Assembly: GCA_006384855.1 (NCBI GenBank)
Contig: VCJN01001858.1
Location: 1-64,000 of the forward strand
DNA from: Tetraselmis striata
Lineage: Eukaryota > Chlorophyta > Chlorodendrophyceae > Chlorodendrales > Chlorodendraceae
Direction of reading: 5' to 3'
Length of the DNA: 64,000 nt
The notes beneath the pieces were generated by a model that saw nothing but the letters and a program-made list of their open reading frames with translations, was not told the DNA's origin and ran no database searches. Shown here piece by piece: positions 1 to 64,000 of the stretch (positions are counted from its first letter, which is position 1; each line of letters opens with the position of its first letter). The position numbers and the translations under genes are program-made.

Positions 1-495
1 CGTAGCTGCGGCGGTGATATGGGGCTATGCGTAGCCAGCCCGTCAGGTATCGTGGGATCAACCCCCAGCCTCACCGTCCCTCGTCACAGCCCGAAACCGG
101 CATGCCGCCCCTCTAAATCCGCCGCCGCGCTGATGATGGTGCTGTGATGCCGTCCTGGCCAGTTTTTTTTTCGCCTCCGGGACAGCACTGGCACCAGTGA
201 AACCAGGTTTACCCTTGTGAAACCCTTGCAGAATCTAGTACGACGACGGCCGTTTAGGAGGTACGACGACGGCCGTTTGGGCATCGCCGCGTGGAGGCAT
301 GGAAAAGTGAATAAACGTGTCCTCTCACTGCCACAGAAGCATTTATAATTGAGCCGGACACTGAACCGCGCGGTGCGCGCATATGTACCCCGGTCCTCGC
401 TCTCCTTGCGCCCCTCGCGGGACGCGTAAAACCTAGCGTTCTACCCGCACAGCTGGGCTTACACGCCCGCCAGCCGCGCGGTGCAACGATATCGC
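1..495. other. Left-edge intergenic sequence
   Basis: No gene is recognisable here. Around positions 238-280 a short motif (TACGACGACGGCCGTTT) occurs twice in tandem. The open frames crossing this stretch are short and have no recognisable domain. Confidence 0.4.
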
Positions 496-525
496 GGTGC
501 AACGATATATCCCTTGTCTACAAGG

Positions 526-850
526 TACATCCCTTGTCCGCTCGATAGAGCGGTCGTCTCGTATGCGAGAGACCCGGGTTCGATTCCTGGCCGATGCATT
601 TCGGCAATATCGGCCGGACGTGTCCCGGGTTTACCTGGTTGATGCATTAGCTCTTCGGGGTTCGAATGAGGCAATAATGGTCTATGGGCTATGCCAGACC
701 TACGACTGCAGTTGGCGCACGAGGTCAAGTCAAGTCAACGGGTCCGGTCGGCTTTGGGGGGGGGAGGGGGTAGGCTACGGCGGGCTACGCATCCTCCGCC
801 GCGATGGGGCGGCTTCGGCCGATGTCCCGGGGCGAACTTTACTTTACTTT
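526..850 (+). repeat. tRNA-derived SINE-like element, copy 1
   Basis: The 5' part reads like a tRNA body. It has a shortened D-arm (GCTCGATAGAGC), an anticodon-like hairpin (TCTCG/CGAGA), and a T-arm with a perfect RNA polymerase III B box (GGTTCGATTCC, about 577-588) followed by CCGATGCA. A non-tRNA body of about 230 bp follows, ending in the tail ACTTTACTTTA. The compressed D-loop and 4-nt anticodon loop make a working tRNA unlikely. Compared with copy 2, this one carries about 75 extra bases, including a G-rich run near 756-770. The open frame running through both copies is incidental. Confidence 0.65.
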
Positions 851-893
851 ATATCGTTTCAAATATTGAAAATGCCGGTACCCGATGGTACAG

Positions 894-1147
894 GTACATC
901 CCTTGTCCGCTCGGTAGAGCGGTCGTCTCGTATGCGAGAGACCCGGGTTCGATTGCTGGCCGATGCATTTCGGCAATATCGGCCCGACGTGTCCCGGGTT
1001 TACCCGGTTGATGCATTAGCCCTTCGGGGTTCGAATGAGTCAATGGTCTATGGGCTATGCCAGACCTACGACTGCAGTTGGCGCACGAGGTCAAGCGCTG
1101 GGGCGGCTTCGGCCGATGTATGTCGCAGGGCGAACTTTACTTTACTT
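894..1147 (+). repeat. tRNA-derived SINE-like element, copy 2
   Basis: This is a direct repeat of copy 1, with the same order of A-box-like region, hairpin, B-box region (GGTTCGATTGC, one base off consensus), body and ACTTTACTTTA tail. The copies are about 43 bp apart and differ by scattered substitutions plus the insertion in copy 1, so they are separate insertions or an old tandem duplication. Polymerase III transcription is inferred only from the boxes. Confidence 0.65.
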
Positions 1148-1865
1148 ACCTGTACCCAACAGTGACACTGCGCAGTCGCCGGGTGCGAGGTACCGGTAGG
1201 AGTGCAAACCAAAGAGCAGAAAATAAGGATCGCGCTCGCGCTAATATTCCATTTACGGCCGTGCTCTGCCCTCGGCCGCCCTCTTGTAGTGCTGCCACCA
1301 CTCGGCGATAGTCCGCACCATGCTACCGGCGACTACAGCATGCACCACGGGGTCGCATCAAGGGCGCATTAGACGGTATAGGCGCTTAACAAAGGTCCCA
1401 AAGGGGTCGAATGGTGTACAAAAGATGTTGTTGGCGAATCTTGTGTCACGCACACCCTCGGTGAGCGTCACGCGGCGACATGTCGCGCCACCGTCGGGAG
1501 AGAGCCAAGCGAGGCTCCCCCGCCCGACGAGCCTCAATAACCGCCCTCGCCCGGCGAGCAGCATGAGGCTCACGCACGCCCCGAAGCCCAAATGGGATCG
1601 GATGCTGCCGCATGACCGGCGGCTTTCGCGCGTCTCTTGCGGCGGCCGCGAGGCCCATTACGTTGTGCCGACACACAAGACTCAAGCACACAAATCACCA
1701 CAGCTACAAAGACTTTGTCATTGTGGGTTTCAGATTCGTGAAGTGCTCTGGCAATGCGGATGGTAATATGCTCGGTTGATGCAACTTCGCTAGGGGTTCT
1801 AACGAATCTCCAAACCTGAGAGCATGCTTCCCAGATGCGGACTGGTCAGGTCGCATTGTGGCGGA
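1148..1865. other. Unassigned GC-rich region with weak coding hints
   Basis: A 148-codon plus-strand frame (1,320-1,766) lacks any recognisable domain and is Arg/Pro/Ser rich. On the minus strand a short stretch near 1,255-1,320 reads VRTIAEWWQHYKRAAEG, which looks protein-like and could be the end of a decayed transposase, but neighbouring frames are broken. I see no supportable gene. Confidence 0.25.
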
Positions 1866-2735
1866 GGTCAAGGGGACAGGTACGGCAGTATTTCATCACC
1901 CACGGTCGTTAATACAAGTATGTCGTTGTTAATATCATCAACCCCGGACAATATGTCCCCGCCGCACAGTGTCAGTCACGCTATATCGTGTCAACGATAA
2001 ATCGTTTCAAGTGCGGTAGCGCTTTATTACCCACCGTAGTCGTTCATATACGAGTATGCCACCAATCTTGCCAGAAGTCAGCACGCTATATCGGGTCAAC
2101 GTGACATCGTTACAAAGCAAGTCGTGAACGCCGGACATATATGACCCGACAGTATTAGTAACGATATGTCTTGTAAACGATAAATCGTTACATGTGATGT
2201 AGTAGTATTTTATCATCCATGGTCGTTCATACAAGTATGTCGTTGCTAATATCATCAACCCTCGACAGAAAGTCCCGACCGCACAGTGTTGGTCACGCTA
2301 TATCGTGTCAACGATAAATCGTTGCATGTGATGTAGCTTTTAGCACCCACGATCGTTCATACGAGTATCTCACCAACCCATGCAGTAGTCACGCTATATC
2401 GGCGTGTCAACGTGACATCGTTACAAGTCGTGAACGCCGGACATGTCCCAACAGTAATAGTAACAATATATCGTGGCAACAATAATTCGTTACATGTGAG
2501 GCCGTGTTTCATCACCCACGATCGTTCATACGAGTATGGCCGTGTTATTTTTCTCGTGCTATCATCAACCCCGGACTGTGTTAGTAACGATATATATCGT
2601 ATCAACGATATGTCGCTACAAGTGCGGTAGTAAGTTACTTATCACCCACGTTCATACAAGTATTCCATCATGAACGCCAGACAGTGTGTCCCTATAACGC
2701 ACAACAATGTTAGTAGTGATATAGTGTGTCAACGT
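1866..2735. repeat. Degenerate tandem array with ATCGT palindromic cores
   Basis: A landmark of the type CACCCACGATCGTTCATACG recurs near 1,896, 2,030, 2,214, 2,345, 2,513 and 2,643. The spacing alternates between about 130 and 170-184 bp, suggesting a two-part unit of about 300-318 bp. Each unit also holds near-palindromic cores such as CGATATATCGTGTCAACG and ATAAATCGTTACA. Units are diverged, so the array is old. No coding potential. Confidence 0.7.
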
Positions 2736-2759
2736 TAAATCGTTACAAGTGGGATGTTG

Positions 2760-2920
2760 TATAGGGTGATGGAGGCACCGGCGGCGGCGGAGGAGGCGGA
2801 GGAAGAGGAGGAGGAGGCATGGGGAGGAAGAGGCATCGGAGGCATCGGCGGCGGCTGCGAAGGAGGCGGAGGTAGAGGAGGAGGTGAAGGAGGAGAAGCA
2901 GGCCGACGGGAAGGGGGGCA
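2760..2920 (+). repeat. Purine-rich GGA/GGC low-complexity tract
   Basis: About 150 bp are almost entirely G and A on the plus strand (GAGGAGGAGG-type repeats with interspersed GGC). It gives Glu/Gly-rich open frames on one strand and Pro/Leu/Ser-rich ones on the other, which are composition artefacts. Triplex or mirror-repeat structure is possible. Confidence 0.6.
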
Positions 2921-3063
2921 GTACTACGGCTGTCAACAAAAGAGACACATATGGGAATATTCGCATGCACCGTAGCAGTTGATACCGGCATTATTGTAAT
3001 TTAGTAGCCACCTACTAGCTTTGCAACGATCTACGTGTCGTAGAGTGGTGCGTTAGGTGATGG

Positions 3064-3065
<2 letters not shown>

Positions 3066-3106
<41 letters not shown>
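3066..3106 (+). repeat. Poly-G tract, 41 nt
   Basis: An uninterrupted run of 41 G residues, the longest homopolymer in the window. Several other G or C runs of 16-25 nt occur elsewhere, so this belongs to a genome-wide tendency or to a shared assembly artefact. Confidence 0.9.
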
Positions 3107-3469
3107 CGAGACGGCATGCCTCGTGTCAGCGCGGAAGTAAGCAAAGTATCAAAGCTGTGTGCAGTTATTTACACTTGATGTATGTGCACACACTGGGTCA
3201 AACTGTAATCACGTTTTATCGTTGCAACGAATACTCGTGTAAGGCCGCTGATGAAAGCCGGAATCTGAAGCGGGTGAGCCTAACACGAGATGGCGTTGAC
3301 ACGTGCGTGCATGAGTGCAATGCATCCGTAACGGCGGTGGGAAATCATTCAGGGAAGTCGGGTGAGGGCAGGATGTAGAGTGGCATTGTTGATGTCAACA
3401 TGAAGATGCAACACATGTAATTCTGCCCGCTGCCCCTTGCCTTCTCGCTCACATGATGCCGTACCTGCG

Positions 3470-4175
3470 CGTACACGACTAATCGTGTTCACGATTACTC
3501 GTGTTTATCCTTAGCAAACCCCTAACACGGGGTTCCAACCTATTCTCGCCCATGCGCACGGTGTGCTTATTGACTATCACTATTTTGCGCTCGGGGCATC
3601 CCGCTTTCAATCCCGGTTGATGAAGTTGATGAAAACACGCAAGTCTTGAAAACCCTAAAGCCAAATTAAGGTGTCAAGAAACAACTACCTCACATGTAAC
3701 GATTTAACGTTGACACCACAAATCATTACTAAGATTGTGTTGCGACGATATACCGTTGCGCCGATGATAGATGGTGTTTATTACTACGCCGAAAAAATAC
3801 TGCAACGAATAATCGTGTCAGCGATGCGTCGTTCATACATGTCATATACGTCCTGCGCTCTGGCTCCGAAACCATGTGGTTATCGTGATGCGCCGCGGCG
3901 GGGTGTCGCGTGCATGCGGTGCAGAAGCAGGGGGAGTTTGACGAACCGGATTGATGGGTGGGTGGGGGGTGGGAGTGGGGGTGTGATGAACCGACTCCAT
4001 GGGAGTACGTTGGAGTGACATACAGACTCAGGATGGGCGGCGTATCTCGGAAAATGTGCAATAGTACACGCGATGCGCTATTGCGGTGATCGACGACGAG
4101 ATTGTGAACGACGTATCGCTGACACGATTCAACGAAGGACTGTGAACGACGTATCGTTGACACGATTACTCGCCG
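3470..4175. repeat. Second block of ATCGT-type degenerate repeats
   Basis: Motifs related to the 1.9-2.7 kb array recur, for example ACGACTAATCGTGTTCACG near 3,476, ACGATTTAACGTTGACACC near 3,699, CGAATAATCGTGTCAGCG near 3,805, and two adjacent copies of TGTGAACGACGTATCG near 4,103-4,160. Between them are T- and G-rich spacers. No gene is supported. Confidence 0.5.
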
Positions 4176-5488
4176 GTTGCAGTATTTTTTCGGCGTAATA
4201 GACACCAGAAAAGGCCAAAACGCGAGCAAAAATGTACTGTACCGCGAGGTCCTAGTTTTGCTGCTGTTTTTCGAGCCAAATCACGTTGCCCGATTAGGGT
4301 TTCCTGTTCTGCCTCTATGTACCATTTTCACCGCCTATTGTGCGGAAATATGGGGCACGAAGATGTGCACGACGGCTGCCGTAACGAACTACAACCACCT
4401 CTCCCTCGGCACCCACCCACACGCCTCGGCACGCCACTCAGTCAGTGGTCACCCCTGCTAGCCGTGCTAGCCGTCGGAGTGAAGCGCGGGCCACTAGACA
4501 CCCTTATGACCGAGCCGTACCTACGACGGTCCTTGCGCAATGTCGCTTGGGGGGGTTAAGTCACCGGATTTCAGGGCCGATAAAGGACCCCCCAGACGCT
4601 CGGCGGCGGCGGAGGCCTACGCAGGCCGAAGGCACGGCTCCTACCCCAGTACCACAGTCATAGCCAGCCGAACCGACGTGGCGATCCTTGAGGCGGGTGC
4701 GGCGGCAGCCGCCCGCTTCGTACCGTCCTCAATTGGGTTTCATGCGGAGCCGGATGCGGATATATCGGGTACAGCTCGGCGCCCGTCTGGCTGACAGTCG
4801 TGGCGGAGGCAACGTCTACGGGTAGGCTACGTTCTGACCGCAACCTCATTACAATCTCGGGGCGCATTACCGGCAGATTGCTATTTGCGTTGTTGCTGCC
4901 AGTAGGTTTACGCAACGGTTGACGGCGCCGAGGCTAGTGCGTGACCGGCGGCGGGCAATCCCGCGCGCGTTCAGCCGTGGCGCCGTCGCCGGCGGTTATC
5001 TAGCAGTGGCTAGGACCGGGATATACGCGGGTACCCGTATCTGCCAGGGACGGCAAGCCGAAGGGAAAATAGTGTGCATTGACCAGGGCAGATTTAATTC
5101 TTTCAGCCGCCTAGATCGTGCGCGAGCCCTGTCGCTACTCGTCGATTGTTGGCGGGTGTAGCGCGCAAATCTAGTTGGCCCAGTACCGGTAGTGGTACCG
5201 ACTGCTCTACAATCTCCCCGGTACTAGTCACTACAATCTTGGGGCGCGGCACCGGCAGACTTGCGAGATTGCTAGTATTCCAAGTAATACTACGCCACGA
5301 CTGCTGGCGCCACGAGGTGAGCGGGTGTAGGGTGCATAATTGAGATGAGATATGCAGGTAGGCTACGATCTGACTACAATAGCCAGTAAGGATCTCTAAC
5401 GATCGAGTATTACAATCTGACTACGGTAGCGACTACTGGTAGCGAGTAAGGAGTGTTGCGTTAGGCATGCGGTAACTGCCTACCTGGC
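4176..5488. repeat. GC-rich non-coding region with diverged R3 repeat
   Basis: Nothing here looks like a conserved protein. From about 4,850 the sequence shares phrases with 6.96-7.3, 12.5-12.95 and 15.0-15.45 kb: ACCGGCAGATTGCTATTTGCG, GGCGCCGTC..CGG and CCCGTATCTGCC-type motifs. It is treated as a diverged copy of that repeat family (called R3 here) at the left edge of the satellite complex. Confidence 0.4.
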
Positions 5489-6955
5489 TAAAACACTTTC
5501 CTTGTCTGGGGTATTTTTTGCATACTTGTATGACAACATCGCATAGGGTTGACGGGAAAGTACGACTGCTAGCGAGGTGCTCTCCCGAGAACTTCACTAT
5601 GGCTTACTGAAAGCCCTAGATTGTTGCGCGCCACGCCGCAGATTGTTGCCTCAGGCATGTTTTAAATCCGCGCACGGCTGCGAAACCTTACAGTACCCGG
5701 AGAATGCGACATATAGAAGTATTATGCATGCGCATGGGCTCAGCGACACGACATAGGTAGAGAGTTACACCCCGAGGAACATCATATTCGCGACGGCGAG
5801 CCCTAGATTGCCGCAGATTGTTGCCTTCGGCAGGCAGGAACGGCCTACCTGGCCGAGACACTTTCCTTGTCCGGGGTATTTGTTGCATACCTGCACGACA
5901 AAAACGCAGACGCTTGACGAGAATGTACGATTGCCAGCGAGGTGCTCGCCTGAGAACTTCACTCTGGCTTACGTAAAGCCCCAGATTGTTGCGCCCCGCC
6001 GCAGATTGTTTCCTTAGGCATGTTTCAAATCCATGCACGGATGCTTACATTACCCGGATAATGCGGCATATAGAAGTATTATGCATGCGCATGGGCTAGA
6101 CAAGACGGAGGTGCATAGTTACATCCCAAGGTACATCAGATTCGCGACGGCGAGCCCTAGATTGCTGCGCTGCGCCGCAGATTGTTGCCTTCGGCAGGCG
6201 GTAAATGCCTACACGGCTGAAACACTTTCCTTGTGTGGTTAATGTCGCATATTTGTATGACAAAGCGCATATTTTGAAGGCTTGACGACATTGTATGATT
6301 GCTAGCGAGGGGCGTACCGTAGAACTTCCCTTTGACTTACGAAAGCTCTAGATTGTTGCGCCCCACCGCAGATTGTTGCCTTAGGCATGTTTTAAATCAA
6401 TACACAGCTGCGAAGCCTTCCAGTACCCGGATAATGTGGCAAATAGAAGTATTATGCATGCGTATGGGCTCAACAACAAGACAGAGGTAGATAGCCACAC
6501 CCCCAGGTACATCATATTCGCGATGGTGAATCCTAGATTGATGCGCTGCGCCGCAGATTGTTGCCTTCGGCAGGCAGGAACGGCCTACCTGGCTGAGACA
6601 CTTTCCTTGTCCGGGGTATTTGTTGCATACCTGCACGACAAAAGCGCAGACGCTTGACGAGAATGTACGATTGCCAGCGAGGTTCTCGCCTGAGAACTTC
6701 ACTCTGGCTTACTTAAAGCCCCATATTGTTGCGCCCCGCCGCAGATTGTTGCCTTAGGCATGTTTTAAATCCATGCACGAATGCTTACATTACCCGGATA
6801 ATGCGGCATATAGAAGTATTATGCATGCGCATGGGCTAGACAAGACGGAGGTGCATAGTTACATCCCAAGGTACATCAGATTCGCGACGGCGAGCCTTAG
6901 ATTGCTGCGCTGCGCCACAGATTGTTGCCTTCGGCACGGCATGCCGGAACGGCCT
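5489..6955 (+). repeat. ~365-375 bp satellite, forward array (4 units)
   Basis: The landmark CACTTTCCTTGTC recurs at 5,494, 5,859, 6,223 and 6,599, giving unit lengths of 364-376 bp. Each unit also holds AGTATTATGCATGCGCATGG and one or two ATTGTTGC/GCCGCAGATTG motifs. The same satellite appears reverse-complemented at 12.97-14.98 kb, and again in the second satellite complex. Short open frames inside units repeat with the array and are not taken as genes. Confidence 0.85.
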
Positions 6956-7740
6956 AATTTTGAGGTGCGGTACCGACAGTTTGCTATTTGTGTTGTTTAG
7001 TATAATGCTAAGATTGACGGCACCACGGCTGTGTGAGTAGCAGCGGTTGGCACTCCCGCGCGCGTGCATACAGCCATGGCGCCTTCAATCGTAGCGTAAT
7101 ACCACTGGCAGCATCGCAAATAGCAATCATCTCCCGGTACCGCACCCCGAGATTGGAGTCTGATTGTAGCCATCCCGTATACGGCAGACCGTGTATTTGC
7201 ACGCTACACCCACTCCCCTCGTGGCGCCATCAATCGTAGCGTAGTAGTAATTGTTAAGAGAACTAGCAATCTCGTATTAGTCTACCGGTACCGGGCCCCC
7301 AAGATTGTAGTGAGCAAGAGGGCGGGGAGTTTGTAGATGCAAAAACCCCGCGCATGCAATGGTGGCGCAGTCGCGAGCGGCCATCAAGCAGTTGCTACGG
7401 CCAGATTAACACGCAGGTACCCGTATCGACCGGGGACGGCAAGCAAACTGTGAGCCTATGCGCATTCATATTCTTTCTATGCCATATATATGCGCATGCG
7501 CAAAGATTGCCAGTCATCTAGGCAGTTACGGGATGCCTAAAGGCAGCGATCTGTGGCGTGCCGTAAGCAAATATCAGGTATTAGCGGTACTGCCTAGCAA
7601 TCTGTATAGTATCGTCAAGCATATGCTCATTCAGAATCCTTCTATGTCATATACATCCGCATTTTAAACGATTGGCAGCCATATAGGCGGGTATTACAGC
7701 GCGCCTAAAGTCAGCAATCTGCCTGACAATCTATATACTA
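6956..7740. repeat. R3 repeat, spacer between satellite arrays (copy 1)
   Basis: Non-coding spacer with the R3 motifs: GGTACCGACAGTTTGC, GCGCCTTCAATCGTAGCG and GCACGCTACACCCACTCC. It is nearly identical to 27.78-28.63 kb; the latter has an extra ~60-bp duplication near 28,080-28,140. Related sequence lies in inverse orientation on the other side of the core array. Confidence 0.7.
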
Positions 7741-10700
7741 TTGCCAAGCCTACATCAAAAACGCATGATGCCCTTTGTGGTGCCAGCCCGCGGCGCTCAC
7801 ACTTGCGGCTTTGCGAACCCCCTCTCTGAATCACACGACACCTCCGCTTTTATTTGCGAGACTCGCGTATAAAAGCATATATGAGGGTCGGCTGCCTGGA
7901 ATCTGGTCGTAGGCCATAGAAGACTGCTGTATACGGGCTCGGCAACTCACAATCTAGCCGAACGGGTGTGTCAGTCGTCTCCGTATGTGCTTTGCGACTG
8001 CGACACTATACCACATACACCGGAGTAAATCAAAAACGCATGATGCCTTTTGTGGTGCCGGCCTGCGGCGCTCATACTTGCGGCTTTGCGAACCCCTCTC
8101 TGTGTCACACGACTCGTCCTTCGCCTTTTCTGCAAGTCCCGCGTCACGGCCGTCGGCCTTGTGATGTTGCTATGTACAGGCATATATTGGGTCGGCTGCT
8201 TGGAATTTAGTCGTCGGCCATGGAAGTTTGCTGTATGTATATCCAGGCTCGGCAACTCGCAATCTAGCCGAACGGGTGTGTCGTTCGTCTCCGTATGTGC
8301 TTTGCGACTGCGACACTACTTACCACATACACCGGCGTAAAATATCAAAAACGCGTGATGCCCTTTGTGGTGCCAGCCCGCGGCGCTCACACTTGCGGCT
8401 TTGCGAACCCCCTCTCTGAATCACACGACACCTCCGCTTTTATTTGCGAGACTCGCGTATAAAAGCATATATGAGGGTCGGCTGCCTGGAATCTGGTCGC
8501 CGGCCATACAAGATTGATGTATACGGGCTCGGCAACTCACAATCTAGCCGAACGGGTGTGTCAGTCGTCTCCGTATGTGCTTTGCGACTGCGACACTATA
8601 CCACATACACCGGAGTAAATCAAAAACGCATGATGCCCTTTGTGGTGCCGGCCTGCGGCGCTCATACTTGCGGCTTTGCGAACCCCTCTCTGTGTCACAC
8701 GACTCGTCCTTCGCCTTTTCTGCAAGTCCCGCGTCACGGCCGTCGGCCTTGTGATGTTGCTATGTACAGGCATATATGGGGGTCGGCTGCTTGGAATTTA
8801 GTCGTCGGCCATGGAAGTTTGCTGTATATCCAGGCTCGGCAACTCGCAATCTAGCCGAACGGGTGTGTCGTTCGTCTCCGTATGTGCTTTGCGGCTGCGA
8901 CACTACTTACCACATACACCGGTGTAAAATATCAAAAACGCGTGATGCCCTTTGTGGTGCCAGCCCGCGGCGCTCACACTTGCGGCTTTGCGAACCCCCT
9001 CTCTGAATCACACGACACCTCCGCTTTTATTTGCGAGACTCGCGTATAAAGGCATATATGAGGGTCGGCTGCCTGGAATCTGGTCGCCGGCCATACAAGA
9101 TTGCTGTATACGGGCTCGGCAACTCACAATCTAGCCGGAACGGGTGTGTCATTCGTCTCCGCATGTGCTTTGCGACTGCGACACTATACCACATACACCG
9201 GAGTAAATCAAAAACGCATGATGCCCTTTGTGGTGCCGGCCTGCGGCGCTCATACTTGCGGCTTTGCGAACCCCCTCTCTGTGTCACACGACTCGTCCTT
9301 CGCCTTTTCTGCAAGTCCCGCGTCACGGCCGTCGGCCTTGTGATGTTGCTATGTACATGCATATATGGGGGTCGGCTGCTTGGAATTTAGTCGTCGGCCA
9401 TGGAAGTTTGCTGTATGTATATCCAGGCTCGGCAACTCGCAATCTAGCCGAACGGGTGTGTCGTTCGTCTCCGTATGTGCTTTGCGACTGCGACACTACT
9501 TACCACATACACCGGTGTAAAATATCAAAAACGCGTGATGCCCTTTGTGGTGCCAGCCCGCGGCGCTCACACTTGCGGCTTTGCGAACCCCCTCTCTGAA
9601 TCACACGACACCTCCGCTTTTATTTGCGAGACTCGCGTATAAAAGCATATATGAGGGTCGGCTGCCTGGAATCTGGTCGTCGGCCATACAAGATTGCTGT
9701 ATACGGGCTCGGCAACTCACAATCTAGCCGAACGGGTGTGTCAGTCGTCTCCGTATGTGCTTTGCGACTGCGACACTATACCACATACACCGGAGTAAAT
9801 CAAAAACGCATGATGCCCTTTGTGGTGCCGGCCTGCGGCGCTCATACTTGCGGCTTTGCGAACCCCCTCTCTGTGTCACACGACTCGTCCTTCGCCTTTT
9901 CTGCAAGTCCCGCGTCACGGCCGTCGGCCTTGTGATGTTGCTATGTACATGCATATATGGGGGTCGGCTGCTTGGAATTTAGTCGTCGGCCATGGAAGTT
10001 TGCTGTATATCCAGGCTCGGCAACTCGCAATCTAGCCGAACGGGTGTGTCGTTCGTCTCCGTATGTGCTTTGCGGCTGCGACACTACTTACCACATACAC
10101 CGGTGTAAAATATCAAAAACGCGTGATGCCCTTTGTGGTGCCAGCCCGCGGCGCTCACACTTGCGGCTTTGCGAACCCCCTCTCTGAATCACACGACACC
10201 TCCGCTTTTATTTGCGAGACTCGCGTATAAAAGCATATATGAGGGTCGGCTGCCTGGAATCTGGTCGTCGGCCATAGACGATTGCTGTATACGGGCTCGG
10301 CAACTCACAATCTAGCCGAACGGGTGTGTCATTCGTCTCCGTATGTGCTTTGCGACTGCGACACTATACCACATACACCGGAGTAAATCAAAAATGCATG
10401 ATGCTCTTTGTGGTGCCGGCCTGCGGCGCTCATACTTGCGGCTTTGCGAACCCCTCTCTGTGTCACACGACTCGTCCTTCGCCTTTTCTGCAAGTCCCGC
10501 GTCACGGCCGTCGGCCTTGTGATGTTGCTATGTAAAGGCATATATATGGGGGTCGGCTGCTTGGAATTTAGTCGTCGGCCATAGAAAATTGCTGTGTATA
10601 CGGGCTCGGCAACTCACAATCTAGCGGCACTGGCGTGGTACACACGGCTCCTCATGTGCTTTACGACTGCGGCATTTCCACATACACCGCAGAAACTTTA

Positions 10701-10850
10701 TCAAAAACGCGTGATGCCCTTTGTGGTGCCGGCCCGCGGCGCTTACACTTGCGGCTTTGCGAACCCCTTCTCTATGTCACACGACTCCTCCACGTTTGTT
10801 GCAATCCGCGCACCATGGCCGCCGGCCGTGTAATGAAAGCATATTTGGGG
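7741..10850 (+). repeat. Satellite core: ~588 bp dimeric higher-order repeat, copy 1
   Basis: The landmark GATGCCCTTTGTGGTGCC recurs at about 7,769, 8,042, 8,357, 8,632, 8,943, 9,219, 9,537, 9,812, 10,124, 10,399 and 10,711. Spacing alternates between ~275 and ~312-318 bp, so two monomer types alternate as a ~588 bp dimer present about five times. Equivalent monomers one dimer apart look almost identical, while adjacent monomers differ visibly. Most units contain a TATA-like string (GTATAAAAGCATATATG or GTATAAAGGCATATATG). Open frames of 60-136 codons recur on both strands with the same period and are array artefacts. Confidence 0.85.
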
Positions 10851-12430
10851 GTCGGCATATTTGAGAATCTGGTCGTCGGCCATAGAAGATTGTTGTGTAC
10901 AGGCTCGGCAACTCGCAGTCTAGCCGCACGGGTGTGGTATTTGGCTCCGTATGTGCTTTACGGCTGCGGCATTACCACATAGACCGCAGTAGCTTCATTT
11001 AAAACGCACGAATACCCTTGGCGGTGCCGGCCCGCGGCCCTCATACTTGCGGGTTTTTGGATCCCTTGTCTGTCACACGACTCGTCATCGTCCGCTTTTA
11101 TGTTGCAAGCTACGCACCATGGCCGTCGGCCGTGCTCCCTTGCTATATTTCAGCATATATGCAGGTCAAGAGCTGAGAATATGTGTGTCGGCCATATAAG
11201 ATTCATGTATACGGGTTCGGCAACTCGAAATCTAGCCGCACAGTGTGGGATTCGGCTCCGTATGTGCTTTGCGAATGCGGCACTACCATAGAACTCGCAG
11301 TAACTTTCTCTAAAACACCCGATGCCCTTATTGGTGACAGTGCCGGCTTCCCGTAACGTGCTATGGAGTTGTATCTGGACTGCGATGGTAAGTGCGTCGC
11401 ACTCTGCACGGTGCGCAAGATTGTTCAACCCTGATTAGGGTATACTTCTTACCCTAATTCGGTTTGTAATAATGAGCCAAATCTCGAGGTCCCACAGACC
11501 CACGCTGCTTGGTGCCGGACTCAAGGGGGGCTGCAGTAGGCACTTGGATGCGCAACTCCCCTAGAGGCTCGGAGCTATACTTCTTGTATATATGCGAGGT
11601 CGGCAACTGACAATCTAGCCGAACGGGTATATATAGTATTCGGCTCCATATATGCTTTACGACTGCGGCACTTCCACATTATAAACGCATTATGCTCTTG
11701 TTTGTGCCGGCCCGCGGCGTTTATTATATACTCGCGGTTTTGCGGACCTCTTCTGTATCACACTATTTTTACGTCTCCTCTGTTATTTTACAAGTGGCAC
11801 ATGAGGCATGTCGGTGGTGTAATATTCATATATAAACATATATGGGGGTCGGCAGCTGAGAATCTCGTCGCCGACGACCATCTAAGTTTGTTATATGAGG
11901 GGTCGATAGCTGACAATCTAGGTGCCACACCGGTGTGGTATACGGCTCTCAATATAGTTTATACGACTGCGGCACCGCCACATACACCGCAGTAACTTTG
12001 TCGTAATGGAATACACGGCACTACTGCATACATTGCAGTGACTGTATATGAAGTAACGCATGACGCGCTTGGTGGTGCCGGCCCGCCGCTGCTCATACTC
12101 GCGGCTTTGCGGAACCCCTCTCTGTCACATGACTCCCCTGCTTTTATTTGGAAGTCGCGCATCACGGGACCTCGTCGCCCGTGTAATCTTGCCATGTATA
12201 AGCGCATATATTGGGGAGGGGGTGGCAGCTGAGAATATGGTCGGCCAGGAGATAAGAATGTCGTATATATACTAGGCCGGCAGTTTACAATCTAGCCGAA
12301 CGGCTATGTTATTCGACTCCGTGTATGCATAGAGACTGCGACACTACCACATAGACCGTAGTAACTTCATCAGAACGCATGATGGTGCCGGCCCGCGGCG
12401 CTTATAAACTCGCGGCTTTGCGGACATCCT
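10851..12430 (+). repeat. Diverged single-type monomers beyond the dimeric core
   Basis: The same monomer family continues (GGTGCCGGCCCGCGGCGC, CTCGGCAACTC.CAATCTAGCC, GCGGCTTTGCGGA) but units are diverged and irregular and no longer follow the A/B alternation. The edge of the array is thus older than the homogenised centre, as seen in many satellites. The matching stretch of the second complex is 30.6-32.15 kb. Confidence 0.7.
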
Positions 12431-12965
12431 CTATGTATCACACGACTTCTCCGCGTGTAGAAAAGGCCAAAACCGGGCTCGCGCACAATCTCGGCGGCTA
12501 GATAGAGAAAAACTGCCCACTGATTGCACCACCCGACTTCGTGCCGGCTTGCCGCCCACGGTACATGAGGGTACCCGTATGTAGAACCTCGGTCGTAGCC
12601 ACTGCTTGATGACATTTGGCGGGATTGCGCCACTACCGGCTGGGCGAGCGCGGCGGCTTGCCCGCCGCAGCTCGCGCAGCCGTGGCGCCGCAAATCGTAG
12701 GGTAGTATTATTTTATTAAAGACTACGTGTCAGACATATCGCATTGGTCTGCCGGTAGCGGTACCACACCCCGACGGAGATTTAGTGAGTACAGGGGAGA
12801 TTGTAGAGTAATTAGCGACTATTACTCGCTACGAATTATAGTCGCTACCGGTAATGGTAGTCGCTACCCCACAAGATATGCACGCTATACCCGCCGGCAT
12901 ACATACAACGAGTCGTCGCGACAGGGCTTGCGCACAATCTCGGCGGCTGAAGAAGAATAATAGTT
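12431..12965 (-). repeat. R3 repeat, inverted side of complex 1
   Basis: Contains GGCGCCGCAAATCGTAGGG, CTGCCGGTAGCGGTACCACACC and ATGCACGCTATACCCGCC, a relative of the R3 spacer. No gene. It borders the inverted satellite array. Confidence 0.55.
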
Positions 12966-14975
12966 TAAGTGCTATGGGACTGATGTCTACCTTTGTCTTG
13001 ATGTCGTCGAGCCCATGCGCATGCATAATACTTCTATGCCGCATTATCCGGGTACTATAAGGCGTGCGGCCGTGTATGGATTTAAACCATGCCTAGGGCA
13101 ACAATCTGCGGCGGGGCGCAACAATCTGGGGCTTTACGTAAGCCAATGTGAAGTTCTCAGGCGAGCACCTTGCTAGCAATCGGATTTTGTCATAAAAGTA
13201 TGCAACAAATACTTGGACAAGGAAAGTGTTTCAGCCGTGTAGGCATTTACTCCTGCCGAAGGCAACAATCTCCGGTGCAGCACAGCAATCTAGGGCTCGC
13301 CGTTGCGAATATGATGTTAGTACATGAGGGTGTGGCTATTTATCTGTGTCTTATCGTCGAGCCCATGCACATGCATAATACTTCTGTATGCCGCATTATC
13401 CGGGTACTGCAAGGCGTGCAGCCGTGTATGGATTTAGAACATGCCTAAGGCAACACTCTGCGGCGGGGCGCAACAATCTAGGGCGTTCAGTCCTAAGCCA
13501 AAGTGAAGTTCTCGGGCGAGCACCTCGCTAGCAGTCGTACTTTCTCGTCAAGCCTTTGCACTTTTGTCATACAAGTATGCAACAAATACCCAGACATGGA
13601 AGGCGTTTCAGCCGTGTAGGCAGTTACCGCCTGCCGAAGGCAACAATCTGCGGCGCAGCGCAACAATCTAGGGCTCGCCGTCGCGAATATGATGTACCGA
13701 GATAGGGGGTGTGGCTATCCACGAGTTTCTTGTCGTCGAGCCCCTGCGCATGGATAATACTTATGTACGCCGCATTATCCGGGTACTGTAAGGCGTGCAG
13801 CCGTGTATGGATTTAGAACATGCCTAGGGCAACAATCTGCGGCGGGGGGCAATAGTCTAGGGCGTTCAATCCTAAGCCAAACTGAAGTTCTTGGGCGAGC
13901 GCCTCGCTAGCAGTCGTTCTTTCTCGTCAAGCCTATGCGCTTTTGTCATACAAGTATGCAACAAATACCCGGACATGGAAGGTGTTTCAGCCGTGTAGGC
14001 AGTTACCGCCTGCCGAAGGCAACAATCTGCGGCGAAGCGCAACAATCTAAGGCTCGCCGTCGCAAATACGATGTACCTAGGGGTGTAACTATCCACGAGT
14101 ATCTTGTCGTGGAGCCCATACGCATGCATAATACTTCTATGCCGCATTATCCGGGTACTGCAGCGTGCAGCCGTGTATGGATTTAAAACATGCCTAAGGC
14201 AACAATCTGCGACAGGGCGCAACAATCTAGGGCGTTCAGTCCTAAGCCAAAGTGAAGTTCTCGGGCGAGCACCTCCCTAGCAGTCGTACTTTCTCGTCAA
14301 GCCTTTGCGCTTTGTCATTCAAGTATGCAACGAATACCCGGACAAGGAAAGTGTTTCAGCCATGTAGGCATTTACCGCCTGCCGAAGGCAACAATCTGCG
14401 GCGCAACAATCTAGGATTCGCCGTCGCGAATATGATGTACCTAGGGGTGTTACTATCCACGAGTATCTTGTCGTCGAGCCCTTGCGCAAGGATAATACTT
14501 CTCTATGCCGCATTATCCGGGTACTGTAAGGCGTGCAGCCGTGTATGGATTTAGAACATGCCTAAGGCAACAATTTGCGGCGCAGCCTGCCGAAGGCAAC
14601 AATCTGCGGCGCAGCGCAACAATCTAGGGCTCGCCGTCGCCAGTATGATGTACCTATAGGGGTGTACCTGTCCACGAGTTTCTTGTCGTGGAGCCCATGC
14701 GCATGCATAATACTTCTGTATGTCGCATTATCCGGGTACTGTAAGGCGTGCCGCCGTGTATGGATATGTTAAAACATGCCTACGGCAACAATCTGCGTGC
14801 GGCACGGTGCAACAATCTAGGGTTTTCCGCAAGCCAACGTGAAGTTCTCGGGCGAGCACCTCGCTAGAAGTCGTACTCTCGTCAACCCTATGCGCTTTTG
14901 TCATACAAGTATGCAAGAAATACCCTGACAAGGAAAGTGTTTCAGCCAGGTAGGCAGTTACCGTGCATGCCTAAC
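12966..14975 (-). repeat. ~372 bp satellite, inverted array, copy 1
   Basis: This is the reverse complement of the 5.5-6.95 kb satellite. The landmark ACAAGGAAAGTGTTTC or its variants recur near 13,217, 13,594, 13,971, 14,341 and 14,926. The first gaps are 370-377 bp and the last is about 585 bp, because it contains a partial unit. Together with the forward array it makes large inverted arms around the 7.7-12.4 kb core. Confidence 0.85.
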
Positions 14976-16027
14976 GCAACAATCCTTACTCGCTACCAGT
15001 AGTCGCTACCGGTACTGGCACCCTACGATACATATGCACGCTACACGCCTACACCCGCCGACATACGACTAGTCGTCGCGACAGGGATCGCGCACAATCT
15101 CGGCGGGTGAAGAAGAATAATAAAACGGCCCCACTGACTGCACTTGATTTTGCTTCGCCTTGCCGTCTCCGGTACTACATACGGGGATACTGGTACCCGC
15201 CGCATGCTATCTCGGCCGTAGCCACTGCTTGACAACCGTGTGCGACTGCGCCACGGCTGGACGCGCGCAGGGTTGCCTGCCGCCGCTCACGCAGCCGTGG
15301 CGCCGTCAATTGTAGCGTAATACTAGTGATAGCAGCATGCAAAAAACAATCTGCCGGTGCTGTACCGCGCCCTGACATTGTAGCCAGATTGTAGCCAGAT
15401 TGTAGCATGCCGTCGTATATCTCTACCAGCTAATGATCTTGCACGCTACGTAATAGTACCCGCCGCCAAACGATGAGTCGCGACAGGTGAGTGCCACTCG
15501 CACAGCAGAATCTCGTTGGCTTAAAATATATTGTAACTGCCCGCCACAGATTGCACCCGGTTTCGCTTCGGCGTGCCCGCTTGCGACTACACATAGCGAC
15601 TATATGTGATATTGTGCAATGCACGGTAGTAATAAGGGTATCCGTATTGCATGCTATGTGTATCCATATGATAATGTCTGTCCATGCAGCGGCATCATTC
15701 AGTGTACAGGGGTAGTCCCTGTAGTTGGGCACTTCATCCATGCAAATCGCAGGCTGCTGTGATATGATATCCAAACGCAGGCGGTGGCGCATGAAGGCGT
15801 ATGGCAAGTGAAGCGGTGGTGTGCCGTTGTAAAAACCGCTGTCGACACAATCTACAAAACGCGATCGTGCCGGGGCAAAGATTCCAGTACTTAAGGCAAG
15901 TATGCGAAACCCTAAATTCGTCCTTTTTACTACAACGAGATTTCGCTCAGTTTGCTCGGACTAGGGCTCAAAAACAGAGCCAAAACACGAGCATCGTGAT
16001 ACAATACTTTTATGCTCGCGTTTTGGC
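14976..16027. repeat. R3-like spacer and junction to methylase element, copy 1
   Basis: Non-coding sequence with R3 motifs (CCGTGGCGCCGTCAATTGTAG, a doubled GATTGTAGCCA near 15,377-15,400) and then about 500 bp of unique-looking sequence up to the minisatellite at 16,028. The block 15,041-16,027 is almost unchanged at 34,001-34,987, so the satellite/minisatellite junction was duplicated as a unit. Confidence 0.6.
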
Positions 16028-16583
16028 CCCCTCCCGACGAATCGGTATGTCATCAGTGGGACGAATCGGTCTGTCATCAGTGGGACGAAACGGTCTGTCA
16101 TCAGTGGGACGAACCAGTATGTCATCAGTGGGACGAATCGGTATGTCATCAGTGGGACGAAACGGTATGTCATCAGTGGGACGAAACGGTATGTCATCAG
16201 TGGGACGAAACGGTATGTCATCAGTGGGACGAATCGGTATGTCATCAGCGGGACGAAACGGTCTGTCATCAGTGGGACGAAACGGTATGTCATCAGCGGG
16301 ACGAAACGGTCTGTCATCAGTGGGACGAAACGGTCTGTCAACAGTGGGACGAAACGTTCTGTCATCAGCGGGACGAAACGGTTTGTCATCAGTGGGACGA
16401 AACATTCTGTCATCAGTGGGACGAAACGGTCTGTCATCAGCGGGACGAAACGGTCTGTCATCAGTGGGACGAAACGTTCTGTCATCAGTGGGACGAAACG
16501 GTCTGTCATCAGTGGGACGAAACGTTCTGTCATCAGTGGGACGAAACGGTCCGTCATCAGCGGGACGAAACGGTCTGTCATCG
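16028..16583 (+). repeat. 24-bp minisatellite, ~23 units, before methylase copy A
   Basis: Unit is GGGACGAAACGGT followed by HTGTCATCAGY (24 bp). Position 14 (A/C/T) and position 24 (T/C) vary most. Because 24 is divisible by 3 and the unit lacks stops in most frames, long Arg/Asn/Gly/Ser-, Phe/Pro- or Trp/Asp-rich open frames appear on both strands; none is taken as a protein. In element D a homologous array lies in the same place, just upstream of the exon beginning NLRRCFESWY, so the array is intronic. Here it is the point where the satellite complex joins the gene. Confidence 0.9.
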
Positions 16584-16630
16584 AGGTACAATCGTTCGGA
16601 ATGTTGAAATCGGTGCAATTGTTTCTGCAG

Positions 16631-19413
16631 AACCTTCGCAGATGTTTCGAGAGCTGGTATGCAGATCAGGATGCAACTCGCCCCGGCTTTAGGGCACTTC
16701 CGCAAATCAGAGTCGTGAAGGAGTTCAAGAAGTCTGAAGTTCTTCAAGTTGAACTTGAGAAGATCGGCATCAAAGATGAGAAGAGCAGCGAGTTCTCAAA
16801 TTTGATTGACCTCTGCTCGCGCCCACAACGGTAAGCTGCGTACATGATGAAAATTTATCGTGTTGTTAATGCTGCTAGATTCTGACAATTGATTTGCGCA
16901 GTGTTTTTGAGCCCCTTGAGCAGATTTCTGAAGCCTACCGGCATGTGGAGCTCGGGGTTCGAAGATGGGACGAAGCCAGAACCAAACTCGGAGACCTATT
17001 TGTGTACTACCAGCAAGAACTCGATAGAGTCAAGCGTCTCAATTGCGGCAGGCAACTCACCCAGAAGGAAGTGAGGAAGGTTTACGAAGCAATTCGGAAG
17101 CCTATCAATGCAATCCTCGATAACAAGAAGTACGGCTTCGGCAAAGACAGAGCTCACTTCCGAGTCGCCCTCATGGAGGTAAGTTGTGACCGACCCCAGT
17201 GTCTTAATCACATGGAATACTATCATTCCTTTCTCCGTACTGAAATTTGTTTTTCGACCCAAGATGTTGGCTTTGGACCCCATGCGCCCTGGCTAGATGA
17301 GCCGTCTCTTGCCAAGCAGAGCGACAGCGCGGATCTCCCTGTGGGCCAGATGTACCTGGTGGTTGGACTGCTCATCCAAGGCGAGCACAGTGTGACCCCG
17401 AGCATGTACGAGCTGGTGGATGACATAAAGCATGCCGGCGACAATGGCCCCATGGCTGTTACGCACACCAACGCGGAGTGGCTCGCGATGATTGAGACCT
17501 GGAGGTTTCGCGATCTCTTGCGTCGAGCAAGCATCAAGGTCATGAATGCCATTGACACGGCCAAGGCAGGGAGGCAATCCAACTGCTGACGCCGGACGAA
17601 CCGGCCAGGAACTGGGGGAAATATCTCTCGGACCACATCATCGATTGGGATGTGGAAGACAAAGTGTCGGATGAGCAAGCGGCCGCTCGCCTTGACGCCA
17701 TCACCAACTTCCGAGCCAAGGTTGATGACCTCGGGCCAACAGGCTTCCCCAGAAAGTTCCAGGAGTTGTTCAAAGGTGCTCATCGCTCCGGTCCTTTGAT
17801 GGTCTTGCTGACCCCTTTTGCCACATGGGGGGACATGAAATCCGCCGATTGTCTCACACCACTACCGGTTCGAGAGCATATCGCGGCCACCAACACCACC
17901 ATCATGAGTGAGGCGTATCGCTTCAAGAATCAGATGCCGGACTTGGTCATCTCCTTCTTCACAGAGTTTGCTCTTCTGGCATGTGCGCCGGAGCTTATCG
18001 CGGTTTCCGCTCCGAATGTTTCTAATGAGCTGTGGATATCGATGAAGGTAACTAAGATCTTGTGCAACCACAAATGCTCTTCTGAATTTTCGTTGTGAGC
18101 TATTAACCCGAATATGTTTTCTAATACACACAGGCCGAGGCACTTCTGGTGATGCCCAAGGGCGAAAAGGTCGACAAGGATGATGAGATCTGGTTAGACA
18201 CGGAACTTTGCAAGACTTGCATTTTGGAGGGAGACTTCAAGGCTCCCGCGACAAAACAAGCCGTCGCGGACGCCGTGTCGGCAGTTCGTGCAAGAAAGGC
18301 AACAGTCTTCATTGCCGACGCGCTTTTCGGAGCTGGTTCGCACACATGGGACTCGAAGGATGTTGCGTGGGGTACGGACGACTTCAACGACGTGTTTGCT
18401 TTCGCCAGGCAAGACACCCCCCACAACCCCGGTGGGTAGATGACTGTGCTTTCATTTATCTCATTCCCGATTTTCCCCCGCGCATGCAGTTGAATATCCT
18501 GACTGGATCTTCTGACGTCCACACTGCTCTCGATGGGTGCCATTTCTTTATTCACCTCTCGGACCAGCAACTTGGATCCGCAATCACAGCCGTTCAAAAA
18601 CAAGCTGAGGACCTCATCTATCACGTCCTGACTTGGGCCAAGGATTGCGGGATGAAGATGGGCAGTTCTCTGCGTCACGACGCTGAGTACTACCTCTACG
18701 TCAGGAAGCCCCCTCCAAGCATCATAGTTGACAACATCCGTTTCGATGATCCCCGAAGGTGAGATTTGATCCGTGGAAAATAGCCGGCTTGTATTTATTT
18801 ACTCGCTAAGCCGGTTGTGCCTTTCCAGGTTCTCTACATCCATTATGCTGGGTCACTTCAAAGACACAGCGAAATTGAAGGACGAGAACACACAGACGGT
18901 GAACAAGTACCAAAAGCCTATCGCTCTCTTCGCCAAGCACCTTAAGGTGGCGGCAACAGACGGGACAACAATCGTCGACGTCACAGCCGGAACCGGGACA
19001 ACCGCGGTGCGTGAGGGGTGCAACCCGGGTGAGTGACATAATGGGATCAACATATAAAAATTAACGCCTTGTGCGGTTTGCCACACCTTTTCCAGGTCGC
19101 TGCGGCCTTTTCCGTGTGGTGGGACCATATGGATCATAGCTACTCGTTCACACACATGAAATTGAAGACGATCCTCATTGACAACCAGAAGACGCAAGTC
19201 GTTGGGATGAAGTCCAGGATGACCTCATGGTTCAAAGAGAAGCCATGGGACGAGACTCAAAGACTGCGTCCAAATGACTTCGAGAAGTGGCCGGGTCTAC
19301 CCCATCCAATGACCGTGGCAGAGGAGTTCGCAGAGCGTCTTGCGGCGGAGAAAAGGAGGCAAGAGGCGGCAGAGCGCCGAGGGGACTATGTGATCGAAGA
19401 TGATGATATGTAG
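16631..19413 (+). pseudogene. DNA methylase-like gene of the transposon, copy A (5'-truncated)
   Basis: Exons inferred by comparing copies: 16,631-16,830; 16,902-17,178; ~17,263-18,047; 18,134-~18,436; ~18,490-18,758; 18,829-19,006; 19,096-19,413, with GT-AG introns. The C-terminal half has the layout of a beta-class N4/N6 DNA methylase (PF01555-like): ATVFIADALFGAGSHTW at the motif IV position, then GCHFFIHLSDQQLG, the motif X-like QKPIALFAKHL, motif I TTIVDVTAGTGTTA, and ILIDNQKTQVVGMKSRM. The canonical catalytic DPPY/NPPY is replaced by DALF. The N-terminal half is unassigned. Lesions: one base missing near 17,567 relative to copy B (frameshift), and the acceptor before the fifth exon reads GCAT instead of GCAG. 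The 5' exons present in copy D are absent. The acidic C-terminus (VIEDDDM) is intact. Confidence 0.75.
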
Positions 19414-19759
19414 TACAATTCCGCAAAATTAGCCGCTCATATGTTTTGTCCCGGCTTTGACAGAGTTTCAGCCCCGGACGGCACAAACTACTTGTAGCCA
19501 TCAACGCCCCCGCACTTTTTTTGGTCCCAGTTTGGACAGAGTTTCAGCCCCCGGTGGCGCAAACTTATTGTAACCATCCCGTTTCCTTCACTCTTTTGAT
19601 TTGTCCCTGTTCGGACGGAATTGGTTTCCCCGACTTGGCACAAAATGAACCAACTGTCATTCATATTAGCTTTCAATCCCGCTGCTGCCCCCAAACCCTA
19701 ATTTAGACCTAACCACAATGCACCGCGTGCCTCGGTGCAAAATAGGTTGCATTACTGTT
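19414..19759 (+). repeat. Subterminal repeats and terminal inverted repeat of copy A
   Basis: After the stop come two close and one partial direct repeats of about 78 bp, each opening with TTTGTCCC or GGTCCC and containing GACAGAGTTTCAGCCCC and GGCACAAACTACTTGTA. The element ends with a ~30 bp terminal repeat at 19,730-19,759, ending ATTACTGTT. The same end occurs at 38,714 and 53,716, and its reverse complement, lacking the outermost bases, at 40,544-40,566. Confidence 0.75.
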
Positions 19760-21912
19760 AGTTTATTATAGGGCCTCCTTACAAAATAACTTCGACGCCT
19801 TCCTAGGCCTTTGCTTTCTCAAAAACCATAACCCAAATATTAATTGGACCACCGGTTCGCTCACGTTCTCCGACGGAGACACCGTGGCATGCCCTGTTAA
19901 ACATCGCTCAAGTAACGTCGACGTAGTTCACGCCAACACTATGGCTCGTGAGATACTTAAAAAAGATCCCGACACCGGGTTCTTTTGTGCCGTGCGCGAG
20001 TACGACGCCACGGAACACACTACTGCCCTTTCCGTAGATAATGACATAGCCGACCGCGCTGCTATATCGAAGGCAAATGCCGCATAACTGTCATCACCGA
20101 CCACGCAACACTCCGCCACTTATCAACCCGCGCTAGGCCGCCGTCACTCCCTCTGGCTTAGTGTTATTTCCCCATACCTTGCTAACCACCCCCGCACCAG
20201 TAAACCCGTCCTACAAATCTTATATCGCAGAGGATCCCAAAATGAAGCTGATGCCATGTCCCGCCGTCCAGACTTACACCATGCCCTAACTAAAGACGAC
20301 ACCCACCTTCTTGATAAATATCTGGAGGACATGCATGATTTCCTCTCGACCATGTGCCACCTACAAGTTAATTCTGAAATACTTGTTCGCATCCGCCACG
20401 GCTACACAACTGACGCAAATTATTATGGCAATCGCATTCCCATTGGCGTGACATTCGATGCCAACGATAATTTGTACGGGATGGCTGATAAGGTCTGCTT
20501 GCCAACGTCGGATAAAACCCTACTGAACTTAACTATCCAAGAATGCCACGACGCGGCCGGTCACCCCGATGCAGAACGCACGCTCGCCAACATCTCTAAA
20601 ACACTTTGGTGGCCCCACATGCGCAAAACCATTAAAACTTACTGCCGCACCTACTCGACCTGCCAACGCATCAAAAATTCCACCCAACGCCCCATGGGCT
20701 CTTTGTCGCCTCTACCCAAAGGCACACGACCCTGGGAAGTTATTTCCATGGACTTTACCACCGGCCTCCCGCGCAAAATAGCTTCGACACTATCGCCATA
20801 TTTGTTTGCACCTTTACTAAAAAGCCCACTTCATTCCATGCAGTATTCACACAGACGCCCCCCAACTCGCCCGCTTGTTTATCGATAAAAATTTTCGCCA
20901 CCACGGCCTTCGCCGCACCATAATATCTTACCGCGACCCCCGCTTCACCTCGACCTTTTGGCAAAATCTGTTCCGATGTTTACGTACGAAGTTAAATGTC
21001 AGTTCCTCATACCACCCCCAAACAGACGGACAAACAGAACGTACACACCGCACCATTGAACAAATCCTCCGCTCTTTCGTGCACCAAAACCACACTGAAT
21101 GGCTCAATAATTTGTCGCTCGCTGAATTCAGTTATAACAACGCCTATCACTCCGCAATTAAACGCGCCCCGTTCGAGGCCTGCTACGGCATGAACCCGCT
21201 TACACCCGCGCAAACCTCTTGTTTCAACCGGTTGACCCCGCAGATCACATTGATATCGTTCCACGGATACAACTAACATACCCATGCCGTAATCACAGAA
21301 GAACTAAAACTCGCCGACGCATACCAAATAGCATATGCCAACCGTAGATCTCGTTCCGACGAATTCACCGAGGGCGACAAAGTGTGGCTTTCCACGCAAC
21401 ACCTCCTGCTTCGCAACCAACCAATTCGCAAAATCCGCCAACGTTACATCGGCCCGTATCCGGTCGTCCGCCAAATTCCCTCGCAAACCTATCAACTTCG
21501 CTTGCCCCCTAGCATGGCCTGCCACCCTGTGTTCCACATCTCTCGTCTGCTCCGCTGTGAATCCCCGGACACTCCCGCCGATAACATACCTGGCCGCATT
21601 GAGCCACCGCAAGACGAGTATATTGTCGATGCCCTTTGCGACCACCGCATTGACCAACATTCGCCACACCATGCCCACGGCCCTGCCTTATTAGTTTTTC
21701 TTGTGCATTGGTCCAGATACGACGATTCCCAAGACTCATGGGAACCCTACACCAACCTGAAAAATGTCGATATGCTGCATGTCTATGCCCGTAACACACC
21801 TTTCCCACCGCTTTATGCTTACGCAACCTGATTATCATATCATGTCTGCCAAATACCCCGCCCGCTTTCCTTTACGTATCCCGTAGGGCTCCTTTTTGGG
21901 GCCGGGATGGAA
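19760..21912 (+). pseudogene. Ty3/gypsy chromovirus remnant (protease to integrase, RT deleted)
   Basis: Pieces follow in pol order but in several frames. A protease-end motif (LGLCFLKNHNPNINWTTGSL, ~19,813) is followed by an RNase H tail (VITDHATLRHLSTRA, ~20,090) and the post-RNase H motif NEADAMSRRPD (~20,243). The integrase has an HHCC finger (H-DAAGH...C--C, ~20,550-20,670), the first Asp in MDFTTGLP, then DPRF and HPQTDGQTERTHRTIEQ. A chromodomain (DEYIVDALCDHR, FLVHWSRYDDSQDSWEPY) ends at 21,831. Reverse transcriptase is missing between protease and RNase H. Stops or frame changes occur near 20,087, 20,780 and 21,275. It sits between the right end of methylase copy A and the left terminus of the composite element. 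Confidence 0.8.
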
Positions 21913-22213
21913 TGTTAGGGTTACCACCATAACCCTGCCTGCATACCTATACCCACACACCTATACCGTCATACTCATACCACTCACTCCCTTATACTAA
22001 CACAAGAACACGCAACCAAGCTGCCCATCCGGCCACACACATATGCTCGCCACATGCATGTCACATGCTCGCCACATGCTTGCCACACGCTTGCCACATG
22101 CTCGCCACATACATACCATGCTTTCACCAGCCATGACAAAACCGATGACCCCATGATGACAACAAGCCTAGATTGCATACATGAACCTAAATGCCTACAT
22201 GCAAACCGATTGC
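21913..22213 (+). repeat. Probable 3' LTR (start) of the gypsy remnant
   Basis: A purine-rich tract (GGGGCCGGGATGGAA) is followed by TGTTAGGGTTACCACC, the expected polypurine-tract/LTR boundary. The right LTR end is not clear and may be cut by the neighbouring element at 22,218. Inside, near 22,040-22,110, an 11-bp motif (CACATGCTTGC variants) repeats about seven times. No 5' LTR is seen. Confidence 0.5.
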
Positions 22214-22217
22214 CCAA

Positions 22218-22510
22218 AACAGTAATTTAAAATATTCTGCACCGTGGAATTCATTTTGCACCGTAGGGTTTGTTTATACCCTAGTTCCCGGGTTTAATAT
22301 CAGTACTTAAGACTCACTGGTGATGTAGCTTGGGTTTGTAGACCTTGGGTGCAGTGCAGCATTCATCAGCGTGTGGGCCAGCCGCGACGCATATCCAATG
22401 TTGGTTTTGGAACATTTTGTCCAAAATGGGACAAGATGAGGCAATGAAATCAATATTTATTATGATTATTACATCCAGCGGCTAGCTAGCCACAAGACGT
22501 TGCTGATAGT
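22218..22510 (-). repeat. Transposase-side terminus and 3' flank of T1
   Basis: Non-coding. It contains the terminal repeat, then sequence closely matching the reverse complement of 53,201-53,485 (TAGGGTTTGTTTATACCC, a TTTTGTCCAAAATGGGAC palindrome near 22,418, AATAAATATTGAT-like AT-rich stretch). This homology fixes the transposase-side end of the family independently at the two loci. Confidence 0.7.
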
Positions 22511-25500
22511 TTATTCGTTGAGCATCCCCAACTCAAGCAAGTCCTTCTTCGTGGCTGCGTTAAACTTGACGACTCCGCCGGGTTTGCGTTGCGCTGGGGT
22601 GGTTGACATGACGTGAACGCAGTTGTTTCGTGGCTGGCTGATTTGCCACCCAGTTTGCGCATATGTCTTCACGACTTGGACGCTTTTACCGTACCACTTC
22701 TTTCTGACCATGGTGCCGTCCTCGTTGAACACCTCTCGACTTCCCGACGCGTCGTGGATGGCCTTCGCGTACGATAGGGGGACGGCTTCAACAAGCTTCC
22801 AAGGAAGCGTCAGGCAATTCTCCCAGCTTGTGTCAACTGGCTTCTTCCCTCCTTTTGTCTGCGCATACAACCATAGGGGCATGAGGGGTTTGCCCTTTGC
22901 ATCGGCATGGAAGGGCTCGTATACGGCCACGGTCAACGTGTCTTCGGTAGTCTCGCGCGACTTCACAAGCCCGATGACGAATCTCGACTCCCAATCACCA
23001 AGAGTTTCAGGACACTTGTCTTCCTCATGCACCTAACGATGACCAAGACCGCGAGCTATGTTAGTCCCGAGCGAGACGCCACGCCATTTTTGTCCCAGTT
23101 GGGACAAAATAACAAGCAAGGTAGAACAACCAAATTGTTTTGTCCCGTAAAGGACAAAAATGACGAACAATGGGACTCACATCGGAGACGTCGATGACAA
23201 CGAGGTTCGAGCCCTTTGCATCGCTGGGCGATGTGTTGTCATGAAGCCTCTCCTTGGCGCCGGCGTGAACCCCCCGGAAGGCGCTGTCATCTTGAAGCAC
23301 TTGAGCACGAACCTCGGCTTCAACGCGAGCGGCTTCGGCATTGTTGAGGTCTGCGTTGGTAGCCATCGTGTGACGTGCCTCAGCAGGCGCGGTCTGCCCG
23401 TGCTCGCGCAAGAAGTCGTCAACTTCCTCTTTCCGTTGCGGCCAGAACCCGGAGAAAGCTGCCGAAGGAGCAGTTTGCATCTCATCCAAGTCGTCGAGCA
23501 AATTCTTCCAGCTCTCGCGCTCGACTGGGGAGAAGTGCCACTGGACCGCCAGGTCCGTGATGTACGACCTGACCTTCTTGAAATCATCCAAGTACCTCTG
23601 GACCTTCACCGCGTCGGGCTTCTTTTTGTCGCAGAGAGCGTACAAAAGGGGCCGGCCCGCACGAATCTCGGGCGTCCCAGTTGGCGCGCTCTTCAAGATC
23701 TGCACGGGCTCAGAAAGCGGTGTGTTGGACCACAAGGCGGTGCGCAACGAGCCGCCAGACGCGGCGGCGTTGTCACGGGTGAACTCGAATTTGTGCGGCT
23801 TCATGATGTCCTAAATGTGGTCTTGGAAATGGGGCCTTAACCACTCAGAGAAGTCGAGGGAGAATGAGAGCTCAGCAATCTCCGGAGTGGGCGAGAATGC
23901 CTTCGCCACCAAGTCAAGAAAGGCCTCGATTGTGTAGGCGGAGCTGCGAGATAGCGCAAGACTGATGCGGCTGAAGATCTGGTCAACCCGTTCGTGAGTG
24001 TGCCCGACAGGCAAGAAGACCAAATGAATGACGTCGCAGATGCCGATAGACACAAGCCAATTGCAGAGGGCCGCCACGTTCCTATTCTTGTTCTCCCTGA
24101 CGGTGTTGTCCATCTGGATTCTGATGTACGGAATCTTTCTACCACGGTGTTGAATTTCCTGCATCGCAGACCAGATTTCATCAGTCCATGGCTACCGGAC
24201 AACCACGGCGAACCTATCGGGAGGCTAACGAGCTCACCTTCAAGATCGTGATCCATATTAGAGTGCACGTCGTGGACGAATCGTGGGGGATGGTGTTGGT
24301 GTAGTAGTAGATGTCGTCCGGGCGGTATCCGTCGTACTTCACACAGGTGAGGTGGTACTTGAGGAGCATGTCGGGCTTCACATTCTTGGGGATGCGAACC
24401 CAGTGAGGCAGCAGGGTCTTCGCGGAGTCCATGCTATCATTTTCGAAGAAGAAGAAGTTTCCATGGCCAAGGCGCGACTGGAAGACGGCGTTGTTCAGAT
24501 CCCTTCGTTCCTGGCGCACTCTCTCGAGGTGTACCTTCTGCTCAGCTCTGACCTGACGCCTCACCAGCTGCTGATGTTGACGGTGCACTTGACGTTCCTC
24601 TGGCGTCATGTCCTTTGTGCAAATCTCGCGAGCTTGGTCTCTGAGTGCTTTGCCCGCCGCGCATATGGGACAGTGGCTGAATCGCTTCACCTTCGGCGTG
24701 GTGACATCCGGGAAGTCTTCCTTCCAAGTCCGGCGGAAAGTGTCGAACGATGCGAGCTTCACTTCGCTCTCGGTAGCCAAATCTACAAAGGGGGAGGGGC
24801 ATGATAGGTCGGTATACAAATAAGGTCTCATAATGCGAGACAGAAAAGTTCGGTCTAAAGTGGGTCGAAATAACTATATCGATAGTGGGTGAATAATTCT
24901 GTAATCAGCAGGGCGAAACAATATGTCATCAGTGTGACGAAACGGTATGTCAGTAGTGGGACAAAACCGTCTCTCAGCAGTGGGACAAGACGTTCTCTCT
25001 GCAGTAGGACGATATCGGCTAATTATGTGGGACAAACACTTTTGTGGTCGTTGGGACGAAACGGTATGCCATGAACGGTGCGAAACGTTCTGTCATCAGG
25101 GGGACGAAATCGGTCCGGCGTCGGTGGGACTAAACGTTCTGGCGATAGCGGGACGAAACGGTTTGTCATCAGCGGGACAAAACGGTCTGTCATCAGCGGG
25201 ACAAAATGGTTTGTCATGAGTGGGACGAAACGGTTTGTCATCAGCGGGACAAAATGGTCTGTCATCAGCGGGACAAAACGGTTTGTCATCAGTGGGACGA
25301 AACGGTTTGTCATCAGCGGGACAAAACGGTTTGTCATCAGTGGGACGAAACGGTTTGTCATCAGCGGGACAAAACGGTCTGTCATCAGCGGGACAAAACG
25401 GTTTGTCATCAGCGGGACGAAACGGTATGTCATCAGCGGGACGAAACGGTCTGTCATCAGTGGGACGAAACGGTTTGTCATCAGCGGGACAAAAACGGTA

Positions 25501-27030
25501 TGTAATTAGCGGGACGAAACGGTCTGTCATCAGCGGGACAAACCGGTCTGTCATCAGCGGGACAAAACGGTTTGTCCTCAGTGGGACGAAACGGTATGTC
25601 ATCAGCGGGACGAAGCGGTCTGTCGTCAGCGGGACGAAACGGTATGTCATCAGTGGGACGAAACGGTTTGTCATCAGCGGGACAAAAACGGTATGTAATT
25701 AGCGGGACGAAACGGTCTGTCATCAGCGGGACAAACCGGTATGTCATCAACGGGACAAAACGGTTTGTCCTCAGTGGGATGAAACGGTTTGTCATCAGCG
25801 GGACGAAGCGGTATGTCGTCAGTGGGACGAAACGGTATGTCATCAGTGGGACGAAACGGTTTGTCATCAGCGGGACAAAACGGTCTGTCATCAGCGGGAC
25901 AAAATGGTTTGTCATGAGTGGGACGAAACGGTTTGTCATCAGCGGGACAAAATGGTCTGTCATCAGCGGGACGAAACGGTCTGTCATCAGTGGGACGAAA
26001 CGGTTTGTCATCAGCGGGACAAAAACGGTATGTAATTAGCGGGACGAAACGGTCTGTCATCAGCGGGACAAACCGGTCTGTCATCAGCGGGACAAAACGG
26101 TTTGTCCTCAGTGGGACGAAACGGTTTGTCATCAGCGGGACGAAGCGGTCTGTCGTCAGCGGGACGAAACGGTATGTCATCAGTGGGACAAAATGGGCCT
26201 CACCACGGAGAATGGCGTTGTCGTCCTGGGCCCACGACTTGTAGTAGTACTAGACGCAAATCTTGGTCATCCATGGAGGTAGGTGCTTCTTGAAGGTCTC
26301 GCTGTTTCCGTCATGAAAAGGCATGATCTCGACGTGACCGAGGTCATCCGAGAAGAAGTGCTCGAGAAACATGCGCACATGCTCCCTCGATCCGGTTTGT
26401 CTGCTCTCGTATTGCTTGCGCTGCCTGATGTACGTGGGTTCGTTATCCACCACCGACCGCTGGATCACGAGACGTATGTGTTTCGAGACCTGATGCAAGG
26501 CCTCCCACGCACGCCCACACGTGTAGATGGGGCCCCGATGGTCGAAAGAGCGCAAGTAGCCACCGTGATCGAACATGTAATCGAACTTGTCGGATGCCGA
26601 CTCGTAGCCTACCCCTGAGAACCTGAGCGAGCCGGTCAAAGGAGCGGTTCTGATTGCCAGAGTATACGGTCAACGCACGGTCCAACACGGCATCAACGAG
26701 GGCCTCTCCGCACTGTGTGTATAGCTTGTGCACGCACTTGCGCGAACAGCATGGCGACTGCTCGCTAGCCTCCTTGGCGAGCATGAGGCGGATACAATCG
26801 CGAGAGGTGCGCTCGCTGATCAGAGACGAGACCTTGCCATTATCGCTTTCGGCGACCTCATCGGAGCCCTTGCCCCACGTGTACTTCCTTTTCTCAGGCT
26901 CCTTACGATCACTCGCACGCGCGTCGCAATCACATGAGTACCCGCTGCGGCACGAACACAGCGGTAATGTAACTTTAGTGTCCGACGCGCCGGATCCTGG
27001 AGAAGAGGCCATGCTTTCGACCGCCGCCAT
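22511..27030 (-). pseudogene. DUF7869-type transposase-like gene, copy T1
   Basis: Exons: 27,030-26,204; 24,782-24,238; 24,158-23,181; 23,032-22,511, with GT-AG introns. Exon 1 starts MAAVESMASS and holds a CSC-x5-CDC cluster and later SPCCSRKCVHKLY. Exon 2 has HCPICAAGKAL, a basic coiled-coil-like stretch and NDSMDSAKTLLPHW. Exon 3 has MDNTVRENKNRN and FLPVGHTHERVDQIFSRIS. These three blocks, in this order, are the signature I know from DUF7869 proteins (an RNase H-like fold, probable DDE/D transposase). The acidic residues in DSMD, MDNT and HERVD are catalytic candidates. Exon 4 is a conserved C-terminal domain I cannot name. Lesions: a 1-nt difference near 26,620 shifts the frame, and TAG near 23,814 replaces the Gln codon of T2. 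Intron 1 contains the large minisatellite. Exons 1 and 2 otherwise read well. Confidence 0.75.
24893..26192 (+). repeat. 24-bp minisatellite in intron 1 of T1 (~54 units)
   Basis: Same 24-bp unit as at 16.0 kb, with a common GGGACAAAACGGT variant. The array begins about 11 bp from the splice donor at 26,203 and becomes irregular toward 24,893. Larger blocks repeat within it: a marker unit reading ACGGTATGTAATTAGC occurs at about 25,494, 25,685 and 26,022, that is 8 and 14 units apart. The plus strand reads GGGACG, opposite to the transposase coding strand. Confidence 0.9.
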
Positions 27031-27417
27031 GCAGCGCGGGGCGAGTGGGGGGGGGGGGGGGGGGTGAAGGACTGTGATCTGTGGTGAGGAAGAGTGACGG
27101 CCGATGACCGTTCTCGGACGGGCCGTTGACCGGGGGGCATAATATCCAGCTACGGGTCAAAATAATTGATGACTCAAATACCGTGTTATTTCGTGTTTCT
27201 TTCGTATGTCGGAAATAGTTCTATACTAGTAAGTACACCCGAATCCAATCCAAGGAATATATCATCCCATGAAGGAATATTATTGCCACGCCACTGTACT
27301 CTCGTACCGTTATGACTCTCGAGTAGGGAATATTTTATCTTCCAGTAATAGTAATATATAGTCGCAGTAGTTAGCCTTGTATATTCGTCGCGGTGCAAAA
27401 TACATGAACCTGATGAC
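27031..27417. promoter_or_regulatory. Truncated divergent promoter region of the composite element
   Basis: Upstream of the T1 start. It aligns with the reverse complement of 48,965-49,443 of element D (GACTCTCGAGTAGGGAATAT, TCGTCGCGGTGCAAAATA) and stops at 27,417, where a satellite unit begins about 10 bp later. A C run (18 G on plus, 27,047-27,064) lies just upstream of the ATG, where T2 has only short C runs. Promoter function is inferred from position alone. Confidence 0.5.
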
Positions 27418-27427
27418 CTTGCAGAAC

Positions 27428-28640
27428 TTTCCTTGTCCGGGGTATTTGTTGCATACCCGCACGACAAAAACGCATACACTTGACGAGAATGTACGATTGC
27501 CAGCGAGGTTCTCGCCTGAGAACTTCACTCTGGCTTACGTAAAGCCCCATATTGTTGCGCCCCGCCGCAGATTGTTGCCTTAGGCATGTTTTAAATCCAT
27601 GCACGAATGCTTACATTACCCGGATAATGCGGCATATAGAAGTATTATGCATGCGCATGGGCTCGGCGACAAGACGGAGGTGCATAGTTACATCCCCAGG
27701 TACATCAGATTGGCGACGGCGAGCCTTAGATTGCTGCGCTGCGCCACAGATTGTTGCCTTCGGCACGGCATGCCGGAACGGCCTAATTTTGAGGTGCGGT
27801 ACCGACAGTTTGCTATTTGTGTTGTTTAGTATAATGCTAAGATTGACGGCACCACGGCTGTGTGAGTAGCAGCGGTTGGCACTCCCGCGCGCGTGCATAC
27901 AGCCATGGCGCCTTCAATCGTAGCGTAATACCACTGGCAGCATCGCAAATAGCAATCATCTCCCGGTACCGCACCCCGAGATTGGAGTCTGATTGTAGCC
28001 ATCCCGTATATCGCAGACCGTGTATTTGCACGCTACACCCACTCCCCTCGTGGCGCCATCAATCGTAGCGTAGTAGTAAATGTTAATTTGCACGCTGCAC
28101 CCACTCCCCTCGTGGCGCCATCAATCGTAGCGTAGTAGTAATTGTTAAGAGAACTAGCAATCTCGCATTAGTCTACCGGTACCGGGCCCCCAAGATTGTA
28201 GTGAGCAAGAGGGCGGGGAGTTTGTAGATGCAAAAACCCCGCGCATGCAACGGTGGCGCAGTCGCGAGCGGCCATCAAGCAGTTGCTACGGCCAGATTAA
28301 GACGCAGGTATCCGTATCGACCGGGGACGGCAAGCAAACTGTGAGCCTATGCGCATTCATATTCTTTCTATGCCATATATATGCGCATGCGCAAAGATTG
28401 CCAGTCATCTAGGCAGTTACGGGATGCCTAACGGCAACAATCTGTGGCGTGCCGTAAGAAAATATCATGTATTACCGGTACTGCCTAGCAATCTGTATAG
28501 TATCGTCAAGCATTTGCTCATTCAGAATCCTTCTGTGTCATATACATCCGCATTTTAAACGATTGGCAGCCATATAGGCGGGTATTACAGCGCGCCTAAA
28601 GTCAGCAATCTGCCTGGCAATCTATATACTATTGCCAAGC
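27428..28640 (+). repeat. Satellite unit plus R3 spacer, copy 2
   Basis: One forward ~365 bp satellite unit (from CTTTCCTTGTCC at 27,428) and the R3 spacer, matching 6,602-7,741. The array is cut to a single unit here by the transposase junction, whereas complex 1 has four. A 60-bp direct duplication (TTTGCACGCT.CACCCACTCC) near 28,022-28,140 is private to this copy. Confidence 0.75.
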
Positions 28641-31600
28641 CTACATCAGAAACGCATGATGCCCTTGGTGGTGCCAGCCCGCGGCGCTCACACTTGCGGC
28701 TTTGCGAACCCCCTCTCTGAATCACACGACACCTCCGCTTTTATTTGCGAGACTCGCGTATAAAGGCATATATGAGGGTCGGCTCCTTGGAATATGGTCG
28801 TCGGCCATACAAGATTGCTGTATACGGGCTCGGCAACTCACAATCTAGCCGGACGGGTGTGTCATTTGTCTCCGCATGTGCTTTGCGACTGCGACACTAT
28901 ACCAAATACACCGGAGTAAATCAAAAACGCATGATGCCCTTTGTGGTGCCGGCCTGCGGCGCTCATACTTGCGGCTTTGCGAACCCCCTCTCTGTGTCAC
29001 ACGACTCGTCCTTCGCCTTTTCTGCAAGTCCCGCGTCACGGCCGTCGGCCTTGTAATGTTGCTATGTACAGGCATATATGGGGGTCGGCTGCTTGGAATT
29101 TAGTCGTCGGCCATGGAAGTTTGCTGTATATCCAGGCTCGGCAACTCGCAATCTAGCCGAACGGGTGTGTCATTTGTCTCCGTATGTGCTTTGCGGCTGC
29201 GACACTACTTACCACATACACCGGTGTAAAATATCAAAAACGCGTGATGCCCTTTGTGGTGCCGGCCTGCGGCGCTCACACTTGCGGCTTTGCGAACCCC
29301 CTCTCTGAATCACACGACACCTCCGCTTTTATTTGCGAGACTCGCGTATAAAGGCATATATGAGGGTCGGCTGCCTGGAATCTGGTCGTCGGCCATACAA
29401 GATTGTTGTATACGGGCTCGGCAACTCACAATCTAGCCGAACGGGTGTGTCAGTCGTCTCCGTATGTGCTTTGCGACTGCGACACTATACCACATACACC
29501 GGAGTAAATCAAAAACGCATGATGCCCTTTGTGGTGCCAGCTTGCGGCGCTCATACTTGCGGCTTTGCGAACCCCCTCTCTGTGTCACACGACTCGTCCT
29601 TCGCCTTTTCTGCAAGTCCCGCGTCACGGCCGTCGGCCTTGTGATCTTGCTATGTAAAGGCATATATGGGGGTCGGCTGCTTGGAATTTAGTCGTCGGCC
29701 ATGGAAGTTTGCTGTATATCCAGGCTCGGCAACTCGCAATCTAGCCGAACGGGTGTGTCGTTCGTCTCCGTATGTGCTTTGCGACTGCGACACTACATAC
29801 CACATACACCGGTGTAAAATATCAAAAAACGCGTGATGCCCTTTGTGGTGCCAGCCCGCGGCGCTCACACTTGCGGCTTTGCGAACCCCCTCTCTGAATC
29901 ACACGACACCTCCGCTTTTATTTGCGAGACTCGCGTATAAAGGCATATATGAGGGTCGGCTCCTTGGAATCTGGTCGTAGGCCATACAAGATTGCTGTAT
30001 ACGGGCTCGGCAACTCACAATCTAGCCGAACGGGTGTGTCAGTCGTCTCCGTATGTGCTTTGCGACTGCGAAACTATACCACATACACCGGAATAAATCA
30101 AAAATGCATGATGCTCTTTGTGGTGCCAGCTTGCGGCGCTCATACGATTTGCGGCTTTGCAAACCCCTCTCTGTGTCACACGACTCGTCCTTCGCCTTTT
30201 CAGCAAGTCCCGCGTCACGGCCGTCGGTCTTGTGATGTTGCTATGTAAAGGCATATATGGGGGTCGGCTGCTTGGAATTTAGTCGTCGGCCATAGAAAAT
30301 TGCTGTGTATACGGGCTCGGCAACTCACAATCTAGGGGCACTGGCGTGGTATACACGGCTCCTCATGTGCTTTACGACTGCGGCATTTCCACATACACCG
30401 CAGAAACTTTATCAAAAACGCGTGATGCCCTTTGTGGTGCCGGCCCGCGGCGCTTACACTTGCGGCTTTGCGAACCCCTTCTCTATGTCACACGACTCCT
30501 CCACGTTTGTTGCAATCTGCGCACCATGGCCGCCGGCCGTGTAATGAAAGCATATTTGGGGGTCGGCATATTTGAGAATCTGGTCGTCGGCCATAGAAAA
30601 TTGCTGTGTACGGGCTCGGCAACTCGCAGTCTAGCCGCACGGGTGTGGTATTTGGCTCCGTATGTGCTTTACGGCTGCGGCATTACCACATAGACCGCAG
30701 TAACTTCATTTAAAACGCACGAATACCCTTGGCGGTGCCGGCCCGCGGCCCTCATACTTGCGGGTTTTTGGATCCCTTGTCTGTCACACGACTCGTCATC
30801 GTCCGCTTTTATGTTGCAAGCTACGCACCATGGCCGTCGGCCGTGCTCCCTTGCTATATATTAGCATATATGCAGGTCAAGAGCTGAGAACATGTGTGTC
30901 GGCCATATAAGATTCATGTATACGGGTTCGGCAACTCGAAATCTAGCCGCACAGTGTGGGATTCGGCTCCGTATGTGCTTTGCGAATGCGGCACTACCAT
31001 AGAACCCGCAGTAACTTTCTCTAAAACACCTGATGCCCTTATTGGTGACAGTGCCGGCTTCCCGTAACGTGCTATGGAGTTGTATCTGGACTGCGATGGT
31101 AAGTGCGTCGCACTCTGCACGGTGCGCAAGATTGTTCAACCCTGATTAGGGTATACTTCTTACCCTAATTCGGTTTGTAATAATGAGCCAAATCTCGAGG
31201 TCCCACAGACCCACGCTGCTTGGTGCCGGACTCAAGGGGGGCTGCAGTAGGCACTTGGATGCGCAACTCCCCTAGAGGCTCGGAGCTATACTTCTTGTAT
31301 ATATGCGAGGTCGGCAACTGACAATCTAGCCGAACGGGTATAGTATTCGGCTCCATATATGCTTTACGACTGCGGACTTTCCACATTATAAACGCATTAT
31401 GCTCTTGTTTGTGCCGGCCCGCGGCGCTTATTATATTCTCGCGGTTTTGCGGACCTCTTCTGTATCACACTATTTTTACGTCTCCTCTGTTATTTTACAA
31501 GTGGCACATGAGGCCTGTCGGTGGTGTAATATTCATATATAAACATATATGGGGGTCGGCAGCTGAGAATCTCGTCGCCGACGACCATCTAAGTTTGTTA

Positions 31601-32150
31601 TATGAGGGGTCGATAGCTGACAATCTAGGTGCCACACCGGTGTGGTATACGGCTCTCCATATAGTTTATACGACTGCGGCACTGCCACATACACCGCAGT
31701 AACTTTGTCGTAAGGGAATACACGGCACTACTGCATACATTGCAGTGACTGTATATGAAGTAACGCATGACGCGCTTGGTGGTGCCGGCCCGCCGCTGCT
31801 CATACTCGCGGCTTTGCGGAACCCCTCTCTGTCACATGACTCCCCTGCTTTGGAAGTCGCGCATCACGGGACCTCGTCGCCCGTGTAATCTTGCCATGTA
31901 TAAGCGCATATATATTGGGGAGGGGGTGGCAGCTGAGAATATGGTCGGCCATGAGATAAGAATGTCGTATATATACTAGGCCGGCAGTTTACAATCTAGC
32001 CGAACGGCTATGTTATTCGACTCCGTGTATGCATAGAGACTGCGACACTACCACATAGACCGTAGTAACTTCATCAGAACGCATGATGGTGCCGGCCCGC
32101 GGCGCTTATAAACTCGCGGCTTTGCGGACATCCTCTATGTATCACACGAC
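28641..32150 (+). repeat. Satellite core, copy 2 (about three ~588 bp dimers plus diverged monomers)
   Basis: Landmarks at about 28,660, 28,933, 29,247, 29,520, 29,836, 30,111 and 30,424 show the same 275/312 alternation as copy 1, followed by diverged monomers. It has two dimers (about 1,176 bp) fewer than copy 1. Otherwise the order of units and the diverged right edge match. Confidence 0.85.
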
Positions 32151-34987
32151 TTCTCCGCGTGTAGAAAAGGCCAAAACCGGGCTCGCGCACAATCTCGGCG
32201 GCTAGATAGAGAAAAACTGCCCACTGATTGCACCACCCGACTTCGTGCCGGCTTGCCGCTCCCGGTACATGAGGGTACCCGTATGTAGAACCTCGGTCGT
32301 AGCCACTGCTTGATGACATTTGGCGGGATTGCGCCACTACCGCTGGGCGAGCGCGGCGGCTTGCCCGCCGCAGCTCGCGCAGCCGTGGCGCCGCAAATCG
32401 TAGGGTAGTATTATTTTATTAAAGACTACGTGTCAGACATATCGCATTGGTCTGCCGGTAGCGGTACCACACCCCGACGGAGATTTAGTGAGTACAGGGG
32501 AGATTGTAGAGTAATTAGCGACTATTACTCGCTACGAATTATAGTCGCTACCGGTAATGGTAGTCGCTACCCCACAAGATATGCACGCTATACCCGCCGG
32601 CATACATACAACGAGTCGTCGCGACAGGGCTTGCGCACAATCTCGGCGGCTGAAGAAGAATAATAGTTTAAGTGCTATGGGACTGATGTCTACCTTTGTC
32701 TTGATGTCGTCGAGCCCATGCGCATGCATAATACTTCTATGCCGCATTATCCGGGTACTATAAGGCGTGCGGCCGTGTATGGATTTAAACCATGCCTAGG
32801 GCAACAATCTGCGGCGGGGCGCAACAATCTGGGGCTTTACGTAAGCCAATGTGAAGTTCTCAGGCGAGCACCTTGCTAGCAATCGGATTTTGTCATAAAA
32901 GTATGCAACAAATACTTGGACAAGGAAAGTGTTTCAGCCGTGTAGGCATTTACTCCTGCCGAAGGCAACAATCTCCGGTGCAGCACAGCAATCTAGGGCT
33001 CGCCGTTGCGAATATGATGTTAGTACATGAGGGTGTGGCTATTTATCTGTGTCTTATCGTCGAGCCCATGCACATGCATAATACTTCTGTATGCCGCATT
33101 ATCCGGGTACTGCAAGGCGTGCAGCCGTGTATGGATTTAGAACATGCCTAAGGCAACAATCTGCGGCGGGGCGCAACAATCTAGGGCGTTCAGTCCTAAG
33201 CCAAAGTGAAGTTCTCGGGCGAGCACCTCGCTAGCAGTCGTACTTTCTCGTCAAGCCTTTGCACTTTTGTCATACAAGTATGCAACAAATACCCAGACAT
33301 GGAAGGCGTTTCAGCCGTGTAGGCAGTTACCGCCTGCCGAAGGCAACAATCTGCGGCGCAGCGCAACAATCTAGGATTCGCCGTCGCGAATATGATGTAC
33401 CTAGGGGTGTTACTATCCACGAGTATCTTGTCGTCGAGCCCTTGCGCATGGATAATACTTCTCTATGCCGCATTATCCGGGTACTGTAAGGCGTGCAGCC
33501 GTGTATGGATTTAGAACATGCCTAAGGCAACAATTTGCGGCGCAGCCTGCCGAAGGCAACAATCTGCGGCGCAGCGCAACAATCTAGGGCTCGCCGTCGC
33601 CAATATGATGTACCTATAGGGGTGTACCTGTCCACGAGTTTCTTGTCGTGGAGCCCATGCGCATGCATAATACTTCTGTATGTCGTATTATCCGGGTACT
33701 GTAAGGCGTGCCGCCGTGTATGGATATGTTAAAACATGCCTACGGCAACAATCTGCGCGCGGCAGGGTGCAACAATCTAGGGTTTTCCGCAAGCCAACGT
33801 GAAGTTCTCGGGCGAGCACCTCGCTAGAAGTCGTACTCTCGTCAACCCTATGCGCTTTTGTCATACAAGTATGCAAGAAATACCCTGACAAGGAAAGTGT
33901 TTCAGCCAGGTAGGCAGTTACCGTGCATGCCTAACGCAACAATCCTTACTCGCTACCAGTAGTCGCTACCGGTACTGGCACCCTACGATACATATGCACG
34001 CTACACGCCTACACCCGCCGACATACGACTAGTCGTCGCGACAGGGATCGCGCACAATCTCGGCGGGTGAAGAAGAATAATAAAACGGCCCCACTGACTG
34101 CACTTGATTTTGCTTCGCCTTGCCGTCTCCGGTACTACATACGGGGATACAGGTACCCGCCGCATGCTATCTCGGCCGTAGCCACTGCTTGACAACCGCG
34201 TGCGACTGCGCCACGGCTGGACGCGCGCAGGGTTGCCTGCCGCCGCTCACGCAGCCGTGGCGCCGTCAATTGTAGCGTAATACTAGTGATAGCAGCATGC
34301 AAAAAACAATCTGCCGGTGCTGTACCGCGCCCTGACATTGTAGCCAGATTGTAGCCAGATTGTAGCATGCCGTCGTATATCTCTACCAGCTAATGATCTT
34401 GCACGCTACGTAATAGTACCCGCCGCCAAACGATGAGTCGCGACAGGTGAGGGCCACTCGCACAGCAGAATCTCGTTGGCTTAAAATATATTGTAACTGC
34501 CCGCCACAGATTGCACCCGGTTTCGCTTCGGCGTGCCCGCTTGCGACTACACATAGCGACTATATGTGATATTGTGCAAGGCACGGTAGTAATAAGGGTA
34601 TCCGTATTGCATGCTATGTGTATCCATATGATAATGTCTGTCCATGCAGCGGCATCATTCAGTGTACAGGGGTAGTCCCTGTAGTTGGGCACTTCATCCA
34701 TGCAAATCGCAGGCTGCTGTGATATGATATCCAAACGCAGGCGGTGGCGCATGAAGGCGTATGGCAAGTGAAGCGGTGGTGTGCCGTTGTAAAAACCGCT
34801 GTCGACACAATCTACAAAACGCGATCGTGCCGGGGCAAAGATTCCAGTACTTAAGGCAAGTATGCGAAACCCTAAATTCGTCCTTTTTACTACAACGAGA
34901 TTTCGCTCAGTTTGCTCGGATTAGGGCTCAAAAACATAGCCAAAACACGAGCATCGTGATACAATACTTTTATGCTCGCGTTTTGGC
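32151..34987 (-). repeat. R3, inverted ~372 bp satellite and junction sequence, copy 2
   Basis: Matches 12,431-16,027 but lacks about two ~373-bp satellite units. The end (34,001-34,987) is nearly identical to 15,041-16,027 and runs into the minisatellite at the same base. No gene is supported. Confidence 0.8.
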
Positions 34988-35543
34988 CCCCTCCCGACGA
35001 ATCGGTATGTCATCAGTGGGACGAATCGGTCTGTCATCAGTGGGACGAAACGGTCTGTCATCAGTGGGACGAACCAGTATGTCATCAGTGGGACGAATCG
35101 GTATGTCATCAGTGGGACGAAACGGTCTGTCATCAGTGGGACGAAACGGTATGTCATCAGCGGGACGAAACGGTCTGTCATCAGTGGGACGAATCGGTAT
35201 GTCATCAGCGGGACGAAACGGTCTGTCATCAGTGGGACGAAACGGTATGTCATCAGTGGGACGAAACGGTATGTCATCAGTGGGACGAAACGGTCTGTCA
35301 ACAGTGGGACGAAACGTTCTGTCATCAGCGGGACGAAACGGTCTGTCATCAGTGGGACGAAACGGTATGTCATCAGTGGGACGAAACGGTATGTCATCAG
35401 CGGGACGAAACGGTCTGTCATCAGTGGGACGAAACGTTCTGTCATCAGTGGGACGAAACGGTATGTCATCAGTGGGACGAAACGTTCTGTCATCAGTGGG
35501 ACGAAACGGTCCGTCATCAGCGGGACGAAACGGTCTGTCATCG
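34988..35543 (+). repeat. 24-bp minisatellite before methylase copy B (~23 units)
   Basis: Same length and start as the array at 16,028-16,583. Flanks are nearly identical between the copies, yet many units differ at variable positions 14 and 24, so unit types have been reshuffled without a length change. Confidence 0.9.
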
Positions 35544-35590
35544 AGGTACAATCGTTCGGAATGTTGAAATCGGTGCAATTGTTTCTGCAG

Positions 35591-38386
35591 AACCTTCGCA
35601 GATGTTTCGAGAGCTGGTATGCAGATCAGGATGCAACTCGCCCCGGCTTTAGGGCACTTCCGCAAATCAGAGTCGTGAAGGAGTTCAAGAAGTCTGAAGT
35701 TCTTCAAGTTGAACTTGAGAAGATCGGCATCAAAGATGAGAAGAGCAGCGAGTTCTCAAATTTGATTGACCTCTGCTCGCGCCCACAACGGTAAGCTGCG
35801 TACATGATGAAAATTTATCGTGTTGTTAATGCTGCTAGATTCTGACAATTGATTTGCGCAGTGTTTTTGAGCCCCTTGAGCAGATTTCTGAAGCCTACCG
35901 GCATGTGGAGCTCGGGGTTCGAGGATGGGACGAAGCCAGAACCAAACTCGGAGACCTATTTGTGTACTACCAGCAAGAACTCGATAGAGTCAAGCGTCTC
36001 AATTGCGGCAGGCAACTCACCCAAAAGGAAGTGAGGAAGGTTTACGAAGCAATTCGGAAGCCTATCAATGCAATCCTCGATAACAAGAAGTACGGCTTCG
36101 GCAAAGACAGAGCTCACTTCCGAGTCGCCCTCATGGAGGTAAGTTGTGACCGACCCCAGTGTCTTAATCACATGGAATACTATCATTCCTTTCTCCGTAC
36201 TGAAGTTTGTTTTTCGACCCAAGATGTTGGCTTTGGACCCCATGCGCCCTGGCTAGACGAGCCGTCTCTTGCCAAGCAGAGCGACAGCGCGGATCTCCCT
36301 GTGGGCCAGATGTACCTGGTGGTTGGACTGCTCATCCAAGGCGAGCACAGTGTGACCCCGAGCATGTACGAGCTGGCGGATGACATAAAGCATGCCGGCG
36401 ACAATGGCCCCATGGCTATTACGCACACTAACGCGGAGTGGCTCGCGATGATTGAGACCTGGAGGTTTCGCGATCTCTTGCGTCGAGCAAGCATCAAGGT
36501 CATGAATGCCATTGACACGGCCAAGGGCAGGGAGGCAATCCAACTGCTGACGCCGGACGAACCGGCCAGGAACTGGGGGAAATATCTCTCGGACCACATC
36601 ATCGATTGGGATGTGGAAGACAAAGTGTCGGATGAGCAAGCGGCCGCTCGCCTTGACGCCATCACCAAGTTCCGAGCCAAGGTTGATGACCTCGGGCCAA
36701 CAGGCTTCCCCAGAAAGTTCCAAGATTTGCTCAAAGGTGCTCATCGCTCCGGTCCTTTGATGGTCTTGCTGACCCCTCCTGCCAGATGGGGGGACATGAA
36801 ATCCGCCGATTGTCTCACACCACTACCGGTTCGAGAGCATATCGCGGCCACCAACACCACCATCATGAGTGAGGCGTATCGCATCAAGAATCAGATGCCG
36901 GACTTGGTCATCTCCTTCTTCACAGAGTTTGCTCTTCTGGCATGTGCGCCGGAGCTTATCGCGGTTTCCGCTCCGAATGTTTCTAATGAGCTGTGGATAT
37001 CGATGAAGGTAACTAAGATCTTGTGCAACCACAAATGCTCTTCTGAATTTTCGTTGTGAGCTATTAACCCGAATATGCTTTCTAACACACACAGGCCGAG
37101 GCACTTCCGGTGATGCCCAAGGGCTGGGTGGTCGACAAGGATGACAAGGTGTGGTTGAACACGGAGCTTTGCAAGACTTGCATTGTGGAGGGGGACTTCA
37201 AGGCCCCCGCGACAAAACAAGCCGTCGCGGACGCCATGTCGGAAGTTCGTGCCAGAAAGGCAACAGTCTTCATTGCCGACGCGCTTTTCGGAGCTGGTTC
37301 GCACACATGGGACTCGAAGGATGCTGCGTGGGGTACGGACGACTTCAACGACGTGTTTGCTTTCGCCAGGCAAGACAACCCCCACACCCCCGGTGCGTAG
37401 ATGACTGTGCTTTCATTTATCTCATTCCCGATTATCCCCGCGCAGGCAGTTGAATATCCTGGCTGGATATTCTGACGTCCACACTGCTCTCGATGGGTGC
37501 CATTTCTTTATTCACCTCTCGGACCAACAACTTGGATCCGCAATCACAGCCGTTCAAAAACAAGCTGAGGACCTCATCTATCACGTCCTGACTTGGGCCA
37601 AGGATTGCGGGATAAAGATGGGCAGCTCTCTGCGTCACGACGCTGAGTACTACCTCTACGTCAGGAAGCCCCCTCCAAGCATCATAGCTGACAACATCCG
37701 TTTCGATGATCCCCGAAGGTGAGATTTGATCCGTGGAAAATAGCCGGCTTGTATATTCTACTCGCTAAGCCGGTTGTGCCTTTCCAGGTTCTCTACATCC
37801 ATCATGTTGGGTCACTTCAAAGACACAGCGAAATTGAAGGACGAGAACAGACAGACGGTGAACAAGTACCAAAAGCCTATCGCTCTCTTCGCCAAGCACC
37901 TTAAGGTGGCGGCAACAGACGGGACAACAATCGTCGACGTCACAGCCGGAACCGGGACAACCGCGGTGCGTGAGGGGTGCAACCCGGGTGAGTGTCTTAA
38001 TGGGATCAGCATATAAAAATTAACGCCTTGTGCGGTTTGCCACGCCTTTCCAGGTCGCGGCGGCCTTTTCCGTGTGGTGGGACCATATGGATCATAGCTA
38101 CTCGTTCACACACATGAACTTGAAGACGATCCTCATTGACAACCAGAAGACGCAAGTCGTTGGGATGAAGTCCAGGATGACCTCATGGTTCAAAGAGAAG
38201 CCATGGGACGAGACTCAAAGACTGCGTCCAAATGACTTCGAGAAGTGGCCGGGTCTACCCCATCCAATGACCGTGTCAGAGGAGTTCGCATAGCGTCTTG
38301 CGGCGGAGAAAAGGAGGCAAGAGGCGGCAGAGCGCCAAGGGGATTATGTGATCGAAGATGATGATATGTAGTACAATTCCGCCAAA
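35591..38386 (+). pseudogene. DNA methylase-like gene of the transposon, copy B
   Basis: Exons: 35,591-35,790; 35,862-36,138; ~36,223-37,008; 37,095-37,396; 37,446-37,718; 37,788-37,965; 38,054 onward. It is the best-preserved 3' half: the third exon, frameshifted in copy A, is open for over 250 codons. The donor at 37,397 (GTAGAT) and acceptor at 37,445 (CGCAG) join in phase to give GAQLNILAGYSD. The methylase motifs are as in A: ADALFGAGSHTW at motif IV, HFFIHLSDQQLG, QKPIALFAKHL, VDVTAGTGTTA, then VAAAFSVWW. The donor GTGCGT at 37,966 fuses TGTTA directly to VAAAF, as in active methylases; a second donor (GTGAGT, 37,988) is possible. A TAG at 38,291 truncates the acidic tail relative to copy A. 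The 5' exons are missing, replaced by satellite DNA. Confidence 0.75.
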
Positions 38387-38714
38387 TTAGCCGCTCATAT
38401 GTTTTGTCCCGGCTTTGACAGAGTTTCAGCCCCGGACGGCACAAACTACTTGTAGCCATCACGGCCCCCGCACTTTTTTTGTCCCAGTTTGGACAGAGTT
38501 TCAGCCCCCGATGGCGCAAACTTCTTGTAACCATCCCGTTTCCTTCACTCTTGATTTGTCCCTGCTTGGACGGAATTGGTTTCCCCGACTTGGCACAAAA
38601 TGAACCAACCGGCATTCATATTAGCTTGCAATCCCGCTGCTGCCCCCAAACCCTAATTTAGACCTAACCACAATGCACCGCGTGCCTCGGGGCAAAATAG
38701 GTTGCATTACTGTT
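38387..38714 (+). repeat. Subterminal repeats and right terminus of composite element
   Basis: Same structure as 19,414-19,759: TTTGTCCC-initiated ~78 bp repeats followed by CTAATTTAGACCTAACC and the terminal repeat ending TTACTGTT at 38,714, then CCAA. Confidence 0.75.
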
Positions 38715-38827
38715 CCAACGGATAGTGGTACAAAGCCGCGTAAGCCTTAGTTTGCATACTGTAACAATTTCCTTTGCTGCAAACCTTTCCCTTGCCTATG
38801 CTAAAGTCCCTCGCCTAAAGCTTACAA

Positions 38828-40403
38828 AATCCGCCGATTGTCTCACCCCACTACCGGTTCGAGAGCACATCGCGGCCACCAACATAGGCATCAGTAGTGA
38901 GGCGTATCGCATCAAGAATCGGATGCCGGAGTTGGTCATCTCCTTCACAGAGTTTGCTCTTCTGGCTTATCTTCCGAAGTCTTTTGCGGTTTCCGCTCCG
39001 AATGTTTCTGATGAGCTGCGGATATCGATGAAGGTAAAATTTGGGTTTAACCACAAATGCTCTTCTGAATTTTCATTGTGAGCTATAAACCAAATCGCTT
39101 CTTAAAACACTGCCACATGCTGCGGAACTTTCGGTGATGCCCAAGGGCGAAGAGGTCCACAAGGATGACATTATCTATTTGAACACGGAGTTTTTTGCAA
39201 GACTTGCATCGTGGAGGGGGACTTCAAGGCTCCCGCGACAAAACAATTCGTCGTGGAAGCCATGTCGGAAGTTCGTGCCAGAAATGCCACATTCTTCATT
39301 GCCGACGCGCTTTTCAAAGCTGACTCGCACACCTGGGGCTCGAAGGATGATGCGTGGGGCACGGACGACTTCAACGACGTGTTTGCTTTCGCTAGGCAAG
39401 ATATCCCCCACCACCCGGGTGCGTAGATGACTGTGCTTTCATTTACCCGATTTCCGATTTCCCCGCAGGCAGTTGAATATCCTGGCTGGATATTCTGACG
39501 TCTACACTGCTCTTCATGGGTGCCATTTCTTCATTCACCTCTCGGACCAGCAGCTTGGATCCGCAATCACGGCCATTCGGAAACAAGTTGAGTACCTTGT
39601 CTATCACGTCATGACTTAGGCCAAAGATTGCGGGATGAAGATGGGCAGTTCTCCGCGTCACGGCGTTGAGTACTACCTCTACGTCAGAAAACCCATGCCA
39701 AGCATCATAGCTTACAACATCCGTTCCGATGATCCCCGAAGGTGAGATTTGATTCGTGAAAAGTAGCCGGCTTGTTTTTATCATCACTCGCTAAGCCGGT
39801 TGTGCCTTTCTAGGTTCTCTACATCCATTATGCTCGGCCACTTCAAAGACACAGCGAAATTGAAGGACGAGAACAGACGAGAACTGACCGTGAACATGTA
39901 CCAAAAGCCTATCGCTCTCTTCCTCAAGCACCTAAAGATGGCGGCAACCGACGGGACAACAATCGTCGACGTCGCAGCCGGAACCGGGAAAACCGCGGTG
40001 CATGAAAGGTGCAACCCGGGTGAGTGACATAATAATGCGATCAACATAAAAAATAAACGCCTTGTGCGGGTTGCCACGCCTTTTAGGTCGCGGCGGCCTT
40101 TTTTGTGTGGTGGAAATAACATGCATCCGACCTACTCGTTCACACACATGGACTTGAAGATGGTCCTCATTGACAACCAGAAGACGCAAATAAATCGCTG
40201 GGATGAAGTCCAGGATGACCTCATGGTTTAAAGAGAAGCCATGGGACGAGACTCAAATTGCGTCCATATGATTTCGAGAAGTGACCGGGTCTACCCCGTC
40301 CAATGACCGAGGAAGAGGAGCGGCAAGAGCGTGCAGCGGCGGAGAAGAGGAGACTCGAGGCGGCAGAGCGTCGAGGGGATAATGTGCTCAAAGATGATAT
40401 GTA
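38828..40403 (+). pseudogene. DNA methylase-like gene fragment, copy C
   Basis: Begins inside the third exon (SADCLTPLPVREHIAATN) after ~110 bp of unrelated sequence and keeps the rest in order: VPKSFAVSAPNVSDELRISMK-like end, the motif IV region (FIADALFKADSHTWGSKD), LNILAGYSDV, motif I as VDVAAGTGKTAV, and the 3' end near DNVLKDDM. Frame changes and stops occur, including a 1-nt shift near 39,196, TAG inside the fifth exon near 39,618, and indels near 40,190 and 40,258. Motif I has Lys in place of a Thr. The acceptor before LNILAG is a clean CCCCGCAG. Clearly decayed; homology to A, B and D identifies it. Confidence 0.7.
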
Positions 40404-40543
40404 GTACACTTTTTCCACGAAATAAGCCGCTTATTTGTTTTGTCCCGGCTTTGACGGAGTTCCAGCCCCCGACAACGGCACAGACTACTTGCAGCCATCA
40501 CTTTCCCCTCGCCCTTTTGTTTGTAATATTAATAAATTGGAAT
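40404..40543 (+). repeat. Truncated 3' flank of copy C abutting element D
   Basis: Only the first subterminal repeat (TTTTGTCCCGGCTTTGACGG) is present. It stops near 40,520 and meets, in reverse orientation, the methylase-side end of element D. Copies C and D therefore face each other tail to tail. Confidence 0.6.
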
Positions 40544-40566
40544 ATGCAACCTATTTTGTACCGAGG

Positions 40567-40857
40567 TACGCGGTGCATTGTGGTTAGGTCTAAATTAGGG
40601 TTTGAGGGCAGCAGTGGGATTGATAGCTAAAATGAATGCCGGTTGGTTCATTTGTGTCAAGTCGGGAAACCAATTCCGTCCAAACAGGGACAAATCAAAA
40701 CAGTGAAGGAAACGGAATGGTTACAAGAAGTTTGCGCCGTTGGAGGTTGAAACTCCGTTCAAACTGGAACAAGCATAAGGGCGAGGGGGATGTGCTGGCT
40801 ACAAGTAGTTTGTGCCGTCGAGGGCTGAAACTCCGTCAAAGCCGGGACAAAAAATCT
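40567..40857 (-). repeat. Methylase-side subterminal repeats of element D
   Basis: Reverse complement of the ends at 19.41-19.76 and 38.39-38.71 kb: GGTTAGGTCTAAATTAGGG, then copies of a ~78 bp repeat carrying GGGACAAATC, CCGTTCAAACTGGAAC and CCGGGACAAAA. It also forms a long inverted pair with 53,486-53,716. Confidence 0.7.
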
Positions 40858-41765
40858 GAGCGGCTAATTTGGCGGAATTGTAATGCATATCATCATCTTC
40901 GGTCACATACTCCCCTCGACGCTCTGCCGCCTCGAGTCTCCTCTTCTCCGCCGTTGCACGCCCTGCCCGCTCCTCTTCCTCGGTCATTGGAAGGGGTAGA
41001 CCCGGCCACTTCTCGAAGCCATCTGGACGCAGTCTTTGAGTCTCGTCCCATGGCTTATCTTTGAACCATGAGGTCATCCTGGACTTCATCCCAGCGATTT
41101 GCGTCTTCTGGTTGTCAATGAGGATCGTCTTCAAGTTCATGTGTGTGAACGAGTAGCTATGATCCATATGGTCCCACCACACGGAAAAGGCCGCAACGAC
41201 CTAAAAGGCATGGCAAACCGCACAAGGCGTTTATTTTTTATGTTGATCCCATTATGTCACTCACCCGGGTTGCACCCCTCACGCACCGTGGTTGTCCGGT
41301 TCCGGCTGTGACGTCGACGATTGTTGTCCCATCGGTTGCCGCCATCTTTAGGTGCTTGGCGAAGAGAGCGATAGGCTTTTGGTACTTGTTCACCGTCTGT
41401 GTGTTCTCGTCCTTCAATTTCGCTGTGTCTTTGAAGTGACCCAGCATAATGGATGTAGAGAAATTGGAAAGGCACAACCGACTCAACGAGTGATGATAAA
41501 TACAAGCCGGCTACATTCCACGAATCAAATCTCACCTTCCGGGGTCATCGGAACGGATGTTGTAAGCTATGAGCGGGGGTTTTCTGACGTAGAGGTAGTA
41601 CTCAGCGTCGTGACGCAGAGAACTGCCCATCTTCATCCCGCAATCCTTGGCCCAAGTCAAGACGTGATAGATGAGGTCCTCAACTTGTTTTTGTACGGCT
41701 GTGATTGCGGATCCAAGCTGCTGGTCCGAGAGGTGAACCTAGAAACGTTTGATTTGATTTGATTT

Positions 41766-41858
41766 GAGATTTGATTCGTGAAAAGTAGCCGGCTTGTTTT
41801 TATCGGCTTAGCGAGTGAGGATAAAAACAAGCCGGCTACTTTTCACGAATCAAATCTC
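41766..41858. repeat. 39-bp perfect inverted repeat inside methylase D
   Basis: Arms 41,766-41,804 and 41,820-41,858 (starting GAGATTTGATTCGTG) are exact reverse complements around a 15-nt loop. The arms are intron sequence. On either side lie two copies of the exon encoding the QLGSAIT...DCG region, so a local duplication occurred together with an inversion. Confidence 0.9.
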
Positions 41859-42783
41859 ACCTTCGGGATCATCGGAACGGATGTTGTAAGATTGAAGCTT
41901 GGCAGGGGCTTTCTGACGTAGAGGTAGTACTCAACGCCGTGACGCGGAGAACTGCCCATCTTCATCCCGCAATCTTTGGCCTAAGTCATGACGTGATAGA
42001 CAAGGTACTCAACTTGTTTCCGAATGGCCGTGATTGCGGATCCAAGCTGCTGGTCCGAGAGGTGAATGAAAAAATGGCACCCATGAAGAGCAGTGTAGAC
42101 GTCAGAATATCCAGCCAGGATATTCAACTGCCTGCGGGGAAATCGGAAATCAGGTAAATGAAAGCACAATCATCTACGCACCCGGGTTTCGGAGAGTAGC
42201 TTGCCTGGCGAAAGCAAACACGTCGTTGAAGTCGTCCGTACCCCACGCAGCATCCTTCGAGCCCCATGTGTGCGAGTCAGCTTTGAAAAGCGCGTCGGCA
42301 ATGAAGAATGTGGCATTTCTGGCACGAACTTCCGACATGGCGTCCGCGACGGCTTGTTTTGTCGCGGGAGCCTTGAAGTCCCCCTCCACGATGCAAGTCT
42401 TGCAAAGCTTCGTGTTCAAATAGATAATGTCATCCTTGTGGACCTCTTCGCCCTTGGGCATCACCGGAAGTTCCTCGGCCTGTGTGTATTTGAAAACAGA
42501 TTCGGGTTAACAGATAGCTCATAATGGAAATTCAGAAGAGCATTTGTGGTTGCACAAGATCTTGCCTTCATCGATATCCATAGCTCATCAGAAACATTCG
42601 GAGTGGAAACCGCGATAACCTCCGGAGCACATGCCAAAGGAGCAAACTCTGTGAAGAAGGAGATGACCAAGTCCGGCATCTGATTCTTGATGCGATACGC
42701 CTCACTCCTTATGTTGGTGTTGGTAGCGGCGATATGCTCTCGAACCGGTAGCGGTGTGAGATAATCGGCGGATTTCATGCCCT

Positions 42784-42808
42784 CCCCCCCCCCCCCCCCC
42801 CCCCCCCC
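42784..42808 (+). repeat. 25-nt C run within a coding exon of copy D
   Basis: Copies A and B have six C at this place (minus-strand codons WGD). D has CCCT followed by 25 C, a net gain of 22 bases that shifts the frame, so reading changes from the WGDMKSADCLTP path. Confidence 0.85.
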
Positions 42809-44058
42809 ATTTGGCAGGAGGGGTCAGCAAGACCATCAAAGGACCGGAGCGATGAGCACCTTTGAACAACTCCTGGAACTTTCTGGGGAAGCATGTTGGC
42901 CCGAGGTCATCAACCTTGGCTCGGAAGTTGGTGATGGCGTCAAGGCGAGCGGCCGCTTGCTGGCCCGACACTTTGTCTTCCACATCCCAATCGATGATGT
43001 GGTCCGAGAGATATTTCCCCCAGTTCCTGGCCGGTTCGTCTGGCGTCAATTGTCGGATTGCCTCCCTGCCCTTGGCCGTGTCAATGGCATTCATGACCTT
43101 GGTGCTTGCTCGACGCAAGAGATCGCGAAACCTCCAGGTATCAATCATCGCGAGCCACTCCGCGTTGGTGTGCGCAACAGCCATGGGGCCTTTGTCGCCG
43201 GCATGCTTTATGTCATCCACCAACTCGTAGAGGTTTGGGGTAACATTATGCTCGCCTTGGATAAGCAGTCCAACCACCAAGTACATCTGGCCCACATGAA
43301 GATCCGCGTTGTCGCTCTGCTTGGCAAGAGACGGCTCGTCAAGCCAGGGCGTACCGGGCCCAAGCCAGCATCTTGGGTCGAAAAACAAAACTTCAGTACG
43401 GAGAAAGGAATTTAGTATTTCATGTGATTAATAGACACGGGAGTAGGTCGCAACTTACCTCCATGAGGGCGACTCGGAAGTGAGCTCTGTCTTTGCCGAA
43501 GCCGTACTTCTTGTTATCGAGGATTGCATTGATAGGCTTCCGAATTGTTTCGTAAACCTTCCTCACTGCCTTCTGGGAAAGTTCCCTGCCGTAATTGAGA
43601 CGCTCGAGACTAGCGAGTTCATTCAGGTAGTGTTTATAGAGCGCGTGGAGTTTTTCGGCGGCTTCGTCCCATCCTCGAGCGCCGAGCTTCACATGCCGGT
43701 AGGCTTCAAAAACCTGCTCAAATGGCTCAAAAACACTGCGCAAAACAATTGAGTCAGAGCCCGGCAGCATTATCAAGATGACATTTCATCATGTAGGCAG
43801 CTTACCGTTGTGGGCGCGAGCAGAGGTCAATCAAATTTGAGAACTCGCTGCTCTTCTCATCTTTGATGCCGACCTTCTCAAGTTCAACTTGAAGAACTTC
43901 AGACTTCTTGAACTCCTTCACGACTCTAATTTGCGGAAGTGCCCTAAAGCCCGGACGAGTTGCAACATGTTGGGCATACCAACTTTCGAAACATCTGCGA
44001 AGGTTCTGCACAAACAATCTCATTTCCAATATACCGAACGATTATTTCCCACTGATGA

Positions 44059-44545
44059 CATACCAATGTTGTCCCGCTAATGACAGACCGTTTTGTCCCG
44101 CTGATGACAGACCGTTTCGTCCCGTTGATGACATGCCGTCTTGTCCCACTGAGGACGGACCGATTTCGTCCCGCGGATGACAAAACGTTTTGTCCCATTT
44201 ATGACAAAACGTTTTGTCCCACTGATGAAATGCCGATTTCGTCCCGCTGATGACAAAACGTTTTGTCCCACTGATGACATACCGTTTCGTCCCACTGTTG
44301 ACAGACCGTTTCGTCCCACTGATGATATACCGTTTTGTCGCGCGGATGACAAAACGTTTTGTCCCACTGATGACATACTATTATCGTCATCCTCCCGCTG
44401 ATGACATACCGATTCGTCCCACTGATGACAAACCATTTTCGTCCCACTGATGACATACCTATTTTGTCCCGCTAATGACATGCCGTTTCGTCCCACCGAT
44501 TGACAGACCTATTTCGTTCTGCTGATGACAGACCCATTTTAACCC
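44059..44545 (-). repeat. 24-bp minisatellite array D1 (~20 units)
   Basis: Degenerate units, minus strand GGGACRAAACGGT + NTGTCATCAGY. It lies in the intron between the exon ending ITKLTVGPNK and the exon starting NLRRCFESWY. This is the array at which copies A and B are truncated. Confidence 0.85.
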
Positions 44546-45311
44546 ACTGACGACAGAACGGTTTTTGTAAAACTTGGCGCTTATTTGGTCCCACGGTCAG
44601 CTTAGTAATAATGTGGGAGATTTGGTCGCTCACCATGAGTTTGTGCATGGACGTGTCTCCCACGACGGTGTGACCCGCCTCGTTGAGCTTCATAGACATG
44701 TAGCGGCAAACTTCCGGCGAGAGGCCGATGTACATCTTGTCCGACGTGAAGCGGATGCCTTTGTTGGTTTCGTAGATTTCCGGGTAGTTTCGCTTCACCA
44801 TGAGCTTTGCCTCCCGTCTGTGGCTGCCTTCGATGTTGGCTTTAAGCGCGCCCTGGGAGCCTAGAAACTTGATGATGACTCGATTTCTGGCTTGTAGGAA
44901 CTTGCATCCGCCAACCTCGGCTTCTCCCCGCCTTCGAATGCTGCGACTAGGTCCTTGAAGTTGGCCATGGTCAGAGCGAGGGGCTCATACTCTCCGGAGG
45001 ACACTCTGCCCTTGTGAACCACTGGAAAGGACACTGAGCAATTCTAGGCGGATAGGAAAGGATTCCTCTGAATAACAAATGCAAAAGGCATGTCAGTAAG
45101 TTGCATTGTGTATTAATTTTGATTTGTTTACGCATTTGATCCGGATAGCTACAACAGGTTATGATAGGCTTTTACCTTGTAGCTTTGCGCCACCATATTG
45201 CAGTCTTGCAGCTTTTGGGAACGGAATTCAAGCTCCTGCGGCGGAGCGACGAACTGATCGGATGGGAAGCTGACAATGTGAGGTAGCCCCGTACCCTTGT
45301 CAGAGATGAGG

Positions 45312-45450
45312 TTGACTATGTCGGCGTGTAACATGTTGATGTCGCCACCGTGAGATGTCTTCACCTCTGGATCAGCAATCTCGACTATGTCGGCGTGTAA
45401 CATGTTGATGTCGCCACCGTGAGATGTCTTCACCTCTGGATCAGCAAGCT
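45312..45450 (-). repeat. 69-bp tandem duplication in a methylase D exon
   Basis: Two adjacent near-identical copies encode TSHGGDINMLHADIV (23-residue period), keeping the frame. Confidence 0.8.
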
Positions 45451-46374
45451 CGACTCCGAGGTGGCCTTAAGAGATCTAGTCGACGGCACCGGTGTTGGAG
45501 AAGCCATTCAAGGCCAGCGGGACGAGAACGTATCGACGTATGGAAGCGCGTTCTCAAAATCCATGTCAATGTTGGCCAAGTCATCGATATTAACCATACC
45601 ATCCGCGATACCTGTCAACGCCAGCGCCAGCACATTGCGCTCGACCAAAGTCCATGCGTAGTAAGATTGGAACCGCGGCTGGGAGGAGAGTGGCGGCTGG
45701 ATCGCGTGAAGTAGCAACCTCTCAAAGACGACTTCGATCCCGATCTCCTTGTACATTGTCAAGCGATAAGGTTCCAAACTGATCTGCGGAAACAAGCATG
45801 GGGATATTAATACTTATTGACACACGATATTGACACACGAATTCAGAAACCTCAACTGTGTTACTCACCTCGTAGCGTCCGGCCGAGATCAGCTCGATAC
45901 GGTTGATCTTTCCGAGGCATGCGAGAAGTGGCCCCTTCGGATCATCGAACGGAAAAGTCCTTGCCAGTCAGCAGGCTTGCCCTGTGCAATTCGATGTACA
46001 AATATATTTGTACCTCAACACTTGTATCTTTGAACCAGTGGATACTCCAGCTCCGCAAAGTGCTCGGTGTAGCCCCCATCTACATATTATTGTGATTCGT
46101 CGCTGTCGTCAAAGAAGTCACTGAAAGAGGCGATTGTCATCAGCTTTGTCTTCCTCTCGGGTCTAGAAGTGCCGGTGAGGTCGAGAGCTTGCTTGCGCTT
46201 CTCTGCCGCCCGTTGCCTCCGTTCTTCCTCTGTGCCAAAGATCTCTCCATCCGTGCACATTTTGAGGAATTCAGGAACCGTTCTTCTCGGAGCCTCGGTA
46301 ATAGAGGCTCGAGAACCAGAGGCTCGAGAACCCGACGCTTGCCCGGTAGTCGGGGCTGGAGTCTCGAGCTCGGG

Positions 46375-46545
46375 CTCCGGCTCTGGCTTGGCCTAAGTGG
46401 GCTCTCTTTTAGGCTCGGGCTCTGGCTCGGGCTCATTGGGCTCTGTTTCAGGCTCCGGCTCCGGCTCGGGCTCCGGCTCGGGCAATCGCTATGTGGGCTC
46501 AGTTTCAGGCTCCGGCTCAGGCTCCGGCTCGATCCCGATCGCTGG
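46375..46545 (-). repeat. Glu-Pro dipeptide-coding hexamer repeat
   Basis: GGCTCS hexamers on the plus strand encode (EP)n in the methylase D reading direction, interrupted by in-frame stops. It is probably a flexible acidic linker in the ancestral protein. Confidence 0.6.
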
Positions 46546-47404
46546 CTCTGTTTCCTGTACTTAAGGCGGCCCTTTAGACAAAGAAGAGCCTTGAGTCGGG
46601 GAACCTGTACAAAATGAGTAGAGAGTACTCAACACATTTGCAGTGGGCATCACGATTAACTACTGAACGGTATCGCCATGCACCATCAAAAGCCAATCGT
46701 GATTTTCTTACTTGGGGATCCCGATTTACCGGCTGCTTGCGACGCGGTTGCCTGCGCCAATTGACGACCTGTTGGATCGTCAGATAACTCACTAACGAGA
46801 AATCGAAGGGATTGGGAAGGCGAGGATTGATAATTTCAGTTACAATTCCCTGGAGTCACAATCGTCTCTGAAACCTTTTACTTTCCCTTGGATTCCTTTG
46901 GAGCTTGAGGCGCTACTGGCTCATGTGCGCGTCCTTTCGAACCTGTCAAAACACATAATTTCAATCTATTCAGATACCACAGTGCACACACAAAAATCAT
47001 ATGATTGGAGAGGCAAGGACCTGATTGATAGTAAGCTTGCATGAACTTTTCGTACTCGATCAGCCTTCGCGCTATCTGCATTTAAGCATGTGAGAGGACT
47101 TGGCCGCTCTTGATTCGGGCCATGAAAAGAGCGGCGGCCGATCTTTCTCCTTGCGAGTGCGTGCCGTAAGCCGGCACTCTACCTCCTAAAAGGCTCGGTT
47201 TCCAGGGGTTACCTTATGCGTCAGCGCCCGCTCTAGCTGCGGATTCTGAAGCTGAGGCTGCACGGCTCTTCTTCCCCGCCGGCTGCTCGGGCACACAAGG
47301 TGACACCTTGTGTTTTCTCCCGACTAGCGCTCCGAGCGCATCGAATTCTTTTGCTTTCTCAGTATGTTTTGATGTCCGCTTGGACCTTCAACCTATCAAT
47401 ATCA

Positions 47405-48372
47405 GATTATGTCAGAAATTGTCGTCCCGCTAATACATACCGTTTTCGTCCCACTGGTGACAGACCGTTTCGTCCCCCTGGTGACATACCTATTTCGTCC
47501 CACTGATGACAGATGGTTTCGTCCCACTAATGACATACCGTTTCGTCCCACAGACGATAGACTGTTTCGTCCCACCGATGACAGACCGTTTTGTCCCACT
47601 GATGACAGACCGTTTCGTCCCACTGATGACAGACCGTTTCGTCCCACTGATGACAGACCGTTTCGTCCCACTGATGACATATGGATTCGTCCCATTGATG
47701 ACAAACCGTTCGTCCCACTGATGATGAGTTGATGACATACCCTTTCCTCCCTCTGATGACAGATGGTTTCGTCCCACTGATGACAAACCGTTTCGTCCCG
47801 CTGATGACAGATGGTTTCGTCCCATTGATGCCAGACTGTTACGTCCCACTGATGACAGAACGTTTCGTCCCGCTGATGCCAGATGGTTTCGTCCCATTGA
47901 TGCCAGACTGTTTCGTCCCACTCATGACATACCGTTTTGTCCCATTGATGACAGACCTATTTCGTCCCACTGATGCTAGATGGTTTCGTCCCATTGATGC
48001 CAGACTGTTTCGTCCCACTGATGACAGAACGTTTCGTCCTACTGATGACATAACGTTTCGTCCCACTGATGACATACCGTTTCGTTCCACTGATGACAGA
48101 CCTATTTCGTCCCGCCGATGACAGATGGTTTCGTCCCATTGATGCCAGACTGTTTCGTCCCACTGATGACATACCGTTTTGTCCCACTGATGACATACCG
48201 TTTCGTCCCACTGACGACATATGGTTTCGTCCCACTGAAGACCAGCCGATTTCATCCCAGTGATGACATACCGTTTTGTCCCACTGATGACAGACCGTTT
48301 CGTTCCACTGATGACAGACCTATTTCGTCCCACTGATGACAGACCATTTCGTCCCGCTGATGACAAAACTAT
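47405..48372 (-). repeat. 24-bp minisatellite array D2 in intron 1 of methylase D (~40 units)
   Basis: Between exon 1 (donor at 48,745) and the exon beginning near 47,365. The minus strand reads GGGACGAAACGGT. Variants such as CATCTGTCATCAG and AGTCTGGCATCAA units recur in blocks. Confidence 0.85.
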
Positions 48373-48806
48373 TTCCAATAGATTAAGTATTGCGGTTCAA
48401 TAATGTTATGTCTGTAACTACTGCGCTTGACACTAATATTAAACCACCCCTGACGGGGGAGTACAGGTAAAAGGTCCACATGGCCGCCCTCCACCCCGCA
48501 CCCCCTTCCACCACCAATTAGCATCCTTACTGATCCCGCCGCGCTGCCTCGACGGGACGTAATACTACCCTGCAGGACATGATACCGCTCGTCTCGTTTG
48601 GGTTTCTATTCCCACTCGTCTGACTATCCACCTCGAATGGTCCTAGATTACACCGCTTCTACAGGGAACCCTAACCGATCTCTATAGATCTGGCCGCATC
48701 ACGCGTCGAGCAGGCAGGCAACTACTGTACGCACACGCAACTCACGTGGGGTGGCGTCGTCCTTGTCTTCCTTGTCCTTGGCAGGCTCGTTCTTCTTCGG
48801 CGCCAT

Positions 48807-49443
48807 TCTAGCGGTAGGTTGGTTGATGCGGTAGATGAGCGGATTTCCGGGTGGGTAGCGGTGAGGGAGAGGTGGAAATGACATGGTCTCCGTATGCCGC
48901 CGCTCTGACCCCGGTTGGACCAACGGCGCGCGTGCGCGCACTATAGTGCACCTCGTCGTCGTCATCAGGTTCATATATTTTGCACCGCGACGAATATACA
49001 TGGCAAACTACTGCGACTATATTACTATTACTAGAAGATTATATATTCCCTACTCGAGAGTCATAACGGTACGAGAGTACAGTAGCGTGGCAATTATATT
49101 CCTTTATGGGATGATATATTCCTTGGATTGGATTCGGGTGTACATACTAGTACAAAACTATTAACGATACACGAAAGAAATACGAAATAACACGAAGCAC
49201 TACCACGGAACTATTTCCTTAATATTTTGTGTAGTACGATTTACAAAACCTCATCTATACGGCATCGTGTATTCTGGCTCAGTACCGATCCGGTGTTTTG
49301 AGTCATCAGGTTCAATTATTTTGACCCGTAGTTGGATACTATGCACCCCGGTCAACGGCCCGTCCGAGAACGGTCATCGGCCGTCACTCTTCCTCACCAC
49401 AGATCACAGTCCTTCACCGCCCCCACTCGCCCCACGCTGCAGC
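48807..49443. promoter_or_regulatory. Divergent promoter region between methylase D and transposase T2
   Basis: About 640 bp separates the two start codons. It contains an AT-rich stretch (49,010-49,210) with ATATTACTATTACTAG and TATATTCC, and the palindrome GTGCGCGCACTATAGTGCAC near 48,933. The half nearest T2 is also present upstream of T1. A shared promoter is inferred from gene orientation only. Confidence 0.5.
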
Positions 49444-52400
49444 ATGGCGGCGGTCGAAAGCATGGCCTCTTCTCCAGGATCCGGCGCGTCGGACACTACA
49501 GTTACATTACCGCCGTGTTCGTGCCGCTGCGGGTACTCGTGTGATTGCGACGCGCGTGCTAGTGATCGTAAGGAGGTTGAGAAAAGGAAGTACACATGGG
49601 GCAAGGGCTCCGATGACGTCGCCGACAGCGATACTGGCAAGGGCTCGTCTCTGATCAGCAATCGCACCTCTCGCGACTATATCCGTCCATGCTCGCCAAG
49701 GAGGCTAGCGAGCAGTCGCCGTGCTGTTCGCGAAAGTGCGTGCACAAGCTATACACTCAGTGCAGAGGCCCTCGTTGATGCCGTGATGGACCGTGAGTTG
49801 ACCGTATACTCTGGCAATCAGAACCGCTCCTTTGACCGGCTCGCTCAGGTTCTCAGGCGTGGTTTCGAGTCGTCATCCGACAAGTGCGATTACACGTTTG
49901 ATCACGGTGGCTACTTGCGCTCTTTCGATCATCGAGACCCCATCTACACGTACCGTGTGGGCGTGCATGGGAGGTCTTGCATCAGGTCTCGAAACTCAGA
50001 CGTCTCGTGATCCAGCGGTCGGTGGTGGATAACGAGCCCACGTACATCAGGCAGCGCAAGAAGTACGAGAGCAGACAAACCGGACCGAGGGAGCATGTGC
50101 GCATGTTTCTCGAGCACTTCTCAGATGATCTCGGTCACGTCGAGATCATGCCTTTTCGCGACGGCAACAGCGAGACCTTCAAGAAGCACTTACCTCCCTG
50201 GATTACCAAGATTTGCGTCTACTACTATTACAAGTCGTGGGCTGAGGACGACAACGCCATTCTCCGTGTTAAGTAAGGCCCACACTGTCCAGCTGATGAC
50301 ATGCCGATTTCGTCCCGCTGAGGACAGAACGTTTCGTCCCGTTGATGACAAACCGTTTCGTCCCACTGATGACAAACCGATTTCGTCCCGCTGATGCCAG
50401 CACGTTTCGTCCCACTGATGACAGACCGTTTTGTCCCACTGATAACAGAACGTTTCGTCCCGCTGATGATAGACCGTTTCGTCCCACTGATGATAGACCG
50501 ATTCCGTCCCGTTGATGACAGACCGATTTGTCCCACTGAAGACCGGCCGATTTCGTCCCGCTAATGACATACCGATTCTGTCCCGCGGATAAAATGCCGA
50601 TTTCATCGCCCCGATGAGAGACTTTTTTTTTATCTCTCCGATTACTCATCGTCACGCTGATACATCCATGTTTTCTCGTTGATGATATAAGTTTTGGTCT
50701 TACTTGTTACGGACCTGTTTCGTGCCGCTCGTGACGGGACCGTTGATGATAGTTATGGTGATGAGACTAGTTTGCCCCGCTGATGATATATCGTTTTCGT
50801 GTATTGACGGAACTAGTTAATCCCACTATCGATATAATTATTTCGACCCACTTTAGACCGAACTTTTCTGTCTCACATTATGAGACCTAATTTGTATACC
50901 GACCTATTCTGCCCCTGCCGCTTGATAAATTTGGCTACCAAGAGCGAAGTGAAGCTCGCGTCGTTCGACACTTTCCGCCGGACTTGGAAGATTTCCCGGA
51001 TGTCACCACGCCGAAGGTGAAGCGATTAAGCCACTGTCCCATTTGCGCGGCGGGCAAAGCGCTCAGATTAAGCTCGCGAGATTTGCACAAAGGACATGAC
51101 GCCAGAGGAACGTCAAGTGCACCGTCAACATCGTCAGCTCGTGAGGCGTCAGGTCAGAGCTGAGCAGAAGGTCCACCTCGAGAGAGTGCGCCAAGAACGA
51201 AGGGATCTGAACAACGCCGTCTTCCAATCACGCCTTGGCCATGGAAACTTCTTCTTCTTCGAAAATGATAGCATGGACTCCGCGAAGACCCTGCTGCCTC
51301 ACTGGGTTCGCATCCCCAAGACTGTGAAGCCCGACATGCTCCTCAAGTACCACCTCACCTGTGTGAAGTACGACGGATACCGCCCGGACGACATCTACTA
51401 CTGCACCAACACCATCCCCCACGATTCGTCCACGACGTGCACTCTAATATGGATCACGATCATGAAGATGAGCTCGTTAGCCTCCCGACAAATTCGCCGT
51501 GGTTGTCCAGTAGCCGTGGACAGATGAAATTTGATGTGCGATGCGGGAAATTCAACACTGTGGTAGAAAGATTCCGTACATCAAAATTCACATGGACAAC
51601 ACCGTCAAGGAGGACAAGAATAGGAACGTGGCGGCCCTCTGCAATTGGCTTGTGTCTATCGGCATCTGCGACGTCATTCATTTGGTCTTCCTGCCTGTTA
51701 GGCACACTCACGAACGGGTTGACCAGATCTTCATCCGCATCAGTCTTGCGCTATCTCGCAGCTCTGCCTACACAATCGAGGCCTTTCTTGACTTGGTGGC
51801 GAAGGCATTCTCGCCCACTCCGGAGATTGCTGAGCTCTCATTCTCCCTCGACTTCTCCGAGTGGTTAAGGCCCCATTTCCAAGACCACATTCAAGACATC
51901 ATGAAGCCGCACAAATTCGAGTTCACCCGTGACGACGCCGCCGCGTCTGGCGGCTCGATGAGCACCGCCTTGTGGTCCAACACACCGCTTTCCGAGCCCG
52001 TGCAGATCTTTAAGAATGTGCCAATTGGGACGCCCGAGATTCGTGCGGGCCGGCCCTTTTGTACGCTCTCCACGACAAAAAGAAGCCCGACGCGTTGAAG
52101 GTCCAGAGGTCCTTGGATGACTTCAAGAAGGTTAGGTCGTACATCACGGACCTGGCGGTCCAGTGGCACTTCTCCCCAGTCGAGCGCGAGAGCTGAAAGA
52201 ATTTGCACGACGACTTGGATGAGATGCAAACTCCTCCTTCGGCAGCTTTCTCCGGGTTCTGGCCGCAACGGAAAGAGGAAGTTGACGACTTCTTGCGCGA
52301 GCACGGGCAGACCGCGCCCGCTGAGGCACGTCACACGATGGCTACTAACGCAGATCTCAACAATGCCGAAGCCGCTCGCGTTGAAGCCGAGGTTCGTGCT

Positions 52401-53200
52401 CAAGTACTTCAAGATGACAGCGCCTTCCAGGGAGTTCACGCCGGCGCCAAGGAGAGGCTTCATGACAACACATCGCCCAGCGATGCAAAGGGCTCGAACC
52501 TCGTTGTTATTGACGTCTCCGATGTGAGTCCCATTGTTTGTCATTTTTGTCCTTCACATGACAAAACAACTTGGTTCATCTACCTTGCTTGCTATTTTGT
52601 CCCAACTGGGACCAAAAATGGCGTGGCGTCTTGCTCGGGACTGACATTGATAGCTCGTGGTCTTGGCCATATCATTAGGTGCATGAGGAAGACAAGTGCC
52701 CTGAAACTCTTGGTGATTGGGAGTCGAGATTCGTCATCGGGCTTGTGAAGTCGCGCGAGACCACCGAAGACACGTTGACCGTGGCCGCATACGAGCCTTT
52801 CCATACCAATGCAAAGGGCAAACCTCTCATGCCCCTATGGTTGTACGCGCAGACAAAAGGAGGGAAGAAGCCAGTTGACACAAACTGGGAGAAGTGCCTG
52901 ACGCTTCCTTGGAAGCTTGTTGAAGCCGTCCCCCTATCGTACGCAAAGGCCATCCACGACGCGTCGGGAAGTCGCGAGGTGTTCAACGAGGACGGCACCA
53001 TGGTCAGAAAGAAGTGGTACGGTAAAAGCGTCCATGTCGTGAAGACATACGCGCAAACTAGGTGGCAAATCAGCCAGCCACGAAACAACTGCGTCCACGT
53101 CATGTCAACCACCCCAGCGCAACGCAAACCCGGCGGAGTCGTCAAGTTTAACGCAGCCACGAAGAAGGACTTGCTTGAGTTGGGGATGCTCAACGAATAA
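49444..53200 (+). pseudogene. DUF7869-type transposase-like gene, copy T2
   Basis: Same architecture as T1: exon 1 from MAAVESMASS (49,444) with CSCRCGYSCDC; exon 2 with NDSMDSAKTLLPHW (~51,265); exon 3 with MDNTVKEDKNRN (~51,592) and FLPVRHTHERVDQIF; exon 4 (52,679-53,200), fully open. Where T1 has a stop, T2 reads HIQDIMKPHKF. T2 has its own lesions: a 5-nt insertion near 49,953, 4-nt and 1-nt losses plus a TAA near 50,985-51,067, acceptor AG to AA near 50,929, intron 2 donor GT to AT (51,468) and acceptor CAG to CGG, a 1-nt loss near 52,060 and a TGA near 52,195. The changes ENKN to EDKN and GHTH to RHTH hit signature residues. Confidence 0.75.
50292..50640 (-). repeat. 24-bp minisatellite in intron 1 of T2 (~14 units)
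   Basis: The plus strand reads CTGATGACAAACCGTTTCGTCC-type units, so GGGACG is on the minus strand, opposite to the coding strand, as in T1. Degenerate relatives continue to about 50,850. It is much shorter than the T1 array (~54 units). Confidence 0.85.
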
Positions 53201-53485
53201 ACTACTAGCAACGTCTTGTGGCTAGCCGGTGGATTTAATCATCATAATAAATATTGATTTGCTTCATCTTGTTCCATTTTGGACAAATGCTCCAAAACCA
53301 GCATTGGATATGCGTCGCGGTTGGCATGCACGCTGATGAATGTTGCACTGCACCCTAGGTCTACAAACCCAAGCTACACCACCCGTGAGTCTGAAGTACT
53401 GATAGTAGCCCCGAGAACTAGGGTATAAACAAACCCTACAGTGCAAAATGAATTCCGCGGTGCAAAACAGGTTAAGTTTACTGTT
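53201..53485 (+). repeat. Transposase-side terminus of element D
   Basis: Matches the reverse complement of 22,218-22,510, including GGGTATAAACAAACCCTA and the terminal TTTACTGTT. Confidence 0.7.
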
Positions 53486-53716
53486 TTGTCCTAGTTTGAA
53501 CGGAGTTTTAGCACCCGGCGGCACAAACTTCTTGTAACCATCACGTTTCCTTCACTCTTTTAATTTGTTCCTGTTTGGACGGAATTGTTTTCCCGACTTG
53601 GCACAAATGAACCGAGCGGCATTCATATTAGCTATCCCACTGCTGACGCAAACCCTAATTTAGACCTAACCACAATGCACCGCGTGCCTCGGTACAAAAT
53701 AGATTACTTTACTGTT
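53486..53716 (+). mobile_element. Solo methylase-side terminus attached to element D
   Basis: About 231 bp equivalent to the ends of copies A and B: TTGTCCTAGTTTGAACGG, GGCACAAACTTCTTGTAACC, CTAATTTAGACCTAACC, then the terminal repeat ending TTTACTGTT at 53,716. It directly abuts the transposase-side terminus, with no coding sequence. It may be the residue of a second element or of an internal deletion. Confidence 0.65.
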
Positions 53717-54419
53717 GTACGGTCTGTTGGTGGTTTCAACCGGTTAGGTTACCATTACAACCGGGTTTCATTATTACGAGCTGCCCGACCGCCCGTGAGC
53801 CCTGCGCTCCTGGCCGTGGAGCTACTTACACTGTGAGATTCAGATGTGACATACAGGTGACGAAGCACTACTCCTAGCGACTATTATTTATCCGTGAAGG
53901 CTGCTGCTCGTGGCGGCACGTCCATCCAGTTACGTGCGAGTACATCCGGCGTTATTGCCGGCGGGCGATAAATCCTTTTTGTCATCATTCTGGCAGTCGT
54001 ACCAGCCCGGTGAAGCGTACATGGCACTGACGTACAAGGTACAAGGTTGTCCGTGTAGTACCGGGTAGTACGCGATATATTTATTACGCCGGTACCGGGG
54101 ATGTAGTACCCGGTACCCGGTACCCGGGCACGAACCCTAGTCGTCCTGTGGATAACTACGACTATTAGTACATGGGAGCGCAAATCGCAGCCGTACGTAC
54201 TTGGTAACACTGGGGAATTTGCAGTACTAGTACTGTTGATCGGGCCTGCCAGCCGTCCGATCAAAGGTCATCAGATGGGCGGTTTGGCTGCCATGTTTTG
54301 CCAAAGAGTGCTCACGTTACATAAATATTCGCGAGGGGGAGGGCGGGGGCAGGCAGCGGTTTGCCGAAGAATGATTGAATTACAATATTCGCGACAGCTG
54401 CCATCGGGGGACGTGGCCC
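53717..54419. other. Intergenic, no recognisable feature
   Basis: About 700 bp with only short open frames. GGTACC-rich palindromic text (CCGGTACCCGGTACCCGG near 54,108-54,127) is the only structure noted. Confidence 0.4.
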
Positions 54420-54527
54420 GGGGGGGGGGGGGGGGGGGGGGGGGCGGGGGGACCACGCCCGCCCCGCCCCCCCCCCGCCCCCCCTCGCCGCCAGCCGCTC
54501 CCGCCTGGGGGGGGGGGGGGGGGGGGG
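54420..54527 (+). repeat. Two poly-G tracts (25 and 21 nt) around a C-rich spacer
   Basis: G runs at 54,420-54,444 and 54,507-54,527 flank a stretch dominated by C. On the minus strand they are poly-C. Strong secondary structure is likely. Confidence 0.85.
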
Positions 54528-54542
54528 TAAAGGGGGCGGGGG

Positions 54543-55133
54543 CTACTGCTTGTTCTTGTTCTTGCGTGCCCGGGGGACCCTCCGCTTCGACGATCTCGCT
54601 GCCTCCGCCTCCGCCTCCGCCTCCGCCTCCGCCTGCGCCTCCGACTCCGCCTCCGACTCCGCGACCGTCAGTTTCTTACCTCGGCGTTTCTTCACTGGCC
54701 TCTTCCGCTTCTTGTCATCCGTCAGTGTCTTCACCACCCCGGGAGGCTGTGCCGTCGACGACGCCGCCATGAGCTTCCTTACCTTGGCGTCGGGACGCCC
54801 CCTGTGCCCAGACACCCACAACAAGCCACAATCGTTTCGCCTTTAAGCGGCTGAGGATGCGGCCTCCTCGGCCACCACGAGTTGCGCCGCTGGCACTGTG
54901 GAAGCCTTGGCGTTGAGGTGGGCCTTACGGCGCTCCCGGACGAACCTGCGCGGCACAAGTTAGCCACGAGTGGGTGCGTGCTAATGCGGAGGATGGAGTG
55001 TTTTGTTGCGCGCCCACCTTGTCACGGGTTTCCTCATGTCTTTCTCGTCCTCCTCGATGCCGGCGGCGCGGACACGCGAGACAACAAGGCTCGCCGCCCA
55101 CTTTTGCCCGGGGGGGCGAGGTCGGCCATGGCG
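54543..55133 (-). CDS. Basic, nuclear-type protein, 3' exons (partial)
   Basis: Minus-strand exons: 55,133-55,018 reads through WAASLVVSRVRAAGIEEDEK and DMRKPVTR; its acceptor CTCACAG follows a poly-C tract (20 G on plus, 55,148-55,167). After a GTGGGC donor the next exon from 54,945 reads FVRERRKAHLNAKASTVPAA. A final stretch (to 54,543) has KKRKRPVKKRRGKKLTVAE, a Ser/Glu/Ala repeat coded by CCTCCG hexamers, and a basic end (KRRVPRARKNKNKQ). The junction between the last two pieces is unclear because a TAA at 54,844 must be spliced out. Two NLS-like clusters suggest a nuclear protein; the family is not recognised. The 5' end is not found. Confidence 0.4.
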
Positions 55134-55147
55134 CTGTGAGCGGTGAA

Positions 55148-55167
55148 GGGGGGGGGGGGGGGGGGGG
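55148..55167 (+). repeat. Poly-G tract, 20 nt
   Basis: C run on the coding (minus) strand, ending 12 nt before the CTCACAG acceptor of the basic-protein gene, so it occupies the polypyrimidine-tract position. Confidence 0.85.
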
Positions 55168-55540
55168 CGGCCGAGGTGGAGAAACTAACACCCAGTCGAC
55201 GACCGCCTTCCGCAGCAGTCAACGACACATCGGAGGCGAGGAGCAGCGCGCCACTACTATTTATATGCACGTATTGTCAAGAGCTAGTCGGTGCGGCATT
55301 GTGTCGGTGTAATTTCGCAATGTTTATTGTTGAAGTAGCACGGCGTAATGGATACGGCGAGTGAATCCGGGATAATGTGTGCGACGAATGTGCGCGCGCA
55401 GCGGTGTGCGGCGGTGTGCGGCGGTGTGCGGCGGTGTGCACCGATGTTAATATAGTGTGAATATTATATCGGCCGTAGACGATCAGGTCTGGCAGCACCG
55501 CCCGTGCTTGTAAATAAGCGACAATGGGTCTAGTCTCCCG
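55168..55540. other. Intergenic with a short 10-bp repeat
   Basis: GCGGTGTGCG repeats four times in tandem at about 55,399-55,440. Otherwise nothing recognised. Confidence 0.5.
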
Positions 55541-56660
55541 CTAGTCTGTGCACCGCAAGTGCACTCCGCAAGCCTCGCCTCCATCCGCGTCGGAACCGGT
55601 AGTAAGTGTTGTTGTGTGCGCACATCGTGACAACATTAAACGGTGGCAATTGCAATTATTAGCGGTGGATAATGTGAAGGCGTTTTCGAAATCGACAGAG
55701 AATGAGGCGGTGCTGGCGGAGTGCATTGGCGGTGCACAGAATAGCGTGTTGCTGGGGTTTTGGCTGCATCGGACGCCGTATTCCCACCCATCCGGCACGG
55801 AATGTCCGGTTTTCACACATTTGTGTGTTAATAAAGCAGTGTGAATATTACGCGTCTTTTACGCCGGGTGGATGGGCATCCGGCGTCCGATGCACCCCAA
55901 TTATTTGCAGCACGCTACTCTACGCACCCCCAACGCACTCCGCAAGCCTCGCCTCCATCCGCGTCGGAACCGGTAGTAAGTGTTGTTGTGTGCGCACATC
56001 GTGACAACATTACACGGCAATTGCAATTAGCGGTGGACAATGTGAAGGCGTTTTCGAAATCGACAGAGAATGTGGCGGTGCTGGCGGAGTGCATTGGCGG
56101 TGCACAGAATAGCGTGTTGCTGGGGTTTTGGCTGCATCGGACGCCGTATTCCCACCCATCCGGCACGGAATGTCCGGTTTTCACACATTTGTGTGTTAAT
56201 AAAGTGTGAATATTACGCGTCTTTTACGCCGGGTGGGTGGGCATCCGGCGTCCGATGCACCCCAATTATTTGCAGCACGCTACTCTACGCACCCCCAACG
56301 CACTCCGCAAGCCTCGCCTCCATCCGCGTCGGAACCGGTAGTAAGTGTTGTTGTGTGCGCACATCGTGACAACATTACACGGTGGCAATTGCAATTACCG
56401 GTGGGTAATGTGAAGGCGTTTTCGAAATCGACAGAGAATGAGGCGGTGCTGGCGGAGTGCATTGGCGGTGCACAGAATAGCGTGTTGCTGGGGTTTTGGC
56501 TGCATCGGACGCCGTATTCCCACCCATCCGGCACGGAATGTCCGGTTTTCACACATTTGCGTGTGAATATATATAGTGTGAATATTACGTAGGCGTCTTT
56601 TACGCTGGGTGGATGGGCATCCGGCGTCCGATGCACCCCGAATCTCACCAACACGCTACT
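55541..56660 (+). repeat. ~364-373 bp tandem repeat, three units
   Basis: The landmark CTCCGCAAGCCTCGCC occurs at ~55,566, 55,938 and 56,302. Each unit includes an inverted pair GCATCGGACGCCG / CGGCGTCCGATGC with nested CCCATCC / GGATGGG, spanning ~130 bp around an AT-rich middle (TTGTGTGTTAATAAAG). The frame holding VFTHLCVN and ECIGGAQNSVLLG is open in all three units, but alternative frames are open too. Units differ mainly by small indels (GGTGG, CAGTG). It could be tandem gene fragments or a satellite carrying a small inverted-repeat element. Confidence 0.75.
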
Positions 56661-56792
56661 CTACGCACCCCCAACGCATTCCCCCAGCCCCCCCTCTTTC
56701 CGCGCAGGTCCTACGTTCCATTGTATGTATATACATACGTACATGTATTGCTCCGAAACCAGCCCAAACTTTATGAGTGCACAAGTGTAAAT

Positions 56793-56945
56793 GGGGGGGG
56801 GGGGGGGGGGGGGTGGGGGGGGGGATGTGGCGGCGGGGCATCCACTCACACATACCCCAGCGATGCATGACAAATATTACATGCCGTGGCGGGTCGGCGG
56901 GCCGACCCGGCGGGCCGACCCGGCGGGGGGGGGGGGGGGGGGGGG
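56793..56945 (+). repeat. Cluster of poly-G tracts
   Basis: Runs of 21 G (56,793-56,813), 10 G (56,815-56,824) and 21 G (56,925-56,945), with GGGCCGACCCGGC duplications just before the last. No gene in between. Confidence 0.85.
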
Positions 56946-57606
56946 CGTCTATTCAACTACACGTGCGACAGTGTCGTTTCGTGGAGCAGTATATGTGCCC
57001 GGCCTCATTTATACCGCCCCCTACCTGCGCTGCATGGTCTACCCCTAAGAATTACTTAGCACAAACCGTCATTACTTAATAGGAACCTAGCACAGCCAGG
57101 CTTATATGCCCGCTTTCCCGATCAACTTCTACGCACTTTCCGTCCCTCAACCGCCGGACATGGGGGTTAAGCCGCCAGCCTCGGCAGTTGCTTAGCCAGA
57201 CTTGGCATCCCGTACCGTGTCCATGGCTTCGCAGCTCTGCCGCTGGCACACGCCGAGTCCGGCGCTTGCTGCCGCGGGGTTGCGCACGCATGCACGCACG
57301 GTAATACGCCGCCGACGCCGCCACGCTTACTTCCACCACCTTCGCCAGCCGCAGCTTCGCACGCCTTTCCGCCGACATACGAAACGCACGAATCCCCCCC
57401 CGTCCCCGCGTCATGTATATTATATTCGAGGCGACTATGCGGGGCGCAGCACACGCCGCGGCGTGGGTCGGCGGAGCGACAGGCGGCGGGAGCCCTAATG
57501 GCCGGGCAGTATCCACACCCACACAGGCACCGCCGCTCACCTCCGACGCGGATGAACCGCCTCCCAAAGGAAACATGCCGGTTGGTGGTAAGCCCAGCAG
57601 GCGTGC
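56946..57606. other. GC-rich region with ambiguous ORFs
   Basis: Overlapping open frames on both strands (166-178 codons) reflect GC-rich composition; none shows a recognisable motif. It may include 5' exons of the ORF starting at 57,607. Confidence 0.3.
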
Positions 57607-58308
57607 GTGGGGTGCCGGCGCCGGTACTGGTGCGACGGAGCTGTCGCGTCAGGAACCGCACCGCATGTGGAGCAACACATGGCGGTGCCGGCCCCACCTA
57701 TGTCTAGGGCCACCTCCTCACAACACCCCGCCACGACGGCGTCGGCCACCGCCGACGGCGCCGTTGCGGGGGGGGACGCCCTGCCAGGCGACGATGATGC
57801 GCCTGGTGCGCCGCGTCAGGAGGCAGAGGAGGCCGTGGTCGAGGCGACTGATCGGGCTGAGGGGGTTGTCGAGGCGAGCGAGGCTGCGCTCGCGCCACCC
57901 GCCCCGCAGCCACCTGCGGGACATGCCGACTTGCTCGTCGCCATGTTGACCGGAGCACTACGAGCAGTGGCGGGAGGCGGCCACATGCACTATCATGTGC
58001 GTGTCCTGGCCGGACGCCCGTCATGCGTGGACTGCGGCCAACGGACGGACTGGGAGTGTTGCTGCGACGGCACCCCGGCTTTGTGCGGCCCCAAGTACCC
58101 ATGCATGGCGACCCATCAGCGGGCAGTCCCCTGCCCGACCACGGCCACGAAGAGGGCGGAGTTCCGCCATGTCAGGGACGCGTTCCACGACGCGACTCGC
58201 GCCGCCGTGTGTGAGGCTTCCGAGAAGGCACGCGCGGCTGGTAGGGTGCGCAGGGTGAGGCGGCGGACGGCCCAGGAGCTGAAGGAGAGCGAGACATGCC
58301 GTCAGTGA
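57607..58308 (+). CDS. Cys-rich zinc-ribbon-like ORF
   Basis: A 233-codon open frame. The first half is Ala/Pro/Glu-rich and disordered. Around residues 115-135 it reads LLVAMLTGALRAVAGGGHMH, then a Cys cluster: CVDCGQ, ECCCDG, ALCGPKYPC, H, PC. The C-terminus is basic (RVRRVRRRTAQELKE). The spacing C-x2-C...C-C-C...LC...C...H resembles the zinc ribbon that ends many piggyBac-like transposases, but no transposase core is present upstream. The true start may lie in an upstream exon, since GT/AG sites exist near 57,600. Function unknown. Confidence 0.4.
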   Translation: MGCRRRYWCDGAVASGTAPHVEQHMAVPAPPMSRATSSQHPATTASATADGAVAGGDALPGDDDAPGAPRQEAEEAVVEATDRAEGVVEASEAALAPPAPQPPAGHADLLVAMLTGALRAVAGGGHMHYHVRVLAGRPSCVDCGQRTDWECCCDGTPALCGPKYPCMATHQRAVPCPTTATKRAEFRHVRDAFHDATRAAVCEASEKARAAGRVRRVRRRTAQELKESETCRQ

Positions 58309-58344
58309 GGTCGGGCGCAATGTCATTGGGTGGGGCACACGGAC

Positions 58345-58680
58345 GTGTAACACTTGCACTTTGCGCGTACTGCTGGGTTACATCCAGGCTGCGTCACACT
58401 ATGCAACCGGAAAGGCTGCGTTGCTACTGCAAACAATGCGACGCCTCACTCTGTAGCAACCGCTGCCGCGCCTATCCCACAGCCGCTGCCCCCCCCCCCC
58501 CCCCCCCCCGCGCGGGATCCCCGCCATCAGCAGCTTGCACTTGCACTTTGCGCGTACTGCTGGGTTACATCCAGGCGGCGTCACACCGGAAAGGCTGCGT
58601 TGCCACTGCAAACGATGCTACGCCTCACTCGGTAGCAACCGCTGCCCCGCCCATCCCACTCGGGATGCTGAGAGCAGCTA
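58345..58680 (+). repeat. Duplicated zinc-ribbon-coding segment split by a poly-C tract
   Basis: The stretch from CACTTGCACTTTGCGCGTAC at ~58,348 recurs at ~58,540, giving two ~150 bp copies. Copy one encodes LALCAYCWVTSR, then RLRCYCKQCDASLCSNRC, a clear C-x2-C...C-x-C-x2-C...C ribbon. Copy two encodes LCAYCWVTSRRRHTG and, after a small indel, RCHCKRCYASLGSNRCPAHP and a stop at about 58,679. A 21-C run (58,489-58,509) lies between them. It may be alternative or decayed last exons of the gene at 57.6 kb. Confidence 0.5.
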
Positions 58681-58823
58681 AAGGGCACCGGGGGCGGGGC
58701 AAGAGGGAGCAGGGCCAATGATTGTGGAAGAGCGGGGACCCGCTTGCATGCCATCGTATTATATCTTGCACAATATCTGTTGCTGCACTCATATCTCACA
58801 TCACTAGCTTAGCTATAGTGATT

Positions 58824-58843
58824 CCCCCCCCCCCCCCCCCCCC
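58824..58843 (+). repeat. Poly-C tract, 20 nt
   Basis: Uninterrupted C run in otherwise unannotated sequence; a G-rich segment (GTGGGGTGGAGGGGGGGGG) follows about 75 bp downstream. Confidence 0.85.
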
Positions 58844-59255
58844 GCACCGCGTACGCACAAGCCTGGGTATACGCATCAACTGCCCGCCGGGATGAGAAAC
58901 TGGTATTGGTAGTGTGTCTGTGGGGTGGAGGGGGGGGGGCAAAAGAGCTGCCAATTGCTGCCAAGCTGGTGCGTTACATTGGGGCAGGCGCTGGGCAGAC
59001 AATTGGGGCTCGCTTCAGAGCATTGTCTAGTGCCTATGCGGCTGCGCCGCCTCCGCCGCATGCAGACTCTGCGGGCTCACCAGCACCGCCACCTCAGTCA
59101 TGCGGCCCTGCATCCCGCAGCCCGCCGCCGTCAGCCAGATCAGAGGTATCCAGAAGCCAGTGCTGGGGTTGTTGCGGCATGACCGCATAGTTTTCAGCGG
59201 CTGCCGTCCACAGCTTGTAATGCATCCCTTTCCGCCGATTCCGCTGTATGCGCTG
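58844..59255. other. Unassigned GC-rich stretch
   Basis: Plus-strand frames of 85-94 codons (Pro/Ala/His-rich) have no recognised motif. It could be the 3' untranslated part of the minus-strand gene that follows. Confidence 0.3.
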
Positions 59256-59727
59256 TCTTGGCGCCGCGCTGCCCCGGCCGCCGCTGTCTTGGCGCCGCGC
59301 TGCCCCGGCCGCCGCTGTCTTGGCGCCGCGCTGCCCCGGCCGCCGCGCCTTGGCGCCGCGCTGCCCCGGCCGCCGCGCCTTGGCGCCGCGCTGCCCCGGC
59401 CGCCGCGCCTTGGCGCCGCGCTGCCCCGGCCGCCGCTGTCTTGGCGCCGCGCTGCCCCGGCCGCCGCTGTCTTGGCGCCGCGCTGCCCCGGCCGCCGCTG
59501 TCTTGGCGCCGCGCTGCCCCGGCCGCCGCTGTCTTGGCGCCGCGCTGCCCCGGCCGCCGCTGTCTTGGCGCCGCGCTGCCCCGGCCGCCGCGCCTTGGCG
59601 CCGCGCTGCCCCGGCCGCCGCGCCTTGGCGCCGCGCTGCCCCGGCCGCCGCGCCTTGGCGCCGCGCTGCCCCGGCCGCCGCGCCTTGGCGCCGCGCTGCC
59701 CCGGCCGCCGCGCCTTGGCGCCGCGCG
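59256..59727. repeat. 30/31-bp GC-rich minisatellite, 16 units
   Basis: Each unit opens CTTGGCGCCGCGCTGCCCCG and closes GCCGCCG plus either CTGT (31 bp) or CGC (30 bp). The two types occur in blocks. On the minus strand 30-bp units give a 10-residue Ala/Arg/Gln/Gly repeat, while 31-bp units rotate the frame. It overlaps the 3' portion of a candidate minus-strand gene. Confidence 0.9.
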
Positions 59728-59741
59728 GGGTATCGAGTCCT

Positions 59742-61185
59742 CCCCTCCCTAGTGAGCGCGTCCACCTGCGCCTTGCGCTCGGGGCCGTCCTCCTCCGTCA
59801 CCACATTCTGCAACCCCCACCGCGTGACGAACCACGCAGCTCCTTGCATGCGCTTGTACATGTGCCCAAGCACCGCCTAGGGACGCGAAGCTCCTTCTCG
59901 GTCATGATCGCCTTCACCCGGGCCTCCTCGAGCAGCGGACCGGCGTTAAGAATGGAAAACGTTTCCATGTGGTGCAAGCAGTCCTCCATGACCCAGCCGG
60001 ACTGCACCGTCACCTTGCCTGACCCTGCAGTCATGGAGGGGAATGCCGTCACGCCCACGCCCGGGGGGGGGGGGGGGGGGGTTACCTTTCGATTCTTGGA
60101 CACTGCAAACGAAGGGCGCAACCCGCGTCCAAAGTTGCTGGGTATCGGAACTAAAGCCTGGCGCCGGTCTTCCTGCTTCATAGCTCGGAATCCAATGTGG
60201 CCCTGCACGGTGACAAATTTCCTCCATAAGTCCCTTCCCAAGCCAAAAAAAAACAGGTGGAACGGCGCGAGGGGGAAGAGGTTGATCATGCTGACATAGC
60301 CCAGGACCACATGCACATGGCACACGCCATGGCAGCCAGTGTTCTGCTTGGCCTCCGCCAGCCGGGTTGTGTTGAACGCACGCCGGGCAAGGTGCGTGAT
60401 TCACTGGACAAGTCATCGCCTTGATGGACGGTTACCAAGCGAGCATCCCCGTCCGCATCCACAGGGGGGTGCTCCTGGGCAGCCGCCATAGCCTCCACAA
60501 CCTGCCACGCCGACCGGGCGGGTGCGTGTGATTCCATACAACCGCAGTTGAGTGGTGCCACCAGCACGCAGGCCGGGCCCACTCACCTCTGAACGCAGAA
60601 GGTCCACAATGTCACCGTCCTCGAAAACAGCGCGCCACTGGGTCGCCCCGCCGTAGTCCTCCAACACCCACTCGGTAACGACGCCGGTTATCACGCCGTA
60701 GTGCCATACTCCCCGGAACTTCTTGGCGATGACCTTCATGTAGAAGTCGCCGGGATCGCCTTTCCATATCACGCCCTCATCGCGGGTTCGACGCCCGCCG
60801 GCGGCCACGCAGGCGCGTCGATGTCCATACCGTCTTCGCCAACGGGGTCCTCCCCCACGCCCATCACATCGTCCACCTTCGAGCCGCCGTCGTCCGAGAC
60901 CGGCGCCGGCGGGCCGTTTCCGACGGCTGCAACTACTCCTGCTGCCGCGCTTGTTGCTGCTGTTGCTGCTGCTGCTGCTGCCGCCCCTGCTGCTGCTGCT
61001 TGTGATAAGGCGGCCTTGCGGCGCAACTTAGCCGCACGCTTCAACGAGTGGCTACAGTTCGGGTATTTCCGGAAGTGCCGCTCTCGCGCCGTCCTTTCAC
61101 TACTACCCGTCACGATGCCGTGGCAGTGCTTGCATGTGTACACGCCATCCTTCGACACACTCGCTATCCATCCCTTTGCCGGCAT
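59742..61185 (-). CDS. BED-like zinc finger and Tudor-like domain protein (model incomplete)
   Basis: From an ATG at 61,185 the minus strand reads MPAKGWIASVSKDG, then a C2H-type finger: CKHCHG...ERTARERHFRKYPNC, matching the C-x2-C...H...C/H spacing of BED fingers. A basic stretch (LKRAAKLRRKAA), poly-Ala and an acidic segment (VGEDPVGEDGMDID) follow. After a frame change near 60,800 (short intron or error) comes KKFRGVWHYGVITGVVTEW...WRAVFEDGDIVDLLRSE, a Tudor-like EDGD module, ending at a GTGAGT donor (60,586). Further exons: VVEAMAAAQEHPPVDADGD (from 60,501), VTVQSGWVMEDCLHHMETF (after a poly-C tract and an acceptor at 60,025), and WFVTRWGLQNVVTEEDG near 59,820. Such fingers are common in domesticated transposase-type or chromatin proteins. 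Joins are tentative. Confidence 0.45.
60063..60081 (+). repeat. Poly-G tract, 19 nt
   Basis: Poly-C on the coding strand, about 36 nt upstream of the inferred acceptor (GACTGCAG) of the exon with VTVQSGWVMED. Confidence 0.85.
60950..61005 (+). repeat. CTG/GCT trinucleotide tract (poly-Ala coding on minus)
   Basis: Interrupted GCTGCTGCTG-type repeats encode the Ala-rich linker after the BED-like finger. Confidence 0.8.
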
Positions 61186-62030
61186 GCCTGCTGCCGCGCG
61201 CGGGGGGCGGGGGGGGGGTTGAGAGTTGGGGTGGATGTAACCCACCACCGGCAGGCAACACAGATGCGAGTGCGCGGCTGTCCGCGCTTGATTCAACGGT
61301 GAGCGGCGGTGACCGTGAGGCGACCCCGTACTTCATGCGCGTGCTGGGGCGTTACACAATCATCAGCAGTTAGGGCGGCTGCATTAAAACGCGCACCTAC
61401 GAACACCACCTACCGCCTACCACCTACCGTACCACCTACATCCGCCCACACCTCCGCCCGTCGTGCCGCACATCGCGGCACACCGCGGCGATGTGCAGCG
61501 ATGTGCAGCGAGTACTTGCAGCCGCCTGTACTTAGCCCGGGTACTCCGCGTCGGCGGGCGACACGCGAGCCCGCGTGCGCATATCAATTTGATGAAATTA
61601 TGGAAACGAGAAATTCATATAGTACTTTACAGGTCGCGCGCGATAGTCGTCGCTACTGGGTATGAAATCCACGTCCCTCGTCCGTCCCGTATCGTCCCCG
61701 TATGTCGTCGTTCGTCACCAGTAGGGCACATTTACGTCACATCTGAATCTCACAGTGTTAGGACAGCCACCAGCAGTTCGTCTGCCATCTTCCAGCTCGC
61801 TGCCTTCGGCAGCGCCCTCCCGTTTCCACCTCCGCCCTGCGGGCTCCTCCTCCGACTCCCCCCCCCCCCCCCCACCCCGCCCCGTCCCCAAGATTCGCTG
61901 AACCTTCATCCTAGCCATAAAATGGCGCTTCTTCTGAGTAAAAAAGCCTCAGCACCCTTTTCAGCAAAACCAGACTCGATTGCATGTTGAAATGAAACGC
62001 CATAAATAATAGCGACTATATTTACATGAA
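61186..62030. other. Upstream region of BED-like gene; poly-C tract
   Basis: It contains a 16-C run at 61,858-61,873, short CACCTACCGC repeats near 61,405-61,440 and a GATGTGCAGC doublet near 61,490-61,510. The AT content rises after 61,900. No gene is recognised. Confidence 0.4.
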
Positions 62031-64000
62031 TTAGCAGGAGAAGGCGATATCAGGAACGCCATAAATAATCATATCCGCCGCCACGATGCGCGCCGCTGCG
62101 CGGCCTGCCCTGAGTCGCGCATGCCGCCGCCGCGGGTGTCTTGCCGGCGGCGGACATGTTACCAGTACCCTGCTGGTGGGGGGCCGCCCCGATTCCCTTG
62201 CCACAACGCACTCGGACCAGGGGTGACACGTTGAGCTCAAATAGGCAGCTTGCATCTGCCCATATCGTTCCACAGTCAGGGTGGCGCCCGACCTGAAACA
62301 ACGTTTCGAGTGCGACTTCTGGAAGTGCCGGCGCAGCAGCACTCGCAGAGACTGTATACACTTGGTGCGCCTGGAAAGTACAGCGCCTACTCTACCTCGA
62401 TACATCAACAGGTACCTCTGCCGACCTCCGCAGAGAAAAAAAAAGGTGCGTATCATTTATGCATGGCTAACTATTTGCCAGCTCTTGAATTGCAGTACTT
62501 CGCTGGACGCCACTTGCTTCGGGAGGCTGCGGTCTGGCTCGCGCTGACCGCATACCGCTCGGACCTCCCGCATTGCGCTGGCCCTTGTCGGCTTCGCGCT
62601 GGCGAGAGAGTGGTTGCGTACCCGTTCGCGCGCGTACTCACTTCGAGTTTAGCGCACGGGTTGCCATTCATGACGATTAGGCCATATTTGTATTAGTACC
62701 TGCCTTGTCACAGTGGTGCCCTGCAGCTTCTTTGAACTCTCGCTCTGCCACCCATTCGGGTTTTTACATTACCGAGATTTGAGACAGCCAAATGTTGGCA
62801 ACACATGCATCTTGCAGCTCCAACGCGCATTGAGTTCTTAAATTGTTACTGTTCAGCTAGGTATCGAAGCTGATGTGCCACATGACTACCTTGGCGCGGA
62901 GCCTCAGCATGCTGGGGCGGGCTTTTGTCATGCCAGCAACCATCGTGTCGGTGATGGTGATTCTAATGGCACCGGAACTCATCGCCTCATACAGTAACCC
63001 TGACATTAAAGCTTGTGGGCTCACATGCCCAGCCACGACAGTCAAAGGTAATGGTGAAGTCTCAGCGCCGCGTAGGCGCTTGCCATCCATCCAGTGCCAG
63101 ACTTCTTCTAACCATCATTTCTTACATGACAACATGCCATGTCAGCATCTGTCGGCCTGCCTTGACACTGCCTGTTATTGCTGCCAAGCATTGCATGCGA
63201 CTGAATTGTGACAGATTCCAATTCTTCGTTCTGCAGTCAGTTGCTACAGTGAATTCTGGACTTAATCTGCGCAGGTGATCTAAGGGAAAACAAGAACAGC
63301 TTGGTCGTTGTAACGTGGAACATGAGATGGATGATACATCCTAGCTGCGCCACCAAAGACCACAAAGACGAATGGTAATTTATCTCGCCATAGTGGATGT
63401 GCAAACCGCAGTGTGTGCAGTTATTACACGAAAGACCCTTACTGCTGGTAGCAGCAGACTGCAAGTGGGCAGCTACTCTCGAGGAAGCCGAAAGACACGA
63501 GTACCTACATGTATTCGTGTTAGGCTCTGATCTATACGTTGCAGAATGAGAGGCGCTGGTTTTTACACAAACACCACTACTCACAAATGCAAGCCGTGTT
63601 ATCCTGCCATGATTGCAGGCCAGCTGGGGATGTTACATATGACATTCACTTGACAGCCGGAAAGAGAATTTTGCAGAAGCTTCAACTTGATATTGCAGTG
63701 GTAACAGAGGTGACTGCCTGTTCTTTTTGTTTGCAACCGCGATATTTTTCAAAGACGGCAAGCAGCACAATTTATTATAACATGAACCTGTGCGCAAATA
63801 TAGCATGCAGACAAATGTGTGTGTGTGTGTGTGTGTGGTAAACTACTTCCGTTGAAACGTCTTGCCGTAATGCTTGCCTTCTTGAGAAAAGCAACAAATT
63901 CCAGGAAATAGAAATAAACTACAAGCGTAAGTGCATGTGGTCATGGGCGATAGGACATTTTCTGATTTATAAGTAACATGCTTTCATGTTATTAGGAGTC
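62031..64000. other. Right-edge region, less GC-rich, no assigned gene
   Basis: Open frames of 66-148 codons occur on both strands (for example 62,250-62,696 plus, 62,857-63,090 minus), but I find no conserved motif or convincing splice pattern. A (GT)n microsatellite lies at about 63,818-63,837. The base composition differs from the preceding 9 kb. Confidence 0.35.

Follow-up and report, generated by a model that had tools for sequence, protein, structure and literature searches.

The 64,000-nucleotide window analyzed here (Tetraselmis striata assembly GCA_006384855.1, contig VCJN01001858.1, positions 1-64,000, forward strand) contains copies of what is probably a two-gene cut-and-paste DNA transposon of the nuclear genome of this alga. 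One gene encodes a putative transposase with a DUF7869 domain, and the other a protein with a domain resembling beta-class amino-methyltransferases. Both genes are multi-exon (the exons were modelled by hand), and in the copies at 22-39 kb and 40.5-53.5 kb their exons lie on opposite strands and are read outward. Exon placement thus shows, in both copies, the divergent gene pair that a sequence-only reading of this DNA had claimed for two loci. The pairing of a DUF7869 transposase with a beta-class methylase-like protein, also proposed there, is supported by profile, motifs, predicted fold, and shared ends, except that motif IV of the methylase-like protein is not DPPY.

The gene pair forms one mobile unit, with common ends, 4-bp target duplications, and genome-wide occurrence. 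Given more than 200 genome matches to each element end and more than 100 scored matches to each gene, the observation is far beyond chance, and we rejected chance motif matches as an explanation. Two unrelated neighbouring repeats were likewise rejected, based on the common ends, the target duplications, and the spacing. The sequence-only reading had left itself open to refutation should the two genes prove unassociated elsewhere in the genome; the pair was found genome-wide and in a second, diverged family, and on this count the reading was not refuted.

Copies in the window

Copy B (22218-38714) has both ends and a replaced interior, and is flanked by CCAA at 22214-22217 and 38715-38718. Its terminal inverted repeats are at 22218-22247 (transposase side, plus strand) and 38685-38714 (methylase side, minus strand). 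The transposase exons, placed on the minus strand by tblastn of the spliced model, are exon 1 (model residues 1-275; 26205-27030), exon 2 (residues 276-457, with the NDSMD block; 24238-24783), exon 3 (residues 451-784, with the MDNT and GHTHE blocks and DUF7869; 23178-24176), and exon 4 (residues 784-956; 22514-23032). This gene is not intact, as exon 3 has one in-frame TAG within the DUF7869 match. The methylase gene survives only as its 3' half (model residues 788-1594; 35585-38368, plus strand), in blocks at 35585-35791, 35848-37020, 37092-37415, 37435-37968, and 38054-38368. The 5' half is replaced by a sequence (about 27418-34990) that is common to copy A; when compared with 13 further stretches, it matched none of them.

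Copy D (40544-53485) is an old, near-complete element. Its sequence is collinear with that of the whole element (85-94% identity), and we saw no target duplication around it. Its transposase gene (49444-53197, plus strand; blocks 49444-50267, 50922-51494, 51541-52526, and 52679-53197) is not intact owing to frame breaks, and its methylase gene occupies 40886-48806 on the minus strand (first block 48806-48747, last block 41200-40886). The methylase-side terminus is damaged, so that the two ends said to be common to both loci are both present in copy B, but not in full in copy D. Similarly, of the three transposase blocks reported earlier, NDSMDSAKTLLPH is found in both copies (24403-24441, minus strand, in B; 51264-51302, plus strand, in D), whereas MDNTVRENKN (24084-24113) and FLPVGHTHERVDQ (23979-24017) are exact in copy B only, and copy D has MDNTVKEDKN and FLPVRHTHERVDQ in their place.

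Copies A and C carry the methylase side alone, as had been stated. Copy A (16625-19759, plus strand) holds the 3' methylase-gene half along with the methylase-side end, and copy C (38827-40523, plus strand) is a methylase-side fragment between B and D. A fifth fragment, consisting of a methylase-side end (53484-53716, minus strand), adjoins copy D.

Tandem arrays of a 24-bp repeat occur in copy B within transposase intron 1 (24898-26193, minus strand) and upstream of the methylase exons (34996-35542, minus strand), in copy A (16036-16582, minus strand), and in copy D within a methylase intron (44047-44555), the first methylase intron (47422-48365), and transposase intron 1 (50287-50622), all three on the plus strand.

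Ends, copy population, and a second family

The element has inverted repeats of ~30 bp and target duplications of 4 bp, that is, the inverted repeats and fixed-length duplication of cut-and-paste transposons, and some derivatives keep both ends without the catalytic exons. End pairs were formed only among the ~100 listed places of each end, and pairs with spans of ~24 and 28 kb (C345, C264) or wrong orientations (C67, C343, C597) were omitted.

The pair is also found in another element family of this genome (family 2), which is distant from the first. The transposases of the two families are 39% identical, and those of family 2 match the DUF7869 profile at 85.6 and 50.2 bits. This association draws on 46 of 154 matches to the family 2 methylase (MT2; above ~300 bits) and, for the family 2 transposase (TP2), on the first 98 of its 161 matches. 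Nine weaker methylase relatives were examined apart; three have a TP2-type match within 25 kb, divergent in two of the three.

The putative transposase

The joined exons of the transposase gene match DUF7869 (PF25273) at 149.6 bits (E 1e-43; Pfam cut-off 26), in agreement with the sequence-only reading. Besides DUF7869, a Pfam search at E<=10 returned only a chance match to NinB, and no KDZ domain. In an alignment of 40 proteins the blocks IDGxDxxKTxLPH, DNC/TxxENKN, and VGHTHE are conserved along with common cysteines, and one set of D, D, and E residues runs across the three blocks, possibly the DDE catalytic triad. The motifs are present in the transposases of family 1 (TP1) and family 2 and in Mytilus. 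The predicted structure has a DDE-integrase-like fold; none of the 50 listed VIA rows falls outside the DDE/integrase group, a result that excludes no other superfamily. Profile, motifs, and predicted fold together suggest that the DUF7869 protein acts as a DDE transposase at the element ends. It would cut at the ~30-bp ends and generate the 4-bp duplications on insertion.

The methylase-like partner

The hand-spliced partner scores 29.7 against PF01555 (cut-off 26.7), with an alignment that starts only at profile position 47. Annotated models score 23.6-26.2, all just under the cut-off (6 of 74 scanned), and the family 2 exon scores 38.0. By sequence, motifs I and X are kept, and the order of IV-like, X-like, and I blocks reported earlier was found again, as in the beta class. 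Motif I reads DVTAGTGTT in all 10 proteins where it was found. The beta-class consensus for motif IV is D/N/S-P-P-Y/F/W. At this place the partner has DALF (48 of 52 proteins) or DALL (two), or is deleted (two), family 2 has DSNY, and two further relatives, both under the PF01555 cut-off, have DCPR and DARP as judged by eye; the canonical motif is thus absent. The partner, encoded by the element, has a domain like that of beta-class amino-methyltransferases, with a motif IV that has become D-x-x-aromatic and has lost both prolines. The structure model was unusable (pLDDT 42), and PDB sequence searches gave nothing useful.

Two details of the gene model deserve mention. The ORF at 35839-37059 was dropped as a single exon, given that its first part (VFEPL-EYYH, the start of the 35848-37020 block) evolves like noncoding sequence (dN/dS 0.90-0.99) and the consensus of annotated models passes directly from MHKLL to DVGFGPH. 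For the stretch QLNIL-AIT the hand and annotated splices disagree, and the hand splice was kept because the family 2 paralogue has this stretch in an unbroken exon.

The partner is under protein-level selection. Several exons of its gene show in-frame purifying selection. Without filtering, whole-gene comparisons with copy D give 0.51-0.66 (methylase gene) and 0.42-0.44 (transposase). In the filtered analysis, 15-codon windows with at least 45% amino-acid differences were removed as frameshifted (e.g., 269 of 440 codons kept). The catalytic motif is altered, yet the gene is still selected.

What the partner may do

We tentatively favor, at somewhat less than even confidence, a DNA- or cofactor-binding accessory protein that acts on element DNA, probably in anti-silencing or in regulating transposition, rather than a canonical N6-adenine/N4-cytosine methylase. 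The arrays of the 24-bp repeat are present in 8 of 8 long copies, where their orientation always follows the element and not the gene, and in both shortened derivatives examined; speculatively, they are a candidate binding site of the methylase-like protein. The repeat has 3,329 exact 35-base matches in the genome. Hypothetically, the partner could mark the ends of its own element or affect silencing.

The next reading, possible but doubtful, is that the partner is an amino-methyltransferase that is active with this unusual motif IV; by methylating element DNA (arrays or ends), it would protect the element or tune transposase binding and host silencing. It accords with the retained motifs I and X and beta-class order, with the D of motif IV followed three places on by F or Y (DALF, DSNY), and with the capacity for de novo CG methylation described for Symbiodinium retrotransposon DNMTs in part of PMC5890265. 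Against it, the Pro-Pro of motif IV is gone in every relative where the motif can be placed, whereas other beta-class genes of the same assembly keep DPPY or DLPY (C1010, C803, C1597:15473).

Somewhat less likely still, the partner is a part of the transposition complex, where it would help to recognize ends or arrays or to choose the target, with the methylase fold only a DNA-binding platform. That shortened derivatives keep ends and arrays, and that both of the deeply split families pair the partner with the transposase, agrees with such a role. However, one copy with a 4-bp duplication (C70) has lost most of its methylase gene and kept the transposase side, so the element does not require the methylase gene in cis.

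It is improbable that the gene is a mere passenger, picked up by chance and without a role. Many copies do have stops in the methylase-like gene, and copies differ by 1-5% in the methylase half versus 0.2-1.4% on the transposase side, counted from exon 2 (long copies were picked by transposase similarity, a bias toward young transposase halves, and c994 and c1240, truncated by contig ends, were not used for the methylase-like gene), but purifying selection and the presence of the pair in both families argue otherwise.

Beyond the accessory role that we favor, it is conceivable, though we consider it unlikely, that these elements (DUF7869, 4-bp duplications) form a DDE-transposon lineage of superfamily rank, whose long-kept methyltransferase-fold partner, with its reshaped catalytic motif, reads or marks the internal 24-bp array, as the element's own system for escaping silencing or assembling the transposition complex. 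What use mobile elements make of methylase-like proteins is a standing question that becomes concrete here. With many copies of the element, part of them young, it can be tested directly in the alga itself.

Comparison with known elements

Pfam gives DUF7869 no function, and the word occurs in no paper of the literature collection searched. Here the algal domain is linked to element ends, to a target duplication, and to a fold predicted to be DDE-like. A domain also present in molluscs thereby gains a testable role, that of a transposase whose ends and target duplication are known. DUF7869 proteins of Mytilus edulis and Mercenaria mercenaria share the three blocks and cysteines with the algal protein, which is ~20-25% identical to the relatives compared. 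KDZ (Kyakuja/Dileera/Zisupton) elements have a KDZ domain in the transposase and 8-bp target duplications; the algal transposase gave no KDZ match in the Pfam search, and the element duplicates 4 bp. Sola2 elements also make 4-bp duplications, AT-rich according to part of PMC3627910; compared by duplication only, those of the algal element show no AT bias by eye.

With this element, a nuclear DNA transposon joins the mobile elements previously described with methyltransferase genes. Mariner elements of algal giant viruses carry transposase, endonuclease, and methyltransferase genes (Bao and Jurka 2013, PMC3627910) and are, like the algal element, DNA transposons with a methyltransferase or methyltransferase-like gene of their own. 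As described in portions of that paper, they have a Mariner transposase and C5 or Methyltransf_26 enzymes and are located in viruses, whereas the algal element pairs a transposase of the DUF7869 type with an N6/N4-type domain whose motif IV is altered, and is present in many copies in the nuclear genome. The LINE/DIRS-Dnmt elements of Symbiodinium and DIRS elements with a Dam-like N6A methylase are likewise protist mobile elements with a DNA-methyltransferase gene, but, from sections of PMC5890265, are retroelements with reverse transcriptase and cytosine or Dam-like enzymes. DNA transposons of several superfamilies are alike in carrying an epigenetic-enzyme gene, although their enzyme acts on the methyl group, which is the opposite chemistry, and their transposases differ. 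Plant VANDAL elements have short motif arrays, and their silencing regulator is, to our knowledge, not a methylase; their transposase is MuDR, unlike the DUF7869 protein of the algal element. VANDAL elements combine a transposase with an encoded protein that regulates their own silencing, as set out in parts of PMC12730594, and by hypothesis the partner of the algal element may play such a role as well.

Copies and their ends

The same two genes, a DUF7869 transposase gene and a methylase-like partner, have their exons on opposite strands at two loci of the window, which is part of contig C1499. Copy D (40544-53485) spans the whole element, and copy B (22218-38714) still has its two ends and a transposase gene but, of the methylase gene, only the 3' half. 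The best protein matches are annotated Tetraselmis striata proteins, at 97-98% identity for the transposase (ten top rows) and 80-90% for the methylase gene (six top rows), which makes this green alga the most likely host. Copies A and B have in common a replaced interior (about 7258-16029 and 27418-34990), which contains repeats of about 280 and 370 bp in tandem and is about 97-99% alike in its unmasked parts. Between copies A and B (20088-21831) lie retroelement-like ORFs that look integrase-like by eye from their motifs, and a 30-bp tandem array of high G+C content (98% matches) occupies 59257-59726.

In five complete copies outside the window, the inverted repeats open with AACAGTAAT, then AACCTATTTTGC, at both ends. 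Allowing one mismatch, this pattern occurs genome-wide at 235 methylase-side and 234 transposase-side ends, and the reversed pattern gave no match under the same conditions. An exact 4-bp duplication flanks 25 of the 36 spans bearing both ends, copy B (CCAA) included, compared with a mean of 0.76 and a maximum of 4 with shuffled flanks; none of the 36 has a longer duplication. The duplicated words vary by insertion (24 different among 25; contigs C483 and C613, within the two-ended set, carry copies of one insertion). Both genes are present, among the matches listed, in at least 17 of 30 two-ended spans, including at least 13 of the 22 that bear a duplication. One 7.3-kb copy with a 4-bp duplication (L089, G000:C70:47930-55290) retains the transposase side and has lost most of the methylase gene.

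Pairing of the two genes

The pairing proposed by the sequence-only reading recurs across the 224-Mb assembly. For at least 71 of the 102 best methylase-exon matches, a divergent transposase match lies no more than 20 kb away, at a median distance of 7.65 kb; for 3 the nearby match is oriented otherwise, and the remaining 28 lack one among the matches listed. This count used 179 listed transposase places, where initial counts gave 457 and 548 candidates. The public annotation agrees: of 52 representatives of transposase clusters, 14 adjoin a methylase representative by gene number (0.16 expected).

Searching the genome with PF01555, the beta-class methylase profile, recovered dozens of copies of the window family at 26-29 bits, a near-identical set of places at about 38 bits, and a few stronger methylase genes, some bacterial- or viral-looking by eye. 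The protein encoded by the 38-bit set is paralogous to the methylase domain, with 29% identity across 230 columns, and about 11 kb from it lies a diverged DUF7869 transposase, TP2. A TP2 match falls within 25 kb of 18 of the 46 second-family methylase places, where about 0.02 per place is expected by chance, and 17 of the 18 are divergent. Among the 20 proteins compared, TP2 and TP1, the window-family transposase, are sisters (support 1.000, 39% identity). With a second family that has the same divergent pair, and sister transposases this far apart, the pair is therefore old and not a recent capture.

The methylase-like protein

The partner protein is about 1,400-1,600 aa long (two splice models). 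Outside this genome, searches returning 74 and 20 matches (8,000 candidates scored each) found no relative except one metagenome protein, P0117. The C-terminus of the partner protein scores 29.7 bits against PF01555 with our own splice and 23.6-26.2 bits in six annotated models, the cut-off being 26.7, and also matches phrog_67 (4e-9) and CcrM (3e-4). Two motifs are plainly recognisable, motif X as QKPIALFAKHL and motif I as DVTAGTGTT. The place expected for motif IV, 158 residues before motif X in our own splice, reads IADALFG, with DALF in 48 of 52 proteins; this assignment is supported because a distant paralogue aligns across it with LIADSNYGL. Two further relatives, placed by eye, have ADCPR and ADARP there, so motif IV retains its aspartate but not the two prolines.

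Other methylases were seen in the assembly. L092 (G000:C1010:99804-100724) is a canonical methylase with IDPPYNTGKDF; its ORF is long and uninterrupted and sits among other ORFs that look bacterial, and its contig is possibly a bacterial contaminant. L095 and L096 (G000:C803 and C1597) are beta-class methylase ORFs with DLPYGETG, each adjoined by an ORF resembling, by eye, a C5-type methylase.

Selection

Over the last 324 residues of the methylase gene, dN/dS between the old copy D and younger copies is 0.34-0.56 in frame and 0.64-1.12 in the two shifted frames; for pairs involving copy C it is 0.38-0.40 versus 0.71-1.37. The transposase gives 0.21-0.35. Constraint is looser on the motif IV exon (0.53-0.90), and the putative exon stretch VFEPL-EYYH (from the block at 35848-37020 in copy B) is unconstrained (0.90-0.99). 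Two comparisons count against constraint on the methylase gene: the N-terminal part shows no difference between frames for copy D and c2110, a long copy outside the window (0.65 in frame, 0.59 shifted), and 60 codons within residues 831-1270 give 0.62-0.75 in copy C.

Eight long copies (c1399, c1496, c1870, c2110, c238, c2644, c2760 and c2891; loci L009-L024) diverge from one another by 1-5% in the methylase half and by just 0.2-1.4% on the transposase side, counted from its exon 2, a contrast to which the picking of these copies by transposase similarity adds. The uneven divergence suggests that elements have exchanged sequence or that rates are unequal.

Tandem arrays of a 24-bp unit

Introns of both genes hold tandem arrays of a 24-bp unit, which is oriented in the transposase sense regardless of its host gene (119 of 119 units in the window, 501 of 501 in eight long copies). 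A 35-base array sequence has 3,329 exact matches in the genome and its reversed control none; by manual count, 92 of 100 listed array places are near a listed match to either gene. Both ends and arrays are also retained, one array being inverted, in two shortened copies that occupy separate sites, C586 (with a 4-bp duplication) and C200 (without). Their orientation and their retention in shortened copies tentatively suggest that the arrays have a role at the DNA level, though they may also have been amplified without function.

Relation to known systems

Transposons with methyltransferase genes are already known: published work describes them for Mariner elements in viruses of algae (PMC3627910) and for retrotransposons (PMC5890265), and, for a different class of gene, fungal DNA transposons bearing TET/JBP genes (PMC12730594). 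The word DUF7869 was absent from the literature searched, and among the listed titles and starts of abstracts on transposon-borne methylases and on superfamilies with such ends, drawn from open papers and not from Repbase, we recognised no description of its pairing with a methylase. The combination of a DUF7869 transposase with a methylase-like partner thus appears to be new, and the element is possibly a candidate for a new transposase superfamily.
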